DNA of 64,000 nucleotides from Planctomycetota bacterium (GTDB lineage Bacteria > Planctomycetota > Planctomycetia > Planctomycetales > Planctomycetaceae). Shown one piece after another: positions 1 through 64,000 of the stretch. Where the stretch lies: NCBI GenBank assembly GCA_003388505.1, contig QQVO01000021.1:1-64000 (forward strand), written 5' to 3'. Within the stretch, counting starts at the first letter, position 1. Every line of letters begins with the position of its first letter. The notes below the pieces were generated by a model, which worked only from the letters and a program-made list of their open reading frames with translations, made no database searches and was not told the origin of the DNA. Both the position numbers and the translations under genes were made by a program.

Positions 1-196
1 TCCCCCCTAACCCTCAGCAACCCGCCCCGCCTCCCGCCCCGCGCTCGCTCTACGCAAAGAGCCAGCGGGGGAAAGGGGGAAACGCATCCCAGACACAGAC
101 CCGAAAAAGTAAATCAACAAGCCGTTCCGTTTGGGAACGCGCGCATTCCCATCACCCGCTCAACGATCGCCAAGCCTTGTCAGTTGTACACATCTC

Positions 197-246
197 AACC
201 GGGTGGCCGGGGCTGGACTGAGCGAAGCGAAGGAAGCTTCGGTCGA
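197..246 (+). repeat. Dispersed repeat family R5, copy 1
   Basis: About 50 bases containing CCGGGTGGCCGGGGCTGGAC followed by a purine-rich stretch match, in reverse orientation, positions 25138-25190. The rest of positions 1-309 holds no convincing gene: the two reading frames here are shadows with no ribosome binding site. Two copies in 64 kb, both intergenic and near gene 3' ends, suggest a genome-wide intergenic element. Confidence 0.55.
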
Positions 247-309
247 CATCATCCTGAAGCGGCCGCGATTCCACGACGTCCGTTTCAGTCCACCAGCCGC
301 TCAACACAA

Positions 310-615
310 TCAACTCTGCCGGTCGCGGATCGCCTCGATCAGTTCGTTTTTCGACATCTTGCTGCGACCGTCGATGTTCAGCTCTTGAGCCCGGTTGAGG
401 AGTTCCTGCTTCGACCGCTCCTCCAGCGCCGTATTCGGATTTCCCGTCCCTTGCGTCGTGGTGTTCTGCGTCTCGCCGGCTTCGCGCCGCTGCTTGTTCA
501 CCGTACGGGCGGCGATTTCCTCGGCTTTCTCCTCCGAGCGGCCTCGCTCCAGTTCGCTCTCCTTGATGTGCTGGTATTGCCGCTCCTGCTTGTCGGTCCA
601 TGCTTGCTGAGGCAT
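310..615 (-). CDS. Small Rho-N/SAP-like domain protein
   Basis: A 101-residue, highly charged soluble protein. The C-terminal 35 residues (KQELLNRAQEL...MSKNELIEAIR) resemble the Rho termination factor N-terminal / SAP helix-extension-helix fold that binds nucleic acid. The N-terminal half (WTDKQERQYQHIKESEL, then EEIAARTVNKQRRE) is the pattern of small planctomycete and proteobacterial proteins often labelled plasmid stabilisation protein. The frame stays open upstream to 762, but I chose the ATG at 615 because GGAGAG lies just before it and the upstream residues are low-quality. It stands alone, downstream of the di-heme cytochrome gene on the same strand. Its cellular role is unknown; nucleic-acid binding is inference from the C-terminal fold. 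Confidence 0.8.
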   Translation of the reverse strand: MPQQAWTDKQERQYQHIKESELERGRSEEKAEEIAARTVNKQRREAGETQNTTTQGTGNPNTALEERSKQELLNRAQELNIDGRSKMSKNELIEAIRDRQS

Positions 616-718
616 CACGTCTCTCCAGGGTTTGTGCGAAGAAGTTGTAGCAGGTCTGCTTCCAGGTGACCGATCTTCCCCGCTGATGCTTCTCGCGTTC
701 TTCGTCGAAGCGAAGGCA

Positions 719-2131
719 CTACAGGCACCGCATGAACGCAACCAGCGCCTGCTTTTCCTCATCGTCCAGCTTCAACTGTAAGACGATGTTGAACATCTCC
801 ACGGTGTCTTCCAGCGTCATCAGCCGGCCGTCGTGCCAGTAGGGCGGAGAGTCTTTGATCCCGCGCAGTGTGAACGTCTTGATCGGACCGTCCGCGATGT
901 TCTCCTGGCCGTTGATCATTTCGGGTTCATAGAACCGCTCGAGGTGCAGGTCGTGCATCAGATTGTCGAGATAGAACGGCGCCGGATGACACTCCGCACA
1001 CCGCGCCTTGCCGAAGAAAAGTTCCTCGCCTTTCAGCTCCTGCTCGCTCGCCTCCTCCGGGATCAAGCGGCCGAACTCATCCAGTTTCGGCGCGGGCGGG
1101 AAGTCGAACAGATTCTGCATTTGGGCCATAAACGCCACCTGGCTCGTGCGGTCGGGCAGGTTCACGCCCTTCTTCGCCGCGGTGACGTGATCGCCGTCGA
1201 AGTAAGCGGTCCGCTGCTCGAATTCGGTGAAGTCTTCCACCGATCGCAAGGACCGCTTGGAACCATGGATCTGCTGGTTGAACAGGCCCCGCAGACTGAC
1301 GGTGTCGATGCGGAAGCGATGCGACTGCGGCCGCGTGTCGGGATTGAGATGAAACGTCGCGTTGGTGTGGCCGTTCACGTGGCAGTCCAGGCAGGTGACG
1401 CCGAGTTGCGCCTCCTTCACCTTGCGATCGCCGGTCTGGTTGAACTGCTGTTGCGGGAACGGCGTCAACAGCAGCCGCAACCCGTCCATCTGTACGGGCG
1501 TCAGCTTGCCCTGCATGAGGTCGAAATAGTTCTTGATCGTCAGAACCTTGCCTTGCGACACGTCCCCCAGATCGGGCCGCGTCGTGAGAAAGATGGGCGG
1601 CGGAAACTCGGGCGTCAAATGCTTCGGCAGGTCAAAGTTCGTGTCGAATCGCTCGAGGTCGCGGTGCTCCGCCTCCCGGATGGCCTTGATCTGATCGTCG
1701 GGGAACACCATGCCGCCGGTCTCGTGTTTCGAGTGCGGCAATGGGCGAAGACCCATCGGAAACACATGTTGCTCCTTGATCTCCGCCGGGGACATCTCTG
1801 CCAATTCATCCCACGTCACTCCCTCCGGCAGACGCACGCGCACGCCCTGCTGCACCGCCTTGCGGCCGGCCGACATCTTGACGTCCGAGGGGTTGTCACT
1901 CAGATCGTAGCGGGCTTCCAGAAGCGACTGCTGACGTTGCTGAAATTCCTCCTTCTGCTCGCTGTCCCGCTCCATCACCGTCTGGAAATCTTCTTCCATC
2001 ACGATCGGCATGAAAGTGCGGGGATCGCTCCTGGTCGGCTCGGCGTCCTGCTCCTCTTGCTGTTGCGCGGCGCCCACAGTCACTGCGAGCGCCAGGATTG
2101 CCAATGCGACGGTGATGTTGCGGCATTTCAT
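719..2131 (-). CDS. Secreted di-heme c-type cytochrome, MauG/cytochrome c peroxidase-like
   Basis: A 470-residue protein with an N-terminal signal peptide (hydrophobic residues 7-21, cleavage near AAQ). It has two heme c attachment motifs, CLDCH at residues 247-251 and CAECH at 378-382. The spacing and the C-terminal stretch TFTLRGIKDSPPYWHDGR are typical of the di-heme cytochrome c peroxidase/MauG superfamily, where the last motif precedes a loop ending in a WHDG-type sequence. It should act in the periplasm in electron transfer or peroxide reduction; the substrate cannot be read from sequence. The ribosome binding site is weak (AAGGTGGAAG about 10 bases upstream). It is preceded on the same strand by the GYW-repeat protein gene with an 80-base gap. 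Confidence 0.85.
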   Translation of the reverse strand: MKCRNITVALAILALAVTVGAAQQQEEQDAEPTRSDPRTFMPIVMEEDFQTVMERDSEQKEEFQQRQQSLLEARYDLSDNPSDVKMSAGRKAVQQGVRVRLPEGVTWDELAEMSPAEIKEQHVFPMGLRPLPHSKHETGGMVFPDDQIKAIREAEHRDLERFDTNFDLPKHLTPEFPPPIFLTTRPDLGDVSQGKVLTIKNYFDLMQGKLTPVQMDGLRLLLTPFPQQQFNQTGDRKVKEAQLGVTCLDCHVNGHTNATFHLNPDTRPQSHRFRIDTVSLRGLFNQQIHGSKRSLRSVEDFTEFEQRTAYFDGDHVTAAKKGVNLPDRTSQVAFMAQMQNLFDFPPAPKLDEFGRLIPEEASEQELKGEELFFGKARCAECHPAPFYLDNLMHDLHLERFYEPEMINGQENIADGPIKTFTLRGIKDSPPYWHDGRLMTLEDTVEMFNIVLQLKLDDEEKQALVAFMRCL

Positions 2132-2212
2132 GACGATTGTCTTCCACCTTCCCCAAGCCCCGAGCCGTCATCACATGAGTTGCCCCGGCGCTTGATCTGA
2201 CAAACTGTCGGC

Positions 2213-4261
2213 TCAGTCCTTTCCCTTGTCTTTGCTCTTCGGCTTCCCGCGGTCCGGGCGATCTGACTTCGGTTTCTCTCGATCAGTGCGCCCTCGATCG
2301 GAACGGCCCGGGTCAGGTTGCTCCCTGACATTTCTGTCAGACCGATCCGCACCGCGATCGACGTCCCGTTGCGGCGCGCCGCGTTTCGTTCTTCCACGAT
2401 CCGAAGAATCCCGCTCACTCGATCGGTCGGAATCGCGACGGCCTCGATCCTCGGCAGCGCCGCGATCATTTCCCCGCCGCGGATCGCGCTCTCGCGCCTG
2501 ATCGTCGCCGCGAGGTGTGCGATCGGGTCGGCCGCGGTCGTCAGGTTGATCGCCGTCGCGGGCCCGGTCGGGAATCACCGGTCGTCCCTCATCGAGATCC
2601 GGACCGTCGGGGAGTTGCGGCAAGTCGCGGCGTGCTCGCCGGGGAAACCGGCCGTCCGGGTTCACGTCGTCACGATCGCGTCCCCGATCACCCGACCGCT
2701 CCCGATCACGGTCCTGGTCCCGGTTGTCGGAGCGATCGCGATCGCCGCGAGGATCCCGGCCATCCGGGCGCCCCTCGTCGTCGTCAAGGTCGGGCCGGCC
2801 GACGTCCCGGCGAACCCGATCATCGCCGTCCCGGCCGCGAGCCACGTCGTCGTCGTCGCGAATCGGAAATCGCGCCCGGCGTCCCTCCCGGTCGTCCGGC
2901 TCCACGTCCCGCATTTCCTCGGGACGTTCCGGCGAGCGAATGCGCCGCCGCGCGACGTCCCCCTCGTCCCGGTCTTCGTCCCGCAGCCTCAACCGCTCGT
3001 TGGCGCGAATCCGCACTTTCGGCCGGTCGCCGTCGTCCGATTGCGCCTCGGCTTCCCGCCGCTCGCGGACGAACTCCTGCAGTTCTCGCGACTGATACGC
3101 GAAACGTTCCCGCTCCTGCTCGTTGAGTTGAGCGAAGGCGATCGGAATGTCCTGCGAGCGGACAACGTCGTTGAAGGGGGCGGTCACGGTCGTCGCACGG
3201 ACGACACGATTGTCGCGATTCCGCTGAAAGAAATGTCGCTGGTCGCGATACGTCCGCCGCGGCCGGTAGTTCTCGTTCTGGGCAAAGTATTGGTGCCAAC
3301 CGCGCATGCGGTTGTAGTAGTTGTTGCCGAACCGCCAGTTGAAATAGACGAACAGCGGATCGTATCCGGCTTGTCTGTGATACGCGAAGAACGGCATGTA
3401 TCCGTAATCAACGAAGCGGGGTCCGTAGTAGTCGCCGAAGTAGTAACGGCTGTTCCTCGGGTTCACGAACAGGTGCAGCATCAGGTTGCCCCACGAGTCG
3501 AGAGCGACGGGGGGAGCGAACGGATTGTTGAACGACCGGGAAGGGAAGTAGACCGGTGCGAACGCGACGCCGCGATAAGCCACCTGGTAGTCCCAGTAGC
3601 CGGGGACGTACACGTAGCCGCGCGGCGTATACACGTAATTCGCCGGAACCCAGATCCAGTCCCGCTGGTGGGGCGCCCAGTAGCCGGGCCGCCATTGATA
3701 ATCGGTCCCGGAATACTCCCAACTCCCCGGCACCCAGAAATATCCCTCACCGGGAGCGGTGCTCGAAGGCCCGTGCTCCTGGGTAGCCGGCGGTTGGGGC
3801 AGGTACGTCACCTCGTCGACGTCCGCATCGGCCCACATGCCGGCCACACGCTGGTAACCGCCCTGAACCTCCGCCCAATACCCGGGCACCCACGTCCGCC
3901 CCGGAGGGACGTCCCGCCACACACCGCTCACCCACAGAAAATCGTCCAGTTCCTCGTCGAACTCCCAGTAACCCGGCACCCAGACGACGTTGTCTCCCTC
4001 CGGCTTCTGATCGGGTGGGATTTCGTCGATCGGTTCGGGCGGTTCGTGGCGGATCACAGGACCGCTGACCGGTTCATTCGAGTTGGGTGACGCGAACGCC
4101 TCATGCAACGGGCCGCGATTGTACACTTCGTAATCGGCGGACTCCGCGATTTCGTCGGGCGGTGGGCCGACGAACGATTGGTCCTGGGCTTGTGAGGATT
4201 GAACTCCGAGCAGCGTTGCGACGCCGCTCACGATGACGGCTCGTTTGAGAGACTGGTACAT
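2213..4261 (-). CDS. Secreted WxPGYW-repeat protein with Arg/Asp-rich tail
   Basis: A 682-residue protein of three parts. Residues 1-26 (MYQSLKRAVIVSG...SSQAQ) are a signal peptide. The central 300 or so residues carry repeated aromatic motifs (WVPGYWE, WVSGVW, WVPGYWA, WVPGSWE, WRPGYWA, YVPGYWD), the YXWXGQ/WxxGxW-type repeat of planctomycete and proteobacterial envelope proteins. The last 270 residues are low complexity, dominated by R, D, G and P (RDRD, DDRGR). I chose the ATG at 4261 because GAAGGAA precedes it and the signal peptide starts there, although the frame is open to 4375. Likely extracellular or cell-wall associated; the charged tail could bind polyanions or metal ions, which is inference. 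It belongs to a run of envelope genes up to 7011. Confidence 0.85.
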   Translation of the reverse strand: MYQSLKRAVIVSGVATLLGVQSSQAQDQSFVGPPPDEIAESADYEVYNRGPLHEAFASPNSNEPVSGPVIRHEPPEPIDEIPPDQKPEGDNVVWVPGYWEFDEELDDFLWVSGVWRDVPPGRTWVPGYWAEVQGGYQRVAGMWADADVDEVTYLPQPPATQEHGPSSTAPGEGYFWVPGSWEYSGTDYQWRPGYWAPHQRDWIWVPANYVYTPRGYVYVPGYWDYQVAYRGVAFAPVYFPSRSFNNPFAPPVALDSWGNLMLHLFVNPRNSRYYFGDYYGPRFVDYGYMPFFAYHRQAGYDPLFVYFNWRFGNNYYNRMRGWHQYFAQNENYRPRRTYRDQRHFFQRNRDNRVVRATTVTAPFNDVVRSQDIPIAFAQLNEQERERFAYQSRELQEFVRERREAEAQSDDGDRPKVRIRANERLRLRDEDRDEGDVARRRIRSPERPEEMRDVEPDDREGRRARFPIRDDDDVARGRDGDDRVRRDVGRPDLDDDEGRPDGRDPRGDRDRSDNRDQDRDRERSGDRGRDRDDVNPDGRFPRRARRDLPQLPDGPDLDEGRPVIPDRARDGDQPDDRGRPDRTPRGDDQARERDPRRGNDRGAAEDRGRRDSDRSSERDSSDRGRTKRGAPQRDVDRGADRSDRNVREQPDPGRSDRGRTDREKPKSDRPDRGKPKSKDKGKD

Positions 4262-4518
4262 GCAACGATTCCTTCTCGTTGAGATCGCCCCGGCGTTCAC
4301 CGCCGCTCGAGTGCGTTCGACGTGTTTCGTTGATTCACTTCGTTCATCGTCGCGCTGCTGGTTGGCGCCCGCCATGGGAAAGTGACGCGGCCGCGTGCCG
4401 GGGAAATCCTTGAAGGGGGTTGGGGAGAGTTCTCAGGTCTCGGCCGATCACCAGACCCGGCGGCGGCCCAATCGGTTGAGCCGCCACACGGGCCGATTAC
4501 GAAACCGCCAGCACTCCC

Positions 4519-5691
4519 TCACCACCAACCGCAAAGGCCCGAGTGACACGAAAACAGCCCTGTGCCGTCGTACGGCCACGACGGATAGCCGGCTCCGTAA
4601 TAGCCGTAATACGCGGACGGGTAATAAACCTGCCGGTAGTGGTAGGGCGTGTAATGCCATCCGCTGTACACAGGAACCGCGTAATTGTAATTCCACGCCG
4701 TCCAGTAGTATGGGTACGTATACCAGTACGGATTCGCATACACATAGGGATAGGTATACGTGTACGGATAGGCATACGGATTCGGGTACACGTAAGGCAC
4801 GCCGTGACGAGAGACGGGTGCGACAACCGCGTCGTCCCCGTCCAGGTCCGGCCGCAGAGTGGTCACGGTGGAACTCGACGAATCGTACACGTCGTCCCAG
4901 TCCGACAAGGCCACATTCACGACGACCGCCCGCCCGTTCCGGTCAAGAATCAACTCCACGGTTTCTTCGGGATTCTCTTCAGCGACCGCGTCGATAAACG
5001 CATCGGTCGAGTCGAATCGCTCGCCGCCGAAACTGCTGACGATGTCCCCCTCCATCACTCCGGCGTGATACGCGGGACTCCCTTCGACAACGTCGACCAC
5101 CCGAATCACGGACCCGCGGGGAAACCGGATCCCGAGCGCTGGTCTGCCGGAGGCTGCCGGCTCGGACGCCTCTTCGTGAATCACGAGCGTCAGTTTCTCG
5201 CCCTCGCGGAGCACGCGGATGCGTTCAAGCGAATCAGCGTTCTCGTTCAGATAGTCGACTAGCGCGCGTTCCGAGACGAAGATCTCGCCGTCGACGGACA
5301 GGATGATGTCGCCTGGTTTCAAACCGGCGTCGGCCGCCAGTCCTTCGCTCCCGACCGACTCCACAACGATCTGCTCCCGCGCGTCAAACTCGAGAGTCAG
5401 GCCGACGGGGTCCGCGTCGCCCGGGCCTGCTTCGACGTTCGCAGGCTCGCTCGGAACCGCGCCCGCGTCCGGGTCGTCGGTTGCAGTCTCTGGGCTGTCG
5501 GCGCTTTCCGTCTCCTCCAGCTTCTCTATCGGTACGGTCAGCGGTGGCGGGGGCGGAAGCTCTGTCGCAGAATCGGTCGGGCTCTGCAACGCGTCATCTT
5601 CACTCACCCCCGATCCGTCATTCTGGGCTGCTCCTGAAGCGATCAGGCACAGCGACAGCAGCGACGCCAAGGCTGTGGTTGAAGTTTTCAT
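4519..5691 (-). CDS. Secreted double-PDZ protein with Tyr/Pro-rich C-terminus
   Basis: A 390-residue protein. It starts with a signal peptide (MKTSTTALASLLSLCLIASG), then a Pro/Glu/Asp-rich linker (residues 24-95). Two PDZ-like domains follow, about 95-175 (GLAADAGLKPGDIILSVDG) and 182-265 (GSPAYHAGVMEGDIVSSFGG). The last 100 residues are an aromatic repeat of Y, P, N and W (PYVYPNPYAYPYTY and similar), ending FSCHSGLCGWW. No protease domain is present, so this is a PDZ adaptor or structural protein rather than a DegP-type protease. The tail may cross-link or pack in the cell wall; that is inference. Same strand and neighbourhood as the other PDZ gene at 5839-7011. Confidence 0.85.
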   Translation of the reverse strand: MKTSTTALASLLSLCLIASGAAQNDGSGVSEDDALQSPTDSATELPPPPPLTVPIEKLEETESADSPETATDDPDAGAVPSEPANVEAGPGDADPVGLTLEFDAREQIVVESVGSEGLAADAGLKPGDIILSVDGEIFVSERALVDYLNENADSLERIRVLREGEKLTLVIHEEASEPAASGRPALGIRFPRGSVIRVVDVVEGSPAYHAGVMEGDIVSSFGGERFDSTDAFIDAVAEENPEETVELILDRNGRAVVVNVALSDWDDVYDSSSSTVTTLRPDLDGDDAVVAPVSRHGVPYVYPNPYAYPYTYTYPYVYANPYWYTYPYYWTAWNYNYAVPVYSGWHYTPYHYRQVYYPSAYYGYYGAGYPSWPYDGTGLFSCHSGLCGWW

Positions 5692-5756
5692 TTCAAGGTC
5701 TTTCTGCCTGCTCTACGGTGTCAATGGACGACAGATCATCTATTCGCCCTTTCAAA

Positions 5757-5780
5757 GCCCACGGGCTGCGCCCCGTGGGC
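5757..5780 (-). terminator. Hairpin downstream of the PN-tail PDZ gene
   Basis: GCCCACGGG pairs perfectly with CCCGTGGGC across a six-base loop. It lies 58 bases after the stop of the 5839-7011 gene and before the 5691 start. The sequence next to it on the plus-strand side (TTTCAAA) gives no long U tract, so a factor-dependent terminator or processing hairpin is as likely as a classical one. Confidence 0.5.
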
Positions 5781-5838
5781 CGGAGAAACAGTGTGGCGCA
5801 TTCCTCAACTTGATCCTCAGTGAATTCTTTGCGTCGAA

Positions 5839-7011
5839 CTACCGGCGCGGCCGGGCTTCCGGAAACTCCGTACCTCCGCCCGGCACGTTTGTCCGATCGA
5901 CTTCAGGCGCTTCTTGGGGCAACGGATCGGGGACGGGGTCCGGGTTCGGCCCAGGATCCGGATCCGGATCCGGGTTCGGGTTCGGGTTCGGGTTCGGCTG
6001 TGGATTCACTCCATCCGGATCGAAAGGCACGGCAGTCGCCGGCCGTCGGCCTTGTTGCTGCGAAGCAAGCGCTTCCAGCAGTCCGCGCTGGTATCGCAGT
6101 TCACGGACAATCTCCATCAGCAGTCGCCGTTCGTCGAGATTCTCTTCGTCCAGATCGACACGGGCACGCGTCGTCTGCGAAGACCGCTGACTGTTCTGTG
6201 TCTGCGAATCGGAATTCTGACCCTGCGTCAGGTCGCGCTTGTGGTCCTTCGGAAGCGTCACCAGATACGCGATCTCCTCGCCTTCCCGCTCCACAGTGAC
6301 TTCCACCTGCGACTCCGCATCCATCTGATTCAACACGCGGTAGACCGCCTGCGGTGTGAGCACGTTTTCGCCGCCGACGTTCTTGATGATGTCCCCTTCT
6401 TCCAGGTGGCCTTTGGCAGCCGGGCCGCCGGCTTCAAGGCGTTCAACGCGGACGCCTTCCTTCACGGTGGCGAGTTCCCAGCCGAGATTGACTTCCTTTT
6501 CGACCGGTGAATTCGCTCGGGCCGGCTTGGGGTCATCCTCTTCCGTGCCCTCCGGCTTCTCGTCGTCGCGCAGCCGCACCGCGTCGCGGCTCTCACCGAC
6601 GACGACAGCCACTTCCAACTGTTCGCGGCCGCGGCTGATCTCCACCAGCACCTGAGCGTCCGTGGTCAACTTCCCGGTCTTCGTCACGGCTTCCTGGGCG
6701 GTGTCGACCCGCTCTCCCGCGATCGAGATGATCCGATCCCCCTTCTTGATTCCCGCCTTGTCCGCAGGTCCGTCCACTTTCACGTCGGCGACCATGACGC
6801 CGCGGGGACTCGAGATGTAGGTCACTCCGAGTCCGGCTCCCGCTTCTTCGGAATCGGCCTTCTGGACCGTATCGGGCCGAGTTGACCGTGCATCGTCTGC
6901 CCGGTCGTCAGCCAGCGCGCGGCTTCCCATTCCGCAAGTCAGTCCCACCGCCGTGGCGACGGCAAGCAGCCGGCGGCTTCCCATTCGGCATGAAATCTTT
7001 CGGACGTTCAT
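5839..7011 (-). CDS. Secreted double-PDZ protein with Pro-Asn/Pro-Asp tail
   Basis: A 390-residue protein. An Arg-rich signal peptide (MNVRKISCRMGSRRLLAVAT, cleavage near ALAD) is followed by PDZ 1 (about residues 60-140; GPADKAGIKKGDRIISIAGE) and PDZ 2 (about 180-255; GGPAAKGHLEEGDIIKNVGG). A helical segment follows (LDEERRLLMEIVRELRYQRG), then a tail of alternating Pro with Asn or Asp ending in RPRR. The ATG at 7011 is preceded by GAGGAGA at good spacing, which decides this start over the longer frame to 7161. The tail is encoded by hexanucleotide repeats (see 5953-5997), so its length may vary among strains. It lacks a protease domain. Likely periplasmic or wall adaptor. Confidence 0.85.
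   Translation of the reverse strand: MNVRKISCRMGSRRLLAVATAVGLTCGMGSRALADDRADDARSTRPDTVQKADSEEAGAGLGVTYISSPRGVMVADVKVDGPADKAGIKKGDRIISIAGERVDTAQEAVTKTGKLTTDAQVLVEISRGREQLEVAVVVGESRDAVRLRDDEKPEGTEEDDPKPARANSPVEKEVNLGWELATVKEGVRVERLEAGGPAAKGHLEEGDIIKNVGGENVLTPQAVYRVLNQMDAESQVEVTVEREGEEIAYLVTLPKDHKRDLTQGQNSDSQTQNSQRSSQTTRARVDLDEENLDERRLLMEIVRELRYQRGLLEALASQQQGRRPATAVPFDPDGVNPQPNPNPNPNPDPDPDPGPNPDPVPDPLPQEAPEVDRTNVPGGGTEFPEARPRR
5953..5997. repeat. Hexanucleotide tandem repeat encoding PN/PD dipeptides
   Basis: Within the 3' end of the PN-tail PDZ gene the plus strand shows consecutive GGATCC-type and GGGTTC-type six-base units (three and four copies). On the coding strand they give PNPNPNPN followed by PDPDPD. 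Because units are six bases, expansion or contraction keeps the frame. Confidence 0.8.
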
Positions 7012-7436
7012 CTCTGTTCTCCTCGATGCGTGTAGCGATTGACTGCGTGAATTCGGATCTGGCCCCGAGAGATCTCGTTGCGAATCAAGTGCCGAATCAA
7101 AGACGGGACGACCTTTTCGACCTTCGTCGCTTGCAAGTCCCGAATTCTGCGGAGGAAACAACGACCAGGCCGACCGCTCACACCTTCGGCGTCAGCGTTC
7201 TGTTGGTGCGTCACACGCCACGCCGCGCCCTGATCGATCAGAACGAAAGTCCTCCCCGGAACACACTCGGGAAATCTCCCATAGCGCCACTCCAGGGCCG
7301 CCGGAGGAGGAGAGTACGAGCCCCCCGGTGGCGGCGGGGCGGATTTCCATCCAAGCTCTTGAATGGGCTGCGGGCACATCCCGTTGCGGATGGTTTCGCA
7401 GATTGTTTTCCGCCTCGCACGGGAGGACTTCGAGTT

Positions 7437-8612
7437 ATGGACGCTTTGACGATCGAGCAGGTTGAAGGTTTGTTCGGCCGCCAACCGGGTTGGTGTGTGT
7501 CGCTCTATCTGCCGACCCATCGCGCCGGCAAGGAAATCCGGCAGGATCCAATCCGGCTGAAGAACCGCATTTCAGAAGCCGAAGCGCAACTCGAACAGGC
7601 CGGGTTCCCCGGCGGAGAGATCAAACGTCTCGTCGAGCCTGCGCGGGCTCTGTGTGACATGGACAACGAAGCACATCGCGAGTTCTGGCGGCATCAGGCG
7701 GACGGCCTGGCGATGTTCCTCGACGAACAGGGAGGTTTCGAGCACTACCGCATCCCCGAGCGCTTCCCCGAACTGACCGTCGTCGCGCATCGCTTCCACG
7801 TCAAGCCGTTGCTGCGGGCCGTCCAGCAGGACGATCAGTACTGCCTGCTCGCGGTCAGCCAGAACGATGTTCGTTTTCTGGAAGGCAGCCGCACCGGTTT
7901 GTCGGCCCGGCCCGTCGAAGATCTGCCGGAAAGCCTGCGGGAGGTCGTCCGGGGCGAACACCACAAGGGCTTCTACCTGCATTCCTTCCGTGTTCGGGCC
8001 CGTGCCGAGGACACGGCCGTTCCTCACGGGCACGTCGAATCGAACGAAGAGCACGATCTGAAGCGCTACTTCAACATCATCAGCGAGGCGCTGGACGACG
8101 TTCTCAAGCACGACAAGCGGCCGCTCGTGTTTGCCGGCGTCGATGAACTCTTCCCCTACTTTCGAGATGCCACAGAGAACGCGAACCTGGTGGACGAAAG
8201 CGTTTCCGGGAATCCGGACGACCTCTCCGACGACCAGCTCCACGAGAAAGCATGGCCGCTCGTCGAACGGATTCTCCAGAACCGCCGCAAAGAAGTGCTT
8301 CAGCGATATCAGGCCGCCGCTCACACCGACCTCGGCGGGGACGACCTCGAACAGATCGTGATCGCGGCCCACGACGGACGGGTCGAGACCCTGCTGATGC
8401 AACTCGGCAGACACCACTGGGGCACGTTCGATGCGGAGTCGCGCCGGATCAATCGCGCGGAGGAGGCATCCGCAGAAAACTACGATCTCTGCGACCTCGC
8501 CGCCGTACGCACCTTGCGGGCCGACGGACAAGTGGTTGTCCTCGACGAAGACGCCGACCCCGTCAGCGAGCAGGGCCTCGCGGCGATCTACCGTTACCCC
8601 GCGGCGGAGTAA
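7437..8612 (+). CDS. baeRF family 3 protein (bacterial archaeo-eukaryotic release factor-like)
   Basis: A 391-residue soluble protein opening MDALTIEQVEGLFGRQPGWCVSLYLPTHRAG, the typical start of the bacterial archaeo-eukaryotic release factor (baeRF) family 3. The family shares the eRF1/Pelota core fold and is proposed to act on ribosomes or in biological conflicts, but its biochemical role is not established. The middle part (ALDDVLKHDKRPLVFAGVDELFPYFR) and the C-terminal part (VETLLMQLGRHHWG) fit the eRF1 domain 2-3 arrangement. I see no GGQ motif of the kind used in peptide release. The ATG at 7437 is preceded by GGGAGGA, so the open frame back to 6882 is not used. The gene is transcribed alone, divergent from the PDZ gene and convergent with the PRC-barrel gene. 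Confidence 0.85.
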   Translation: MDALTIEQVEGLFGRQPGWCVSLYLPTHRAGKEIRQDPIRLKNRISEAEAQLEQAGFPGGEIKRLVEPARALCDMDNEAHREFWRHQADGLAMFLDEQGGFEHYRIPERFPELTVVAHRFHVKPLLRAVQQDDQYCLLAVSQNDVRFLEGSRTGLSARPVEDLPESLREVVRGEHHKGFYLHSFRVRARAEDTAVPHGHVESNEEHDLKRYFNIISEALDDVLKHDKRPLVFAGVDELFPYFRDATENANLVDESVSGNPDDLSDDQLHEKAWPLVERILQNRRKEVLQRYQAAAHTDLGGDDLEQIVIAAHDGRVETLLMQLGRHHWGTFDAESRRINRAEEASAENYDLCDLAAVRTLRADGQVVVLDEDADPVSEQGLAAIYRYPAAE

Positions 8613-8687
8613 GGCGTCGCCACCCCGTCGCGCCCAAGAACCACCCGCTCTGCGGACACTCGCCGGAAGAGATTGCTTCAAGAGTAA

Positions 8688-8717
8688 CGCCCGGCCCGAT
8701 TCGAATCGGGCCGGGCG
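8688..8717. terminator. Perfect 30-bp palindrome between convergent genes
   Basis: The 30 bases centred on TTCGAA are a perfect inverted repeat (arms CGCCCGGCCCGATT). It lies 75 bases after the baeRF3 stop and 125 bases before the stop of the convergent PRC-barrel gene. A bidirectional terminator is the simplest reading; no T tract follows. A dyad protein-binding site is the alternative. Confidence 0.6.
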
Positions 8718-8842
8718 GAACGCGTCGGCCGAAACACGGTCGGCAACACCCAGGCCGCTGCCAGAACCTGCGTGCTGGATCCCGATTCGGCCCCACGAGC
8801 TTGCCTCAAGATCAACCGCCGATCCGCGCGAACCGACGTCGA

Positions 8843-9451
8843 TCAGGGATTCGGTTGATCGCGGCGATCTTTGGGCTTCGGCTGGTTGGGGCGTTCTGTC
8901 GGGCGACGTTGCTCCGGCCTGTTGCGGTCCGGGTTCGCCTCGTCATCTCCCAGGTCCGGCCGGGCCACGCGACGCTGCTCAATCTCTTCGTCGAAGTACT
9001 GGTTGACTTTCTCCACCCACGTGGAACCTGCCAGCAGGTCGGCTTCATCAGGATCGATCTGAGGCGCTGACTTGACCCGCTCTTCCGTCAGCGAAAGGCT
9101 GATGAAGTAATCGTCCGAGTCCGCTTCGCGCTGCGTGTCGACGATCACCCACGGGATCACCGTCATCGTGCCGTCCAGGTCCGCGAACAGGCCGCTGTCG
9201 AGCACCAGGTACTCGATCTCATGGGTCTCGGAATCGATCAGCAGATCCTGGACTTCTCCAAGGTCCGCATCGCCGGCCCCCCGTACTTCCATTCCAATCA
9301 GTTCACTCGCTCTGCAGAACTTCCCGGTCGCAGCCGCCGCGTCCGCCTTGGCTCTCACCCCGGCCTCTTCGTCGCGCTCCGCGCCGTATGCCGCACCCCA
9401 CGTCACCACCCCCAACATCGCCGCCGTCCAAGCAAATTTCTGCACGTTCAT
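8843..9451 (-). CDS. Secreted PRC-barrel domain protein
   Basis: A 202-residue protein with a signal peptide (MNVQKFAWTAAMLGVVTWGAAYG). A PRC-barrel domain covers about residues 43-125 (ASELIGMEVRGAGDADLGEVQDLLID, then EIEYLVLDSGLFADLDGTMTVIPW). The last 50 residues are Arg/Asp/Pro/Asn-rich (PDRNRPEQRRPTERPNQP), like the charged tails of other envelope proteins nearby. The ATG at 9451 has AAGGAGA upstream; the frame continues to 9508 without a better start. PRC-barrels mediate protein or RNA contacts. With a signal peptide this one should lie outside the cytoplasm, and its partner is unknown. Confidence 0.85.
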   Translation of the reverse strand: MNVQKFAWTAAMLGVVTWGAAYGAERDEEAGVRAKADAAAATGKFCRASELIGMEVRGAGDADLGEVQDLLIDSETHEIEYLVLDSGLFADLDGTMTVIPWVIVDTQREADSDDYFISLSLTEERVKSAPQIDPDEADLLAGSTWVEKVNQYFDEEIEQRRVARPDLGDDEANPDRNRPEQRRPTERPNQPKPKDRRDQPNP

Positions 9452-9919
9452 TGGTTCGTCTCCTTGTCCGCGAGTCGGCCCACTGGGATTCAATTCCCGC
9501 CGCGACATTGCGCCGGGACGACGAACGTTAACCGCCCCCTGACCGCCGCGGTATCAGGCGAAACACCTCCCGACCAGTCCGCAGAGGGCGTGATTCCGGA
9601 TCGGAAAAACCCTGAGCCTCCCGCAATACGCCGCCGGCCCCACTCTTCCAGGCTCTCTCAACAACGAATGCCCGCCACCGCGAACACTTGCGCAACCTAC
9701 TTACTGACAACCAGTTACAACCGAATCTGGACAACCGCACGCGCCTTCCATAGAATTCCACACCCCTCGGGGATTCCCTGATACGTGCTCGCAGCGGTGG
9801 GGAATTCCCGCATGCCGACGGCTCTTAAGGTCGCAAACGTTGACAACAGACACGTAACGACCCGCCGCCGCGCACCAAACGATCCAGGACGGAATCGCAC
9901 TCCTCAGGCGGAGGCCGCT
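9452..9919. other. Gene-free interval, divergent promoter region
   Basis: This 468-base stretch separates the divergently transcribed PRC-barrel and peptidase genes and must hold both promoters. I see no conserved ORF, hairpin or dispersed repeat in it. Short frames here lack ribosome binding sites and have shadow-like composition. Confidence 0.5.
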
Positions 9920-10906
9920 ATGCAGTCGAGATCGCTTCTCTCCCTGTCATCCCGCGCCCGGTTTGCTGCAACGATGCAAGCAAACCGATTGCTCAGCATT
10001 TCGCACGTCGTCGGTGGAGTGCTTCTCCTCGCGTTCGCCCCGTCCTGCGTCCGGGCGGCGACGGTCGAAACGTCAAACTTTCGCGTCACTGCCGAGACCA
10101 GACAGATGGCCGGGCAGATCGCGCTGCTCGCCGAAGACCTCCGCTTGCAACTCGCCAACGACTGGCTCGGCAACGAACTCCCAAACTGGGAGCACGTCTG
10201 CATCGTCCGCGTCGATACAACGGCCGAACGAATGACCGGCAGCACGACATTCGAATTCACCGACGCCGGCGTGCGCGGATGGAGAATGTCCCTCCGCGGT
10301 CCCCTCGTTCGCATCGTTGAATCGCTGCTGCCGCACGAGATCGCCCACACCATACTCGCCACCCACTTCAGGCGCGCCGTACCGCGGTGGGCGGACGAAG
10401 GCATCGCGCTGATGGCCGAGGACGAACTCGATCGGCGGCGGGTCCGCGCCATGGTCAAGTCATCGTTCGCATCCGGTCGATTGCTCCCCATCGAGACACT
10501 GCTCGACACCGACGAGTACCCGGCCGACAAACAGCAACTGCGACTCCTCTATTCTCAGTCCGCCTCCTTGACGGAGTTCCTCCTCATCTCCGGCCGAAGG
10601 AGTTTTCTGAAGTTCGTCGCCGCAGGCATGGAGCACGACTGGACCGTTGCCATCCGACAGGTCTACGGCTTCGCCAGCCTCGACGAGTGCGAACAGCACT
10701 GGCACGCCTGGGAGCAATCCGGCAGGCCCGAATACTCACTCGCGGGCAACACGATGCTGGCTGATGCCGTCCGCAACAGCGACGCCCGCCGATCTCCAAA
10801 TACGCAGCGCGAGACCCGATCAAGTGACAGCGTTCTCGCTGCCATGACCGCCGAGGACGGCCGCCCCCGCAAGATCGCAACGGCCTCATCCGGCGGCGCT
10901 GAATAA
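9920..10906 (+). CDS. Secreted gluzincin-like metallopeptidase (peptidase MA-like)
   Basis: A 328-residue protein with an N-terminal hydrophobic segment (about residues 24-47, ending SCVRAAT), a signal peptide or anchor. The zinc signature is H139-E140-I-A-H143, followed by W-A-D-E160-G, a HExxH plus distal Glu arrangement of gluzincin peptidases (peptidase_MA-like planctomycete proteins). The catalytic core spans roughly 50-285, and the final 40 residues look disordered. I took the ATG at 9920, with GGCGGAGG upstream; ATG 9974 (residue 19) would leave a cleaner signal peptide and is a real alternative. Substrate is unknown. Monocistronic as far as can be seen. Confidence 0.75.
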   Translation: MQSRSLLSLSSRARFAATMQANRLLSISHVVGGVLLLAFAPSCVRAATVETSNFRVTAETRQMAGQIALLAEDLRLQLANDWLGNELPNWEHVCIVRVDTTAERMTGSTTFEFTDAGVRGWRMSLRGPLVRIVESLLPHEIAHTILATHFRRAVPRWADEGIALMAEDELDRRRVRAMVKSSFASGRLLPIETLLDTDEYPADKQQLRLLYSQSASLTEFLLISGRRSFLKFVAAGMEHDWTVAIRQVYGFASLDECEQHWHAWEQSGRPEYSLAGNTMLADAVRNSDARRSPNTQRETRSSDSVLAAMTAEDGRPRKIATASSGGAE

Positions 10907-11121
10907 CGCCCGGCACGACGTGGAACCACAATCCCGAGGCAGTCGCGTCCACTCCGCACTGCCAACCCCGCCGGCTCGATGGCTTTCTTCACAGAAGTTG
11001 TTGCACTAACTTGAGCAGTCGAGTCCGCTCCGCGGACCACGAGCGTGCAGTCACGTCTCCCGGCCGTACAACGAACCCTGCGTCGAATCACAAAGCCGAG
11101 TCGAACAGGGGGAATTTCCGA

Positions 11122-11478
11122 ATGCCGATTCGAGTCCACGTCGCCTGCGACCACCAAATCATCCGCAGGAGCCTGGCCGCTCTGCTCGACAGCGATGAGT
11201 CGCTCGACGTCATCCGCACCAGTCCCGAAGGCGTGCGCGGGCTCGAGGCGGTGCGAAACACCAGGGCCGACGTCCTGGTACTGGCGGTCCCTCCCCACGA
11301 AGACATCGCCCAGCACGCGGACTGGTACCGGCAGGCGATTTCAGACGCCGGCATCGTCGGTTTCGCCGTCACCGACGAGCAGGCCGAAGGCTACCGCACC
11401 GCCGGAATCGAGGAAATCATCTACTCCCACAACTCCACCGCCGACCTGTCGCAGGCCATCCACCGCGTCGCCCCGTAA
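11122..11478 (+). CDS. Degenerate response-regulator receiver protein
   Basis: A stand-alone 118-residue protein with the alpha/beta pattern of a CheY-like receiver (MPIRVHVACDHQIIRRSLAA...). The region that normally reads DVVLLDIRMP is DVLVLAVPPHED, so alanine replaces the phospho-acceptor aspartate. The first acidic pair is reduced to C-D. The N-terminal DHQIIRRSL resembles NarL/LuxR-type receivers, but no helix-turn-helix output domain is present. It is therefore likely a phosphorylation-independent binding module. GGGGGAA sits 7 bases before the ATG at 11122; the longer frame from 11011 lacks such a site. The gene lies 175 bases upstream of the 44-residue membrane protein gene. Confidence 0.75.
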   Translation: MPIRVHVACDHQIIRRSLAALLDSDESLDVIRTSPEGVRGLEAVRNTRADVLVLAVPPHEDIAQHADWYRQAISDAGIVGFAVTDEQAEGYRTAGIEEIIYSHNSTADLSQAIHRVAP

Positions 11479-11653
11479 GTTGAAGAGCGTAAGCAACAGG
11501 CGCCGAAAGCCCTATCCGGGTTAGGGGACTCCCCGGTCAGCGCAATAGGAAAGTGCCCCTCGTGCCCGCTCCATCGGTGCGGCACACTCGTACGGAACTC
11601 GCGCCCGGGCGCTTCCGGGTCCATCCCGCAGCTTCCGTTACGAAAGACACCCC

Positions 11654-11788
11654 ATGCGAATCGGCATCATCGGTCTCGTCGTCATCGTGCTTCTCGTCGC
11701 GCTCCTGTTGCAGAACGTCTACGTCGGCGGCGTCGGCGGACTCCTGTTGCTGATCCTGCTCGTCCTGCTCCTGATGGGCAGAATCTGA
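11654..11788 (+). CDS. Small hydrophobic membrane protein, DUF3309-like
   Basis: A 44-residue protein, MRIGIIGLVVIVLLVALLLQ then NVYVGGVGG, then a second hydrophobic run ending LLLMGRI. Two short membrane segments separated by a Gly-rich turn, with the C-terminal LLL-x-GRI ending, resemble the DUF3309 family of tiny bacterial membrane proteins. The upstream sequence (GAAAGACACCCC) gives only a weak ribosome binding site. Assignment rests on composition and the C-terminal pattern; function is unknown. Confidence 0.55.
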   Translation: MRIGIIGLVVIVLLVALLLQNVYVGGVGGLLLLILLVLLLMGRI

Positions 11789-11820
11789 AGCACCTGGGTC
11801 GGGTGCGCTCATGAAAGTCC

Positions 11821-11850
11821 CCGTTTAGCCGCGACCCGCAGGGGAGCGCT
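11821..11850 (+). repeat. Dispersed repeat family R2, copy 1
   Basis: Thirty bases beginning CCGTTTAGCCGCGACCCGCA and ending GGGGAGCGCT recur exactly at 12528-12557. Near-matches in reverse orientation lie at 29770-29791 and 32744-32770. Part of the repeat-rich, gene-free interval 11789-12623. Confidence 0.8.
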
Positions 11851-11949
11851 CCACGTTGAACCGCCGTCGTTTCCACACAACTCGGCTGACGCCCGCTGCG
11901 AGGAACCGGCCCATCGGATTCTCGAAGAGAACACAGATTTTCCCAGCGC

Positions 11950-12042
11950 GGGCGTCGCCCGCAACCCAATCACGTAGCGCACGCAGCCTTGCGTGCGTCC
12001 CGCTGATCGAAAAAACCGCTGGCGCACGCTGGCAGCGTGCGC
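11950..12042. repeat. Cluster of three small palindromes
   Basis: Three perfect hairpins follow one another: GCGGGC/GCCCGC (11950-11964), CGCACGCA/TGCGTGCG (11980-11999) and GCGCACGCT/AGCGTGCGC (12022-12042). The short spacing and the intergenic setting resemble REP-type extragenic palindromes. No coding potential. Confidence 0.7.
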
Positions 12043-12099
12043 TACGGACAAACGCGACAATTTTCGCAGGCCGACAAACTTTCGCCAGTGAGTAGCACG

Positions 12100-12425
12100 G
12101 ATTCGGCGGATCAGCACGGATTTTGTGAGGAACTCCTCACGAGGCGGCAGCGACGAGACCGCATCGATCCAGGCGTAAATACTCTACACTCCCCAGCGCG
12201 GCCTTCGGCCGCAACCAATGGAGCCGACTCGCTCCGCGAGTCGGACGTCCATGACGAGGAACTTGCGGCACGCGACATTTGCCCACCACGCGAAGAGTCT
12301 CACCGTGAGTCACACAGAAAACAATCCGTGCAAATCGGTCCCATCCGTGGTCATCCGCGTTCCATTCGAATCTCTCGGAGAGTCACTCAATCGGGGATCG
12401 AGAGACGTGTGTAAACGACAGGTCT
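12100..12425 (-). repeat. Degraded relative of the MITE-like element, interrupted by another repeat
   Basis: Blocks 12104-12180 and 12296-12425 match the MITE-like element at 17762-18056 in inverted orientation. Shared stretches include GGCGGATCAGCAC, GAGACCGCATCGAT and GGTCATCCGCGTTCCATTCG. The right end (GTGTAAACGACAG) matches one terminal inverted repeat. The middle is interrupted by a copy of family R3 (12190-12252). The left terminal repeat is not visible, so the copy looks truncated and nested. Confidence 0.65.
12190..12252 (-). repeat. Dispersed palindromic repeat family R3, copy 1
   Basis: Two hairpins about 10 bases apart: GCGGCC-TTC-GGCCGC and CCGACTCGC-TCC-GCGAGTCGG. The same pair, with the same linker (about CCAATGGAG), occurs in reverse orientation at 24929-24995, and the second hairpin recurs at 63318-63338. 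Confidence 0.75.
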
Positions 12426-12527
12426 CACGCTTGTCCCAACCACCGCCTGACCCTTGACGGAGCCGCCCGAACTCGCGTGAATACGCAACACGCCCCGATC
12501 CGCGGCGAGCCGAGTCCGCCAACTGTT

Positions 12528-12557
12528 CCGTTTAGCCGCGACCCGCAGGGGAGCGCT
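12528..12557 (+). repeat. Dispersed repeat family R2, copy 2
   Basis: Identical over 30 bases to 11821-11850 and ends 67 bases before the start codon of the giant sensor gene. It therefore lies in the likely promoter or leader of that gene. Confidence 0.8.
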
Positions 12558-12623
12558 GCGTTTGAATCGTTCCGCCTTGGAATCGTGAGAGACTGAGACC
12601 AAACGACGATTGCGAGTTCCCCA

Positions 12624-15600
12624 ATGGCCAAAAAGCGAACCGCAGCCGGCAAAGGTCGCAAACAGGCGGCGTCCTCGCCCAAAAAGGCGAAGAAGAAGTC
12701 CGCCGGGGCCGTAAAGAAAAAGGCTGCCGATCAAAGCGAACGGGCTCAACAGAACCAGAAGCAGCCCGAAACGTCAGGCGGCGAAGACGCAGCCGGTTCC
12801 ACCGCTCCAGATTCCTGCATCGTCGTCGGCATCGGCGCCTCGGCGGGCGGACTCGACGCGTTTAGGCGGCTGCTCAACGCGCTCCCGGCCGACACCGGCC
12901 TCGCTTACGTGCTGATTCAGCATCTGGACCCCACGCACGAAAGCCTGATGGCCGATCTGCTCTCCAAGTACACCTCGATGCCGGTCGTCCAGGTGGAAGG
13001 CCCCACCCCCGTCGCCCCCAACTCGGTCTACATGATCCCCCCCAACAAGTACATCAAGCTGGCGGGCGGGGATCTTGTTCTGGATGAGCCTGTCAAAGAG
13101 CGCGGCATGCGGATGCCGATCGACTGCTTCTTCCGCAGCCTGGCCGAGAACTGTGCTGAACGGGCCGTCTGCATTGTCCTCTCCGGCACCGGGACCGACG
13201 GCACGCAGGGGCTCAAAGAGGTCAAAGCGGCCGGCGGCATGACCCTCGCTCAAAGACCCGACTCCGCCGAGTACGACGGCATGCCCCGCAGCGCCGTCGG
13301 CAGCGGCATGGTCGACTTCGTCCTCTCCATCGAGGAGATGCCCAACGTTCTGCTCCGGTATGCCGCTCATCCTTATACGATGACTGGCGGGGAAGCAGCC
13401 CCGCTGTTCGAATCCTCCCCCGATCACTACAAGTCGATCCTCAGCCTGCTCCAGGCCCATACGAACTATGATTTTCGCTGCTACAAGAAGGGCACGCTCA
13501 ACCGCCGCATCCAGCGGCGGATGGGCCTCCGGCACGTCGAGAAGCTGGCGGACTACCTGGCACTGCTGCGCAGCGACACCAACGAAATCCGCAGGCTGTT
13601 CAAGGATCTGCTCATCGGCGTCACCCGCTTCTTTCGCGAGAAGGAGGCCTGGGAGACGCTGGAGCAGGACGTCATCACGCCGCTCGTGGCGTCAAAAAGC
13701 TACGGCGATTCAGTCCGCGTGTGGGTTCCCGGCTGCGCGACGGGCGAAGAGGCCTACAGCATTGCGATGCTGCTTCACGAGCAATTCGAGCGACAGAAGA
13801 AGAGCCTCGACCTGCAACTGTTCGCCACCGACCTGGACGACGAGGCAATCCAACTGGCCCGCAACGGCACCTATCCCGCCAGCATCGCCGCCGACCTGAC
13901 CACCGGACGATTGAAGCGTTTCTTTGTGGAGGAAGGCGACCATTTTCGCGTGAACAAGAGGCTGCGCGAGTCGTCCGTGTTCACCGTCCAGAACATCATC
14001 AGCGACCCCCCATTTTCGAATCTTGACCTCATCAGTTGCCGCAACCTGCTGATCTATCTGGAAGCCGACATTCAGAAGCGGTTGATGCAGTTGTTCCATT
14101 TCGCGCTGGCCCCTGAGGGCTGCCTGTTTCTGGGAACCTCGGAATCGGTCGCCCAGGAGAAGTCGCTCTTCGAACCGGTCTCGCAGAACTGGCGGATTTA
14201 CCGCAAGAAGGGTCGGCGCAAACAGGGCGGGCAGTTTTTCCCGGTCATCCCGCAGCAAGCGCACCGCAGTCCGGCCGCCGAGTCGATCCTCGAACGGCAG
14301 CACAACCCGCCCATGGGCACCGTCGAAATCGCCCGTAAGGCGCTGCTCGACCGGTTCGCTCCCGCCTCCGTCCTCATTGATGAGGATCAGGAAGTGCAGT
14401 ACTTCCACGGCGCCCTGCGCGATTTTCTCAACGTCCCCGCCGGAGAACCGACCCGCGATCTGCTGGCCATGGCGGCTGAAGGGCTGGGCAGCAAGCTGCG
14501 CGGATTGATCCGCCGCGTGCGGCACGAGCAGCAGCCGGCCACCGCAATCGCGCCCCGCGTCAAGCGCAACGGCGACACGTTCGCCGTACGGATTACCGTC
14601 CAGCCGGTCGAAAGCCCCAGGGAGGCCGATCTTCTGCTCGTCACGTTCGAGGACGAGCCCCGTCTCAAAGCCGCCCCGGAACTGGCCGAGGAGGAAGACG
14701 CTGCAGAGCACGCAGGCTCGCCCGAAGATCAACAACTCCTGCAGCAACTCGAATACGAACTGCAGGCCACGCGGGAAGACCTGCAAAGCACGATCGAAGA
14801 ACTGGAGACCTCCAACGAGGAACTGAAGGCCTCGAACGAAGAGGTCATGTCGATGAACGAGGAACTCCAGTCGACCAATGAAGAACTGGAGACCTCGCGC
14901 GAAGAACTGCAGTCGCTCAACGAGGAATTGAGCACCGTCAACAGCCAGTTGCAGGAGAAGGTCGAGGAACTCGAAACCACGAACAACGACCTGTCGAACC
15001 TGCTCAGCAGCACCGACATCGCCACCATCTTTCTCGACACCGATTTCCGCATCCGGCGTTTCACTCCGGCCTGCACCGAGCTGCTGCACTTCATCCCCAG
15101 CGACACCGGCCGCCCGGTCAGCGATCTCACACCCCGCGTCAACGATCCCAGGCTGCTGGAAGACGCCCGGACCGTCCTGGAAAAGCTGGCCCCTGTGGAA
15201 CGGGAGGTCCAGAACGGCGGCGCGCGGACCTTCATCCGCAGAATTCTGCCGTTCCGCACCTCGGAGAACAGAATCGATGGCGTCGTCGTCACCTTCACCG
15301 ACGTCAGCAAGCTGCGCGACGCGCGGCGGCAGATCGAAGTCCGCGAGCGGCAGCAGGCGGTGGTGTCGCGATTGGGCCGCTCGGCCCTTTCCGCCACCGA
15401 ATTGCAACCGTTGTTTGAGGAAACGGTGCAGGTGCTCGCCGAAACGCTCGACGTCCCCTACACGAAAGTGCTGCGACTCGAACCCGGCGGCCGCGAACTC
15501 CTGATGCTCGCCGGCGTTGGGTGGGAGGACGGGCTGGTTGGCAACGCCCGAGTCGGCAGCGGAGTCGACTCCCAGGCAGGATATACGCTGCAATCAGGCA

Positions 15601-17747
15601 GTCCGATTGTGGTCGACGACCTCACCAAGGAGAAACGCTTCCAGGGTCCGACGCTTCTCACGGACCACGGCGTGGTGAGCGGCGTCAGCGTGATGATCGG
15701 CACCGACGACGCCCCCTGGGGAGTGCTCGGCGCGCATACGACCGAACCCCGCGCCTTCACCGTCGACGACGTCAACTTCGTCCAGTCAGTCGCCAATATG
15801 CTCACCGCGGCGGTCACGCGGCATCACATCGAAGCACAGGTCCGCGACCGCGAGCGCCGCCTCAGCCTCGTGGCCGACCACATGCCGGCCCTCATCGCCT
15901 ATTGCGACAAGGATCTCATTTATCGTTACTGCAACGCCCGCTACGAGGAGTGGTTCGGCTTGAAGCCCGAGCAGGTCGTCGGCAAACGGCTCTCCACCGT
16001 CATCGGCAAAGAATCCTACCGCAGGATCGAGCCGTATATTGAGCGCGTTCTCAAGGGCGAGCAGGTGACGTTCGAACAGTTGCTCCCCTACCGGCACGGT
16101 CCGCCCCGAAATGTCCGCGTCAGCTATGTGCCGCATTTCAGCCCGCGCAAGCAGGTGATCGGTTACTACGCCATGATCGAGGACAACTCCGCCCAGCTTT
16201 CGGCCGGACTCACCCAGGCGCGGCTGGCCGCCATCGTCGAGCACTCACATGACGCCATCCTCGCCAAAGACCTCGAAGGAAGAATCACCGACTGGAATGC
16301 GGGGGCCGAGCGGATGTACGGCTACACCCGCGAGGAGATGATCGGACAGCTCGTCAGCCGAATCATGCCGGAGGACCGAAAGCACGAGATGCGCGAGATT
16401 CTCCAGCGGATCCGCCGCGGCGAGGTCGTCGAAGAGTTCGAAACGGTCCGCCAGCGCAAGGATGGATCGCTCATCGACGTGTTGCTCACCGTCTCCCCCC
16501 TCCACGGACCTGGAGAAGAGATCATCGGCGCGTCGGTGATCGCCCACGACATCACAGCCCGCCGCCGCTCCGAAAAGCAATTGCAGGAATGGGCCGACCG
16601 CCTCGAGGAAAGAGTCGCCGAACGGACCGCCGTCGCCCGCAAACGCGCCTCCGACCTCCGCGAACTCGCTTCGCAACTGGCCCATGCCGAGCAGCGGGCC
16701 CGTAAGCGGCTCGCCCAGGCCATTCATGACGACCTGCAACAGATCCTCGTGGCGATCAAGATGCGGCTGCCCCGCAACAAAGAGATGGCCTCCGGCCAGG
16801 AAATGGACGACGTCGCCGAACTGCTGGACGAGGCGCTCCGCAAGTCCCGTTCCCTCGTCAGCGAACTCAGCCCGCCGGTCGTGCAGGAGGGAACGCTGGC
16901 CGACGCCCTCGGCTGGCTCGCCCGACACATGCACAATCAGCACGGGCTCGAAGTCGAACTGGAGTGCAACGGCGATTTCGACGCGCTCGACGAGGACACC
17001 CGCACCGTCATCTTCGAAGCCTCGCGCGAGTTGCTCTTTAACGTCGTCAAGCACGCCGGCACCGACGAGGCGACGCTCAAGGTCGAACGGAACAAGGAGC
17101 ACCTGCACGTCCACGTCGCAGATTCAGGCCACGGCTTCGATCCCGAAGCCGTTCGCGACCGAAGCGACGGGTTCGGCCTGTTCAGCATCCGCGAACGCAT
17201 CGACGCATTCGGCGGCACGATCGAGATCGAAGCCGCCCCCGGACGGGGCGCCACATTTACGATTTCCATTCCCCTGGCCGATCAGCGGGAACAGATCGCG
17301 GCGCTCCGGCAACCTCCCGGAACCAGGAGCGACAAGCCCCTCCGGCCGATCGGAGAGGAAGACCCGCTGCAGATCCTCATCGTCGACGATCACCGGATCG
17401 TCCGCGAAGGCCTCTCCCGGATCCTCGCGAACGAGTCCGACATGCAGGTCGTCGGCGAAGCGGCCGACGGCGAGGAAGCGGTCGAACGCGCTCGGGAGTT
17501 GCGCCCGGACGTCATCGTCATGGACATCAGCATGCCGCACAAGAACGGCATCGAAGCCACCCGCGAAATCATCGAAGAGCTTCCGGACACGGTCATCATC
17601 GGCCTCTCCCTGCACGACGCCGACGACCTCGGCCTCGCCATCCGGCAGGCCGGCGCGTCAGCCTATCTCCAGAAGGACGCCGCCAGCACCGGCCTGATCG
17701 AAGCCATCCGCGAACAATGCACCGCCGACCAACCCGCCGAAGAATAA
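12624..17747 (+). CDS. CheB-CheR fusion multisensor histidine kinase with C-terminal receiver
   Basis: A 1707-residue single chain. The N-terminal 45 residues are Lys/Ala-rich (KKAKKKSAGAVKKKA), like a histone H1 tail. Next come a CheB methylesterase (about 63-250; GASAGG, LIQHLDP and GTGTDG hold the Ser-His-Asp triad), a CheR methyltransferase (about 267-510; CATGEEAYS, SCRNLLIY), a PAS-like domain (572-680), a long coiled coil (702-792; ELETSNEELKASNEE), another PAS (793-900), GAF (915-1068) and two PAS domains (1075-1188, 1200-1315). A kinase core follows with His1368 in AIHDDLQQ (NarX/HisKA_3 type) and an ATPase domain (1453-1552). A NarL-type receiver ends the protein with Asp1634 in VMDISMP and no DNA-binding domain. 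It probably signals by phosphotransfer to a separate output. Cytoplasmic; no membrane segment seen. Confidence 0.9.
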   Translation: MAKKRTAAGKGRKQAASSPKKAKKKSAGAVKKKAADQSERAQQNQKQPETSGGEDAAGSTAPDSCIVVGIGASAGGLDAFRRLLNALPADTGLAYVLIQHLDPTHESLMADLLSKYTSMPVVQVEGPTPVAPNSVYMIPPNKYIKLAGGDLVLDEPVKERGMRMPIDCFFRSLAENCAERAVCIVLSGTGTDGTQGLKEVKAAGGMTLAQRPDSAEYDGMPRSAVGSGMVDFVLSIEEMPNVLLRYAAHPYTMTGGEAAPLFESSPDHYKSILSLLQAHTNYDFRCYKKGTLNRRIQRRMGLRHVEKLADYLALLRSDTNEIRRLFKDLLIGVTRFFREKEAWETLEQDVITPLVASKSYGDSVRVWVPGCATGEEAYSIAMLLHEQFERQKKSLDLQLFATDLDDEAIQLARNGTYPASIAADLTTGRLKRFFVEEGDHFRVNKRLRESSVFTVQNIISDPPFSNLDLISCRNLLIYLEADIQKRLMQLFHFALAPEGCLFLGTSESVAQEKSLFEPVSQNWRIYRKKGRRKQGGQFFPVIPQQAHRSPAAESILERQHNPPMGTVEIARKALLDRFAPASVLIDEDQEVQYFHGALRDFLNVPAGEPTRDLLAMAAEGLGSKLRGLIRRVRHEQQPATAIAPRVKRNGDTFAVRITVQPVESPREADLLLVTFEDEPRLKAAPELAEEEDAAEHAGSPEDQQLLQQLEYELQATREDLQSTIEELETSNEELKASNEEVMSMNEELQSTNEELETSREELQSLNEELSTVNSQLQEKVEELETTNNDLSNLLSSTDIATIFLDTDFRIRRFTPACTELLHFIPSDTGRPVSDLTPRVNDPRLLEDARTVLEKLAPVEREVQNGGARTFIRRILPFRTSENRIDGVVVTFTDVSKLRDARRQIEVRERQQAVVSRLGRSALSATELQPLFEETVQVLAETLDVPYTKVLRLEPGGRELLMLAGVGWEDGLVGNARVGSGVDSQAGYTLQSGSPIVVDDLTKEKRFQGPTLLTDHGVVSGVSVMIGTDDAPWGVLGAHTTEPRAFTVDDVNFVQSVANMLTAAVTRHHIEAQVRDRERRLSLVADHMPALIAYCDKDLIYRYCNARYEEWFGLKPEQVVGKRLSTVIGKESYRRIEPYIERVLKGEQVTFEQLLPYRHGPPRNVRVSYVPHFSPRKQVIGYYAMIEDNSAQLSAGLTQARLAAIVEHSHDAILAKDLEGRITDWNAGAERMYGYTREEMIGQLVSRIMPEDRKHEMREILQRIRRGEVVEEFETVRQRKDGSLIDVLLTVSPLHGPGEEIIGASVIAHDITARRRSEKQLQEWADRLEERVAERTAVARKRASDLRELASQLAHAEQRARKRLAQAIHDDLQQILVAIKMRLPRNKEMASGQEMDDVAELLDEALRKSRSLVSELSPPVVQEGTLADALGWLARHMHNQHGLEVELECNGDFDALDEDTRTVIFEASRELLFNVVKHAGTDEATLKVERNKEHLHVHVADSGHGFDPEAVRDRSDGFGLFSIRERIDAFGGTIEIEAAPGRGATFTISIPLADQREQIAALRQPPGTRSDKPLRPIGEEDPLQILIVDDHRIVREGLSRILANESDMQVVGEAADGEEAVERARELRPDVIVMDISMPHKNGIEATREIIEELPDTVIIGLSLHDADDLGLAIRQAGASAYLQKDAASTGLIEAIREQCTADQPAEE

Positions 17748-17761
17748 TGTGTCCTTGAGTA

Positions 17762-18056
17762 GCTGTCGTTTACACATAACTCGTGAGAAATCTGCTCTCG
17801 TTCAGGTCGCTTCACAAGAGTCTCGAATGGAACGCGGATGACCACGGATTGCACTGATTTTCGCGGATTGCTTTCTTGCGTGTCGACGCCATGCGCGCCT
17901 GAATCGATGCGGTCTCGGCCCTGCCATCTCTCGAGGAACACCCCGCAAAATCGGTGCTGATCCGCCAAATCCGTGAGAATCTGTGTCCTATTCGAGAATC
18001 CCCTGGGCCCCGTTTCTCGGCGCCAGGCCCCGGCCGAGTTGTGTGTAACTGACAGC
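17762..18056. mobile_element. MITE-like non-coding element with TIRs and 8-bp target duplication
   Basis: A 295-base sequence bounded by imperfect 22-base terminal inverted repeats (left GCTGTC...AACTCG at 17762-17783, right its inverse at 18035-18056; 19 of 22 positions match). It is flanked by the direct repeat CTTGAGTA at 17754-17761 and 18057-18064, as expected for transposition. It holds no ORF. Internal sequence (GGTCATCCGCG, GGCGGATCAGCAC) recurs in inverted orientation at 12100-12425. The mobilising transposase is not in the window. The rest of the gene-free interval 17748-18608 shows nothing further that I can support. Confidence 0.7.
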
Positions 18057-18608
18057 CTTGAGTAGATGTCCTATCTGGTTCGCACTGGCAGAGCCAGTGG
18101 CGCCAGTCAACTCCGCCTGCATGAGCCACGACCGCGCTGCGCCGCGCGATCCCTCATCCCCCAACGTCTCTCCATGTCTCTCCGCCTCCGCGAGAGACCC
18201 CCTCACAACCAACAGCCTTCCTTCCCTTCGTTCCCTTCTGTGTCCCCCCAACCCGACAAGCCGCGCCCCGAAAACTCGATCCGCCATCCCCACACTCCGT
18301 GCCCCCTCTGTGTATCCTCAGTGACTCTGTGTTGAATTGCCGAAACTGCCGTCCTGCGCACCGCTCACCGTCAGGTGGACAACCAAACGCAAGCCATCAA
18401 CGCCACGCCGGCTGCCATGCTCCTCAAACACCCGGTGAAGCAATTCCTTGACACACTTTTCCCTAAAGACTTAAAGACTTGCCCCGAACCCCCGCAAAAA
18501 CGAGAGGCAACTCTACGGACCAGGTTCCAAACCTCAAACAACCAGACGACCGCCCACCACCCGCGGCGCTTGACGTGGTGCCAACAGGAACGCCGCCGCA
18601 CTGCACGC

Positions 18609-19517
18609 TTATTCGGTCGACTCCACCTCGACCGGCGTTGCGCGGGCTTGCAGGTCGGCCAGCCGGGCGTTCGTTTCCGCGAGTTCCGCGCGAAGAAGCT
18701 TCAACTCCGTCCGCAGCAACTCCATTTCGGCTTCGTGCCGTTCCAGTTGCATTTCGTACTCGCGTTCCAGCAGCGCATAGTCGGCCCCGTAATCGAAGTC
18801 GTAACAACCGCGGCGGGCGGTCCGCCGCTCGCGCCAGCCTTCCAGAAACTCCGGTTCCTCGTCGAACGCCAGCGTCCATCGCTCCGGTTCCACGATCACT
18901 TCCTGCTGCACGTCTCCGCGGCGAAGCATGATCTCGACCGGTTCCCCCGCCTGATGCGCGGCGATCGCCGCCACAAAGGCGTCGGTGCCCCGCAGGTCGA
19001 CGTTGTTGACGGCCAGCAGTCGGTCCCCGGGCAGAATTCCCGCGCGGTCGGCCGGACTCCCGTCCCACACGGCCAGCACGAGCACTTCGTCGTTCCCCTT
19101 GATCTTCACGCCGATTCCGGCCGGCTGCCCGTACTTGGGAATCGGCACCTGGAACGTATCGACATCGGCCACCTCGTTGACATAGATCACGGCCCGTTCG
19201 CGCCCGTCGCGGAGGACAATCACCGTCGCCGGCTTTCCCTGCAGCGTCGCCAGCCGCGTTTCCACCTCCTCCGCCGAGGCGAACGTCTCGTCGTCGATGC
19301 TGACGATCGTGTCCCCTGGTTGAATTCGCGCTCGCGCGGCCGGGGAACCGGGCACCACCTCCCGGATCAGGAGAGCGTCTGGATTGTCCGAATCGAAGTG
19401 AATGCCCGACGCCGGGTCAATCACGAGTTCCTCCTCGGGCTCCACCACAGGTTCTTCAGCGGGGACGGCAGTCAGGCCGCACATCAGAACGCCGGTCAGC
19501 AAGAGGGTTGGTCGCAT
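18609..19517 (-). CDS. Secreted double-PDZ protein with C-terminal coiled coil
   Basis: A 302-residue protein with signal peptide MRPTLLLTGVLMCGLTAVPA. PDZ 1 covers about residues 38-115 (GSPAARARIQPGDTIVSIDD) and PDZ 2 about 125-205 (GSPADRAGILPGDRLLAVNN). A C-terminal coiled coil covers about 240-290 (EREYEMQLERHEAEMELLRT). No protease domain is present. The ATG at 19517 is preceded by GGAG at 7 bases, which decides it over the frame open to 19730. The coiled coil suggests oligomerisation; a scaffold role outside the cytoplasm is inference. Third PDZ adaptor in the window. Confidence 0.85.
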   Translation of the reverse strand: MRPTLLLTGVLMCGLTAVPAEEPVVEPEEELVIDPASGIHFDSDNPDALLIREVVPGSPAARARIQPGDTIVSIDDETFASAEEVETRLATLQGKPATVIVLRDGRERAVIYVNEVADVDTFQVPIPKYGQPAGIGVKIKGNDEVLVLAVWDGSPADRAGILPGDRLLAVNNVDLRGTDAFVAAIAAHQAGEPVEIMLRRGDVQQEVIVEPERWTLAFDEEPEFLEGWRERRTARRGCYDFDYGADYALLEREYEMQLERHEAEMELLRTELKLLRAELAETNARLADLQARATPVEVESTE

Positions 19518-19766
19518 TGTCGATCTCCAGTGTGTGTGAATCCCGACGACGCCGGGCTGAGAATTGGAACCTTGCTGAACCAAGCGTCGCAAATCCGCTT
19601 CCGAAGGGCCTCCGACGGAACCCGCATGGTAAGATAGGGGATTTCCCGTAGGCTCGGCAGTCGGAGAGAACCGCACAACGACAGCGCGCTCGCGGGAATA
19701 CGGAGTTTGAGCCAGGAAGCCGCCAGGCACGAATGCCGAGGGACGCCGGTGAATCAGTGTGAGGCT

Positions 19767-19961
19767 TCAATCGCCGGTTTCGTCGACGACGGCGTCTTCC
19801 GAAAAGCGGGTTCGTTTCATCCGCATGACGATGTAGTGGGCCACAACGTTGTCCAGAAACTCGGGATCGCGAGACCACTTCTCCGCCAGCTTGCGGACAT
19901 CGCTGGGAGACGATTTCGGATTCGATTCAAACAGGTTGTGCGCCACTTGCACAGGGGTCAT
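19767..19961 (-). CDS. Small hypothetical protein
   Basis: A possible 64-residue protein (MTPVQVAHNLFESNPKSSPS...), mostly alpha-helical and charged, with no recognised domain. GGGGAAG lies 9 bases before the ATG at 19961. An alternative start at 20015 gives 82 residues. Amino-acid usage (KLAEKWSRDPEFLDNVVAHY) looks like real protein rather than an antisense shadow. It follows another unknown gene on the same strand after a 117-base gap. Function unknown. Confidence 0.45.
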   Translation of the reverse strand: MTPVQVAHNLFESNPKSSPSDVRKLAEKWSRDPEFLDNVVAHYIVMRMKRTRFSEDAVVDETGD

Positions 19962-20078
19962 GGTTTCTGCTTCCCCGGCGGTCAGGCCGCAAAGGGTTCC
20001 AACTTCGGCGAGCACCGAAGTGTAGCGTTTCGGCAGTCCGCCAGCCTACTGACGGCCGCACGCCGAGCTTCGCCCGCT

Positions 20079-20447
20079 TCACGCGGAGACGCTGACGCGA
20101 CGCCTCATCCATTCCGCGGCCAGGAGTGCCGGGTTATCGATGTATTTTCGCGGGTTGCGGGCGATCTCTTTCAAGTCGCCTTCCGAAAATTTCCAGGCCG
20201 TTGCCCGTTCTTCCGCATCGTGCGAGACGAGGACAAACAAGCCGTTCTGCAGGCGAATTGTGAAAAAGTCGTGCGGTTCGTCGGAACCGTCAGCGTGGAT
20301 CGCGACGGCCAGTTCGCCGCCTGTGGAAGTCGACTTGCTGGCTCGGATCAATGGATTGAGCGCGGCCGAGTCGCGGTTCGCCTGAAGTGATGCGTTGATC
20401 ACATTCAACGCCTGGAGGAAATGGATGTACGTTGAGGAAACCGGCAT
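20079..20447 (-). CDS. Hypothetical protein
   Basis: A 122-residue soluble protein starting MPVSSTYIHFLQALNVINAS. It shows plausible alternating strand and helix segments (GELAVAIHADGSDEPHDFFTI, NGLFVLVSHDAEERATAW) and ends WMRRRVSVSA. No known domain is recognised. The start is uncertain: the frame is open to 20567, the upstream residues look non-natural, and no clear ribosome binding site precedes 20447. It may form a small unit with the 19767-19961 frame. No functional inference is justified. Confidence 0.55.
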   Translation of the reverse strand: MPVSSTYIHFLQALNVINASLQANRDSAALNPLIRASKSTSTGGELAVAIHADGSDEPHDFFTIRLQNGLFVLVSHDAEERATAWKFSEGDLKEIARNPRKYIDNPALLAAEWMRRRVSVSA

Positions 20448-20737
20448 TGCATGATGTCGGTGAAGATCCTGATGACGGGAGAGTGTCGCATGGCTGAATG
20501 ACGCAATGCGCATGCCGGGCCCAGAAGCCGGCATTTCCCGGTCTGGCGCCTGCCAGTTGTTCGCCACAACCTTTTGCTATGAAAGATCTTGCAACGCACT
20601 TGCGACGTCAGAGAGCATTCTGCCCCACCCGGAAAGGGGGAGCGCCCCCGATTGCTGATCGCCCAGGCCGGGTGGTGACCAACCAGCGGATCCGGCTCGG
20701 CTGGAGCTTCCCGAGGTGCTCAGTTTCCGGGGAGCCT

Positions 20738-21457
20738 TCAGTCGGCCAGATCCATTTGCTCCGCCGTGCGAAGAAGCGAGTTCAGAATACCGTCGAGGGT
20801 TTCCAGTTCACTGACGATCTCCCGCAATTCCGACTCCAGCCGGCCGTTGCGCAGCATCACCTGATCGCCCGTTTCGGAGCGGACCAGATCCAGGAACGCA
20901 GATCGTCTGCTCTCAGTCCAATAGGCGCGGACCAAAGATTCATCGGCCCCCCGGATTAGCACATCCCGATCAAACTCCGGGGCTCCCAGTTCAATGCGTT
21001 CCTGGCCGAGTGCCGCCAGATGACCGACGAAGCCGGGGATTCCCTCAGCCGTCATTTCCGGGGGCGCATCGTGCAATTCCACAGAGACGTGAACGACGGC
21101 GATTGCCGCCTCCGTGTCGGAGCCCTGTTGCGTGGCTGCCAGTTCGACGGAGCGACCGTTGATGGTTCCACTGAGGCGCGGACCCTCCGGCTGAAGGTCG
21201 TACTTCAAACGGCGGCGACGCCCCAATCTTTTCCAGATGTTCCGCCGGCGTCGCGTCAGAAGCCGCGCTGTAAAGAATGCGATTACGGAGACCGCTGCGA
21301 GGGCGAGCAACAGTCCCGGAAGGGGGTGAATCTCGGCGACAAGACACGGGACGGTCACGGTCGTTCTTCTTCTGCCCTTGTACAAGGGGCGTCCGTTGAC
21401 TGACTGGCAATCGTCGCTGCGCGGCGCACCACTTGCGACGAATCCAGGGAGGTTCAT
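20738..21457 (-). CDS. Single-pass membrane protein of unknown function, coupled to the hybrid kinase
   Basis: A 239-residue protein with one membrane segment (about residues 45-67, LPGLLLALAAVSVIAFFTAR), a very basic stop-transfer stretch (RRRRNIWKRLGRRRR) and a 160-residue cytoplasmic domain. The first part of that domain is beta-rich (LSGTINGRSVELAATQQG) and it ends in a helix (LESELREIVSELETLDGIL). The ATG at 21457 overlaps the stop of the upstream hybrid-kinase gene as ATGA, implying translational coupling and a functional link. The N-terminal 40 residues are poorly structured, so an internal start nearer the membrane segment is possible. No domain name can be given. Confidence 0.7.
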   Translation of the reverse strand: MNLPGFVASGAPRSDDCQSVNGRPLYKGRRRTTVTVPCLVAEIHPLPGLLLALAAVSVIAFFTARLLTRRRRNIWKRLGRRRRLKYDLQPEGPRLSGTINGRSVELAATQQGSDTEAAIAVVHVSVELHDAPPEMTAEGIPGFVGHLAALGQERIELGAPEFDRDVLIRGADESLVRAYWTESRRSAFLDLVRSETGDQVMLRNGRLESELREIVSELETLDGILNSLLRTAEQMDLAD

Positions 21458-24400
21458 TCGTCGGTCGGGACGTTCTCCAGCGGCAGGGAGGCTTTAAGCG
21501 CCTCGGCCACTTGTTCAATCGACTCTTGTAATGCGGAATACAGTCGGTCACGCGACGTGTGATTCGAGTCATGGCTCGCCGCTTCCATCTCGGCGGCCGC
21601 TTCGACGGCGTGTGCGGCGCTGAAGGTGGAGGCCAGGCCCTTCAGGCTATGTGCGGCCCGTTGCACGGTTTCCGAATCTTCCGCGCGCATCGCCTCCGCC
21701 AGTTCGCCGAGCAGCTTCGGGGCGTCCTCCAGAAACATGACGGCCATGTCGGCAAGGAGCGCATCATCGCCTCCCATTCTGGCCCGGGCCGCATCCATGT
21801 TGATGACGGGGGCCGCCCGGTCCGCAGACCCTCCCGGACTTTTCGGAGAATCGCTGGAGGCTGTGAAACCGTCTTCGACAGGCAGCGGCGTGCGATGAAC
21901 GGTCTCGACGAGCTTGATCAGCTCTTCCGCGTCGATTGGTTTCGAGATGTAGGCGTCCATGCCGGCGGCGATGCATTTGTCGCGGTCTTCCCGCCTGGCA
22001 TGGGCAGTCATCGCCACAATCGGGACCGACCGATCGGTCTTGGAAGTCAACTGACGGATCGCGCGCGTCGCCTGCAGACCGTCCATCGTCGGCATCTGCA
22101 CGTCCATGACGACGACGTCGTAACGGCCTCCTGCGACGGCGTCGACTCCCTCGCGGCCGTTGTTGGCCAGATGCACCTCGTGGCCGCGCTTCTCCAGAAT
22201 CGCGCGGATGACCTTCTGGTTCGCGGGCGTGTCCTCGACAACAAGCACCCGCAGCGACCGTTGAGCCGTGCGGATACGACTGTCAAACTCGCGCTCGAGC
22301 GGCGGCCCTTGCAGTGCGGTCATCACAGCGTCGAGCAGCTTGGATTGCGTGACCGGCTTCTCGAGCACCGCCGCGATGTCGAGGTCGGCGGCGCGTTCCC
22401 GCACGATCTTTCGATCGGTCGCATTCACCATCAGAATCGTCTGCGAGCCGTTCTGCTCTTGTGCCCGCTGCTGGAGGGTTTCGATCAGCGTGAATCCGTC
22501 GATGTCCGGCATGACGGCGTCGACGAGAATCAGCGGAAACTGCTGCCCTGCCGCCTCCTGTCGCCGGACACACTCCAGCGCGTCCTGCCCACAGTCGACG
22601 GCGACCGGTTTCATCGACCAGGCGGAGAGCGCTTCGCTGAGAATGCGAAGATTCGTTGGATTGTCGTCGGCCACCAGGACCGGCAGATTCGCCAGTTCGG
22701 GAACGACCTCCGACGTATCCTCGTCTTCGAGAACGTCGAACCACATTGTGCAATGGAAGGTCGATCCCCGGCCGACTTCGCTTTCGAGGCGAATCCGGCC
22801 TCCCATTTTCCGGACGAGTTCGTTGCAGATCGCCAGTCCCAGCCCGACGCCCGCTTTCTGGCGCGTCGTTGAAGAGTCCGCCTGTGTGAACGGGGCGAAG
22901 ATCCGTTCCTGATCTTCCGCGGAGATGCCGCTTCCGGTATCGCTCACCGCCAGTTGCAGTTCGACTCGATTCGCATCGAGCGCCCCCGCGCTCACTCGAA
23001 TCGCGATCTCACCTTCCTCCGTAAACTTCACCGCGTTGCCGACCAGATTGATGACAACCTGCCTGAGGCGATGGGCGTCTCCCAGCAGTTGGTTCGGGAC
23101 GTCGCGCCCGACGTGGCAGGTCAGTTCCAGTCCCTTTTCGCTGGCGTAGACCGACATCGCACGGACCGCGCCGTCCATTGTGCTGCGGAGGTCGAACGGG
23201 TCGCGATCCAACTCAAAACGCCCCGCCTCCATGCGCGAGAAATCGAGCAGGTCGTTGAGCAGATAGAGCAGCGTCTGGGCCGAATCTCGTGCGGTTTCGA
23301 GATAATCGCGGGTGTCTGTCTCCAGTTCTTCATCGAGCGCGAGATTGAGCATGCCCAAGACGGCGTTCATGGGAGTGCGCAGTTCGTGGCTGACATTCGC
23401 GAGGAATTCGTTCTTCGCCCGGTTGGCCGCTTCTGCGGCGCGTTGCGCAGTTTCCAACTCCTGCTCACGGCGCTTGCGGAGGGTGATGTTGCGTTCGATG
23501 GTGGAGGAGCCGATGACTCGCGCGCGTGAGTCCAGGATGGGAGAAACGGTCACGGCGACGTCGATCAGCGAGCCGTCTTTTCGCCGCCGAGTCGTTTCAA
23601 ATTGCGACAAGCGGCGGCCGCGGCGGATGGCGTCGGCGATCGTCGGTTCCTCCTCATTCATCCCGTCGGGAAGGATCAATGCGATACTCTGGCCGATCGC
23701 TTCTTCCTCCGAGAATCCGTAGACGACCTCTGCGCCGTTGTTCCAACTGATAATGCGGTCGTTGAGATCCTTGCCGATGATCGCATCGTAGGACGAGTCG
23801 ACGATGGCGGCGGTCCGCGCCCGTTCCTCGCTCCACAACCGACGCTCGGCGACGCGGCTTAGCTGGTCTCCCGCGCTCCCGGCCAGCAGCAGGAGCTGGG
23901 GGTCCGGCGCGGCGTCGGACGATGCAAAGAACTCGATCACGGCCAGCGGTTCGCCGTCGACGATAATCGGAAAGCCGAACGCTCCCTGGACGAGCGGAGA
24001 GTCTTCGTCCGTCTGATCGATCCGAGGATCCTCGATTTTGCTGATCCACAACGGCTCCCCCGCCGCCCAGATCCGTCCCGGGACACCTTCGCCTTTGCCG
24101 AAATGGGTCTCCATGGTCTGACGCCGGAAGCGGGTGAATTCGTCACCGTCGGGGATCGTCCAGATGTCGGAGGGAACGAGGCGTTTCGATCGTCCGTCGT
24201 AGTGATAGACATGCCCGATCGGCCACATGGTGATCTCGCAGATCACCTGCATGCAGCTTCCGAGCGCCTCATCAAACGATTCCGTGATGGCGGAGAGCGA
24301 CATCGCCTGGTGCAGCAAACGGTTTTCCTGAAGCTGCTCCGCCTGGCGGCGCTGAATCTCAATCCAGGCGCCCGCCATGAGGGCCGTGCTCCAGATGACC

Positions 24401-24786
24401 CCCAGGCTGATCAAGCGGTTGATCACCACGTACCAGATCTCGACCGCTCCGTTTGCGGCGCCGAAGCACCAGTCGGCAAGCACGAGCACGCTGCAAATCG
24501 CAGCGGTGGCGACGACGGCCCGGCGATGCGGGATCGGCACGGCCGAGAGCACGGCCGCCATATAGAGCCCCGCTGCAGTGATTCCCAGCGGCAGGATCAG
24601 ATCAAAGGTGAAAACCGCGAGGATGATCACCCCGGTGCGAACGAGCGACCGGGAGGAGGGGGCGGTGAGGAAGGCGACGATGCGTTCCGCAGTCACCTTC
24701 GTCGTGCGGGTCGTTTCCTGTAACAACTCACGCGAGGAGAGCGCCGGCCGATTGGGCGGTTCGGAACCTTCACGCTTTTCGGACAT
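21454..24786 (-). CDS. Hybrid sensor histidine kinase (MASE-like, GAF, PAS, HisKA, HATPase, two receivers, HPt)
   Basis: A 1110-residue membrane sensor. Residues 40-150 hold about four hydrophobic segments ([26 protein letters not shown]), a MASE-like input region. A GAF domain covers about 170-330, and a PAS domain about 330-445 ([20 protein letters not shown]). The HisKA domain has His467 in NVSHELRTP, followed by HATPase_c ([12 protein letters not shown]). Receiver 1 has Asp756 (LVDAVMP), receiver 2 has Asp895 (VMDVQMP) and the HPt domain has His1046 (AAHSLKG). This is a complete multistep phosphorelay in one chain, and no DNA-binding output is present. I chose ATG 24786 (GAAAGG upstream) over the GTG at 24822. 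Translationally coupled to the membrane protein gene that follows. Confidence 0.9.
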
Positions 24787-24928
24787 TCCCAAGCCTTTCG
24801 GCGAATCGGCCGACGACTTCACAGCGTCTCATCGACCGTCCTGCCGTGGACGACAAACAGGCTCTCTGTGCTGCCCACGGTGCGAATCTTCGCGTCACGC
24901 GCAGATTGCATGTCCAGCAGACTCCATG

Positions 24929-24995
24929 TCGTGGACATCCGACTCGGCGGAGCGAGTCGGCTACATTGGTTGCGGCCGTCGGCCGCGCTGGGCAG
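24929..24995 (+). repeat. Dispersed palindromic repeat family R3, copy 2
   Basis: Contains the near-palindrome CCGACTCGGCGGAGCGAGTC (24939-24960) and the hairpin GCGGCC-GTC-GGCCGC, with the same order and linker as 12190-12252 in the opposite orientation. It lies in the gene-free interval 24787-25208, upstream of the hybrid kinase gene. Confidence 0.75.
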
Positions 24996-25087
24996 GTTCG
25001 CAGAATCATACGCGGTTTCTCGTCTGTAGAGAAACGGCCGGCGAGAGATTGCACACGGGTTCCAGCGGGCTTCGCCAACCTGAGTGA

Positions 25088-25190
25088 TGCCCCGGTCGTC
25101 TGAAGTGTTCTTCCGCAGTCTCACGTCTTCGGTTACACGACCGGGGCTTCCTTCGCCTCGCTCAGTCCAGCCCCGGTCACCCGGTCGCTA
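25088..25190 (-). repeat. Inverted repeat plus R5 copy 2
   Basis: GCCCCGGTCGT (25088-25098) pairs perfectly with ACGACCGGGGC (25137-25147). The segment 25138-25190 is the reverse-orientation copy of the repeat at 197-246. It ends just before the stop of the frameshifted cytochrome gene and could act as its terminator. Confidence 0.55.
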
Positions 25191-25208
25191 CACTTCAACA
25201 ACAAGGGT

Positions 25209-26664
25209 CTAAAGCGTCTTCAAGTACTCCAGTACGGCGCGGCGATCCTCTTCACTGAGGGTGTTGGGGAACAGGTGCCCGGCGGCGCTCTTGCCGGTGA
25301 GTCGCGTGTCGAAGTAACGGCGGCGGTCGCGTGGGGCCTGGACAGATCGGGGAACTTCGTCGAACTCGGTCACTTCCAGGCCGATCCGTTCGCGATCGTA
25401 TCCCTCCGTTCTACGTCGCCAGACGACCGGCCTTTCATCGGGATGCAGGACGTGCCACAACGTGGGCACCGACCCGTTGTGAAAGTAAGGAGCGCTGGCC
25501 CAGATGCCGTCGAGCGGGGGGGCGACGTATCCGCCGGGATCAAGCCGCACTTCGTCTTTGCCGAAGCGGCTCATCCAGCCGGTCTTCATCCACTCGCGAT
25601 GGGCGGGCGTCAGGGCTTCCAGGCGGACGGGATCGGTGCCGATGACGCTGATCGGGACGGTGACTTCGGGATAGGATTCGTCGCCGCCGTATGTGCCGTG
25701 GCATTCCGCACAGTTGGCGGCGAAAATCGTTTCGCCCTGGCGAGCGAGTTCGTGGTTGATTTCCCAAGGGTAATCGGGCGGTTCGACCGACTCGATCCAG
25801 GCGAGCACGTCCTCGTAGTCCTGTTCCCAGCTCAGAATCGTCTCGCGGTCATTCGGGGGAATGAGCATGAACTGCAGGAGCGGCCGTGCGGTTTTGGGGG
25901 CAAAGCCGTCGATGTAGAGCCGCGACTTTTTTTTTCACGTTCCAGAACGGGGGCGGGTCCATGTCGTGATGGACCAGTTCGGGAATGGGGCGGTTTGTAT
26001 CGACCGACATGTCGGGGTTGCGGAGCGCGCCGAGGATGATTCCAAAGACGACGGAGTTTGTGGTTCCGTCGGTGGTGGACAGCGGTATGCCGGTCGCGGC
26101 TTTGTCGAGGTGGGCGAGCGGCTTGAGTTGGAGCAGTTTGAGTGTGGTGACGTCCTCGATGAGGGTCTGCATCGCGAAGTGGGAGTTGGGCGAACCGGGG
26201 TAGCTCTGTCCGGCAGTTTCTCCGCCGTGACAGGCGAGGCAGTTCATCACCCAGCCATCGGCTCCATCCGAAAGATATCCCAAAGCCGGATCATCGCCCT
26301 GCGACTCGGGACGTTCGATGAGGCCGTACCGGGCGTATGTGAGACGTCGTCTTTCGGCCGGGCCGGCTTGAGCGGCGGCTTTACGCTCTTCGGCCGGCCA
26401 GACCTGCCAGAGGTTGTCGAACGTGGCCTGGTCAAAATCGGGAGGCAGGTAGGGTTTGTTGGTCAGCAGCCAGTAGCCCCGCTCGGCGGCGGAGAGGCCC
26501 TCGGGAGGCGTCGGTTGGTTCGTCTCGACGCGGTCTCCGGCGAACGCGGCGGCCGTGACTCCACCGAGCAGAACTGCAAGGAGGGAGAGCGAACTCCTGT
26601 TTCTCCGCGCTAATCCTCGGCGGATGCAGTTGGTGCGTGTCGTCAGTGGGTCGTTTCCCGTCAT
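25209..26664 (-). pseudogene. c-type cytochrome gene with a frameshift at an A9 run
   Basis: Two frames together make one secreted cytochrome. The 5' part (26664 to about 25926) encodes a signal peptide (SLSLLAVLLGGVTAAAFAG) and the heme motif CLACH, reading to FWNVKKK. After the run of nine A (coding strand, 25927-25935) this frame becomes nonsense and stops at 25849. The 3' part, in another frame, encodes a second heme motif (CAECH) and a peroxidase-like C-terminus (APYFHNGSVPTLWHVL), ending at 25209. With eight A the reading would continue KKKSRLYIDGFAPKTARPLL into MLIPPNDRETIL without a gap. So this is a sequencing or assembly error, a recent mutation, or transcriptional slippage. Start ATG 26664 has GGTGA upstream; the frame is open to 26802. 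Confidence 0.8.
25927..25935 (-). other. A9 homopolymer, frameshift site
   Basis: Nine T on the plus strand (nine A in the mRNA) mark the exact point where the two cytochrome frames must join. A one-base shorter run restores a single open frame. Confidence 0.85.
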
Positions 26665-26929
26665 GGCGTTCACCGTTTGACTGCGAAGACTTCGCGATGC
26701 GCCGCTTTGCCGTGCGCCAGAGAGGGGATTGTAGCAGTCTTCGGGCGGGAGGCATTGTTTGAATGGGAAGTCAACCGGAGGCAGGCGCTGTGTTGAAGAC
26801 ACGAGGTGAAAGAACTACACACGAGAGCCGTATTCGCAGCCGCGGCGGAAGAACCGGCCCGGCGACTTCAGGGTGCGTGTGGTGAGCGAGATTCCGCGAG
26901 ACGGAACATTAACACCGACAGGCAACGCA

Positions 26930-27040
26930 CCCTGGAGCGCCCTGTCAGGGCGCTCCAGGGGGGTTGGCCGGAGCGCAGATTCGTGCTCCCGTGAGAACGC
27001 CTCAACCTGAAGAATTTGATGGACCGACCACTAGCGAGCA
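26930..27040 (+). repeat. Dispersed repeat family R1, copy A (partial)
   Basis: It starts with a perfect 15-bp hairpin (CCCTGGAGCGCCCTG, one-base loop, 26930-26960) and continues GATTCGTGCTCCCGTGAGAA and CTCAACCTGAA, then GGACCGACCACTAGCGAGCA. The last part ends three bases before the P-type ATPase start codon. Compared with copies at 29798, 34281 and 55396 it lacks the left arm of the central hairpin. Upstream, the rest of 26665-27043 shows no gene. Confidence 0.75.
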
Positions 27041-27043
27041 GAA

Positions 27044-29794
27044 ATGAGCATCAAGCGAGAAACCGCTGATTCGGCCGCGGCTGAGGCCTCCGCGAAGAGC
27101 CAACCGCCGCAGGCTGCCCACCTGTTGCCGATCGACGAGGTGTTTGAGGCGTTCGCTTCGTCGAACGATGGGCTTTCCTCAGAGGAGGCGCGATTGCGGC
27201 TCGACCGCTACGGGCCGAACCAGTTGCGGGAGCGAAAAAGGACGAGCGGCTGGATGCGGCTGCTGCTGCAGTTCCACAACCCGTTGATCTACGTGTTGCT
27301 GGCGACGGCCGGCGCCACCGGTTTGCTGCAGCACTGGGTCGACACCGGGGTGATTCTGGGCGTGGTGATCATTAACGCGATCATCGGTTTCATCCAGGAG
27401 TCGAAAGCGGAACAGGCGATCGAGTCGCTCAAGGAGATGCTGGCCCCGCAGGCGGTCGTCCTCCGAGAGGGGGCCAAGACCAGTTTGCCGGCGACCGACC
27501 TGGTTCCCGGCGACCTGGTGCTGATTGAGGGGGGGGACAAGGCGCCGGCGGACCTGAGATTGGTCCGCGTGAAGAACCTGCAGATCGACGAAGCTCCCTT
27601 AACCGGCGAATCGATGCCGGTGGCCAAGACGACCGAGGCGCTGGACGGCGACGTGCCGCTGGGGGACCGGCGCAACCTGGCGTTTGCCGGGACGTTGGCC
27701 ACCAGCGGAACGGCGGCCGGGATCGTCATTGCGACAGGGGATGACACGCAGATCGGCCGCATCGCCGGAATGCTGCAGGATGTTGAAGGGGTGGATACGC
27801 CTCTGATCCGGCGGTTGGCGAGTTTCAGCAAGGTGATCACCGTGATCATCATCCTGTTCTGCGTGTTGGTTTTCGGAGTCGGCGTGCTGACGGGGCAGGG
27901 GGCTGCGGAGATGCTGATTGCTGCGGTGGCGTTGGCGGTGTCGGCGATTCCCGAGGGTCTGCCGGCGATCATGACGATCGCATTGGCCATCGGCGTCAAG
28001 CGGATGGCGGCGCGCAACGCGGTCATTCGAAAGCTGCCGGCGGTCGAAGCGCTGGGGAGCGCGACCGTGATTTGCAGTGACAAGACCGGCACGTTGACGC
28101 GGAACGAGATGACCGTGACGCGGGTGGTGTGCACGGACGGCGATTTCACCGTGACCGGCACGGGTTATGAGCCGAGCGGCGCGGTGCTGGATGAGGGGGG
28201 GCAGGCGGTGTCGCCGGGGGACTCGCCCGGGTTGGGCGAACTGGTGACAGCGGGGGTTCTGTGCAACGACGCCCGACTGAGGCAGGCGGACGGGCAGTGG
28301 CGAATCGAGGGGGATCCGACGGAAGGCGCGCTGCTCGTGCTCGCGGGCAAGGCCGACCTGAGTCCCGAGGAGATCGTCGGCGCGTGGCCGCGGACGGACG
28401 CCATTCCGTTCGAATCCGAGTTGCAGTACATGGCGACGTTGCACCGCGACGAGTCGGGGCGGGTGCGGATATTCTTGAAGGGTTCGCCGGAAGCCGTTCT
28501 GTCCCGATGCAGCCATGCCTGGCGTTCGGACGGTCCGCTTGAGGCGGACCACTGGCGGGAGACGGCCGACGCGATGGCGGCCGAGGGGTTGCGCGTGCTG
28601 GCGGTGGCGGAAAAGGAAGGAGCACCGGACCAAACCGAGATCGACCTCGATGACACGGAGCGCGGATTCGTGCTGTTGGGCCTGGTGGGCATGACGGATC
28701 CGCCGCGGCCGGAAGCGATCGACGCAGTCGCGAAGTGCCATGCGGCCGGCATCCGCGTGATCATGATTACGGGGGATCACGCGGCTACGGCGCGGGCGAT
28801 CGCAGGGCAGATCGGCATCCGCGCGGCGGAGGGGGCCAAGACGGGAGCGGAGTTGGAAAAGCTGGACGACGCCGGCCTCGATCAGGCGGTTGACGCGACG
28901 GACGTGTTCGCCCGCGTGGCCCCGGCGCAAAAACTGAAGATCGTCCAATCCTTGCAGCGCCGGGGGCACGTGGTGTCCATGACGGGAGACGGTGTGAATG
29001 ACGCGCCGGCGCTGAAACAGGCCGACATCGGCGTGGCGATGGGTGTCACGGGGACCGACGTCTCGAAGGAGGCGGCCGAGATGGTTTTGCTGGACGACAA
29101 TTTCGCGAGCATCGAGCGGGCCGTGGAAGAGGGCCGCACGGTGTTCAACAACCTGAAGAAGACGATTCTGTTCATCCTGCCGACCAATGGGGGCGAGTGC
29201 CTGACGCTGGTGGCGGCCTTGTTCCTGGGAACGCTGCTGCCGATCCTGCCGTTGCACATCCTGTGGATCAACCTGGTGACGACCGTGGCGCTGGCCATCA
29301 CGCTGGCGTTCGATCCGGTGGAGGCGGACGTGATGCGGCAGCCGCCCCGCGATCCGCAATCACCGCTGATCGACGGCAGTCTGGTGTGGCGGATTGTGTA
29401 CGTGTCGGTGCTGATCTCGCTGGGGACATTCGGCCTGTTCTTTTACGAATTGAGGCTGGGCAGCGGCCTCGAGGCAGCGCGCGGCGTGGCCGTCAACGCG
29501 ATCGTGTTCTTCGAGGTGGCGTACGTCTTCAACAGCCGGCATTTGCGGGAGTCGGTCCTGAATCGCCGGGGCCTGTTCGAAAACCAGATTGTCTGGTGGG
29601 GCATCGCCGCCGTCGTGCTGTTCCAGGCGGTGTTCACCTATTGGCCGGTGATGAACACTCTGTTTGAAGTGGCGCCGCTGGACGCCTGGATGTGGCTGCG
29701 CGTGCTGGCCGCCTCGCTGGCGCTGATGTTGCTGGTCGAGCTTGAGAAGGCCGTCGGGAGGAGATTGGCGCGCTCCCCTGCGGGTCGCGACTAG
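27044..29794 (+). CDS. P-type cation-transporting ATPase (P2 type, Ca2+/monovalent-like)
   Basis: A 916-residue integral membrane pump with an N-terminal cation-ATPase domain (LLPIDEVFEAF...) and an actuator domain with LTGES (about residue 188). The M4 motif is SAIPEGLPAIM, the phosphorylation site is SDKTGTLTRNEMTV (Asp about residue 347) and the hinge is TGDGVNDAPALK. Four further helices follow at the C-terminus. PEGLPA in M4 and the C-terminal cation-ATPase region place it in the P2 group (PacL/PMA-like, Ca2+ or Na+/K+-type) rather than heavy-metal P1B pumps, because no CPx motif is present. The ion cannot be named from sequence. The last residues (ARSPAGRD) are encoded by dispersed repeat R2. 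The start follows repeat R1 directly, with a weak ribosome binding site. Confidence 0.9.
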   Translation: MSIKRETADSAAAEASAKSQPPQAAHLLPIDEVFEAFASSNDGLSSEEARLRLDRYGPNQLRERKRTSGWMRLLLQFHNPLIYVLLATAGATGLLQHWVDTGVILGVVIINAIIGFIQESKAEQAIESLKEMLAPQAVVLREGAKTSLPATDLVPGDLVLIEGGDKAPADLRLVRVKNLQIDEAPLTGESMPVAKTTEALDGDVPLGDRRNLAFAGTLATSGTAAGIVIATGDDTQIGRIAGMLQDVEGVDTPLIRRLASFSKVITVIIILFCVLVFGVGVLTGQGAAEMLIAAVALAVSAIPEGLPAIMTIALAIGVKRMAARNAVIRKLPAVEALGSATVICSDKTGTLTRNEMTVTRVVCTDGDFTVTGTGYEPSGAVLDEGGQAVSPGDSPGLGELVTAGVLCNDARLRQADGQWRIEGDPTEGALLVLAGKADLSPEEIVGAWPRTDAIPFESELQYMATLHRDESGRVRIFLKGSPEAVLSRCSHAWRSDGPLEADHWRETADAMAAEGLRVLAVAEKEGAPDQTEIDLDDTERGFVLLGLVGMTDPPRPEAIDAVAKCHAAGIRVIMITGDHAATARAIAGQIGIRAAEGAKTGAELEKLDDAGLDQAVDATDVFARVAPAQKLKIVQSLQRRGHVVSMTGDGVNDAPALKQADIGVAMGVTGTDVSKEAAEMVLLDDNFASIERAVEEGRTVFNNLKKTILFILPTNGGECLTLVAALFLGTLLPILPLHILWINLVTTVALAITLAFDPVEADVMRQPPRDPQSPLIDGSLVWRIVYVSVLISLGTFGLFFYELRLGSGLEAARGVAVNAIVFFEVAYVFNSRHLRESVLNRRGLFENQIVWWGIAAVVLFQAVFTYWPVMNTLFEVAPLDAWMWLRVLAASLALMLLVELEKAVGRRLARSPAGRD
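29770..29791 (-). repeat. Dispersed repeat family R2, copy 3 (inside the ATPase 3' end)
   Basis: GCGCTCCCCTGCGGGTCGCG matches the reverse complement of copies 1 and 2. It overlaps the last codons of the ATPase gene and supplies its terminal residues ARSPAGRD and the approach to the stop. Confidence 0.75.
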
Positions 29795-29797
29795 AAC

Positions 29798-29920
29798 CCA
29801 GTCAGGGCTGTGTTTGGGGGTCGGCTGGACTGCCAATCCGCTTCGAAACCCTGCGGGATTCGTGCTCCGGTGAGGAATCCTCAAGGCCCCGGAGTCTGAA
29901 TTGACGGACCACTCGAGAAC
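29798..29920 (+). repeat. Dispersed repeat family R1, copy B
   Basis: About 120 bases beginning CCAGTCAGGGCTGTGTTTGG, with the central hairpin CGAAACCC-TGC-GGGATTCG and ending near ATTGACGGACCACTCGAGAA. It follows the ATPase stop and repeat R2 directly. The remainder of 29921-30240 shows no supported gene. Confidence 0.8.
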
Positions 29921-30255
29921 CTCGCAGCACTGTGTTTGTGCTGAGGGGGCAGGTTGGCTGGAGTTCATCATTTCCGGCAGGGCAGCGGGTCGAGAGTCAA
30001 GAGTCGAGGGCCAAGGGATCGGGAGATGTGAGACATTCTGGCACAGGTGGGCGAAACGTTCTCAGCGCCGGGATCGGCGGGGAGTGATCGAAGCATCCCT
30101 CGCACCACGAGAGACTGAGCGGGTGTCGTGGTGCAAGTTGATCGGCGGCAGATGGTTACGATGGAGCGGACAGACGTGTTGCGGGGAAGGCGGTCACCTG
30201 TGGTTTCTCATGGGAGCTGCGCAGCATTTCGGCTCAGATTTTGCTTAGAATTGAA

Positions 30256-30275
30256 TTTGCTGCATTTGCAGCAAA
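30256..30275. promoter_or_regulatory. Putative PhaR operator upstream of the phasin-SDR gene
   Basis: TTTGCTGCA and TGCAGCAAA form a perfect 20-base inverted repeat with a two-base centre. It contains CTGC-ATTT-GCAG, which fits the CTGC-N3/4-GCAG pattern I recall for PhaR operators in Rhodobacter/Paracoccus-type bacteria. It lies in a locally AT-rich stretch 36 bases before the ATG of the phasin-SDR gene, and a phaR gene lies in the same cluster. Assignment is by pattern and context. Confidence 0.6.
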
Positions 30276-30310
30276 TGTGACTTCGGTGCACAAATGCGGG
30301 AGACAGTACG

Positions 30311-31522
30311 ATGGACAGCTCATCCACGGAAACCCTGCTGAACGGTGCGGTTCGCAACGCCTACCGGGCGGCAGAGCGCAACATGCAGTTGCAACAGGAC
30401 TTAATTGCCGGTTGGAGCCGTTTTCTGCCGGGCTTTTCAGGGCGTCCGGTGGGAGATGGGGACGGTCCGAACCCACTCCAGCGGCAGTTTCGCGAGAATC
30501 TCCTGAACGTGGCGCAGACGCAGCGTGATCTGATCCGCCAGCAGTTCGATGCGGCGATCGAGTCGTTTGATTCGCTGATGGGTATCACGGAGCAAGAGGG
30601 AGCGCGTGCGGTGGAACCTGCGACGGACGAACCGGTGGAGGCAGTGGCGGCAGCAGCCTCAGAACCTGCGGTGGTTGAGGCGCCGCTGACGCCGCCGGGA
30701 GCCAGCAGGAATATCTACCAGAAGGTCGCGATCGTGACGGGCGCCGCCAGCGGCATCGGGGAGGCGGTTTCCTGGGAGTTGGCGCGTCGCGGGGCGAAGG
30801 CGGTGCTGCTTGTCGATCGCAACGAAGAGGTCGACAAACTGGCGGATTCGATCAACGAGTCGATGGGGCGCGTGGTCGCCTTCGGGAGAGCAGGCGACAC
30901 GACCGACGAAGGGTTTCGGAAGCGGGTCTTCAACGAGGCGTGGGACGAGTATGGACCGGTGACGATCTGCGTGCCGGCCGCCGGCATTACCCGCGATGCG
31001 CTCTCCGTCAAGATCGACAAGGAGACGGGCCGGGCGGAACTCTACCCGATCGAGAGCTTTCGACAGGTGACCGAGGTCAACCTGCTTGCCCCGATCTACT
31101 GGGGAATCGAGATGGTGGCCCGCATCGCGGAAGACCGGCGGGCGCGGGGCCTCAAGCAGTGGGAGCCTGAGGAAAGGATCCAGGGCGTGGTGGTCTTTCT
31201 GGGGTCGGTCTCTGCGCAGGGCAACAAGGGGCAGATCTCCTATGCGGTGGCGAAGGCCGGGCTGGAGGGGGCCGCGGCGACGCTGCAGAAAGAGGCGATC
31301 TTTCACGGCGTGCGGTGCGGGATCATCCATCCCGGTTTTACAGATACTCCGATGGCGCGGGCTCTGGGAGACGAGTTCCTCGACAAGTACGTGTTGCCCT
31401 ACACGCAGTTGCGGAGACTGATTCGTCCGGAGGAGATCGCGGATGCAATCTGCTTCATGGTCTCCAACTCGGCGGTCAGCGGCGAACTGTGGGCGGACGC
31501 GGGTTGGCATCCGCCGGCGTGA
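30311..31522 (+). CDS. Phasin-like domain fused to short-chain dehydrogenase (3-oxoacyl/acetoacetyl reductase-like)
   Basis: A 403-residue protein in two parts. Residues 1-95 (NMQLQQDLIAGWSRFLPGF ... RQQFDAAIESFDSLMGITE) share the pattern of the neighbouring phasin at 32303 (LKMQQDVFQQWTRMWPGF ... RQYQAALESLDEALRVTES). After an Ala/Glu/Pro-rich linker (96-132), residues 135-403 form a classical SDR with TGAASGIG (143-150) and catalytic Ser299, Tyr311, Lys315. The usual NNAG is replaced by PAAG (222-225). The likely reaction is NAD(P)H-dependent reduction of a 3-oxoacyl-CoA; substrate is not provable. The phasin part should tether it to PHA granules (inference). GGGAGA precedes the ATG, and a PhaR-type palindrome lies upstream. 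Confidence 0.85.
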   Translation: MDSSSTETLLNGAVRNAYRAAERNMQLQQDLIAGWSRFLPGFSGRPVGDGDGPNPLQRQFRENLLNVAQTQRDLIRQQFDAAIESFDSLMGITEQEGARAVEPATDEPVEAVAAAASEPAVVEAPLTPPGASRNIYQKVAIVTGAASGIGEAVSWELARRGAKAVLLVDRNEEVDKLADSINESMGRVVAFGRAGDTTDEGFRKRVFNEAWDEYGPVTICVPAAGITRDALSVKIDKETGRAELYPIESFRQVTEVNLLAPIYWGIEMVARIAEDRRARGLKQWEPEERIQGVVVFLGSVSAQGNKGQISYAVAKAGLEGAAATLQKEAIFHGVRCGIIHPGFTDTPMARALGDEFLDKYVLPYTQLRRLIRPEEIADAICFMVSNSAVSGELWADAGWHPPA

Positions 31523-31667
31523 CGGGTCACGACGGGCATCGATAAAGCACTGGATAGAAGGAGGGTGATATCGCTTTGTAGATCAGTGTCGGCGATCTGT
31601 CTCGCGGATTCTCGTCCTCGACAGTCCAAACACCGCTCGACGCGGACACGTTGTAGAGCAAACTGCT

Positions 31668-32168
31668 CTAATCCTCGGGTGATTCCAACTGCCGGATGCG
31701 TTGTTCGAGTTGTTCGAGGCGTTCCTGCAGAGTTGCGGCGTCAGGCGAGGATTCTGTTTGTGGTTGATCCTCGGGCGGAGGAGAGAGCCCATCGAGCCAG
31801 AGTTTGACCCAGTTGACCGGTTGCAGAAAGGATTCGGCGGCCTGATTCTGACGCTGGAGATAGTTGAGATAGGTTGACGAGTGGCGGAAGAACTCGCGGA
31901 CCATTCCGGTGGTGACTTCGTTGGAACGGAGCAAAAAATGCAGCATATCGGTCGGAAAGACGGACATCTTTTCCGGGTGGCGATCCATGATGATCTGCGC
32001 CAGGACGGCGCGGGTGATATCGTCTCCGGTCTGGCTGTCGCGGATTTCGACCGACTTGCCGGACTGGACCATGTCTTCAATCTCGCTGAGCGAGATGTAA
32101 CGGCTGGTCGTACTGGCGTAATAGCGTCGATTGGGATAGCGCTTGATCAGGACGGGATTGTCGGCCAT
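31668..32168 (-). CDS. phaR: PHA synthesis regulator PhaR
   Basis: A 166-residue protein starting MADNPVLIKRYPNRRYYAST, followed by SRYISLSEIEDMVQSGKSVE, the signature of the PHB/PHA accumulation regulator DNA-binding domain. The middle (DMLHFLLRSNEVTTGMVREF) matches the second PHB_acc domain, and the C-terminus is a short coiled coil (LQERLEQLEQRIRQLE). In known systems PhaR represses phasin genes and is released by binding nascent PHA. AGGAGT precedes the ATG at 32168. The gene is transcribed opposite to, and between, the phasin-SDR and phasin genes, with 134 bases separating it from the phasin start, so the two promoters share one interval. Confidence 0.92.
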   Translation of the reverse strand: MADNPVLIKRYPNRRYYASTTSRYISLSEIEDMVQSGKSVEIRDSQTGDDITRAVLAQIIMDRHPEKMSVFPTDMLHFLLRSNEVTTGMVREFFRHSSTYLNYLQRQNQAAESFLQPVNWVKLWLDGLSPPPEDQPQTESSPDAATLQERLEQLEQRIRQLESPED

Positions 32169-32302
32169 AGCGAGACTCCTGCGGTGATGCCACTGTACCA
32201 TAACGAAAAGAACAGGTTCGGTGAGCGGCAGCGTAGCGGGTCGTGCGGGTGAAGGCCCCGATCAGGAATGTCAGGTAAATAACTTTTCAAAGGAGTTCAG
32301 AG

Positions 32303-32734
32303 ATGTCGACTGAAACAGCTTCAAACGTGTATGACGAAGTGCTCGACAACATGCGGAAGGCGGCGGAAGCCAATCTGAAGATGCAACAGGACGTCTTTCA
32401 GCAATGGACGCGGATGTGGCCCGGTTTCCCTTCGCCGCAGACGATGATGCTCGACAAGATGCGGGATTTTCAGAAGCAATGGGCCAACACGGTTTCCGAT
32501 CTGGCCCGGAAGCACCGTGACACATTCGATCGTCAGTACCAGGCGGCGCTGGAGTCTCTCGACGAGGCGTTGCGCGTCACCGAATCGACGAATCCGGAGG
32601 AATTCCGCAAGAGGACAGAGCAGCTTTGCCGCAAAACGCTCGACTGTTTGCGCGAGGTCTCCGAAGCGCAGATGAAGGAATTTCAGGACGCGATGAACCA
32701 GTGGAGCGAACTGGCCGCGAAGGCGGGATCGTAG
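32303..32734 (+). CDS. phaP: Phasin (PHA granule-associated protein)
   Basis: A 143-residue, all-helical amphipathic protein (MSTETASNVYDEVLDNMRKA) with the length and composition of phasin family proteins, which coat PHA granules. Repeated charged heptads run through residues 20-135. AAAGGAG sits seven bases before the ATG, one of the strongest ribosome binding sites in the window, as expected for an abundant protein. It lies upstream of a PHA synthase gene on the same strand with a 119-base gap containing repeat R2. Homology to the N-terminal domain of the 30311 protein is visible by eye. The symbol is by function; phasins diverge strongly. Confidence 0.85.
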   Translation: MSTETASNVYDEVLDNMRKAAEANLKMQQDVFQQWTRMWPGFPSPQTMMLDKMRDFQKQWANTVSDLARKHRDTFDRQYQAALESLDEALRVTESTNPEEFRKRTEQLCRKTLDCLREVSEAQMKEFQDAMNQWSELAAKAGS

Positions 32735-32743
32735 TGGTGGAGT

Positions 32744-32770
32744 TCTCCCCTGCGGGTCGCGGCGAAACGG
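32744..32770 (-). repeat. Dispersed repeat family R2, copy 4
   Basis: CTCCCCTGCGGGTCGCGGC followed by GAAACGG matches the reverse of copies 1 and 2 with one or two changes. It starts ten bases after the phasin stop codon, in the spacer before the PHA synthase. Confidence 0.7.
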
Positions 32771-32853
32771 AACCGGAGGCGCCGAGCGATGGATGGTCGT
32801 CCCGGTGAGCGGCGGTGAATTGGAATCGAGCGAACACGCCTCTGCGGCAGTGC

Positions 32854-34278
32854 ATGCCTGAACCGAACGAAGACAGCGGCTCTTGCGATCCGGTCTTCCA
32901 GCCGGTGCTGGAGGCATGGGGGCGTTACGTTCGGCAGGCCAATGAAGCGGCGCGTCAGGGACTTGCGGAGGCGGGCGTCGATATCGACCCGGCGGCAATT
33001 CGGCGCGAGTGGTTCGATGCGTTGAGCCGGCAGGCCGACGCGTTCCTGCGCAGTCCCGCCTTCCTGGGAACGCTCAAGTCGCAGCTTGATGCGGTGATGT
33101 CGGCGCTGCGGGATCGGCGGCAGGCGGATCGAGACCCGCATGCGGAACGGATGAGTGAGTTTGAACGGGAGATGAACGCGCGGATCGAGCAGATCGAGAG
33201 TTCGCTGGATGAAATCGAGCAGAAGATCGGCGCCGGAGGGCAGTCCCGAGAGAATGCTTCCCGTTCCCGGGCTTCAACGCGGCAAGAGCAGCCGGTGGAG
33301 ACTCGCGGCACGACGCCTCACACGGTCGTTTCCCGGGAAGGAACGGCGCGGCTCTTGCGGTACAAGTGCAACGCAGTGCGGTTCGCCGAGCCTGTTCTGA
33401 TCTGTTACGCGCTCATCAACCGGCCTTACATCCTGGATCTCCAGGCAGAGCGGAGCGTCGTTCGTAAATTGTGCGAGGCGGGGTTCGACGTCTACCTGAT
33501 CGATTGGGGAGTGCCGACTGACGCCGATCGCGAGTTGCGCCTGGAGGACTATATCTGCGGGTTGATGAAGAATGCCGTGAACTGTGTTCAGCGGACTGCC
33601 GACTCGGAACAGATCAACTTGCTGGGCTACTGCATGGGCGGCACGATGGCGACGATGTTCACGGCGCTGTTTCCGGGGGTGGTCCGCAATCTGACGTTGA
33701 TGGCGACTCCGATCGACTTCGCGGGCGAGGAGGGGTTGCTGAATCTGTGGACGCGGCCGGAGTATTTTGACGTCGACACGCTGATCGATACATTCGGCAA
33801 CTGCCCGGGGGAGTTTCTGCAGTATTGCTTTCAGTTGATGAAGCCGGTCCAGAACTTCGGCGAGAAGTACGCGCAGCTTTGCGAGAACCTTGACGACGAC
33901 GCTTTCCTGCGGAACTTTCTGGCGATGGAACAGTGGACCAACGACAGCATCCCGGTCGCCGGGGAGACATTTCGTGAATTTGTGAAGATGCTGTACCAAC
34001 AGAACCGGCTGGTGCGCGGCGACATGCGACTCGGAGAAGAAGCTGTGAGGCTCGAGACGATCCGTTGCCCGCTGTTGCTACTGGTGTCGGAGCAGGATCA
34101 CCTGGTGCCACCCGGTTCAACATTGGCGCTGGAGCGGTCTGTGCAATCGACAGACGTGAAGGCGGTCACGATCAACTCGGGCCACGTCGGCCTGGCGGTG
34201 AGTTCGAAGTCGCATCGCGAACTCTGGCCGCAGGCGGTGCAGTGGCTCGCGGAGCATTCCACCTCAGCGGCGCATTGA
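32854..34278 (+). CDS. phaC: PHA synthase with PhaE-like N-terminal region
   Basis: A 474-residue protein that polymerises hydroxyacyl-CoA at the granule surface. The C-terminal 320 residues are an alpha/beta hydrolase-type PhaC with catalytic Cys260 (GYCMGG), Asp415 (SEQDH) and His444 (SGHVG). Residues 10-125 form a separate helical region (AWGRYVRQANEAARQGLAEA ... FEREMNARIEQIESSLDEIE) resembling PhaE, the partner subunit of class III synthases, joined by a polar linker. The catalytic part and its GxCxGG box are class III/IV-like. A start at GTG 32815 would add 13 residues; neither site has a strong Shine-Dalgarno. A second synthase gene with a separate PhaE-like partner lies at 50497-51956. 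Confidence 0.85.
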   Translation: MPEPNEDSGSCDPVFQPVLEAWGRYVRQANEAARQGLAEAGVDIDPAAIRREWFDALSRQADAFLRSPAFLGTLKSQLDAVMSALRDRRQADRDPHAERMSEFEREMNARIEQIESSLDEIEQKIGAGGQSRENASRSRASTRQEQPVETRGTTPHTVVSREGTARLLRYKCNAVRFAEPVLICYALINRPYILDLQAERSVVRKLCEAGFDVYLIDWGVPTDADRELRLEDYICGLMKNAVNCVQRTADSEQINLLGYCMGGTMATMFTALFPGVVRNLTLMATPIDFAGEEGLLNLWTRPEYFDVDTLIDTFGNCPGEFLQYCFQLMKPVQNFGEKYAQLCENLDDDAFLRNFLAMEQWTNDSIPVAGETFREFVKMLYQQNRLVRGDMRLGEEAVRLETIRCPLLLLVSEQDHLVPPGSTLALERSVQSTDVKAVTINSGHVGLAVSSKSHRELWPQAVQWLAEHSTSAAH

Positions 34279-34280
34279 CG

Positions 34281-34402
34281 AGTGCCCTGTGAGGGCTTGA
34301 TTTTCGGGTTGGCTGAAACGCTAATCCGCACGAAACCCTGCGGGATTCGTGCTTCCGACCGAACCGCCTCACCCAGAATCGTTTGCTTGACCAACCACGA
34401 GG
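34281..34402 (+). repeat. Dispersed repeat family R1, copy C
   Basis: About 120 bases starting GAGTGCCCTGTGAGGGC, with the near-perfect hairpin GCACGAAACCC-TGC-GGGATTCGTGC at 34328-34352. It begins three bases after the PHA synthase stop and ends just before the pccB start at 34408, so it forms the whole spacer. The open frame of pccB runs through it, but the residues are not carboxylase-like. Confidence 0.85.
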
Positions 34403-34407
34403 GACCT

Positions 34408-35940
34408 ATGCAGGACATCGTGCGAGAACTCGAAAAGAAGCGGGCCGCTGCAGAACTGGGGGGCGGTCCGCAGCGGATCGAGGCGCAACACAAGAAGGGG
34501 AAGCTGACAGCGCGGGAGCGGATTGAACTGCTGCTTGATCCGGGGACGTTCGAAGAGTGGGACATGTTCGTCGAACACCGCTGCGTCGACTTCGGCATGG
34601 ACCAGCAGAGCATTCCGGGAGACGGCGTGGTGACCGGCTACGGGACGGTGAACGGGCGCGTGGTGTTCGTCTTCAGCCAGGATTTTACCGTGTTCGGCGG
34701 ATCCCTCTCTGAAGCGCACGCCGAGAAGATCTGCAAGATCATGGATCATGCGATCAAGGTTGGCGCTCCGGTGATCGGTCTCAACGACTCAGGCGGGGCC
34801 CGCATCCAGGAGGGGGTAGCGTCGCTGGGCGGGTACGCGGACGTGTTTCAGAGAAACGTGCTGGCGTCGGGCGTGGTGCCGCAGATCTCGCTGATCATGG
34901 GACCGTGCGCGGGGGGCGCGGTCTATTCGCCTGCGATGACCGACTTCATCTTCATGGTCAAGGACAGCTCGTACATGTTCGTGACCGGCCCCGACGTCGT
35001 GAAGACGGTGACGCACGAAGAGGTGACCCACGAGGAACTCGGCGGCGCGGTGACGCATTCCACCGTTTCGGGCGTCGCCGACCGGGCTTTTGAGAACGAC
35101 GTCGAAGCACTCGCCATGCTGCGGCGTTTCATCAATTACCTGCCGGCGAATAACCGCGAGCCTCCGCCTCACCGTCCGACTCCGGACTCCGCGGACCGTG
35201 TTGAACCGTCGCTCGATACGCTGGTGCCCGATTCGGCGACGAAGCCGTACGACATGAAGGAACTGATTCTGAAGACGGTCGACGACACGGATTTTTTCGA
35301 GATTCAGCCGGAGCATGCGAAAAACATCATCGTCGGATTCGGCCGGATGGAGGGGTATCCCGTCGGAATCGTCGCCAATCAGCCGATGGTGCTGGCCGGT
35401 TGTCTCGACATCAAATCGTCGATCAAAGCGGCGCGCTTCGTCCGTTTCTGCGACGCGTTCGGGATTCCGATTCTCACGTTCGTCGACGTGCCGGGCTTCC
35501 TGCCGGGGACGGCCCAGGAATATGGCGGGATCATCAAGCACGGCTCGAAACTGTTGTACGCATATGCCGAAGCGACGGTGCCGAAGATCACGTTGATTAC
35601 GCGGAAGGCCTACGGCGGAGCGTACGACGTGATGGCGTCGAAGCATTTGCGCGGCGACGTGAATGTGGCGTGGCCGAGCGCTGAAATCGCGGTGATGGGT
35701 CCGAAAGGGGCTGTCGAAATCATCTTTCGCAAGGAACTGGACGACCCGGAACGGATCGCGGAATTGACGGAGGACTACCGGGTCAAGTTCGCGAACCCGT
35801 TCATCGCGGGTCGGCGGGGGTTTATTGACGATGTCATCATGCCGCGCACGACACGCAAACGGATCTGCCGCTCGCTGGCGATGTTGAGGAACAAACGTTT
35901 GGAGAACCCGTGGCGCAAGCATGGGAACATTCCACTTTAG
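34408..35940 (+). CDS. pccB: Propionyl-CoA carboxylase, carboxyltransferase (beta) subunit
   Basis: A 510-residue acyl-CoA carboxyltransferase of normal length. It transfers CO2 from carboxybiotin to propionyl-CoA, giving methylmalonyl-CoA. Conserved features are [13 protein letters not shown] and the oxyanion-forming [13 protein letters not shown] in the N-domain, and [19 protein letters not shown] and [11 protein letters not shown] in the C-domain. Asp407 in AYGGAYDVM is the residue that favours propionyl-CoA over acetyl-CoA in actinobacterial enzymes. GAGGGA precedes the ATG at 34408; the frame open to 34282 is repeat R1. The biotin carboxylase subunit gene follows 37 bases downstream. This gene most likely works with pccA in an operon. 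Confidence 0.92.
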
Positions 35941-35977
35941 GAACCACTGGGACCTCCGCGTCTCATCATCGACCACA

Positions 35978-37963
35978 ATGTTCAGCAAGATTCTGATCGC
36001 CAATCGCGGCGAGATCGCCTGCCGCGTCATCAAGACGGCTCGCCGGATGGGAATCCGGACTGTTGCGGTCTACTCCGAGGCCGACCGCGACGCGTTGCAT
36101 ACCCTGCAGGCGGACGAGGCGGTCTGTATCGGGCCGCCGCCGTCGTCTGAGAGTTATCTCATGATCGACCGCATCCTGGAGGCGTGCCGGGAAACCGGCG
36201 CTGAGGCGGTCCATCCGGGTTACGGGTTTCTCTCGGAAAACGCCGTCTTCGCGGAGCGGCTGGCGGACGCCGGTGTGACGTTCATCGGACCGAACGTCGA
36301 GGCGATCCGCAGCATGGGGGACAAGATCACCTCGAAGCAGCTTGCGCAGTCGGCGGGCGTGAATACGATCCCGGGACATGCCGGCGTGATTTCGGGGCCG
36401 GAGGAGGCAGTCGCCATTGCGCGCGAGATCGGCTATCCGGTGATGCTCAAGGCGAGCGCGGGCGGCGGCGGGAAGGGGATGCGCATTGCGCGAAATGACG
36501 AGGAGTGTGTGGCCGGGATTGAAGCGGCCAGCCGGGAAGCGCTGTCGGCGTTCGGTGACGATCGGGTCTTTATCGAGAAGTACATCGACGAACCACGACA
36601 CATCGAGATTCAGGTGCTGGCCGATCGTCAGGGGAACGTCATCCATCTTGGGGAAAGGGAGTGCTCGCTGCAGCGCCGTCACCAGAAAGTGATTGAGGAA
36701 GCGCCGTCGCCGTTTCTCGACGCGGCGACCCGCTCGGCGATGGGAGACCAGGCGGTGGCGCTGGCCCGAGCGGTGAATTACCAGTCAGCGGGGACGGTGG
36801 AGTTCATCGTCGATCCCGATCGCAACTTCTACTTTCTGGAGATGAACACGCGGCTGCAGGTGGAGCACCCGGTGACCGAATATGTGACCGGTCTGGATCT
36901 TGTGGAAATCATGATCCGTACGGCCGCCGGCCAGACGCTGCCGCTGACGCAGTCGGACGTGCGGTTAAGCGGCTGGTCGATCGAAGCCCGGGTGTACGCC
37001 GAAGACCCGTTCCGCGGGTTTCTTCCGTCGGTGGGACGACTCGTGCGGTACCTGCCTCCCACCGAGAGTGACGCCGTGCGGGTGGATGCGGGCGTGTACG
37101 AGGGGGGCGAAGTTTCGATGTACTACGACCCGATGATCGCCAAGCTCATTACGCATGGAGAGACGCGCGAGCAGGCGCGGGAGCGAATGCGGGACGCGCT
37201 GAATGAGTTTCACGTCCGGGGCGTCTCCCACAACATCAGCTTTCTGTCGGCGCTGATTGAACACCGGCGATTTCGCGAGGGACGGCTGAGCACGAACCTG
37301 ATCGCGGAGGAGTACCCGGACGGTTTCCACCCGTCGGACGCGATTCACGACGACCCGGCCCTGTTGATCGTCGTGGCGGCGGCGGTGCACCGGAAGTACA
37401 TGGACCGCGCCGCCGGGATCAGCGGACAACTGGCCGGTTATGAGCGGACGATCGACGACGATTGGGTCGTTGTGATGAACGGCGATCAGCATCACGTCGA
37501 GACGCGGCCGGTGACCGGCGGCCACGACGTGACGTTCGGGGGCGAGCGATATCGCATCCGGAGCGAATGGCAGTTCGGGCAACCGCTGTTCAAGGGAACG
37601 ATCAACGGCACGGCGGTCTGCCTGCAGATCGAGCGGCGGAACATGATCTACCGGCTGTTCCACTGGGGTTCGCAGGTGGACGTGATGGTGCTGACGGCGC
37701 GGGCGGCGGAACTGCTGGCCTGCATGCCGGTGAAGGAGCCTCCGGATACGTCGCGGTTTCTGCTGTCTCCGATGCCCGGTTTGCTGACCCAACTGAGGGT
37801 CGACGTCGGGAACGACGTGCAGACCGGCCAGGATCTGGCTGTGATTGAAGCCATGAAGATGGAGAACGTGCTCCGCGCCGAGCGGGACGGCAAGGTGTCT
37901 CAAGTCATGGCCGCGGTGGGAGACACGCTGGCGGTGGACCAGCCGATTCTTGAATTCGAGTGA
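35978..37963 (+). CDS. pccA: Propionyl-CoA carboxylase, biotin carboxylase/BCCP (alpha) subunit
   Basis: A 661-residue biotin-dependent subunit. Residues 1-450 are the ATP-grasp biotin carboxylase (IANRGEIACRV; GGGGKGMRI for ATP; ERECSLQRRHQKVIEEAPSP; EMNTRLQVEHPVTE). A BT-type linking domain covers about 455-580. The C-terminal biotinyl domain carries the biotin lysine in EAMKMENVL, and the protein ends in PILEFE. It carboxylates its own biotin with ATP and bicarbonate and hands CO2 to PccB. The ATG at 35978 starts the conserved MFSKILIANRGEI; the upstream extension to 35921 overlaps the pccB end and is not conserved. The gene ends convergent with fbp, 43 bases apart. Confidence 0.93.
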   Translation: MFSKILIANRGEIACRVIKTARRMGIRTVAVYSEADRDALHTLQADEAVCIGPPPSSESYLMIDRILEACRETGAEAVHPGYGFLSENAVFAERLADAGVTFIGPNVEAIRSMGDKITSKQLAQSAGVNTIPGHAGVISGPEEAVAIAREIGYPVMLKASAGGGGKGMRIARNDEECVAGIEAASREALSAFGDDRVFIEKYIDEPRHIEIQVLADRQGNVIHLGERECSLQRRHQKVIEEAPSPFLDAATRSAMGDQAVALARAVNYQSAGTVEFIVDPDRNFYFLEMNTRLQVEHPVTEYVTGLDLVEIMIRTAAGQTLPLTQSDVRLSGWSIEARVYAEDPFRGFLPSVGRLVRYLPPTESDAVRVDAGVYEGGEVSMYYDPMIAKLITHGETREQARERMRDALNEFHVRGVSHNISFLSALIEHRRFREGRLSTNLIAEEYPDGFHPSDAIHDDPALLIVVAAAVHRKYMDRAAGISGQLAGYERTIDDDWVVVMNGDQHHVETRPVTGGHDVTFGGERYRIRSEWQFGQPLFKGTINGTAVCLQIERRNMIYRLFHWGSQVDVMVLTARAAELLACMPVKEPPDTSRFLLSPMPGLLTQLRVDVGNDVQTGQDLAVIEAMKMENVLRAERDGKVSQVMAAVGDTLAVDQPILEFE

Positions 37964-38006
37964 CGCGTCGTGGGGCTGGAAACGTCAGCCGGCGTCGCAA
38001 GTGAAT

Positions 38007-39059
38007 TCAGGCGCCGACGTCGAGCAACTCGCGGGAGGCGTTCGACTCCCGTTCGCCGGGTGGCACGAAGCGCTGGAACTCGGCCAGTTCCGATCTTCCG
38101 CCGACGATCAGCGGCGTCCGCTGATGGATGTCGGTCGGCGTGACGTCGAGGACGCGCTGCCGGCCATCGGTGGCGACGCCGCCGGCCTGCTCGGCAATGA
38201 AAGCGACCGGGTTCGCTTCGTAGAGCAGCCGCAGTTTGCCCTGCGGGTTGGCATCGGTCGGCGGGTAGAGGAAGACACCGCCGCGAAGCAGCGTGCGGTG
38301 AAAGTCCGCCACGAGGGAACCGATGTACCGCAAGGCGTAGCGGCGGCCCATGCCGCCTTTGCGGAGGAACGTGAGGTAGTCGCGGTAGGGCTCGGGGAAT
38401 GTTTCCCAGTAGGCGTCGTTGGAGGAGTAGTAGTTGCCGCTCTCGGGCATGCGGATGTTTTCGTGGCTGAGCACATAGGCGCCGATGGAGGGATCGAGCG
38501 TGAAACCGTGCACGCCGTGGCCGGTGGTATAGACCATGATCGTCGACGAGCCGTAGACGACGTACCCGGCGGCGAGTTGTCTGGTTCCGGGTTGCAGGAC
38601 CGCTTCGGTGGGGTCTTCGCTGAAACGCGCGTCTTCAGGCATTTCCAGGATCGAGAAAATCGTGCCGACGCTGACGTTGACGTCGATATTCGACGATCCA
38701 TCGAGAGGGTCAAAGACGACGATGTACTTCCCGCTGCCGGCCCGGCCGTCGAAGAGAATCGCGTCTTCGCACTCCTCGGACGCGATAATGGCGACGTTTT
38801 CGCGAAGGCAGAGGCAATGGGCGAGCGCCCGGTCGGCGAACACGTCAAGCTTCTGCTGCTGCTCGCCGTGGGTATTGGTGTTTCCCACCGCGCCGATGAC
38901 GTCGAGCAATCCGGCCCTGCGGACGCGGGCCTCTGTCATCTTCGTTGCGAGCGTGATGCCGGAGAGCAACCAGGAGAAGCTGCCGCTCGCCGTGGGAGAG
39001 TGTTGGTGCTGTTCCTTCAGGATGTGCTGCTGCACGGTGACAATAGCGGGTTCATCCAT
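38007..39059 (-). CDS. fbp: Fructose-1,6-bisphosphatase, class I
   Basis: A 350-residue enzyme converting fructose 1,6-bisphosphate to fructose 6-phosphate, the committed step of gluconeogenesis. Class I motifs are ASEECED and FDPLDGSSNIDVNVSVGTIF (metal-binding acidic cluster), GYVVYGSSTIMVYTTG, YALRYIGSLVADFHRTLLRG and KLRLLYEANPVAFIAEQAGG, near the C-terminal end. The start MDEPAIVTVQQHILKE at 39059 gives the family-typical N-terminus; the upstream extension to 39320 is Arg/Pro-rich and unlikely. The Shine-Dalgarno is weak. It is downstream of, and same-strand with, the decarboxylase genes but separated by 277 bases, so probably has its own promoter. Confidence 0.93.
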   Translation of the reverse strand: MDEPAIVTVQQHILKEQHQHSPTASGSFSWLLSGITLATKMTEARVRRAGLLDVIGAVGNTNTHGEQQQKLDVFADRALAHCLCLRENVAIIASEECEDAILFDGRAGSGKYIVVFDPLDGSSNIDVNVSVGTIFSILEMPEDARFSEDPTEAVLQPGTRQLAAGYVVYGSSTIMVYTTGHGVHGFTLDPSIGAYVLSHENIRMPESGNYYSSNDAYWETFPEPYRDYLTFLRKGGMGRRYALRYIGSLVADFHRTLLRGGVFLYPPTDANPQGKLRLLYEANPVAFIAEQAGGVATDGRQRVLDVTPTDIHQRTPLIVGGRSELAEFQRFVPPGERESNASRELLDVGA

Positions 39060-39336
39060 TGCCGCTGTGATCGTCTTGCTAACCACGATTGCACTACATA
39101 GTTCGCGGGCGGCGCCGGCCACGTTTCGGGATGCCGGGAGACGTGGTTTCCTCTTCCACGGCTCGTCTGCAAGCAAGCGGGAGGATGCAAACGACGTACC
39201 GGGACCGCGCGGCATCATCCGTGCAGCACGGGAGGCTTGTCCGGCCGGCTTGCTGATTTTCCGTGCGAATCGTGCGGGACAGCGCGCTGAAGTGTGCGGA
39301 ACCGTGTGCGTTCGGGTCACCCCGACCGCAGATGGG

Positions 39337-40512
39337 TCACAGCGCCAGTTGGGACCAGAGCACTCCGGCGGCGATTGCGGACCCGATTACACCGGCGACG
39401 TTCGGGGCCATGGCGTGCATGAGCAGGAAGTTGCCGGGGTCTTCCTGCTGGCCGACCATTTGCACGACCCGTGCAGAGTCCGGGACGGCCGATACGCCGG
39501 CCGCCCCGACCAGTGGGTTGATCTTCTCTTTGAAGAAGAGGTTCATCAGTTTTGCGAACAGGACGCCGCCGGCGGTGGCGACGGCGAACGAGAGGGCGCC
39601 CAGGACGAAAATCAGGATCGACTGGGGCTGCAGAAAACGCTGCGCGTTGGTGCTCGCGCCGACGCAAAAACCGAGCAGCATTGTGACGATATCGATCATC
39701 GCCGAACGTGCGGTCAGCGCCAGCCGGTCGGTAACCGCACATTCCTTCATCAGGTTTCCGAAGAACAACATTCCGATCAGCACGATTGCTCCGGGCGCCA
39801 TTGTGGTGCAGATCAGGAACGCGACGATGGGAAACAGGATGCGCTCGAGCTTCGAGACTTCGCGGGAGGGCTTCATCCGGATCAATCGTTCCTGGCGGGT
39901 GGTCAGCATCCGCATGATGGGCGGCTGAATGACCGGAACGAGGGCCATGTACGAGTAGGCGGCGATCGCGATCGCGCCCAGCAGGTCGGGCGCCAGCTTC
40001 GAGGACAGGAAGATCGCGGTGGGTCCGTCAGCACCGCCGATGATGCCGATCGCGCCGGCTTGCTGAGGAGAAAACGACAGCGTCGTCTCGCCGAAGGAAA
40101 ATGAGACCGCGAGCGCACCGAGATACGTCAGAAAGACGCCCACCTGGGCGGCGGCCCCCAGCAGGACGAGCTTGGGGTTGGAGAGCATCGTCGAGAAGTC
40201 GGTCATTGCGCCGATGCCGAGGAAGATCAGCGGCGGGTAAATCCCTTGTTCCACCCCGAAGTAGAGGTATCTGAGCACGGAACCTTCGTCGTAGACGCTG
40301 AGTGATACGCCGGCGGACGAAGGGATGTTGCCCACAATGATTCCGAAGCCGATCGGCACCAGCAGCAGCGGCTCATAGTGCTTTGCAATCGCGAGGTAGA
40401 TGAAGCATCCGGCGATCGCGATCATGATGACGTTGCCCGGCTCCAGCCCGGCAAACGCCGTCGTTTCCCAGAACTGCGCGATCTTTGTCGTGATGGATTC
40501 GAAGACGCTCAT
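39337..40512 (-). CDS. Sodium-pumping decarboxylase beta subunit (methylmalonyl-CoA decarboxylase type)
   Basis: A 391-residue very hydrophobic protein with about ten membrane segments, of the OadB/MmdB/GcdB family. Family motifs are YPPLIFLGIGAMTDFSTML, GAIGIIGGADGPTAIFLSS, LVPVIQPPIMRM (with RLIRMKP after it), and APGAIVLIGMLFFGNLMKE. The subunit decarboxylates the carboxybiotin carrier and exports sodium ions. Start ATG 40512 overlaps the previous gene's stop by one base (TGATG), so translation is coupled. Linked carboxyltransferase, biotin carrier and OadG-type genes make a complete complex. The neighbouring mutase and epimerase indicate methylmalonyl-CoA as substrate; oxaloacetate or glutaconyl-CoA are less likely. 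A symbol such as mmdB would fit if substrate is confirmed. Confidence 0.92.
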   Translation of the reverse strand: MSVFESITTKIAQFWETTAFAGLEPGNVIMIAIAGCFIYLAIAKHYEPLLLVPIGFGIIVGNIPSSAGVSLSVYDEGSVLRYLYFGVEQGIYPPLIFLGIGAMTDFSTMLSNPKLVLLGAAAQVGVFLTYLGALAVSFSFGETTLSFSPQQAGAIGIIGGADGPTAIFLSSKLAPDLLGAIAIAAYSYMALVPVIQPPIMRMLTTRQERLIRMKPSREVSKLERILFPIVAFLICTTMAPGAIVLIGMLFFGNLMKECAVTDRLALTARSAMIDIVTMLLGFCVGASTNAQRFLQPQSILIFVLGALSFAVATAGGVLFAKLMNLFFKEKINPLVGAAGVSAVPDSARVVQMVGQQEDPGNFLLMHAMAPNVAGVIGSAIAAGVLWSQLAL

Positions 40513-40868
40513 CACCGGTCTCGATGGGGAATCTTGTGCGACTGATGGTGTTGCAGGCGGGCCTCCAGGGACCAGCTCATGTCGCCCGGAGTGCGGATGT
40601 GGACAATTCGGTGGGGATGCCGCACGACCTCCGCGACAGCCGCAGCAATCACCACCAGCAATTCTTCCGGCAACTGCTCGTCCTCGACGGGCATTGCCGG
40701 GGCCGGAGAGGGATGCGCCCGCGAGAGCCAACTCGCTATTCGCGGCAGGACGGTGATGAAAGTCACGACAAGCGCAAGGGCGAGGAACACGACCAGCATG
40801 CCGGTCACTGCCAGTGCCAGGCCGTGCTCTCCGGTCAGCGGTTCCAGGTTGAATTCAATGGTGGGCAT
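40512..40868 (-). CDS. OadG-family small subunit of the sodium-pump decarboxylase
   Basis: A 118-residue protein with one N-terminal membrane helix (about residues 17-40, LALAVTGMLVVFLALALVVT), then a Pro/Ala/Glu stretch (SPAPAMPVEDEQL) and a helical segment (LPEELLVVIAAAVAEVVRHP). This is the layout of OadG/MmdD-type subunits that anchor the carboxyltransferase to the membrane and stabilise the complex. The C-terminal region ends in a His/Arg-rich tail (HHQSHKIPHRDR). It overlaps the beta-subunit start by one base and follows the biotin carrier gene by 27 bases. Low conservation of this family means the call leans on layout and neighbours. Confidence 0.82.
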   Translation of the reverse strand: MPTIEFNLEPLTGEHGLALAVTGMLVVFLALALVVTFITVLPRIASWLSRAHPSPAPAMPVEDEQLPEELLVVIAAAVAEVVRHPHRIVHIRTPGDMSWSLEARLQHHQSHKIPHRDR

Positions 40869-40895
40869 GACGTTCTGACCGCTCGGGACGGCGAC

Positions 40896-41282
40896 TCACT
40901 CCAGTTCCAACAGGACGTGTCCTTCCCGTACGGAATCGCCGTCCTTCACGTGAATGGTTTTGACCGTTCCGGCGACGTGGGCGGCGATGTGGTTTTCCAT
41001 CTTCATCGCCTCCAGAACGACCAACGGTTCTCCCTGCTTCACTTGATCCGACGGTTTCACGAGGACGGATTTGATGACCCCGGCCATGGGACTCGTGACG
41101 GCGCCGGCGGCCGCGGGGGGGTGCGGCGCGGCCTGCGCGGAGGTCGGTGCGGTGGGAGCCGGACCGGGCGGCGGCGCGACGTGATGAGGCGCTGAAACCG
41201 GCTGATACGGATCGCGCTCCGTCAGATCTTCGACAGTGACGTCGTAGGACCTGTTCCCGATTGTGATTCTCAGTCGTCTCAT
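40896..41282 (-). CDS. Biotin carboxyl carrier subunit of the decarboxylase
   Basis: A 128-residue biotin carrier. The N-terminal 25 residues (MRRLRITIGNRSYDVTVEDL) are the conserved start of MmdC/GcdC-type carriers. A Pro/Ala-rich flexible linker follows (about 28-60), and residues 62-128 are the biotinyl domain with Lys94 in EAMKMEN as the biotin site. Its flexible arm shuttles the carboxyl group from the carboxyltransferase to the membrane beta subunit. The ATG at 41282 overlaps the stop of the carboxyltransferase gene as ATGA. The ORF frame continues upstream to 41363 within that gene and is not the real start. Confidence 0.92.
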   Translation of the reverse strand: MRRLRITIGNRSYDVTVEDLTERDPYQPVSAPHHVAPPPGPAPTAPTSAQAAPHPPAAAGAVTSPMAGVIKSVLVKPSDQVKQGEPLVVLEAMKMENHIAAHVAGTVKTIHVKDGDSVREGHVLLELE

Positions 41283-42832
41283 AGGGGAATCAGTCCGTGC
41301 TTCTTGGGGGGGCGCGTTTCGCTTTTCATCAACGTGTTCTGCAGTGCGAGCGAAACGACGCATCGGGTCTGCGCAGGGGCGATGACGTCGGTAATCATTC
41401 CGTGCGAGGCCGCCATGTAAGGGGACGCGAAGCGGTCCCGGTACTCGGCGGTCAGTTTCTCGCGCAGCGCCCGTGGGTCGTCGGTCTCGGCGAGCTCCTT
41501 GCGGTACAGGACGTTGACCGCTCCCTCAGCGCCCATGACGGCGATCTCCGCCGTCGGCCAGGCGAAGACCATGTCGGCCTTGAGATCCCGGCTGCACATG
41601 GCGAGATACGATCCGCCGTATGCCTTCCGCGTGATGACCGTGATCTTGGGAACGGTCGCAGCGGAGTAGGCGAAGAGCATTTTCGCTCCGTGGCGGATGA
41701 TTCCGCCCTGTTCCTGCGCCACGCCGGGGAGAAAGCCGGGGACGTCCACGAACGTCAGCAACGGGATGTTGAACGCGTTGCAGAAGCGGATGAACCGCGC
41801 GCCCTTGTCGGACGCGTCGATGTCGAGCGTCCCCGCCTTGACCTGGGGCTGATTGGCGATGATCCCCACCACGATTCCATCGACGCGCCCGAAGCCGACG
41901 ATGATATTGCGGGCGAACTCGCGGTGGACTTCCAGGAACCGCCCGGGGTCGACGACGCGATTAATCACCTCGTACATGTCCATCGACCCCTTGGGGTCCT
42001 CGGGCACGAGGTCATTGAGCGACTCGTCGGAGTCGAGACAGATCTCTCCGGTCGGGGTGTGCGGGGGATTCTCGACGTTGTTGGGAGGGAGGTAGGAGAG
42101 CAGGTCGGAGACGATCTGCATGGCATGCTGATCGTCATCGGCGACGAAGTGCACGTTGCCGCTGATGCTTGCGTTGGCCGCAGCGCTGCCGATCTCCTCC
42201 ATCGTGCATTCGACGCCGGTGGCCGCTTTGATGACCTGCGGTCCACAGATGAACATGTTCGCGTTGGCGCGGGTCATTACGAGGAAGTCCATCAGGGCCG
42301 GAGAATAGGCCGCCCCTCCCGCGCAGTTGCCCGCAATCACGCCGATTTGAGGCACGCAGCCCGAGAGCAGGACGTTGCGATAGAAGACCTGTCCGTATCC
42401 GGAGAGTGACTCCACCGCTTCCTGAATCCGCGCGCCGCCGGAGTCGTTGATGCCGATCATCGGCATTCCGCCTTCGAGGGCGTAGTCCATGATGTCGCAG
42501 ATTTTTTTTGCGTGACGTTGTCCCAGCGCTCCGCCCCCGACGGTGGCGTCCTGGCTGAACGCGGCGGCCGGCCGGCCGTCGACGCGACCGACTCCCGTCA
42601 CAACGCCGTCACAGGGCATCGATTTTCCGGCCATGCCGAAGTCGTGGCAGCCATGTTCGACGTGCAGCCCCCACTCCTGAAACGTGCCTTCGTCGAAAAA
42701 GACATCGAGCCGCTCCCGCGCCGAGAGCATGCCCTTTTCGCGGCGCGTCTCATGGCGAGCCGCTCCGCCGCCCTCGCGTAGGCGATTGCGGCGCGTTTCA
42801 AGATCATCCAGCAATTCTTCGCGGATGCTCAT
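41279..42832 (-). CDS. Methylmalonyl-CoA decarboxylase-type carboxyltransferase subunit
   Basis: A 517-residue acyl-CoA carboxyltransferase. Conserved features include [32 protein letters not shown] and VPGFLPGVAQEQGGIIRHG. The specificity position after AYGGSY is Leu410, where the ATP-dependent enzyme at 34408 has Asp407. With its biotin carrier, OadG-type and beta-subunit genes downstream it fits the alpha subunit of sodium-pumping methylmalonyl-CoA decarboxylase (MmdA-like), which transfers the carboxyl group from methylmalonyl-CoA to biotin, leaving propionyl-CoA. A run of eight T in the plus strand (in KKICD codons) is a possible slippage site but the frame is intact. It overlaps the next gene as ATGA. 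Confidence 0.88.
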   Translation of the reverse strand: MSIREELLDDLETRRNRLREGGGAARHETRREKGMLSARERLDVFFDEGTFQEWGLHVEHGCHDFGMAGKSMPCDGVVTGVGRVDGRPAAAFSQDATVGGGALGQRHAKKICDIMDYALEGGMPMIGINDSGGARIQEAVESLSGYGQVFYRNVLLSGCVPQIGVIAGNCAGGAAYSPALMDFLVMTRANANMFICGPQVIKAATGVECTMEEIGSAAANASISGNVHFVADDDQHAMQIVSDLLSYLPPNNVENPPHTPTGEICLDSDESLNDLVPEDPKGSMDMYEVINRVVDPGRFLEVHREFARNIIVGFGRVDGIVVGIIANQPQVKAGTLDIDASDKGARFIRFCNAFNIPLLTFVDVPGFLPGVAQEQGGIIRHGAKMLFAYSAATVPKITVITRKAYGGSYLAMCSRDLKADMVFAWPTAEIAVMGAEGAVNVLYRKELAETDDPRALREKLTAEYRDRFASPYMAASHGMITDVIAPAQTRCVVSLALQNTLMKSETRPPKKHGLIPL

Positions 42833-42982
42833 GGTGGTCCTCCGTCGCTGTTACGGGCAGCGATGTCTCCGGCGATTGGCAGTTGATTGCAGAACGATGA
42901 CACCTGAATGAAACGCGATGCAGCGGGTCGTCCATCCTGGATTGATGAATTGCGTGGGGCTGGAGTCGCCAATGCATTGCAG

Positions 42983-43013
42983 GCGTTCCCAAACGGAAGT
43001 TCGGGAACGAGGA
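42983..43013 (+). repeat. Dispersed hairpin repeat R4, copy 1
   Basis: CGTTCCCAAACGGAAGTTCG followed by GGAACGAGGAC, an imperfect hairpin, sits in the gene-free interval 42833-43153 between meaB and the decarboxylase genes. A second copy follows 58 bases later. Confidence 0.75.
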
Positions 43014-43070
43014 CTATGGTCGAGGTGCTGTCTGTTTCGTGATGGTTTCGGTCAAGTGTTCCCGAACAGA

Positions 43071-43101
43071 CGTTCCCAAACAGAAGTTTGGGAACGAGGA
43101 C
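43071..43101 (+). repeat. Dispersed hairpin repeat R4, copy 2
   Basis: A perfect hairpin CGTTCCCAAAC-AGAA-GTTTGGGAACG with trailing GAGGAC. It matches copy 1 except for three changes. CGTTCCGTTTGGGAACG near 123-139 is a shorter relative. It may end meaB transcription, since the meaB stop is 53 bases away. Confidence 0.7.
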
Positions 43102-43153
43102 GGACGAAGGATGACGAGGACGGAGTGCCTTGCCGCAGACTGCCTGAAGTCCA

Positions 43154-44179
43154 TCAGGTCGATTCCTTCCGATGTTTTTCCGCGCGGCTGTAAGCTTTGA
43201 GGATTTCCCGTGCGGCGCTTTCGGGGGGTATCGTTCCGGCCTGAACGTCTGATTCCAGACGCTCGCGGATCGCCCGGACTGCGGGATCAAGTCGCACCGA
43301 CTGCTTGACGCGCTCGTCGACGATCGACCACATCCAGCGGATGTTCTGGCCGCTGCGGCGCTGGGCCAGTTCGCCGCTCTTCCGCAATCGGGTGCAATGC
43401 TGATCGACGGCCGTCCAGACGTCGCTGATATGTTCATTTCTGAGTGCGCTGCAGGTCAGCACCGGAGGGGCCTGAGCCGATCGGCCGAGGAGCGTCTCCA
43501 GCGCGGTCGCGTACTGGCGGGCCGCCAGTTGCGCGGCGGTGAGCATCCGGCCGTCGGCTTTGTTGATGACAACGACGTCGACGAGTTCCAGCAGGCCCCG
43601 TTTGATTCCCTGCAGGTCGTCGCCGGCGCCGGGCAGCATGAGCGCCACGAAGCAATCGGTCATCTCGGCGACCATGCTCTCCGATTGTCCCACGCCGACC
43701 GTCTCGACGATGACCACGTCGAAGCCGGCCGCCTCGCAAGCCAGTATGCTTTCGCGCGTCTTGCGGGCCACGCCGCCGAGCGTCCCGGCGGAGGGGGACG
43801 GCCGGATAAACGCCTCGGGTGCGACGGACAGCCGCGTCATGCGAGTTTTGTCGCCGAGAATGCTGCCGCCGCTGATTCCACTGGAGGGGTCAACCGCGAG
43901 GACAGCCACACGTTTGCCGTCGCCGACGAGTTGCAGCCCCAGTGCTTCAATAAATGTGCTCTTTCCGACACCGGGCACTCCCGTGATGCCGACTCTCACG
44001 GCCTGTCCGGTATGAGGCAGGAGTTTCGCCAGCAGCGCCTCGGCCTGGACCTGGTGGTTTGCGTTGTTGGATTCAATCAGCGTCAAGGCCCGGGCCAGAG
44101 TGGTGATGTCGCACCGTCTGACCCCTTCGTAGTATTCGTCGACCGTCAGTTCGCGTCGGCGCGGAATCTCGCTCGTCAT
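43154..44179 (-). CDS. meaB: MeaB, methylmalonyl-CoA mutase-associated GTPase
   Basis: A 341-residue G3E-family GTPase that guards and reloads adenosylcobalamin in methylmalonyl-CoA mutase. The P-loop GVPGVGKST is at residues 67-75. Mg/switch motifs are VDPSSGISGGSILGDKTRM, ETVGVGQSE and the guanine motif NKAD. The C-terminal helical dimerisation arm (about 270-335) is present. The gene lies 12 bases after the mutase large subunit, the usual arrangement. It ends a run that starts at the thiolase gene; the decarboxylase genes begin 321 bases further on. Confidence 0.95.
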   Translation of the reverse strand: MTSEIPRRRELTVDEYYEGVRRCDITTLARALTLIESNNANHQVQAEALLAKLLPHTGQAVRVGITGVPGVGKSTFIEALGLQLVGDGKRVAVLAVDPSSGISGGSILGDKTRMTRLSVAPEAFIRPSPSAGTLGGVARKTRESILACEAAGFDVVIVETVGVGQSESMVAEMTDCFVALMLPGAGDDLQGIKRGLLELVDVVVINKADGRMLTAAQLAARQYATALETLLGRSAQAPPVLTCSALRNEHISDVWTAVDQHCTRLRKSGELAQRRSGQNIRWMWSIVDERVKQSVRLDPAVRAIRERLESDVQAGTIPPESAAREILKAYSRAEKHRKEST

Positions 44180-44191
44180 GGTGCTGACCGG

Positions 44192-46393
44192 TCAATCCTG
44201 CGCTGACACTGCGTCGCTTAAAGAGATCCCCAGGCGGTCTGCGAGATCCCGCACCAGCTTTTCGGCCGCCTCGCTGACAACCGTTCCCGGTCCGAAGACC
44301 GCCGCAGCCCCGGCTTCCGACAAAGCCGCCTTGTCCTCGGGGGGAATCACACCGCCGGCCACGATCATCAGGTCTTCGCGGCCCAGTGCGGCAAGCTCGC
44401 GGCGAAGTTGCGGCACGAGAGTGAGGTGACCGGCCGCCAGGGAACTGACGCCGACAATGTGCACGTCGTTTTCGACAGCCTGACGCGCCGTCTCCGCCGG
44501 GGTCCGGAATAACGGACCGATGTCGACGTCGAATCCCAGATCGGCGAAGGCGCTGGCGATCACGCGCTGGCCCCGATCGTGTCCGTCCTGCCCCATTTTC
44601 GCGACAAGGATCCTTGGTCTGCGGCCTTCCCTCTCCGCGAAACGCTCGACCAGACGGCGGACCGTGGCGGCGGCCTGTCCGTTTTCAAGAGCAGCCGCGT
44701 AGACTCCGCGGACCGACTGCATCGGCGCTTCGTAGCGCCCGAAGACCTTCTCCAACGCACTGCTGATTTCGCCCACGGTCGCCTTAGCTCTGGCGGCATT
44801 CACGGCCAGTTCCAGCAGATTGCCGGACCTTTTCTCGGCGGCGTGCGTGAGCGCCTGCAGCGCGTCGTCGACCTGGCTCTGATCACGCTCTTCGCGAAGT
44901 TGTTTAAGTCCGGCGATCTGGCTCTCGCGGACAGCCGAGTTATCGATATGCAAAACCTTGACTTGCTCCTCCTCTTTCAGGCGATGCTTGTTCACCCCGA
45001 TGACGGTCTGCCGGCCGGAGTCAATCCGCGCCTGGGTGCGGGCGGCGGCTTCTTCGATTCGCATTTTCGGGATGCCGGCCTGAATGGCGCTGGTCATCCC
45101 TCCCAGTTCCTCGACCTCGCGGATGTGTTCCCAGGCGCGTTGAGCAAGATCGTGCGTGAGCCGTTCGACAAAGTAGCTCCCGCCCCACGGATCGACGACC
45201 CGGCAGGTATCTGTTTCCTGCTGAAGAAAGAGTTGCGTGTTGCGGGCAATCCGGGCGGAGAAGTCGGAGGGCAACGCGAGCGCCTCGTCCAGAGCGTTGG
45301 TATGCAGCGACTGTGTGTGCCCATGAGCGGCCGCCATCGCTTCGAGACACGTGCGAACAACGTTGTTGTAGACGTCCTGGGCGGTCAGGCTCCAACCGCT
45401 GGTCTGGCAGTGAGTTCGCAGAGAAAGGCTTTTGGGATTCTTCGGAGAGAACTGGTGGATCAGCCTGGCCCAGATCATGCGGGCGGCGCGCAGCTTCGCG
45501 ACTTCCATGAAGTAGTTCATGCCGATGGCCCAGAAGAACGACAGCCGTGGGCAGAACGCATCGACGTCGAGACCCGCCTCCCGGCCGGTGCGGACGTACT
45601 CGAGTCCGTCCGCCAGGGTGTAGGCGAGTTCCAGATCGGCGGTCGCACCGGCTTCCTGCATGTGGTAGCCGCTGATGCTGATGCTGTTGAACTTCGGCAT
45701 CCGCTGGCTGGCGTAGCGGAAGATGTCGGCGATGATGCGAATGCTGGGTTCGGGCGGATAGATGTAGGTGTTTCGAACCATGAACTCCTTGAGAATGTCG
45801 TTCTGGATCGTCCCGGAGAGCTGCTCCGGCGGCACGCCCTGTTCTTCGGCCGCCACGATGTAGAGCGCCATGACCGGCAGCACGGCGCCGTTCATGGTCA
45901 TTGAGACGCTCATTCGATCGAGCGGAATTCCATCGAAGAGCGTGCGCATGTCGTAGATGCTGTCGATGGCGACTCCCGCCATGCCGACGTCGCCGGCGAC
46001 CCGCTCGTGATCGGAGTCGTAGCCGCGGTGTGTGGCCAGATCGAAGGCGATGCTCAAACCCTTCTGGCCGGCAGCCAGGTTGCGCCGATAAAAGGCATTC
46101 GACTCTCTGGCTGTCGAGAACCCCGCGTACTGTCGGACCGTCCACGGTCGCTGCACGTACATCGTCGCATAGGGCCCCCGAAGGAATGGGGGGAGCCCCG
46201 GCATGGTCTCCAGATGGTCGAGTCCTTCCCGGTCGGCGGACGTCGCGAGAACCGGCACCGGGATCTGTTCGGGAGTCTGCCAGACGAGGGTGTCTTCCGC
46301 ATCGGCAACGGCTGCACGCCAGTCGTCGATCGTCGCGGAAGCGGAGTGATCCGTTCCGAGAGAAATTTCGGCAAAGTTCGGGATCGAAGTCAT
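44192..46393 (-). CDS. mutB: Methylmalonyl-CoA mutase, large (catalytic) subunit
   Basis: A 733-residue adenosylcobalamin-dependent isomerase that interconverts succinyl-CoA and (R)-methylmalonyl-CoA. Residues 50-560 are the TIM-barrel catalytic domain ([40 protein letters not shown]). The C-terminal B12 domain holds [13 protein letters not shown], with the DxHxxG cobalt-ligating histidine, and the later motif [10 protein letters not shown]. It starts four bases after the small-subunit stop, so the two are co-transcribed. Length is normal for the large subunit. Confidence 0.96.
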
Positions 46394-46397
46394 GGCG

Positions 46398-48524
46398 TCA
46401 GCACGGGGTCTTCAGAACGTTCTCTTCCCGCAGCATTTCCTGCAATGTGGCCAATACGTCACACGAAATGAAGATAAAGCGGTCGACGCCTGCCTCCCGC
46501 CAGTTGGATTCGTGATCGCCCGAATTTCCCACCAGTACAACAGATCGCGCCCCAGCCTGCTTGAGCTTGGCAGCCAGTTCGGGGACTGTCTCGGGATAGA
46601 GTTTGTCGGACGAACAGATGACGGCGATGCCTGCACCGCTGTTCTTGAACGCGGCAGCCGCCGCATCGGCATCTGCGAAGCCCGCGTCACCGAGAACCTC
46701 GAACCCTCCCGCGGCAAAGAAATTCTTCGCATAGGCTGCCCGGGCGGTGTAGTGGGCCAAGGGGCCCATGTTCGCAAGGAACACTTGCGGCCTTTGGCCG
46801 CCCGCAACCTGGCAGGCATCGCTCGCGTCGCGCAACGCCTCAAACGGTTCCGCGAATCTGCGGCAGGGCAGGGGAGTGATCGAAGCGGACTCGACCTGAT
46901 GGAATCGCAGTGCGCTCGCAATCTGCCCGATCGTCGCTCCGGCTTCGGCGGCTTCGATCGCTGCGGCGACGGGCTCTGCGTCAAATGAAGACCGACTGAG
47001 ATCGACTGCCTGGCGCGCTCTTGTGGTTCGTGCCCTGGAGGCTTCAGCGATACCTGCAAGATCGACTGGGGAATGTTCGACCGGCTGCTCGTTCACGTCG
47101 GGAAACTCGCTGACGCCGGTGATTCCCTGCTTCCGCCGGGCAATGTCCTTGGCGCGTGGGGTAAAGGCCGAATCAATCTGACCGGCAACCCAGCCACTCT
47201 TGAGCGCCGCGAGCATGCCTCCCTGTCGTTCGATCTCCTGAAAGATCTCCCATCCCTTTTCCGCGAGTTGCTGCGTAAATCGATCGAGAAACCAACTGCC
47301 GCCGGCCGGGTCGATCACGCGGTTCAAGTGGGCCTCCTCCATCAGCACCAAGGCGGCATTTCGAGCCTGCCGACGGCTGAAAGCGTCCGGCAGTCCGAGC
47401 AGTGCGTCGAACGGAACGGACGTGACGATTTCGGCTCCTCCCAAACCGGCTGCAAACAGCGCCACCGTGTTGCGCAGCATGTTGACGTACGGGTCGCGGC
47501 GCGTCAGCACGCGGTGGCCGACACGAACATGCAGCCGCATGCCGCCGCTTTCCGGGGAACCGCCGCTGGCTTCGATGACGCGGGACCAAAGTTGACGGGC
47601 CGCCCGCAGTTTCGCGATCGCCAGAAAGTGATGCGTGCCCACACACATCTGGAAGAGGAATTGCCCGGCAGCGGAATCAATCGGAACGCCGCGCTCCGTC
47701 AGAGCGCGAAGGTATTCGACCGCTGTAGCGATCCCGAAGGCGAGATCCTGAGCGGCCGTTGCACCGGCATCGTGGTAGGGGGACGTGTCGACGCCGACGG
47801 CCGTCACCTGCGGGCAGTTGTCGGCGGTCCACTCGGCGAGTTCCGCCATCGAGTCGAGAGCGGCGGACTCCGCAACGGGCAGTCTGCCGCGCCGAGCCAG
47901 TGTGCCGAGCGGGTCGGCGTTGAATGCGCCGCGGCAATCGGAGGGCGAGATTCCGCGCCGTTGCCAGGTCGCAATCAGCAGTGCCGCAGCGGGGAGGAAA
48001 GCGGCCCCACTGTCCAGGGCGACCGGAACATTCAGCAGGTCGACGTCTGCCAGAAGCTGGTTCAGATCGTCGGCCGAGTAGACCGTCATTCCGTCCCGAC
48101 CTACGAGTTCCTGCGCGGCTTCCTGATCGGGATCGAGGCCGGCGCGAGCGGCGGCATCGAGTCGCAGGAGCAGCGACGTTGCACCTCCTTCCAGATCGTC
48201 GTGGATTTCGCGATGGGCGGTTTCCATGTGGGGGTGAGCGAACTCCTGCCGGACGTCCCAACCGCCGGCCGCCGAACCGAGCGGACTCGATCCGCGAATG
48301 AACGGGGCGAATCCCGGAAAGCCGAGCGGGTCGTCTCCTTCAACCGCGTCGCGGGGCGAATAGACCGGCTGAATCTCCAATCCATCGTAAGTCCGCGTGA
48401 CCAGCTTCTTTTCAAACGGCGCGCCCTGGAGCGACTCTTCGACGACGGCCCGCCACTCGTCGTATCCGACGGCGGGGAATTCGTCACCGATGCTGAACTC
48501 GTTCGGCAGACTCGTAGTCATCAT
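46398..48524 (-). CDS. mutA: Methylmalonyl-CoA mutase, small subunit
   Basis: A 708-residue homologue of the catalytic subunit that forms the alpha/beta heterodimer. It keeps the overall mutase fold ([36 protein letters not shown]). In the B12-like domain the motif reads [11 protein letters not shown] instead of the DxHxxG form, so it cannot bind cobalamin, as is known for MutA. Two consecutive ATG codons open the gene (48524, 48521). It lies 33 bases after the epimerase gene and four before mutB. Confidence 0.93.
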
Positions 48525-48557
48525 GACGCCGCTGTTCGTTGGACTCCGATCGCCGTT

Positions 48558-48968
48558 CTAAGCCCCGGCCGGCTGGCACAGTTCCGTCAAAACGCCGAAG
48601 GTGCTTTTTGGATGCATGAAGGCGATCTGCATGTGGTGTGCCCCGCGGCGCGGTTGCTCGTCAATCATCCGCAGGCCCGATTGCTGCAGTTCCTTGATGC
48701 GAGCCCTGATGTCGTCCACGGTATACGCCACATGATGCAGTCCCTCGCCCCGCTTTTCGAGGAACTTTGCCACGGCGCTTTCCGGATCGGTCGGTTCGAG
48801 GAGTTCGACCCGCACATCGCCCGCGCGAAAAAACGCCACGCGGACCTTCTGGCTCGGAACGTCTTCGAACCCTTCGAACTCCAGCCCCAGCGTGTCTTCG
48901 TAGTACGCTTTCTGTTCGTCGATCGAACGGACCGCAATACCGATGTGATTCAGCGACTCGACGGACAT
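48558..48968 (-). CDS. mce: Methylmalonyl-CoA epimerase
   Basis: A 136-residue VOC-fold metalloenzyme that interconverts (S)- and (R)-methylmalonyl-CoA, linking carboxylase/decarboxylase to mutase. The family pattern is clear: LNHIGIAVRSID (metal His), YYEDTLGLEF, VRVELLEPT, GEGLHHVAYTVDDI, MIDEQPRRGAHHMQIAFMHP and TELCQP (metal Glu). The start at 48968 overlaps the 3' end of the UbiB-like gene by 19 bases, so it is co-transcribed with it. Length is standard. Confidence 0.95.
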   Translation of the reverse strand: MSVESLNHIGIAVRSIDEQKAYYEDTLGLEFEGFEDVPSQKVRVAFFRAGDVRVELLEPTDPESAVAKFLEKRGEGLHHVAYTVDDIRARIKELQQSGLRMIDEQPRRGAHHMQIAFMHPKSTFGVLTELCQPAGA

Positions 48969-50494
48969 GGCTCCCCTCTCTTAGCGATTTCTGGTTGCGG
49001 AACGACAGCCGAACCACGTCGCTGAAGCGTTTGCAGGATATCGATTGTGTGTCCAGTCCAGAAACGCGCGGTTGCGGCCGGACCGCTCCAGAACGTTCTC
49101 GTCAGATCGAGGTTTGAAAGCCGGGTCGCACACCTGCGAGACAGTGGATGCTGAAACCACCGCCCGGGCCATTCTTGCGCAAAATGCCGCAGGAACTCGG
49201 AGAGCAGCGCCCGGTCGAGGAGGCCGTCGGACTCACCGACTTCGGCGACCACTCCCTCCAACGAGTGCAGTGACTTCCGGAAGAGCATGAGGTCCGGCCC
49301 GACGCGCAGCCGCGCGTCCTGCGTGGCGTCGTCCAGCATCCCGATGAGCCAATTCAGTCCCGGAAACCGGCCGCGTCGAATCTGTTTCAATCGGCGTTCA
49401 ATGACGAATCTGAGTTCCGCGCGATTGAGCCGCTCGGGATCTCCCAAGTCCTCGAGCACAGCCGCGATGTGTTCCGCATCGAGAGAGACGCCGCCGAGAA
49501 TCAACTGGGCCACGGCGATTCGTTCCGTTTCTCCCAGGCGACCGACCAGGCTCCAGTCGAGAATCGCGAGGCGACCTTCATCTGTCAGAAACAGATTGCC
49601 GGCGTGCGGGTCTCCGTGGAACAGCGCCGAATCGGCCGGCGAGAACACCGGGCGAGCGATTAACGTCCGCGCCAGGAGTGCTGCCAGGCGACGCCTTCCT
49701 CCAGGTTGCTTCAAACGGTGGCTTGTGACCTTGTCCCCGGTCACCCGCTCCATCGCCGTGACACGTGCGGTGCAATAATCGTACAGTGCCGGGATCTGGA
49801 CATCCGGTTCGTTGGCGTAGAAATCACGGGCCTGGCGAAGGTGCCGCTGCTCGTTTTCAAGCTGCACTTCGTCGGCCAGCTTTTCGCGGACCTGCTGGAA
49901 GGATTCGCGATAATCCAGATGCGGAATCTGCAGGTCGTCGCAACGGTCGTCGAGAGACTCTCCGACCTGCTCGAGCAGCGATAACTCGCGCGCCAGTCGG
50001 GCTTCGATGCCGGGCTTGAGGATCTTGAAGACGCCCGGTTGATCACCACCTTTGTGCGCGAATGGGATCACGACCGCCACGCTGGCCTCGGCAATGGCGG
50101 GCGGCTTGAGTGCGACGCCTCGAAGCTCGAGTGGACCAAGCTCTGCGGTCAGCAGTTCTTCGATTTTTTTGAGCGGGACAGTCGGGGCCATCGACTCGAG
50201 TTTGCGGAATTGACGTCGCAGTTCCGGATCGAGGCGCTGATCGCGCGCCAGGATCTGCCCCAACTTGTGCAGGACGGGGCAACTCCGGGCAAGCTCTCCC
50301 AGGCGTCTTGAGAACGAAGCGTCCGGCGGCAGCGCCGCCTGTGCGCGGAGCACCCCTCGTTGGTCTTCGTCGGGCAATCCGCTGAGAAACATCGCCAGCG
50401 CATCGCGGATCGGTCGTGCGAAGTGCGCGGAATCGCGCGGCAGCACGTCCTGCAACAGCGACTCGTCGAGCAGTGATTCCCAGGGGGACGACAT
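48950..50494 (-). CDS. UbiB/ADCK-like atypical protein kinase in a PHA/methylmalonyl-CoA operon
   Basis: A 514-residue ABC1/UbiB-type kinase-like protein. The KxGQ motif (KLGQ, residues 77-80) is followed by a helix (LRRQFRKLESM). The modified nucleotide loop is EASVAVV, with a Lys in VFKILKPG, the catalytic loop is HGDPHAGN (293-300) and the metal motif is LDWSLVG (312-318, DFG position as DWS). UbiB relatives act as ATPases in quinone and lipid biology. None is known to me to act on PHA, so the job here is open. It starts two bases after the PHA synthase stop (TGA-CT-ATG) and overlaps the epimerase gene, so it is surely in the operon. The C-terminal 150 residues show no strong membrane helix. 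Confidence 0.8.
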   Translation of the reverse strand: MSSPWESLLDESLLQDVLPRDSAHFARPIRDALAMFLSGLPDEDQRGVLRAQAALPPDASFSRRLGELARSCPVLHKLGQILARDQRLDPELRRQFRKLESMAPTVPLKKIEELLTAELGPLELRGVALKPPAIAEASVAVVIPFAHKGGDQPGVFKILKPGIEARLARELSLLEQVGESLDDRCDDLQIPHLDYRESFQQVREKLADEVQLENEQRHLRQARDFYANEPDVQIPALYDYCTARVTAMERVTGDKVTSHRLKQPGGRRRLAALLARTLIARPVFSPADSALFHGDPHAGNLFLTDEGRLAILDWSLVGRLGETERIAVAQLILGGVSLDAEHIAAVLEDLGDPERLNRAELRFVIERRLKQIRRGRFPGLNWLIGMLDDATQDARLRVGPDLMLFRKSLHSLEGVVAEVGESDGLLDRALLSEFLRHFAQEWPGRWFQHPLSRRCATRLSNLDLTRTFWSGPAATARFWTGHTIDILQTLQRRGSAVVPQPEIAKRGEPCPSSR

Positions 50495-50496
50495 AG

Positions 50497-51606
50497 TCAA
50501 TCCGATCGAGCTGCCAGCCACCCTTCGATGTGCGGCCAGGTATTCTTTTCCGCTCCGCGGCCGGCCATGATGCCGATGTGTCCGCCGCGAACTCGCAAGA
50601 CTTCCTTGTCTTCACTGCCGACCACGTTCATGATGCCCTCCGACTGGCAGGGCGGCGTGATATGGTCGGCCTCGGCGATGACGTTCAGCAGATTGGCACG
50701 CAGCTTGTGCAGGTCGACCGTCTCGCCCCGCAACGCCATCGTGCCTTCCATCAGGCGGTTCTCTTTGTAGAAGTCGTTAATCAACTGCTGATACGCTCCG
50801 CCCGCCATGGGGATGATGTCGCGCACCCAGGTGTTCATGGCATGCCAGGCGTCGACCGCTCCAGGTTTTTCGATGTTGTCCCACAACATCATGTAGCTGC
50901 CGAAGAAGTTTTCCACCGGCTTGAGCATTTTGGCGCCGGTGTCGATCATCTCGCCCGGTACGTTGCCCAGTTTCTGCACGATGGTGTCCGCATTGAAGGC
51001 GGAGTGGCTCGACCAGCGCGTGAAGCCTCCGGCTGACTTGTCGGAAAAATCGAGCGGAGCAGTGAGGAGAATCAGGTTCTTGAGTCCGTCGTCGGGGCGT
51101 AGGGCGGCGTACATCGTGCTGATCAGCGCGCCCAGGCACCATCCGAGCATGCTGAACTCGCTGCAGCCGGAGACATGCTTGAGTTTGCGAACGATGCGGG
51201 GCAGATACTCGAGGGTGTAGTCGTCGAACGTGAGGTTCTTGTCTTCCGGCCCCGGAGCGCCCCAGTCGAGCAGATAGAGATCGTAGCCGCGCTGGAGCAT
51301 ATATTCGGCGAAGCTGTGTCCCGGCCGGAGGTCGAGGACGTGCGGCCGGTTCATGATCGCGAAGACCATCAGCAACGGGATCCGTTTCCGCTCCGTTTCT
51401 GGAACTGTCGGGATAAAGCGATACAACTTCGCCTTGTTGAGCGCCCAGACCTGTTCCTTGGGGGTCTGGGCGATCTTCGCGTCGGTCGTCACCACCCGGT
51501 TGAAGCGGTCCCAGTTCTCGGCCACGCGATGCCACGCGCTGCACATGTCTGAAAACATCGGAACCTGCGGCGGCGTCTCGGCAACGGGAGTCGGTTGGTC
51601 GCTCAT
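50497..51606 (-). CDS. phaC: PHA synthase, class III PhaC-like
   Basis: A 369-residue alpha/beta hydrolase-type PHA synthase, the length of class III PhaC catalytic subunits. Catalytic residues are Cys157 (GWCLGA), Asp314 (AEADH) and His343 (GGHIG). Further family segments are PLLMVFAIMNRPHVLDLRPG and DLYLLDWGAPGPEDKNLTFD. The box GxCxGA instead of GxCxGG is unusual. The ATG overlaps the stop of the PhaE-like gene as ATGA, so the pair are translated together. It is distinct in sequence from the synthase at 32854. Confidence 0.93.
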   Translation of the reverse strand: MSDQPTPVAETPPQVPMFSDMCSAWHRVAENWDRFNRVVTTDAKIAQTPKEQVWALNKAKLYRFIPTVPETERKRIPLLMVFAIMNRPHVLDLRPGHSFAEYMLQRGYDLYLLDWGAPGPEDKNLTFDDYTLEYLPRIVRKLKHVSGCSEFSMLGWCLGALISTMYAALRPDDGLKNLILLTAPLDFSDKSAGGFTRWSSHSAFNADTIVQKLGNVPGEMIDTGAKMLKPVENFFGSYMMLWDNIEKPGAVDAWHAMNTWVRDIIPMAGGAYQQLINDFYKENRLMEGTMALRGETVDLHKLRANLLNVIAEADHITPPCQSEGIMNVVGSEDKEVLRVRGGHIGIMAGRGAEKNTWPHIEGWLAARSD

Positions 51607-51956
51607 GATCCCTGGTCTCCCGGCTTGGGTGGCTGCAAACTCTCGTCCAGCTTCGCCTCTATGTCATCGAGTCGCATCTCGATGTTTGTCAGTCGTTCAG
51701 CGATTCGCGTCATGTCGTCGCGGGTCGGCAGGTTGAGCCCCGCCATCGTCTGTGACATGCTCGATTCGACCGCCTTCTGAAACGGGCCGGAACTGGTCAG
51801 CCAGGCGTCGAGCATGGCGGCAGTTGACTCGGCATACGCTTCCGACTGCACAAGATTGACCATCATCTTCGCCCAGGCATCCATGTTCGCATCGCGAACA
51901 CTCTTCAGGATCCCGGTCGGATCGAGCGGGTTGAATTGTTCTTCCGGATTGGTCAT
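51603..51956 (-). CDS. PhaE-like/phasin-like accessory subunit of PHA synthase
   Basis: A 117-residue all-helical protein (MTNPEEQFNPLDPTGILKSV). It ends in a heptad-repeat helix (ERLTNIEMRLDDIEAKLDES), the feature at the C-terminus of PhaE subunits. It is much shorter than typical PhaE, so it may be a minimal PhaE or a phasin. ATGA overlap with the phaC gene strongly links it to that synthase as its activating partner. The frame continues upstream to 52004 without a better start. The symbol is withheld because short PhaE-like proteins are not well defined. Confidence 0.75.
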   Translation of the reverse strand: MTNPEEQFNPLDPTGILKSVRDANMDAWAKMMVNLVQSEAYAESTAAMLDAWLTSSGPFQKAVESSMSQTMAGLNLPTRDDMTRIAERLTNIEMRLDDIEAKLDESLQPPKPGDQGS

Positions 51957-52030
51957 GCCACTCCTCGCGCGTCGCGCTTCACAGTTGTCCGGCCGGCCCT
52001 GCACGGTCGTGTTTCGATCGAAGGAAACGG

Positions 52031-52777
52031 CTACTCCATGAACGCGCCTCCGTTGACGTTAATCTGCTGACCGGTGATGTAATCGCCGTCCGCCACGAGG
52101 AACGTGACCGCCCTGGCGATCTCCTCCGGATGGGCGAAACGGGCCATCGGGATGCCTCCCTTGATTTTCGTCTGCAGTGCGGGGGGAACGGCATCGAACA
52201 TGTCGGTTTCGGTGTATCCGGGAGCGATCGTGTTGACGGTGATGCCCGAATGCACGAGTTCGGCCGCGGCGGTCCGCGTGAAGGCGATAATGCCGCCCTT
52301 GCTGGCGCTGTAATTCGCCTGCCCGAGAGCGGGCACCTGGCCGTTCATGGAACTGATGTTGATGATCCGCCCGTAGCTCTGCGAGGTCATGATGGGGATA
52401 GCGGCCGACGTGCAGAAGAAGCAGCCATTGAGGTTGGTGTGAATCACCTCAACCCACTGCTCGTCGGTCATCTTGGGCAACAGTGCGTCGCGAGTGATGC
52501 CGGCGTTATTGACCAGGACATCCAGGTGGGTGAACTCTTCGGCGACGCGGGCCACCATGGCTCGGGCCTCCTGGGCATTGCCGATGTCGGCCTGGGCCAG
52601 AATGCAGGCGCCGCCCATCCTTGTGATTTCCTCCGCGACCTCCTGAGCCTTCGCCTCGTTGTGTGCGAAGTTGATCGCCACTCGGGCCCCTTCGCGGGCG
52701 AGTTCCAGCGCGATCGCCCGCCCGATGCCGCGAGAGGCTCCTGTGACCAACGCCGTCCTTCCGTCTACGCGTCCCAT
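52031..52777 (-). CDS. phaB: Acetoacetyl-CoA reductase (PhaB/FabG-type SDR)
   Basis: A 248-residue classical SDR that reduces 3-oxoacyl-CoA to (R)-3-hydroxyacyl-CoA with NADPH. It has TGASRGIG, NNAGITRD, the PhaB-like SSMNGQVPALGQANYSASKG (catalytic Ser, Tyr, Lys) and IAPGYTETDM. SSMNGQ and the operon context favour PhaB over fatty-acid FabG, though cross-activity is possible. It lies between the thiolase gene and the PhaE-like gene on the same strand, with gaps of 77 and 74 bases. Confidence 0.9.
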   Translation of the reverse strand: MGRVDGRTALVTGASRGIGRAIALELAREGARVAINFAHNEAKAQEVAEEITRMGGACILAQADIGNAQEARAMVARVAEEFTHLDVLVNNAGITRDALLPKMTDEQWVEVIHTNLNGCFFCTSAAIPIMTSQSYGRIINISSMNGQVPALGQANYSASKGGIIAFTRTAAAELVHSGITVNTIAPGYTETDMFDAVPPALQTKIKGGIPMARFAHPEEIARAVTFLVADGDYITGQQINVNGGAFME

Positions 52778-52854
52778 GGGTTTCTCCCGGTTGGCTCAAA
52801 CTTGCTCGGCGAATCCGCAGATCACGATGGTTCAGTCTCTTTGGAATCTGAGTC

Positions 52855-54036
52855 TTACAGGTGCTCGAAGACTGCGGCGATGCCCTGTCCGCCGCCGATG
52901 CACATCGTCACGAGAGCGCGCTTCGCTCCGGTTCGGTTCAATTCGTACAACGCCTTGATCACCAGGATCGCGCCGGTGGCCCCGATGGGGTGCCCCAGGG
53001 AGATGCCACTGCCGTTCGGATTGGTGCGGTCCATTGGCAATTCAAGTTCGCGGGCCACGGCAATCGCCTGGGCCGCGAACGCTTCGTTCACTTCAAAGAC
53101 GTCGATGTCGTCCAGTCCGAGTCCGGTTTTCTCCAGCAATCGCTTCACGGCCGGGACCGGACCAATTCCCATGTACTTGGGATCGACGCCGGCGTAGGAG
53201 TAATCAACGAGCCGCGCCATCGGCTTCAAACCGCGCTTTTCTGCGAATTCACGGTCCGCCAGCGTGACGGCCGCGGCCGCATCGTTGATGCTCGACGCGT
53301 TCCCGGGGGTGACCGACCCTTCGGGGTCAAACACGGTGGGCAACCGGGCGAGCTTCTCGACGGTCGTGCCGTATCGCACCGTCTCGTCCGTCTCGAACGG
53401 CACTTTGTCCCGCTTGACCTTGATCTCGATGGGAACGATCTGCGCCTTGAAGTAGCCGTGGTCGATGGCGGCTCCGGCTCGGCGGTGACTTTCGACGGCC
53501 AGTTCGTCCTGGTCCTGACGGGTGATGCCGTACTTCTTGGCGACATTCTCCGCCGTGACGCCCATGTGGCAGTCGTCGAACGGATCGCTGAGGGCGCCAA
53601 CCATCATGTCGACCAGCGTGGTGTCGTTCATTCGCGCACCAAATCGCATGGCGGGCGAGCTATACGGACTGCGGCTCATGTTCTCGGCGCCGCCTGCGAC
53701 CGCGGCGTTCGCATCCCCCAGCATGATCGTCTGGGCCGCCGTGATGATGGCCTGCAAACCACTGCCACAGAGGCGATTCAGCGTGAGTGCAGGCGTTTCG
53801 TGCGGCAATCCGCCGTTCACTCCGGCCACGCGGGCCAGGTAGTGGTCGTGCGCGTCGGTATGAATGATGTTGCCAAAGACGACGTGGCCGAAGTCGCTTG
53901 CATCCACGCCGGACCGTTTGACCGCCTCCTTGACACACTTCGCCGCCATCACGGTGGGCGGAGTGTCTTTGAGGCTTCCGCCGTACCCCCCGATTGCTGT
54001 CCGCACACCACTCAAGATCACGACTTCGCGCGACAT
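52855..54036 (-). CDS. phaA: Acetyl-CoA acetyltransferase (3-ketothiolase)
   Basis: A 393-residue thiolase that condenses two acetyl-CoA, or acetyl-CoA with propionyl-CoA, to 3-ketoacyl-CoA. Nucleophilic Cys90 is in NRLCGSGLQAI; GHPIGATG and CIGGGQG hold the catalytic His and second Cys. VFEVNEAFAAQ is also conserved. It is the first gene of the minus-strand PHA/methylmalonyl-CoA run. The ATG at 54036 gives the canonical MSREVVILSGVRTAIG. Substrate range (BktB-like C5 use) cannot be judged from sequence. Confidence 0.92.
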   Translation of the reverse strand: MSREVVILSGVRTAIGGYGGSLKDTPPTVMAAKCVKEAVKRSGVDASDFGHVVFGNIIHTDAHDHYLARVAGVNGGLPHETPALTLNRLCGSGLQAIITAAQTIMLGDANAAVAGGAENMSRSPYSSPAMRFGARMNDTTLVDMMVGALSDPFDDCHMGVTAENVAKKYGITRQDQDELAVESHRRAGAAIDHGYFKAQIVPIEIKVKRDKVPFETDETVRYGTTVEKLARLPTVFDPEGSVTPGNASSINDAAAAVTLADREFAEKRGLKPMARLVDYSYAGVDPKYMGIGPVPAVKRLLEKTGLGLDDIDVFEVNEAFAAQAIAVARELELPMDRTNPNGSGISLGHPIGATGAILVIKALYELNRTGAKRALVTMCIGGGQGIAAVFEHL

Positions 54037-54385
54037 GCTTAACTTCTCCTGGTCAGTTCATTCCAACGAATCTCCAGCGGGAGACGTAAAGGCAACTCTC
54101 GTACCGATATGAAAAAAGGCGACGACGCGCTCCCGGAGGCCGCTGGCGCGGCATTGGTGCGCGCAAGATTGCTCAACGATGGCGACTGAGAATTCCGTTG
54201 CCGTGCGAATCCGCGCGCTGCGCCGCAGGGTATCTGCTCGACGTGTTGATGACAGCGAGTTTGCAGACACGCCAGCCAAGACCGCTCCGACGCCGGAGAA
54301 GATTGAGGTGATGGGGCAGAGACGTGGTCTGCCGGCTGCGCGCCGGATGGGTCGCCAAGGCCGGCCTGAGGCACTTCTGTGACAA
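54037..54385. other. Gene-free promoter interval of the phaA operon
   Basis: No convincing ORF occurs here. It separates the thiolase gene from the cyclic-nucleotide-domain gene on the same strand. One CTGC-N3-GCAG sequence lies at 54218-54228 (see that entry). No hairpin with a T tract is seen. Confidence 0.5.
54218..54228. promoter_or_regulatory. Possible PhaR-type site upstream of phaA (weak)
   Basis: CTGC-GCC-GCAG fits the CTGC-N3/4-GCAG PhaR pattern and lies about 180 bases upstream of the thiolase start. In GC-rich DNA such an 8-base match occurs by chance a few times in 64 kb, so this is only a candidate. Confidence 0.2.
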
Positions 54386-54877
54386 CTAATCCGATTCAAG
54401 CTGTTCGCTGGGCAGTTTGACGCCGGTGATTTCGCGGAGTTGGGAATGCGTGGCGCCCAACCTCTGCGCAAGCACTTTTGCGGCGCGGTGCATGAATTCG
54501 AATCCGAAGGCAGGGTTTTCCCGGCACAAGTCGAGCAGTTTCCGGCCGTCAAATGCCAGCGCCTTCGTGGGGGTTATGGCGCGGGCCGTGTCGAACAATC
54601 TGTCGCGGCCCACCAGGGGGGACCATCCGATCAATTCGCCGTCTCCGACCTCCACAAGCTGCCGCCAGCCGAACTTCGGCGTGAAGACGGCGATCGAGAC
54701 CTTGCCCGACACGACGGCGAATACGTCTCGCGCCGTGTCGTATTCATGGAACATCTCGCTGTCTGCGGGGAATTCGACCTCGCGTGCGATCTCCGCCAGG
54801 CGGCTCAGATCGTCCTCGGCAATGTCGTGAAAGAACTCCAACCTACGGAGCGCTTCGAGGGTTGTCGGATTGCTCAT
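54386..54877 (-). CDS. Stand-alone cyclic nucleotide-binding domain protein
   Basis: A 163-residue protein with one Crp-type cNMP-binding domain, about residues 8-125 (LEFFHDIAEDDLSRLAEIAR; ELIGWSPLVGRDRLFDTARA, where the phosphate-binding cassette normally sits). The last 35 residues are one helix (FEFMHRAAKVLAQRLGATHS) like the Crp dimer helix, but no helix-turn-helix follows. So it may sense a ligand and act through protein contact. AGGAA precedes the ATG at 54877. Same strand as, and upstream of, the phaA operon with a 349-base gap; a functional link is not shown. Confidence 0.8.
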   Translation of the reverse strand: MSNPTTLEALRRLEFFHDIAEDDLSRLAEIAREVEFPADSEMFHEYDTARDVFAVVSGKVSIAVFTPKFGWRQLVEVGDGELIGWSPLVGRDRLFDTARAITPTKALAFDGRKLLDLCRENPAFGFEFMHRAAKVLAQRLGATHSQLREITGVKLPSEQLESD

Positions 54878-55057
54878 GCCAGTCGTTCCTGGGAGATCAC
54901 TTCGGCGATGTGTGCGCAAATGGAAACGGGATGCGGGCGACTTTGGCGATCGCCGAGGAGCGGGCGCCGGCCCTCAACGATCTTGGATGCGGTCCTGCGA
55001 GATGAATCGACGCCTCTCTTCTTGCGGCCGTTCGCGAACTGCTCGGACCTCGCGGCG

Positions 55058-55276
55058 TCAGAAGCCGGTCACTTCAATCCGGTTCTCGATGCGGACGACG
55101 CCTGGGATATCCCGCACCATCGTTTGCGCGATCTGCTTCAGGTAGAAACTGGGCAGACGACCTTCCATCGTGAGCACCCCGCCTTCAAACGTACACGTTA
55201 TTCTGCGGACTGTATGGTAGGAACTGCTCCACAACAATCGGCTGGCGGCCTCAGCCGGCGATTCGGACTCAGTCAT
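55058..55276 (-). CDS. BON domain protein
   Basis: A 72-residue protein consisting of one BON domain: a helix (ESPAEAASRLLWSSSYHTVR), strands with FEGGVLTMEGRLPSFYLKQ, and the closing IPGVVRIENRIEV. BON domains bind lipids or mediate contacts, usually at the envelope, but no signal peptide is present here with this start. Longer starts (GAGGA lies about 11 bases before 55276; the frame continues to 55387) would add a disordered, Arg/Pro-rich N-terminus. Function unknown. Confidence 0.7.
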   Translation of the reverse strand: MTESESPAEAASRLLWSSSYHTVRRITCTFEGGVLTMEGRLPSFYLKQIAQTMVRDIPGVVRIENRIEVTGF

Positions 55277-55395
55277 TGATCGTTCGGTCCTCGCTCGCGG
55301 CGGCTCTCGATAACCTTCAACGGAAACAGTGGACGCTGGTTTCATGGGGGCCGATTCCTGTTCCGAGTGGCTGCCTCCCCGCAACAAGGGGAGGC

Positions 55396-55520
55396 CGAGT
55401 GCCCAGTCAGGGCTTTGTTTTCGGGTTGCCTGAACTGCGAATCCGCACGAAACCCCGCGAGATTCGTGCTCCCGTGAGAACCGCTCAACCTGAAAATACG
55501 CATTGACGAACTACGAGCCC
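55396..55520 (+). repeat. Dispersed repeat family R1, copy D
   Basis: About 125 bases starting GAGTGCCCAGTCAGGGC, with the hairpin GCACGAAACCC-CGC-GAGATTCGTGC at 55446-55470, then CTCCCGTGAGAACCGCTCAA and CATTGACGAACTACGAGCC. It lies in the 510-base gene-free interval between the BON gene start and the end of pckA; the rest of that interval shows nothing supportable. Confidence 0.85.
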
Positions 55521-55786
55521 AACCTCGCCGAACCTTTCGAGGCGGCAAGATCCGCCATCGAATCAGTTCTTGCATGGGGTGTTGGGCCTGGATGAATCGG
55601 CTGCCGCTCAAGCAGTCGTAGTCGCTGGAGTCTGCAAGCGGCGTGCCTGCCGGGTCAGAGAAAGATTCCCGGCGAACTTCGGTCCCCAGCAGCCGTGTTT
55701 ACCGGGCTGAAGGCCGGGACGACGTTTTCTTACCTTTATTCAGAGGCGGCACGATGTGCGGTCAGCGCGCGAATCCGCGCAGTTGC

Positions 55787-57376
55787 TCACGCCAGAGATG
55801 GTCCGGCATTGCGGACTTCGTCGCGGACGCCGCCCGCATATTGATCGAAGTTGCCGATGAACAACTCGGCCAGTTTTCGGGATGTCGCCTGAAACTCGTT
55901 CTGATCCTTCCAGGAGTTCTGTGGAACCAGCGGTTCGCTGGGGACGTTGGGACAACTTGTGACGACATTCACGCCGAAGACCGGGTCGGGTCGGGTCGGG
56001 GCGCTTTCCAACTCCCCCGAGTAAATGGCGTCAATGATCGCTCGCGTATGGCCGAGCTTCATTCGCGAACCGACGCCGTAGGGCCCGCCGGTCCATCCGG
56101 TGTTCACGAGCCACACCGAGGCCCCATGCTTGCGGAGCCGCTGCGCCAGCAGATCGGCGTACTTGCCGGGGTGCCACACCAGAAAGGGGCCGCCAAAACA
56201 GGGAGAAAACGTCGCTTTCGGTTCGGTCACGCCGACCTCCGTACCCGCCACCTTGGCGGTGTATCCGCTGATGAAGTGATATTCCGCCTGATCCGGCGTG
56301 AGCTTGCTGACGGGCGGCAGGACTCCGAAGGCGTCGCACGTCAGAAAGATGACGTGCCTCGGATGTCCCGCGACGCACGGAATCTTCGCATTGTCGACAA
56401 ATTCAATCGGGTAGGAGCCGCGAGTGTTCTCGGTGATGCTCGAATCGGCGAAATCGACGTGGTGGTCCGCCTCGTCGTAGACGACGTTTTCAAGCACGGC
56501 GCCGAACCGCAGCGCATCGAAGATCTGCGGCTCCGCCTCGCGCGTGAGATAGATCGCCTTGGCGTAGCAGCCCCCCTCGATATTGAATATCCCCGAGTCG
56601 GTCCAGCAGTGTTCGTCGTCGCCGACGAGCAGGCGGTTCGGATCGGCGGAGAGTGTCGTTTTCCCCGTGCCGGAAAGGCCGAACAGCACCGATGATTCGT
56701 CGGAATCGCGGGCGGCCGTGGCGGAGCAGTGCATCGACAGCACGCCCTTTTTCGGCATGAAGTAATTCATCAGGGTGAAGACTCCTTTCTTCATTTCTCC
56801 GGCATACTCGGTTCCCAGAATGACGAGTTCGCGGTCTTCGATGCTGAGGTCGACGCTCGTTTTCGAAGACATGCCGGTCGTGTGGCGGTTGGCGGGAAAC
56901 GCCCCGGCGTTATAGATGACGCAGTCGGGCTCGCCGTACGATTCGAGTTCACTCCGCTCGGGGCGGATGAGCATGTTGTGCATGAAGAGGGCGTGATAGG
57001 GACGAGCGCAGATCACGCGGACTTTAACGCGGTGTTCCGGATCCCAGCCGGCGAATCCGTCGACCACGTACAGAGTGTCGCGGGTGTTGAGATAGTCGGT
57101 CGCCCGCTCTCGGTTGACGGCGAAGGCGTGCGGTTCCAACGCAATATTGACGGTGCCCCACCAGACGTCCTGTTCGGAATCCGGGTGTTTGACGACCCGC
57201 TTGTCGTTGGGCGATCGCCCCGTCTTGCCGCCGGAGTAGGCGATCAGCGCTCCGCGATTGGAAATGGCCGTGTTCTTCTCCCGCTTCATGGCTTCCTGGT
57301 AGAGCGTTGCGGGGGAGGGATTTCGCAGAACGCGCTCGACTTCGATGCCGCACGCCCTGAGGTCTAAATTCGCCAC
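55787..57376 (-). CDS. pckA: Phosphoenolpyruvate carboxykinase (ATP)
   Basis: A 529-residue enzyme converting oxaloacetate and ATP to PEP, ADP and CO2. Family motifs are [52 protein letters not shown], the P-loop [33 protein letters not shown], and [13 protein letters not shown] near the C-terminus. The start is a GTG at 57376 ([13 protein letters not shown]), with AGGA seven bases upstream; this gives the usual length, while the frame open to 57583 adds non-conserved Arg-rich sequence. Together with fbp (38007) it supports gluconeogenesis. Monocistronic. Confidence 0.92.
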
Positions 57377-57636
57377 TGGTCCATCCTGCCTGGAAAGTGT
57401 GAAGTTCCTGCGCCGGCCGACTTCTGCAAATGATGGTCCGATTTCCGGGGGTATTCTGGCAAGCGGCCTGTTGAACTTCAAATCTCGAAAGTCGCGCCGG
57501 TTGAAACGCCGCACGGCGGGCCATGCGCACTTGAGGAGTCTCCCGGCGACGGCGCCTGCGGGTTGGAGTTGCGTATGTCTCACCGGTCAAGGCAGCGACG
57601 GGGGGCCGGCAGGCGAGACGCGCGGAGAGCGGCGCC

Positions 57637-58089
57637 TCAATTGAAGACCGGGACCATCACGTCCTCATGCCAGTGATGACTCAGTTCCCGGACGAGCATG
57701 GAGAACTTGTCGAGGTCGACCGGTTTCGTGAGAAACCCCTCGACGCCGAGCAGTTGGCAATCGACCGCGTCGTCCTTGTCGCTCGAGCCGGTCAGTACAA
57801 CGACAGGAATGGTGCACAAGTCTTCGTGCGCCTTGATTTCGGCCAGCACGTCGCGCCCATCCAGGACGGGCAATCCAAGGTCAAGCAGGATGACGTCGGG
57901 GCGCGGCGCACGAGTGAAGCTCTTGCGCCGAAACAGAAAATCCAGCGCCGAAGCGCCGTCCTTGAGCCAGGTGAGACGGTGTCGAATCTCGCTGCGGCGG
58001 AGTCCGGACATCGTGATGCGGGCGCACATCAGGCTGTCCTCGACCATCAGGATCTCCATCGGACGTTTGCGTCTCGCGAGCGATCCCAT
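57637..58089 (-). CDS. Single-domain response regulator (Rcp1-type CheY-like)
   Basis: A 150-residue lone receiver. Phospho-acceptor Asp is in PDVILLDLGLPVLDGRDVL, the acidic pair in MVEDS, the Thr/Ser in VLTGSSD and the Lys in LTKPVDL. LGLPVLDG and the long beta4-alpha4 loop are typical of Rcp1-like regulators that receive phosphate from phytochrome or other hybrid kinases. GGAGGAG lies six bases before the ATG at 58089. No output domain and no kinase gene adjacent. It follows pckA in the reverse direction (260 bases) and is divergent from the phosphofructokinase gene. Confidence 0.88.
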   Translation of the reverse strand: MGSLARRKRPMEILMVEDSLMCARITMSGLRRSEIRHRLTWLKDGASALDFLFRRKSFTRAPRPDVILLDLGLPVLDGRDVLAEIKAHEDLCTIPVVVLTGSSDKDDAVDCQLLGVEGFLTKPVDLDKFSMLVRELSHHWHEDVMVPVFN

Positions 58090-58540
58090 CGCATACTCCT
58101 CCGTTGTGTGTCGACAGCTCGATTCCGTGACAAGCTCTCAGAGGCGTGATCCGGCCCAGAAGGGAGCCTCGGATAATGGGCTGATGTGGGACGATCGATG
58201 CCGCAGCCCAGAAGTGATTTGAACGCCCTTAGCGTAAGCGATTCGTGGGGCAGTTTTCAAGCATCGGAAGTCGCACGTTTCGCCGGAGACCTGAAGTGCA
58301 GCAAGGCCTTGCGGATCAACCGGTTACACCACACGTGTCAGAATCCAGTCGCGCACGGCAGGTCGATCGACCGGCTGAGCTGAGGGGTCGCAACCTGGCG
58401 CTGTCGCAGTACGAGGCCGTCGCTGCGGCGCGGTTCTTGCAGTGCTCCCCGGCCGGAGTAAGATTGCGCGGAGGGCTCCGCGTGCGCGATCGGTCCGGCG
58501 ATCGGCTGATTCAAGGACTCGCTGCGAAGGGACGTCAACG
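58090..58540. other. Gene-free divergent promoter interval
   Basis: This 451-base stretch carries the promoters of the response regulator (minus) and the phosphofructokinase (plus). Short overlapping frames lack ribosome binding sites and do not resemble proteins. No repeat family member was recognised. Confidence 0.5.
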
Positions 58541-59740
58541 ATGAGCGGAACGAAAGGGACGATCGGAATCCTCACCGGCGGAGGCGACGTGCCGGGGCTG
58601 AATCCGGCGATTCGCGCGGTGACGTTCCGGGCGATGCGCGAGGGATACCGGGTGATCGGGATTCGCCGCGGGTGGGCGGGGCTGGTCGACATGATTCGCG
58701 ACCCGGAGGCTGACAACAGCAACAACTTTCAGGTGCTCACCGAAGAGATCGTGGACAAGGCAGGGCGGACCGGGGGGACGTTCCTCCACTCGTCGCGGAC
58801 GCGACCGAGCCATCTGCCGAACGCGGTCGTTCCCCAACACGCCCGTGATCGGTATCCCGATGAAATCAACGATTTCACGCCCGAGGTTCTCAAGAACATC
58901 GAGTTTCTCGGTATCGATTCACTCATCCCTATTGGAGGCGACGATACGCTGAGCTATGGACTTCGGCTGCACAAGGAGGGAGTGCCCGTCATCGCCATCC
59001 CCAAGACGATGGACAACGACGTGCCGGGAACGGAGTACTGCATCGGTTTCAGTACATGCGTCACCCGGACGATCGAGTTGACCCATAAGCTGCGAACCTC
59101 GGCCGGCTCGCATGAACGATTCCTCGTGATCGAGGTGTTCGGGCGCTACGCCGGGTTTTCCGCCATGCTGCCCACAATGGCGGGCGCGGCGGATCGCTGC
59201 GTGATCCCCGAGCATCCATTCGACGTCGAACAGCTCTGCTCGCTGCTGATCAAGGATCGTCGCCGCAATCCGAGCAACTACTCCGTCGTGCTGGTTTCCG
59301 AAGGGGCCGTTCCGGCGGAGTCGGACGAGATGTCGTTTGAAGGAGACGAGGCGGACCAGTTCGGCCACCGGAAGCTGGGAGGCATTGGAGACAAGGTGGC
59401 CGCCGCGCTCAAGGAGATTTCGCCAAGGCTCAACGACGGACGGCGAATCAACGTCGTCAACCAGCGGCTCGGCTACCTCGTGCGGTGCGGCGACCCGGAC
59501 GCGATCGACTCGATCGTCCCGATGGCCTTTGGAAACCTCGCCCTCGACCAGATTCTCGCCGGCCACAGCGGCCGGCTGATTTCTCTCCGCAACGGCTGCT
59601 ACGACAGCATCCCCCTCGAGAGCATCTCCGGAGTGAAAAAAGTCGTGGACGTCGAACGGTATTACAATCGCGAGCGTTTGAGGCCCAGCTACAACAGTTT
59701 TTTGAGCTTGCCGCTGTTCATCATGGCCAGCGACACATGA
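58541..59740 (+). CDS. 6-phosphofructokinase, pyrophosphate-dependent type
   Basis: A 399-residue phosphofructokinase. TGGGDVPGLNPAIRAV at the N-terminus is the nucleotide-site start. At residues 132-136 it reads GGDDT, and at 154-160 PKTMDND. In ATP-dependent enzymes these are GGDGS/T and PGTIDND; the Asp and Lys here are the marks of PPi-using phosphofructokinases. The enzyme would phosphorylate fructose 6-phosphate reversibly with PPi. GAAGGGA precedes the ATG at 58541; upstream frame is shadow. The aldolase gene follows after 78 bases, so a glycolytic pair is likely. A minority of GGDDT/PKT enzymes use ATP, so confirm biochemically. Confidence 0.88.
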   Translation: MSGTKGTIGILTGGGDVPGLNPAIRAVTFRAMREGYRVIGIRRGWAGLVDMIRDPEADNSNNFQVLTEEIVDKAGRTGGTFLHSSRTRPSHLPNAVVPQHARDRYPDEINDFTPEVLKNIEFLGIDSLIPIGGDDTLSYGLRLHKEGVPVIAIPKTMDNDVPGTEYCIGFSTCVTRTIELTHKLRTSAGSHERFLVIEVFGRYAGFSAMLPTMAGAADRCVIPEHPFDVEQLCSLLIKDRRRNPSNYSVVLVSEGAVPAESDEMSFEGDEADQFGHRKLGGIGDKVAAALKEISPRLNDGRRINVVNQRLGYLVRCGDPDAIDSIVPMAFGNLALDQILAGHSGRLISLRNGCYDSIPLESISGVKKVVDVERYYNRERLRPSYNSFLSLPLFIMASDT

Positions 59741-59818
59741 CGCCCCGGCCTCATGCGGTGCGTATCCGCACGGCGCGCGGGCGTTCATCGAGGACAACTT
59801 GAAAACAGGAGTTGAACC

Positions 59819-60871
59819 ATGCCACGGAACCTCATCGAGTTGCTTGGCGACGAAGCCGACTCGCTCCTCCAGCATCGGTGTGAAGGCATCACCGCGGAGA
59901 CGCTGCATCTGCCGGGACCGGACTCGGTCGACCGCCTCTTCGTCCCGAGCGATCGCAACTGCCGAACGCTCTCCAATCTGCAGCGTCTGCTCGGACACGG
60001 GCGGCTGGGCGGCACGGGATTCGTCTCCATCCTGCCGGTCGACCAGGGAATCGAGCATTCGGCCGGGGCGTCGTTCGCTCCCAATCCGATCTACTTCGAT
60101 CCGGAGAACATCGTGAAGCTCGCCATCGAAGGCGGCTGCAACGGAGTCGCATCGACGTTCGGCGTGCTCGGGTCGGTGGCCCGCCGGTACGCGCACAAGA
60201 TCCCCTTCATCGTCAAAATCAACCACAACGAACTGCTGACCTATCCGAACAAGTACGACCAGATCATGTTCGGCGAAGTCCAGCAGGCCTTCGAAATGGG
60301 CGCGGTCGCGGTGGGCGCCACGATCTACTTCGGGTCCGACGAGTCGACCCGGCAGATCGTCGAAGTCGCCCAGGCGTTCCAGGTGGCGCACGAACTCGGC
60401 ATGGCGACGATCCTGTGGTGTTATCTGCGGAATTCCGCCTTCAAGAAGGACAAGGACCATCACGTCGCTGCGGACCTCACCGGGCAGGCGAACCATCTCG
60501 GCGTCACGCTGCAGGCCGATATCGTCAAACAGAAATTGCCCGAGAACAACGGGGGCTTCACGGCGGTCGGATTCGGCAAGACGTCGCCCATTGTCTACGA
60601 GCAGCTCACAAGCGACCATCCCATCGATCTCTGCCGCTATCAGGTTGCCAATTGCTACATGGGCCGCATCGGTCTGATCAATTCCGGCGGAGCGTCGAGC
60701 GGCGCGAATGATCTGGCCCAGGCCGTGCGCACGGCGGTCGTCAACAAGCGCGCCGGCGGGATGGGTCTGATCAGCGGCCGCAAGGCATTTCAGCGACCGA
60801 TGCCCGAAGGGGTGGAACTCCTGCAGGCGATCCAGGACGTCTACCTCGATCCGCAGGTTTCGGTCGCCTGA
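59819..60871 (+). CDS. Class I fructose-bisphosphate aldolase, DhnA type
   Basis: A 350-residue Schiff-base aldolase of the archaeal/DhnA type, which cleaves fructose 1,6-bisphosphate to two triose phosphates. Recognisable segments are [74 protein letters not shown] and [25 protein letters not shown] stands ten bases before the ATG. The gene follows the phosphofructokinase by 78 bases on the same strand, matching its place in glycolysis. Confidence 0.92.
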
Positions 60872-60987
60872 GCCCACCAACGAGGCTCTCGGCGCGACGA
60901 TGTCGGTGTGTGCCGGCAGCGCGTTGCGAGACGTTTCAATTCAGTCGAACTGCGCGTTGTGCCGCGGTTCCGTCGGCAAGCTGCGCC

Positions 60988-61740
60988 TCAGCGGCGCGGC
61001 GGTTCGACGCCCATTTCATCGAGCAGGAACAGTATGTCGTCCCAGACCGGCTTCTTGGCGGCAGGATTCCTCAGCAGGTAGCTGGGGTGATACGTGCAGA
61101 GCACCTTGGCACGGCCGTACTCGTACCAGCGCTGCCGCATACGGCCGATTGTCTGATTCGTGTCGAGCAGGTTCTGGGCGGCGATCGTTCCCCAGCAGAC
61201 GATGTAGTCCGGGTCGACGATGGCGATCTGGCCGTCGAGGTATTCGCGACAGTTGGCGGCTTCTTCGGTGGTCGGGTTGCGGTTCTCCGGGGGGCGACAG
61301 CGGAGGATGTTGCAGATGTAGAGGTCCTCCCGCTTCCAGCCACAGGCTTCGATGATCCGGGTCAAGAGCTGACCGGCCTTGCCGACGAACGGTTCGCCCT
61401 GTTTGTCCTCGTCCGCGCCCGGTGCTTCGCCGATGAACATCACCTGCGCTTCCGGGTTGCCAACGCCGAAAACGGTTTGGGTGCGGGTGCTGGCGAGTTC
61501 TTCACAGCGGGTGCAGGCGGCGACCTGCTTTGCAAGGTCGGTGAGCATGTCGTGCCGGTTGCCGGGGGCCGTGGGTGTTGTCACGGGTTCGGCCTCGGGC
61601 TCTTCGTTGGATTCGTCGGGTGGGGGCGGTTCATCGGCGCGTTCCGGAGGCTTGGGGAGATGGGACAGACCGGCGGCTTTCCAGGCTGTGAGGGCCTGGA
61701 GTGTGGCGCGGCGGGGGTTGGGATGGGTAACGTCGTTCAT
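60988..61740 (-). CDS. Uracil-DNA glycosylase, family 4 ([4Fe-4S])
   Basis: A 250-residue DNA repair enzyme that removes uracil. The cluster ligands fit Cys76 and Cys79 (CTRC), Cys148 (ILRCRP) and Cys164 (ANCREYL). [15 protein letters not shown] is motif A with the catalytic acidic loop, and HPSYLLRNP is the DNA-intercalating motif B. The N-terminal 60 residues are Pro/Glu-rich and disordered, longer than in the archaeal proteins. Transcribed alone, facing the aldolase gene with 116 bases between their ends. Confidence 0.92.
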
Positions 61741-61835
61741 GGGGCGCTATTCATGCGACCTCGGTTGAGGGGGCATGATAGCGTGAACGGCGCGGTTTGG
61801 CATTGCGGCGTGCGAAGCGACAAGCCTGGGGTGGG

Positions 61836-63299
61836 TTACGCGAGGATTTCGTTGAGGACTCGGCAGGGTTCGACGCCGGTGAGGCCTTGGTCGAGGCCCT
61901 GGTACTTGTAGCGGAAGCGGTCGTGATCGTAGCCGAGCTGATGCAGGATGGTGGCGTGCAGGTCGCGGATGTGCACCGGGTCCTGGACGATGTTGTAGGA
62001 GAAGTCGTCGGTTTCGCCGAGGATGGTTCCGCCCTTCATGCCGCCGCCGGCCATCCACATGGTGAAGCAGCGGGGGTGGTGGTCGCGGCCGTAGTTCTCT
62101 TTGGAGAGTCCGCCCTGTGAATAGATCGTGCGGCCGAATTCGCCGCCCCAGATGACGAGCGTTTCGTCCAGCATGCCGCGCTGCTTGAGATCCTGAATCA
62201 GACCGTAACAGGGCTGGTCGACGTCCATGCACTGGTCCGGCAGGCGTCCGGCGGCGTTGGCGTGCGTATCCCAGTTGTTGTGGTAGATCTGCACGAAGCG
62301 GACGCCGCGCTCGACCATGCGGCGGGCGAGTAGCGCGGTGTTGGCGAAGGTGCCGGGCTGCTTGGCAGCCTCGCCGTAGAGTTCCATCGTCGACTCGGGT
62401 TCGGAGGCGATGTCGGTCAATTCCGGCACGCTGCTCTGCATCCGAAAGGCGAGTTCGTACTGCTGGATGCGGGTGTGCGTTTCCGGATCGCCGACGAGGT
62501 TGTAGTTGAGTTCGTTGAGAGCCTTCAGTCCGTCGAGCGTGGTGCGGCGGACTTCCCCGGGGACGCCGGGGGGGTTGTTGATGTAGAGGATGGGATCGCC
62601 GCTGGTGCGGAAGGCGGTGGCGGCGTGTTCACCGGGTAGGTAGCCGCTCGACCAGAGCCGGGCGGAAATCGCCTGCACCTGTTCGGTATTGGTCGGCCGG
62701 GCCACCATGACGACGAACGTCGGCAGGTCTTCGTTGAGCGAGCCGAGACCGTAGGACATCCAGGAGCCGAGACACGGTCGACCGGAAACCTGGTTGCCGG
62801 TCTGGATGAAGCTGATGGCCGGTTCGTGGTTAATGGCCTCGGTGTGCATGGAGCGGATGAAGACCATGTCGTCGACCATCTTCTTGGTCCACGGCAGCAG
62901 TTCGCTGACCCACATGCCGCACTCGCCGACCTGCTCGAACTTGAACATCGACGGCGCGATCGGGAACCGCGCCTGGCCGCTGGTCATGGTGGTCAGCCGT
63001 TGGCCCATGCGGACCGAATCGGGCAGGTCCTTGTCGTACCACTCGTTCATCACCGGCTTGTAGTCGTAGAGGTCCATCTGGGCGGGACCGCCGACCATGT
63101 GCAGGTAGATGACGTGCTTGACCTTGCCGGGGAAGTGCGTGGGGACAGCGCCGGGCTGCCCTGATGCAGATTCCCCGCCGAACGCTCCCGGGAGATTGCC
63201 GCCCATGAGAGACGCCAGCGCGGCCCCGCCAAGGACGTGGGAGCCTCGGGAGAAGAAGTACCGGCGGGTGATGTTTTGTTTGAATTCGTCGAACGTCAT
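61836..63299 (-). CDS. DUF1501 protein with Tat-like signal
   Basis: A 487-residue member of DUF1501, an alkaline-phosphatase/sulfatase-fold family abundant in planctomycetes. The N-terminus (ITRRYFFSRGSHVLGGAALA) carries a twin-arginine-type signal, which supports export after folding. Later segments are GKVKHVIYLHMVGGPAQMD, VFIRSMHTEAINHEPAISF, NWDTHANAAGRLPDQ and VIWGGEFGRT, which hold likely metal and active-site residues. DUF1501 genes are usually paired with DUF1549/DUF1553 cytochrome-like genes, and one follows upstream. Their joint function (proposed in complex polysaccharide or sulfated sugar degradation) is not proven. Confidence 0.93.
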   Translation of the reverse strand: MTFDEFKQNITRRYFFSRGSHVLGGAALASLMGGNLPGAFGGESASGQPGAVPTHFPGKVKHVIYLHMVGGPAQMDLYDYKPVMNEWYDKDLPDSVRMGQRLTTMTSGQARFPIAPSMFKFEQVGECGMWVSELLPWTKKMVDDMVFIRSMHTEAINHEPAISFIQTGNQVSGRPCLGSWMSYGLGSLNEDLPTFVVMVARPTNTEQVQAISARLWSSGYLPGEHAATAFRTSGDPILYINNPPGVPGEVRRTTLDGLKALNELNYNLVGDPETHTRIQQYELAFRMQSSVPELTDIASEPESTMELYGEAAKQPGTFANTALLARRMVERGVRFVQIYHNNWDTHANAAGRLPDQCMDVDQPCYGLIQDLKQRGMLDETLVIWGGEFGRTIYSQGGLSKENYGRDHHPRCFTMWMAGGGMKGGTILGETDDFSYNIVQDPVHIRDLHATILHQLGYDHDRFRYKYQGLDQGLTGVEPCRVLNEILA

Positions 63300-63309
63300 G
63301 GGTCTGCTC

Positions 63310-63355
63310 CAGAGTGGCCGACTCGCGGAGCGAGTCGGTTACATTGGGGCCGGCT
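63310..63355 (+). repeat. Dispersed palindromic repeat R3, copy 3
   Basis: The hairpin CCGACTCGC-GGA-GCGAGTCGG (63318-63338) with the trailing GTTACATTGGGGCCGG fills the 54-base space between the DUF1553 stop and the DUF1501 start. It matches copies at 12190 and 24929. Confidence 0.75.
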
Positions 63356-64000
63356 ACTTGCACAGCACTTCGTCCAGGTTCATCAGTTGGTTTGTGAGCA
63401 TCGTCCAGGCGGCCAACTCGGATTGATTCATGGCGTCGTCGGCCGGCATCTCGCCGACTCCGAGGAGCTTGCGCGCGTCTTCAGGATGCGCGTCGTAATG
63501 AGCCGACAGTTCTGTCAGCGAGTTTCGGATGATTTGCAGTTCCTCGGGGCGGAATGACCGCATGACGAGACGCTCGGAGATGAATTCGATACGACCGTCG
63601 AAATCGTCTCCGCCCTCCCGGATCGCTCGCTGGGCCAGATACTTGGCGGCTTCGACAAATTGCTCGTCATTGAGCGTCACGAGCGCTTGCAGCGGTGTGT
63701 TGGTCCGCTCTCGCTGGACGACGCAGAACTCCCGGTTGGGCGCATTGAAGATGTCCATGGATGCGGGAGGCGCCATCCGCTTCCAGAACCAGTACATGCT
63801 GCGGCGGTACAGGGCTTCGCCGGAGTCCCGTTCATAACTGCGGGTGTTGCTGACATTCATCGCAATCGCCTCCCACACGCCTTCGGGCTGGTAGGGTTTG
63901 ACGCTGGGCCCGCCGATCGTGGGCGAGAGGAGCCCGCCGGCGGCGAGGGCATAGTCGCGGACCATCTCGGCGTCCATGCGGAACCGCGGGCCGCGCGAGA
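63354..64000 (-). CDS. DUF1553 protein, C-terminal part, cut by the window edge
   Basis: The visible 207-plus residues are the C-terminal end of a DUF1549/DUF1553 planctomycete protein. SRGPRFRMDAEMVRDYALAA runs to the window boundary, and GALYRRS-like text, NREFCVVQRERTNTPLQALV and SLTELSAHYDAHPED are typical of DUF1553. The reading frame is open to base 64000, so the start and the N-terminal cytochrome-type domain lie outside. Same strand and upstream of the DUF1501 gene, the usual pair. Confidence 0.9.
   Translation of the reverse strand, partial: SRGPRFRMDAEMVRDYALAAGGLLSPTIGGPSVKPYQPEGVWEAIAMNVSNTRSYERDSGEALYRRSMYWFWKRMAPPASMDIFNAPNREFCVVQRERTNTPLQALVTLNDEQFVEAAKYLAQRAIREGGDDFDGRIEFISERLVMRSFRPEELQIIRNSLTELSAHYDAHPEDARKLLGVGEMPADDAMNQSELAAWTMLTNQLMNLDEVLCK

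Follow-up and report, generated by a model that had tools for sequence, protein, structure and literature searches.

Proteins of the UbiB/COQ8/ABC1K group are widespread and adopt a kinase fold, yet their biochemical job is unsettled, and hypotheses about it come mostly from quinone biosynthesis. UbiB-fold proteins have an ATPase activity that is stimulated by analogues of CoQ intermediates (PMC7263595), COQ8 has been proposed to use its ATPase to pull hydrophobic CoQ precursors out of the membrane, and Cqd1 and Cqd2 have been proposed to distribute CoQ (PMC8346625). The described systems closest to the protein analyzed here are UbiB/COQ8A (ADCK3; PF03109, TIGR01982), the soluble mycobacterial UbiB-fold proteins MABP-1/Rv3197/MSMEG_1954 (NF050082), and the ABC1K proteins of plant plastoglobules, which account for 6 of 30 core proteins of these bodies (PMC4915526). 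Among open-access papers, we found none tying UbiB, AarF or ABC1 to PHA, granules or phasins.

A UbiB-like gene in a PHA/methylmalonyl-CoA operon

The window (i.e., the whole 64,000-nucleotide stretch of DNA that was analyzed) carries a UbiB-like gene, the sole long gene in its part of the sequence, which is read from the minus strand with an ATG at 50494 and a stop ending at 48950 (Table 1). A sequence-only reading of this DNA had placed the gene at these coordinates, two bases after phaC and overlapping mce by 19 bases, and all three statements held: the TGA of phaC ends at 50497, 2 bases from the ATG, and the mce gene (TIGR03081) starts at 48968. The strand had been absent from that reading. 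Given this tight spacing, the UbiB-like gene is predicted to be co-transcribed with phaC and mce.

Along the minus strand, a bktB thiolase, a phaB-type reductase, a small synthase partner, phaC and the UbiB-like gene are followed by the epimerase, the small and then the large subunit of methylmalonyl-CoA mutase, and MeaB. Downstream of MeaB lie genes for a carboxyltransferase, a biotin carrier and the gamma and beta subunits of OAD; these genes, at 39337-42832, probably encode a Na+-pumping methylmalonyl-CoA decarboxylase. Such a gene set can convert succinyl-CoA to propionyl-CoA and on to C5 monomers, and it is possible that, by way of this decarboxylase, the mutase, the epimerase and BktB, the operon feeds C5 (3-hydroxyvalerate) monomers from succinyl-CoA into a PHBV-type polymer. 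The operon PhaC and its relatives at five related loci (L010-L014) share the active-site box GWCLGA and retain Cys, Asp and His; the corresponding box of the window's class III PhaC2 reads GYCMGG. This PhaC2 belongs to a second PHA cluster (30311-37963), giving the genome two PHA synthases, and is possibly a PhaE-PhaC fusion. With two PhaC and one PhaR in the window, the host genome of this UbiB-like protein is itself a carrier of PHA genes.

Table 1. Features of the window around the UbiB-like gene and in the second PHA cluster.
Feature	Position	Strand	Evidence
Reductase with N-terminal extension	30311-31522	+	Second PHA cluster
PhaR (PHB accumulation regulator)	31668-32201	-	PF07879 80.9 bits, above cut-off
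Weakly phasin-like protein	32303-32734	+	Second PHA cluster
Second PHA synthase with N-terminal extension	32815-34278	+	TIGR01836 389 bits, above cut-off, aligned from residue 157
Propionyl-CoA carboxylase beta and alpha	34282-37963	+	Second PHA cluster
Carboxyltransferase, read as methylmalonyl-CoA decarboxylase alpha subunit	41279-42832	-	PF01039 590 bits; position shared with L010-L014
MeaB GTPase	43154-44179	-	TIGR00750 and NF006958, both above cut-off
Methylmalonyl-CoA mutase large subunit	44192-46393	-	NF006944 1303 bits, above cut-off
Methylmalonyl-CoA mutase small subunit	46398-48524	-	TIGR00642 496 bits
Methylmalonyl-CoA epimerase (mce)	48558-48968	-	TIGR03081 157 bits, above cut-off
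UbiB/ABC1-like protein, PHA-associated subfamily, 514 aa	48950-50494	-	PF03109 95 bits; COQ8A Z 21.9; subfamily clade
PhaC, class III-type PHA synthase subunit	50497-51606	-	TIGR01836 E 4e-98, 328 bits, slightly below cut-off 365
Small synthase partner (PhaE/PhaR-like)	51603-52004	-	TIGR02132 phaR_Bmeg E 3e-9, below cut-off; position conserved
Acetoacetyl-CoA reductase type SDR (PhaB)	52031-52777	-	TIGR01829 277 bits, below cut-off 302
BktB-type beta-ketothiolase	52855-54036	-	NF006552 642 bits, above cut-off

Protein family, fold and catalytic residues

The earlier assignment to a UbiB-like family was borne out by a match to ABC1 (PF03109, 95.4 bits, E 3.8e-27, curated cut-off 22.9), and the motifs it named are in place: KxGQ (K77-L-G-Q80), HGDPHAGN (293-300) and DWS (313-315). 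Among solved structures, the best sequence matches were MSMEG_1954 (the top match), Rv3197 and COQ8A. Structure comparison of an AlphaFold model built from 40 aligned sequences (pLDDT 91.8, pTM 0.87) gave a Z of 21.9 and an rmsd of 3.9 over 341 residues with COQ8A, in an alignment spanning model residues 60-442 which hence covers the KxGQ domain as well as the kinase domain; RIO and APH kinases ranked behind (Z 10-13). The conserved UbiB positions are occupied by K77, Q80, K157, E209, E215, H293, D295, H297, G299, N300 and D313, with K77 and Q80 invariant across 81 subfamily and 30 canonical sequences, and the catalytic K, E, D and N and the metal D are all kept (K157, E209, E215, D295, N300, D313). 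Since every catalytic UbiB position that was checked is retained, the window protein likely binds and hydrolyzes ATP.

Alongside this shared fold and catalytic apparatus, several features distinguish the protein from UbiB/COQ8A. It scores 151.5 bits against a cut-off of 487.55 for the ubiquinone UbiB equivalog (TIGR01982), with no closer family model among NCBIfam, and it carries HGDPHAGN and DW where UbiB/COQ8A mostly have HADPHPGN and DFG/DYG. It also places a glutamate in the alanine-rich loop, lacks a strong C-terminal hydrophobic segment (maximum hydropathy 1.33 past the catalytic loop), and sits among PHA rather than quinone genes. The mycobacterial MABP-1 group resembles it in structure (Z 17-22), but the window protein reaches only 34 bits with NF050082, for which the cut-off is 800.

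A sequence subfamily apart from canonical UbiB/ABC1

Scanning bacterial genomes gave 80 relatives of the window protein (27-61% identity). When canonical ABC1 proteins were added and a tree was built by a quick method, with a program warning on long branches, these relatives and the window protein fell on one side of a branch with an SH-aLRT of 100. A subfamily HMM recovered one member per genome at 450-702 bits in 34 genomes, versus 79-186 bits for the canonical ABC1 proteins, which were found in 28 of these 34. Judged by sequence, the clade is clearly apart from canonical UbiB/ABC1, and the subfamily has no name yet. A canonical ABC1 also lies on another contig of the window's genome, making it unlikely that the window protein is the only quinone UbiB of its host.

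The subfamily is marked by six diagnostic residues, all present in the window protein: R84 (T in canonical proteins), E100 (Q), E136 (A/S/T), Q216, A298 (P) and W314 (F/Y/C). E136 sits in the alanine-rich loop, which is critical in yeast Coq8, where A197V abolishes CoQ and A197G raises ATPase activity (PMC7263595); by analogy, a fixed glutamate there may change activity. As a rule, the subfamily is devoid of the hydrophobic C-terminal segment (median maximum hydropathy 1.37 vs. 2.31 in canonical proteins, 30 of 30 of which reach at least 1.6). Proteins from Thiohalocapsa and two delta-type MAGs (L015-L018, L023) are ~50% identical to the planctomycete ones and those from Phycisphaerae 36-40%, a pattern for the former which suggests transfer between phyla.

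Linkage to PHA genes across genomes

Each of the six nearest relatives (L009-L014, from the Rhodopirellula/Rubripirellula/Stieleria group) also has the phaC-ubiB-epimerase order, embedded in the larger operon where the contig reaches far enough; the order is hence not unique to this genome. As both the gene and its position are kept in these six related genomes at 55-61% protein identity, we reject a chance position. In the family to which the window belongs, a sample of 26 genomes gave no other strong match.

PHA-gene neighbors in varying arrangements were also found in Acidobacteriota and several Desulfobacterota. At L039 (Desulfobacterales), a WS/DGAT-hydrolase protein precedes a PhaR gene that overlaps the UbiB-like gene by 4 bases; in Desulforhopalus singaporensis (L074), the order is PhaE-PhaC, PhaR, reductase and UbiB, and at L033 PhaC, reductase and UbiB. 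PhaE lies downstream of the UbiB-like gene at L057, genes for a lipase-like protein, for a protein weakly related to phasins and for PhaR lie downstream at L072 and L076, and many Terriglobia loci hold the gene amid phasin-like, PhaR and lipase-like genes. Altogether, about seven PHA arrangements around the subfamily, planctomycete operon included, look independent. Within the same genomes, PhaR is no more than 10 kb away for 8 of 34 subfamily genes vs. 1 of 40 canonical ABC1 genes, and PhaC for 5 of 34 vs. 0 of 40.

A protein family flanks the PhaR-hydrolase-UbiB genes at L061 (4239-5168 and 9632-10447, both on the minus strand) and other Terriglobia loci. These proteins had no convincing Pfam or NCBIfam match, and HMMs did not identify them as phasins; sequence habit and position earn them the label phasin-like, and they are possibly undescribed phasins.

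Linkage to PHA genes as a universal rule was rejected. The UbiB-like genes of Thiohalocapsa, two delta-type MAGs and Phycisphaerae have no PHA neighbors, nor do those at 13 further loci from unselected samples, mainly Desulfobacterales, on contigs of 5-20 kb (a few being repeats of earlier strains). Among Desulfobacterota, the majority of members lie apart from PHA genes. Other than the families of PhaR, phasin-like and lipase-like proteins, no conserved non-PHA neighbor across phyla emerged from clustering, and at the loci read no quinone-synthesis gene was recognized adjoining the UbiB-like gene. The sequence-only reading had made a new role conditional on conserved linkage to PHA genes: this linkage is upheld in the Rhodopirellula/Rubripirellula/Stieleria group and, in other arrangements, in Acidobacteriota and Desulfobacterota, whereas the exact operon is narrowly distributed and many members are unlinked.

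Genome-wide co-occurrence with PHA genes

Subfamily members co-occur with PhaR and PhaC genome-wide even where they are unlinked. Of 34 subfamily genomes searched for PhaR (PF07879), 29 have it, and of 36 searched for a class III-type PhaC, 32 were positive; in each search, Caulobacter was the only positive among 14 well-known control genomes. Among 116 Desulfobacterales genomes drawn around one member, 16 of which have the subfamily, PhaR occurs in 16/16 subfamily genomes vs. 58/116 overall (p-value 4.6e-6) and PhaC in 14/16 vs. 52/116 (p-value 2e-4); the same test on a wider phylum sample gave 3/3 vs. 21/198 (p-value 0.001), kinship being ignored in all three. PHA-positive genomes are larger than others, and when only genomes of at least 4 Mb are considered, a rough adjustment for size, the PhaR association has a p-value of ~0.003 with unlisted negatives extrapolated and of 0.10 with listed negatives alone. 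Profiling of Planctomycetota yielded only two strong members in 392 sampled genomes, too few for statistics. Overall, the subfamily is found mostly in PHA-gene-bearing genomes of several phyla, and its association with PHA storage is real and conserved, and seems not to have been described before.

Some genomes depart from this pattern. Two Terriglobia (L061 and L063) have the UbiB-like gene adjoining PhaR and lipase-like genes, with PhaC absent by either model (these genomes may be incomplete), and four Nitrospirota genomes have PhaC with PhaR absent. In an Acidobacteriota subgroup that comprises L041, L045 and their kin, the N-termini resemble signal peptides, which would place the UbiB-fold protein outside the cytoplasm. 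PhaR and PhaC are both absent from the genome of L041, the one tested in this subgroup, for which the PHA tie may not hold.

Possible function of the PHA-associated UbiB-like proteins

The reading we favor, tentatively and at close to an even chance, is that of a UbiB-fold ATPase from a PHA-associated subfamily whose site of action is the surface of inclusions made of PHA or of mixed storage lipids. The protein, lacking the usual C-terminal membrane anchor, would be produced alongside the PHA polymerization genes and operate on the inclusion surface, where ATP binding and hydrolysis could drive the entry of a hydrophobic molecule, be it a lipid, a quinone or an acyl intermediate, into the granule boundary or its exit from there or, alternatively, be coupled to the building of the synthase/phasin coat. 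This would be akin to the action proposed for COQ8/UbiB at membranes and for plastoglobule ABC1K at plastid lipid droplets. The latter, UbiB-fold proteins residing at lipid-storage bodies (PMC4915526), serve as a comparison of working mode only: their cargo is prenyl lipids, and we infer the granule location of the bacterial protein.

The new role envisaged in the earlier reading had been either granule lipid handling or control of synthase. Partly conserved linkage and genome-wide co-occurrence are in line with a new role. Both options are compatible with the sequence, but a role at the inclusion surface is favored over direct control of the synthase, because some genomes with no detectable PhaC (L061, L063) have members next to genes for PhaR and for phasin-like and lipase-like proteins and a wax-ester/TAG synthase domain lies close by at L039. 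A protein acting directly on the polymerization machinery, either as a regulatory kinase or as a chaperone resembling a pseudokinase, with PhaC, PhaR or a phasin as its target, would fit the kinase fold, the position immediately after phaC in planctomycetes and the 4-base overlap with PhaR at L039. However, the protein keeps the KxGQ domain, the part of COQ8 that shuts out protein substrates (PMC8346625), the nearby PHA genes vary between clades, and the two Terriglobia have the gene and PhaR with PhaC undetected, so that we consider such direct action unlikely. We regard it as distinctly unlikely that the protein is a standard UbiB of quinone or isoprenoid-lipid metabolism, linked to PHA indirectly through larger, aerobic or metabolically versatile genomes carrying both. 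Precedent within the family, the larger size of PHA-positive genomes and the many unlinked members speak for it, but a second, canonical ABC1 is present in most subfamily genomes and in the window's own, the canonical genes show no such PHA linkage, and neither the operon position nor the neighbors recognized at other loci point to quinone synthesis.

That the gene is an operon passenger functionally unconnected to storage would agree with the confinement of the exact operon to one planctomycete group, yet is highly improbable in view of the genome-wide co-occurrence and of linkages to PHA genes in other phyla that look independent. Least probable of all is an APH-like kinase with a small-molecule substrate in the PHA or propionyl-CoA pathway: HGDPHAGN and DW are similar to APH motifs, the APH match (PF01636, 49 residues) falls slightly below its cut-off (22.7 vs. 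23.2 bits) and APH structures reach Z 10-11, but the Z values of UbiB structures (17-22) are roughly double, the KxGQ domain is retained, and methylmalonyl-CoA genes are missing from several of the other PHA arrangements.

If the inclusion-surface reading is extended across the subfamily, bacteria would own a dedicated UbiB-type ATPase of storage inclusions (PHA, possibly wax-ester/TAG), a counterpart of plastoglobule ABC1K, which we see as a possibility somewhat short of an even chance. A PHA-tied subfamily whose host genomes for the most part also have a canonical paralogue offers a setting in which to test UbiB transport of hydrophobic molecules at the surface of membranes or droplets, and its hosts include named strains (Stieleria, Rhodopirellula, Thiohalocapsa, Desulforhopalus). 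The protein is also a candidate accessory factor for bioplastic production. These observations suggest that bacteria, as plant plastids do, employ UbiB-type ATPases at storage-lipid bodies and, if this is true, the handling of hydrophobic cargo at the surface of storage bodies would belong to the tasks of the UbiB family in general, over and above quinone synthesis.
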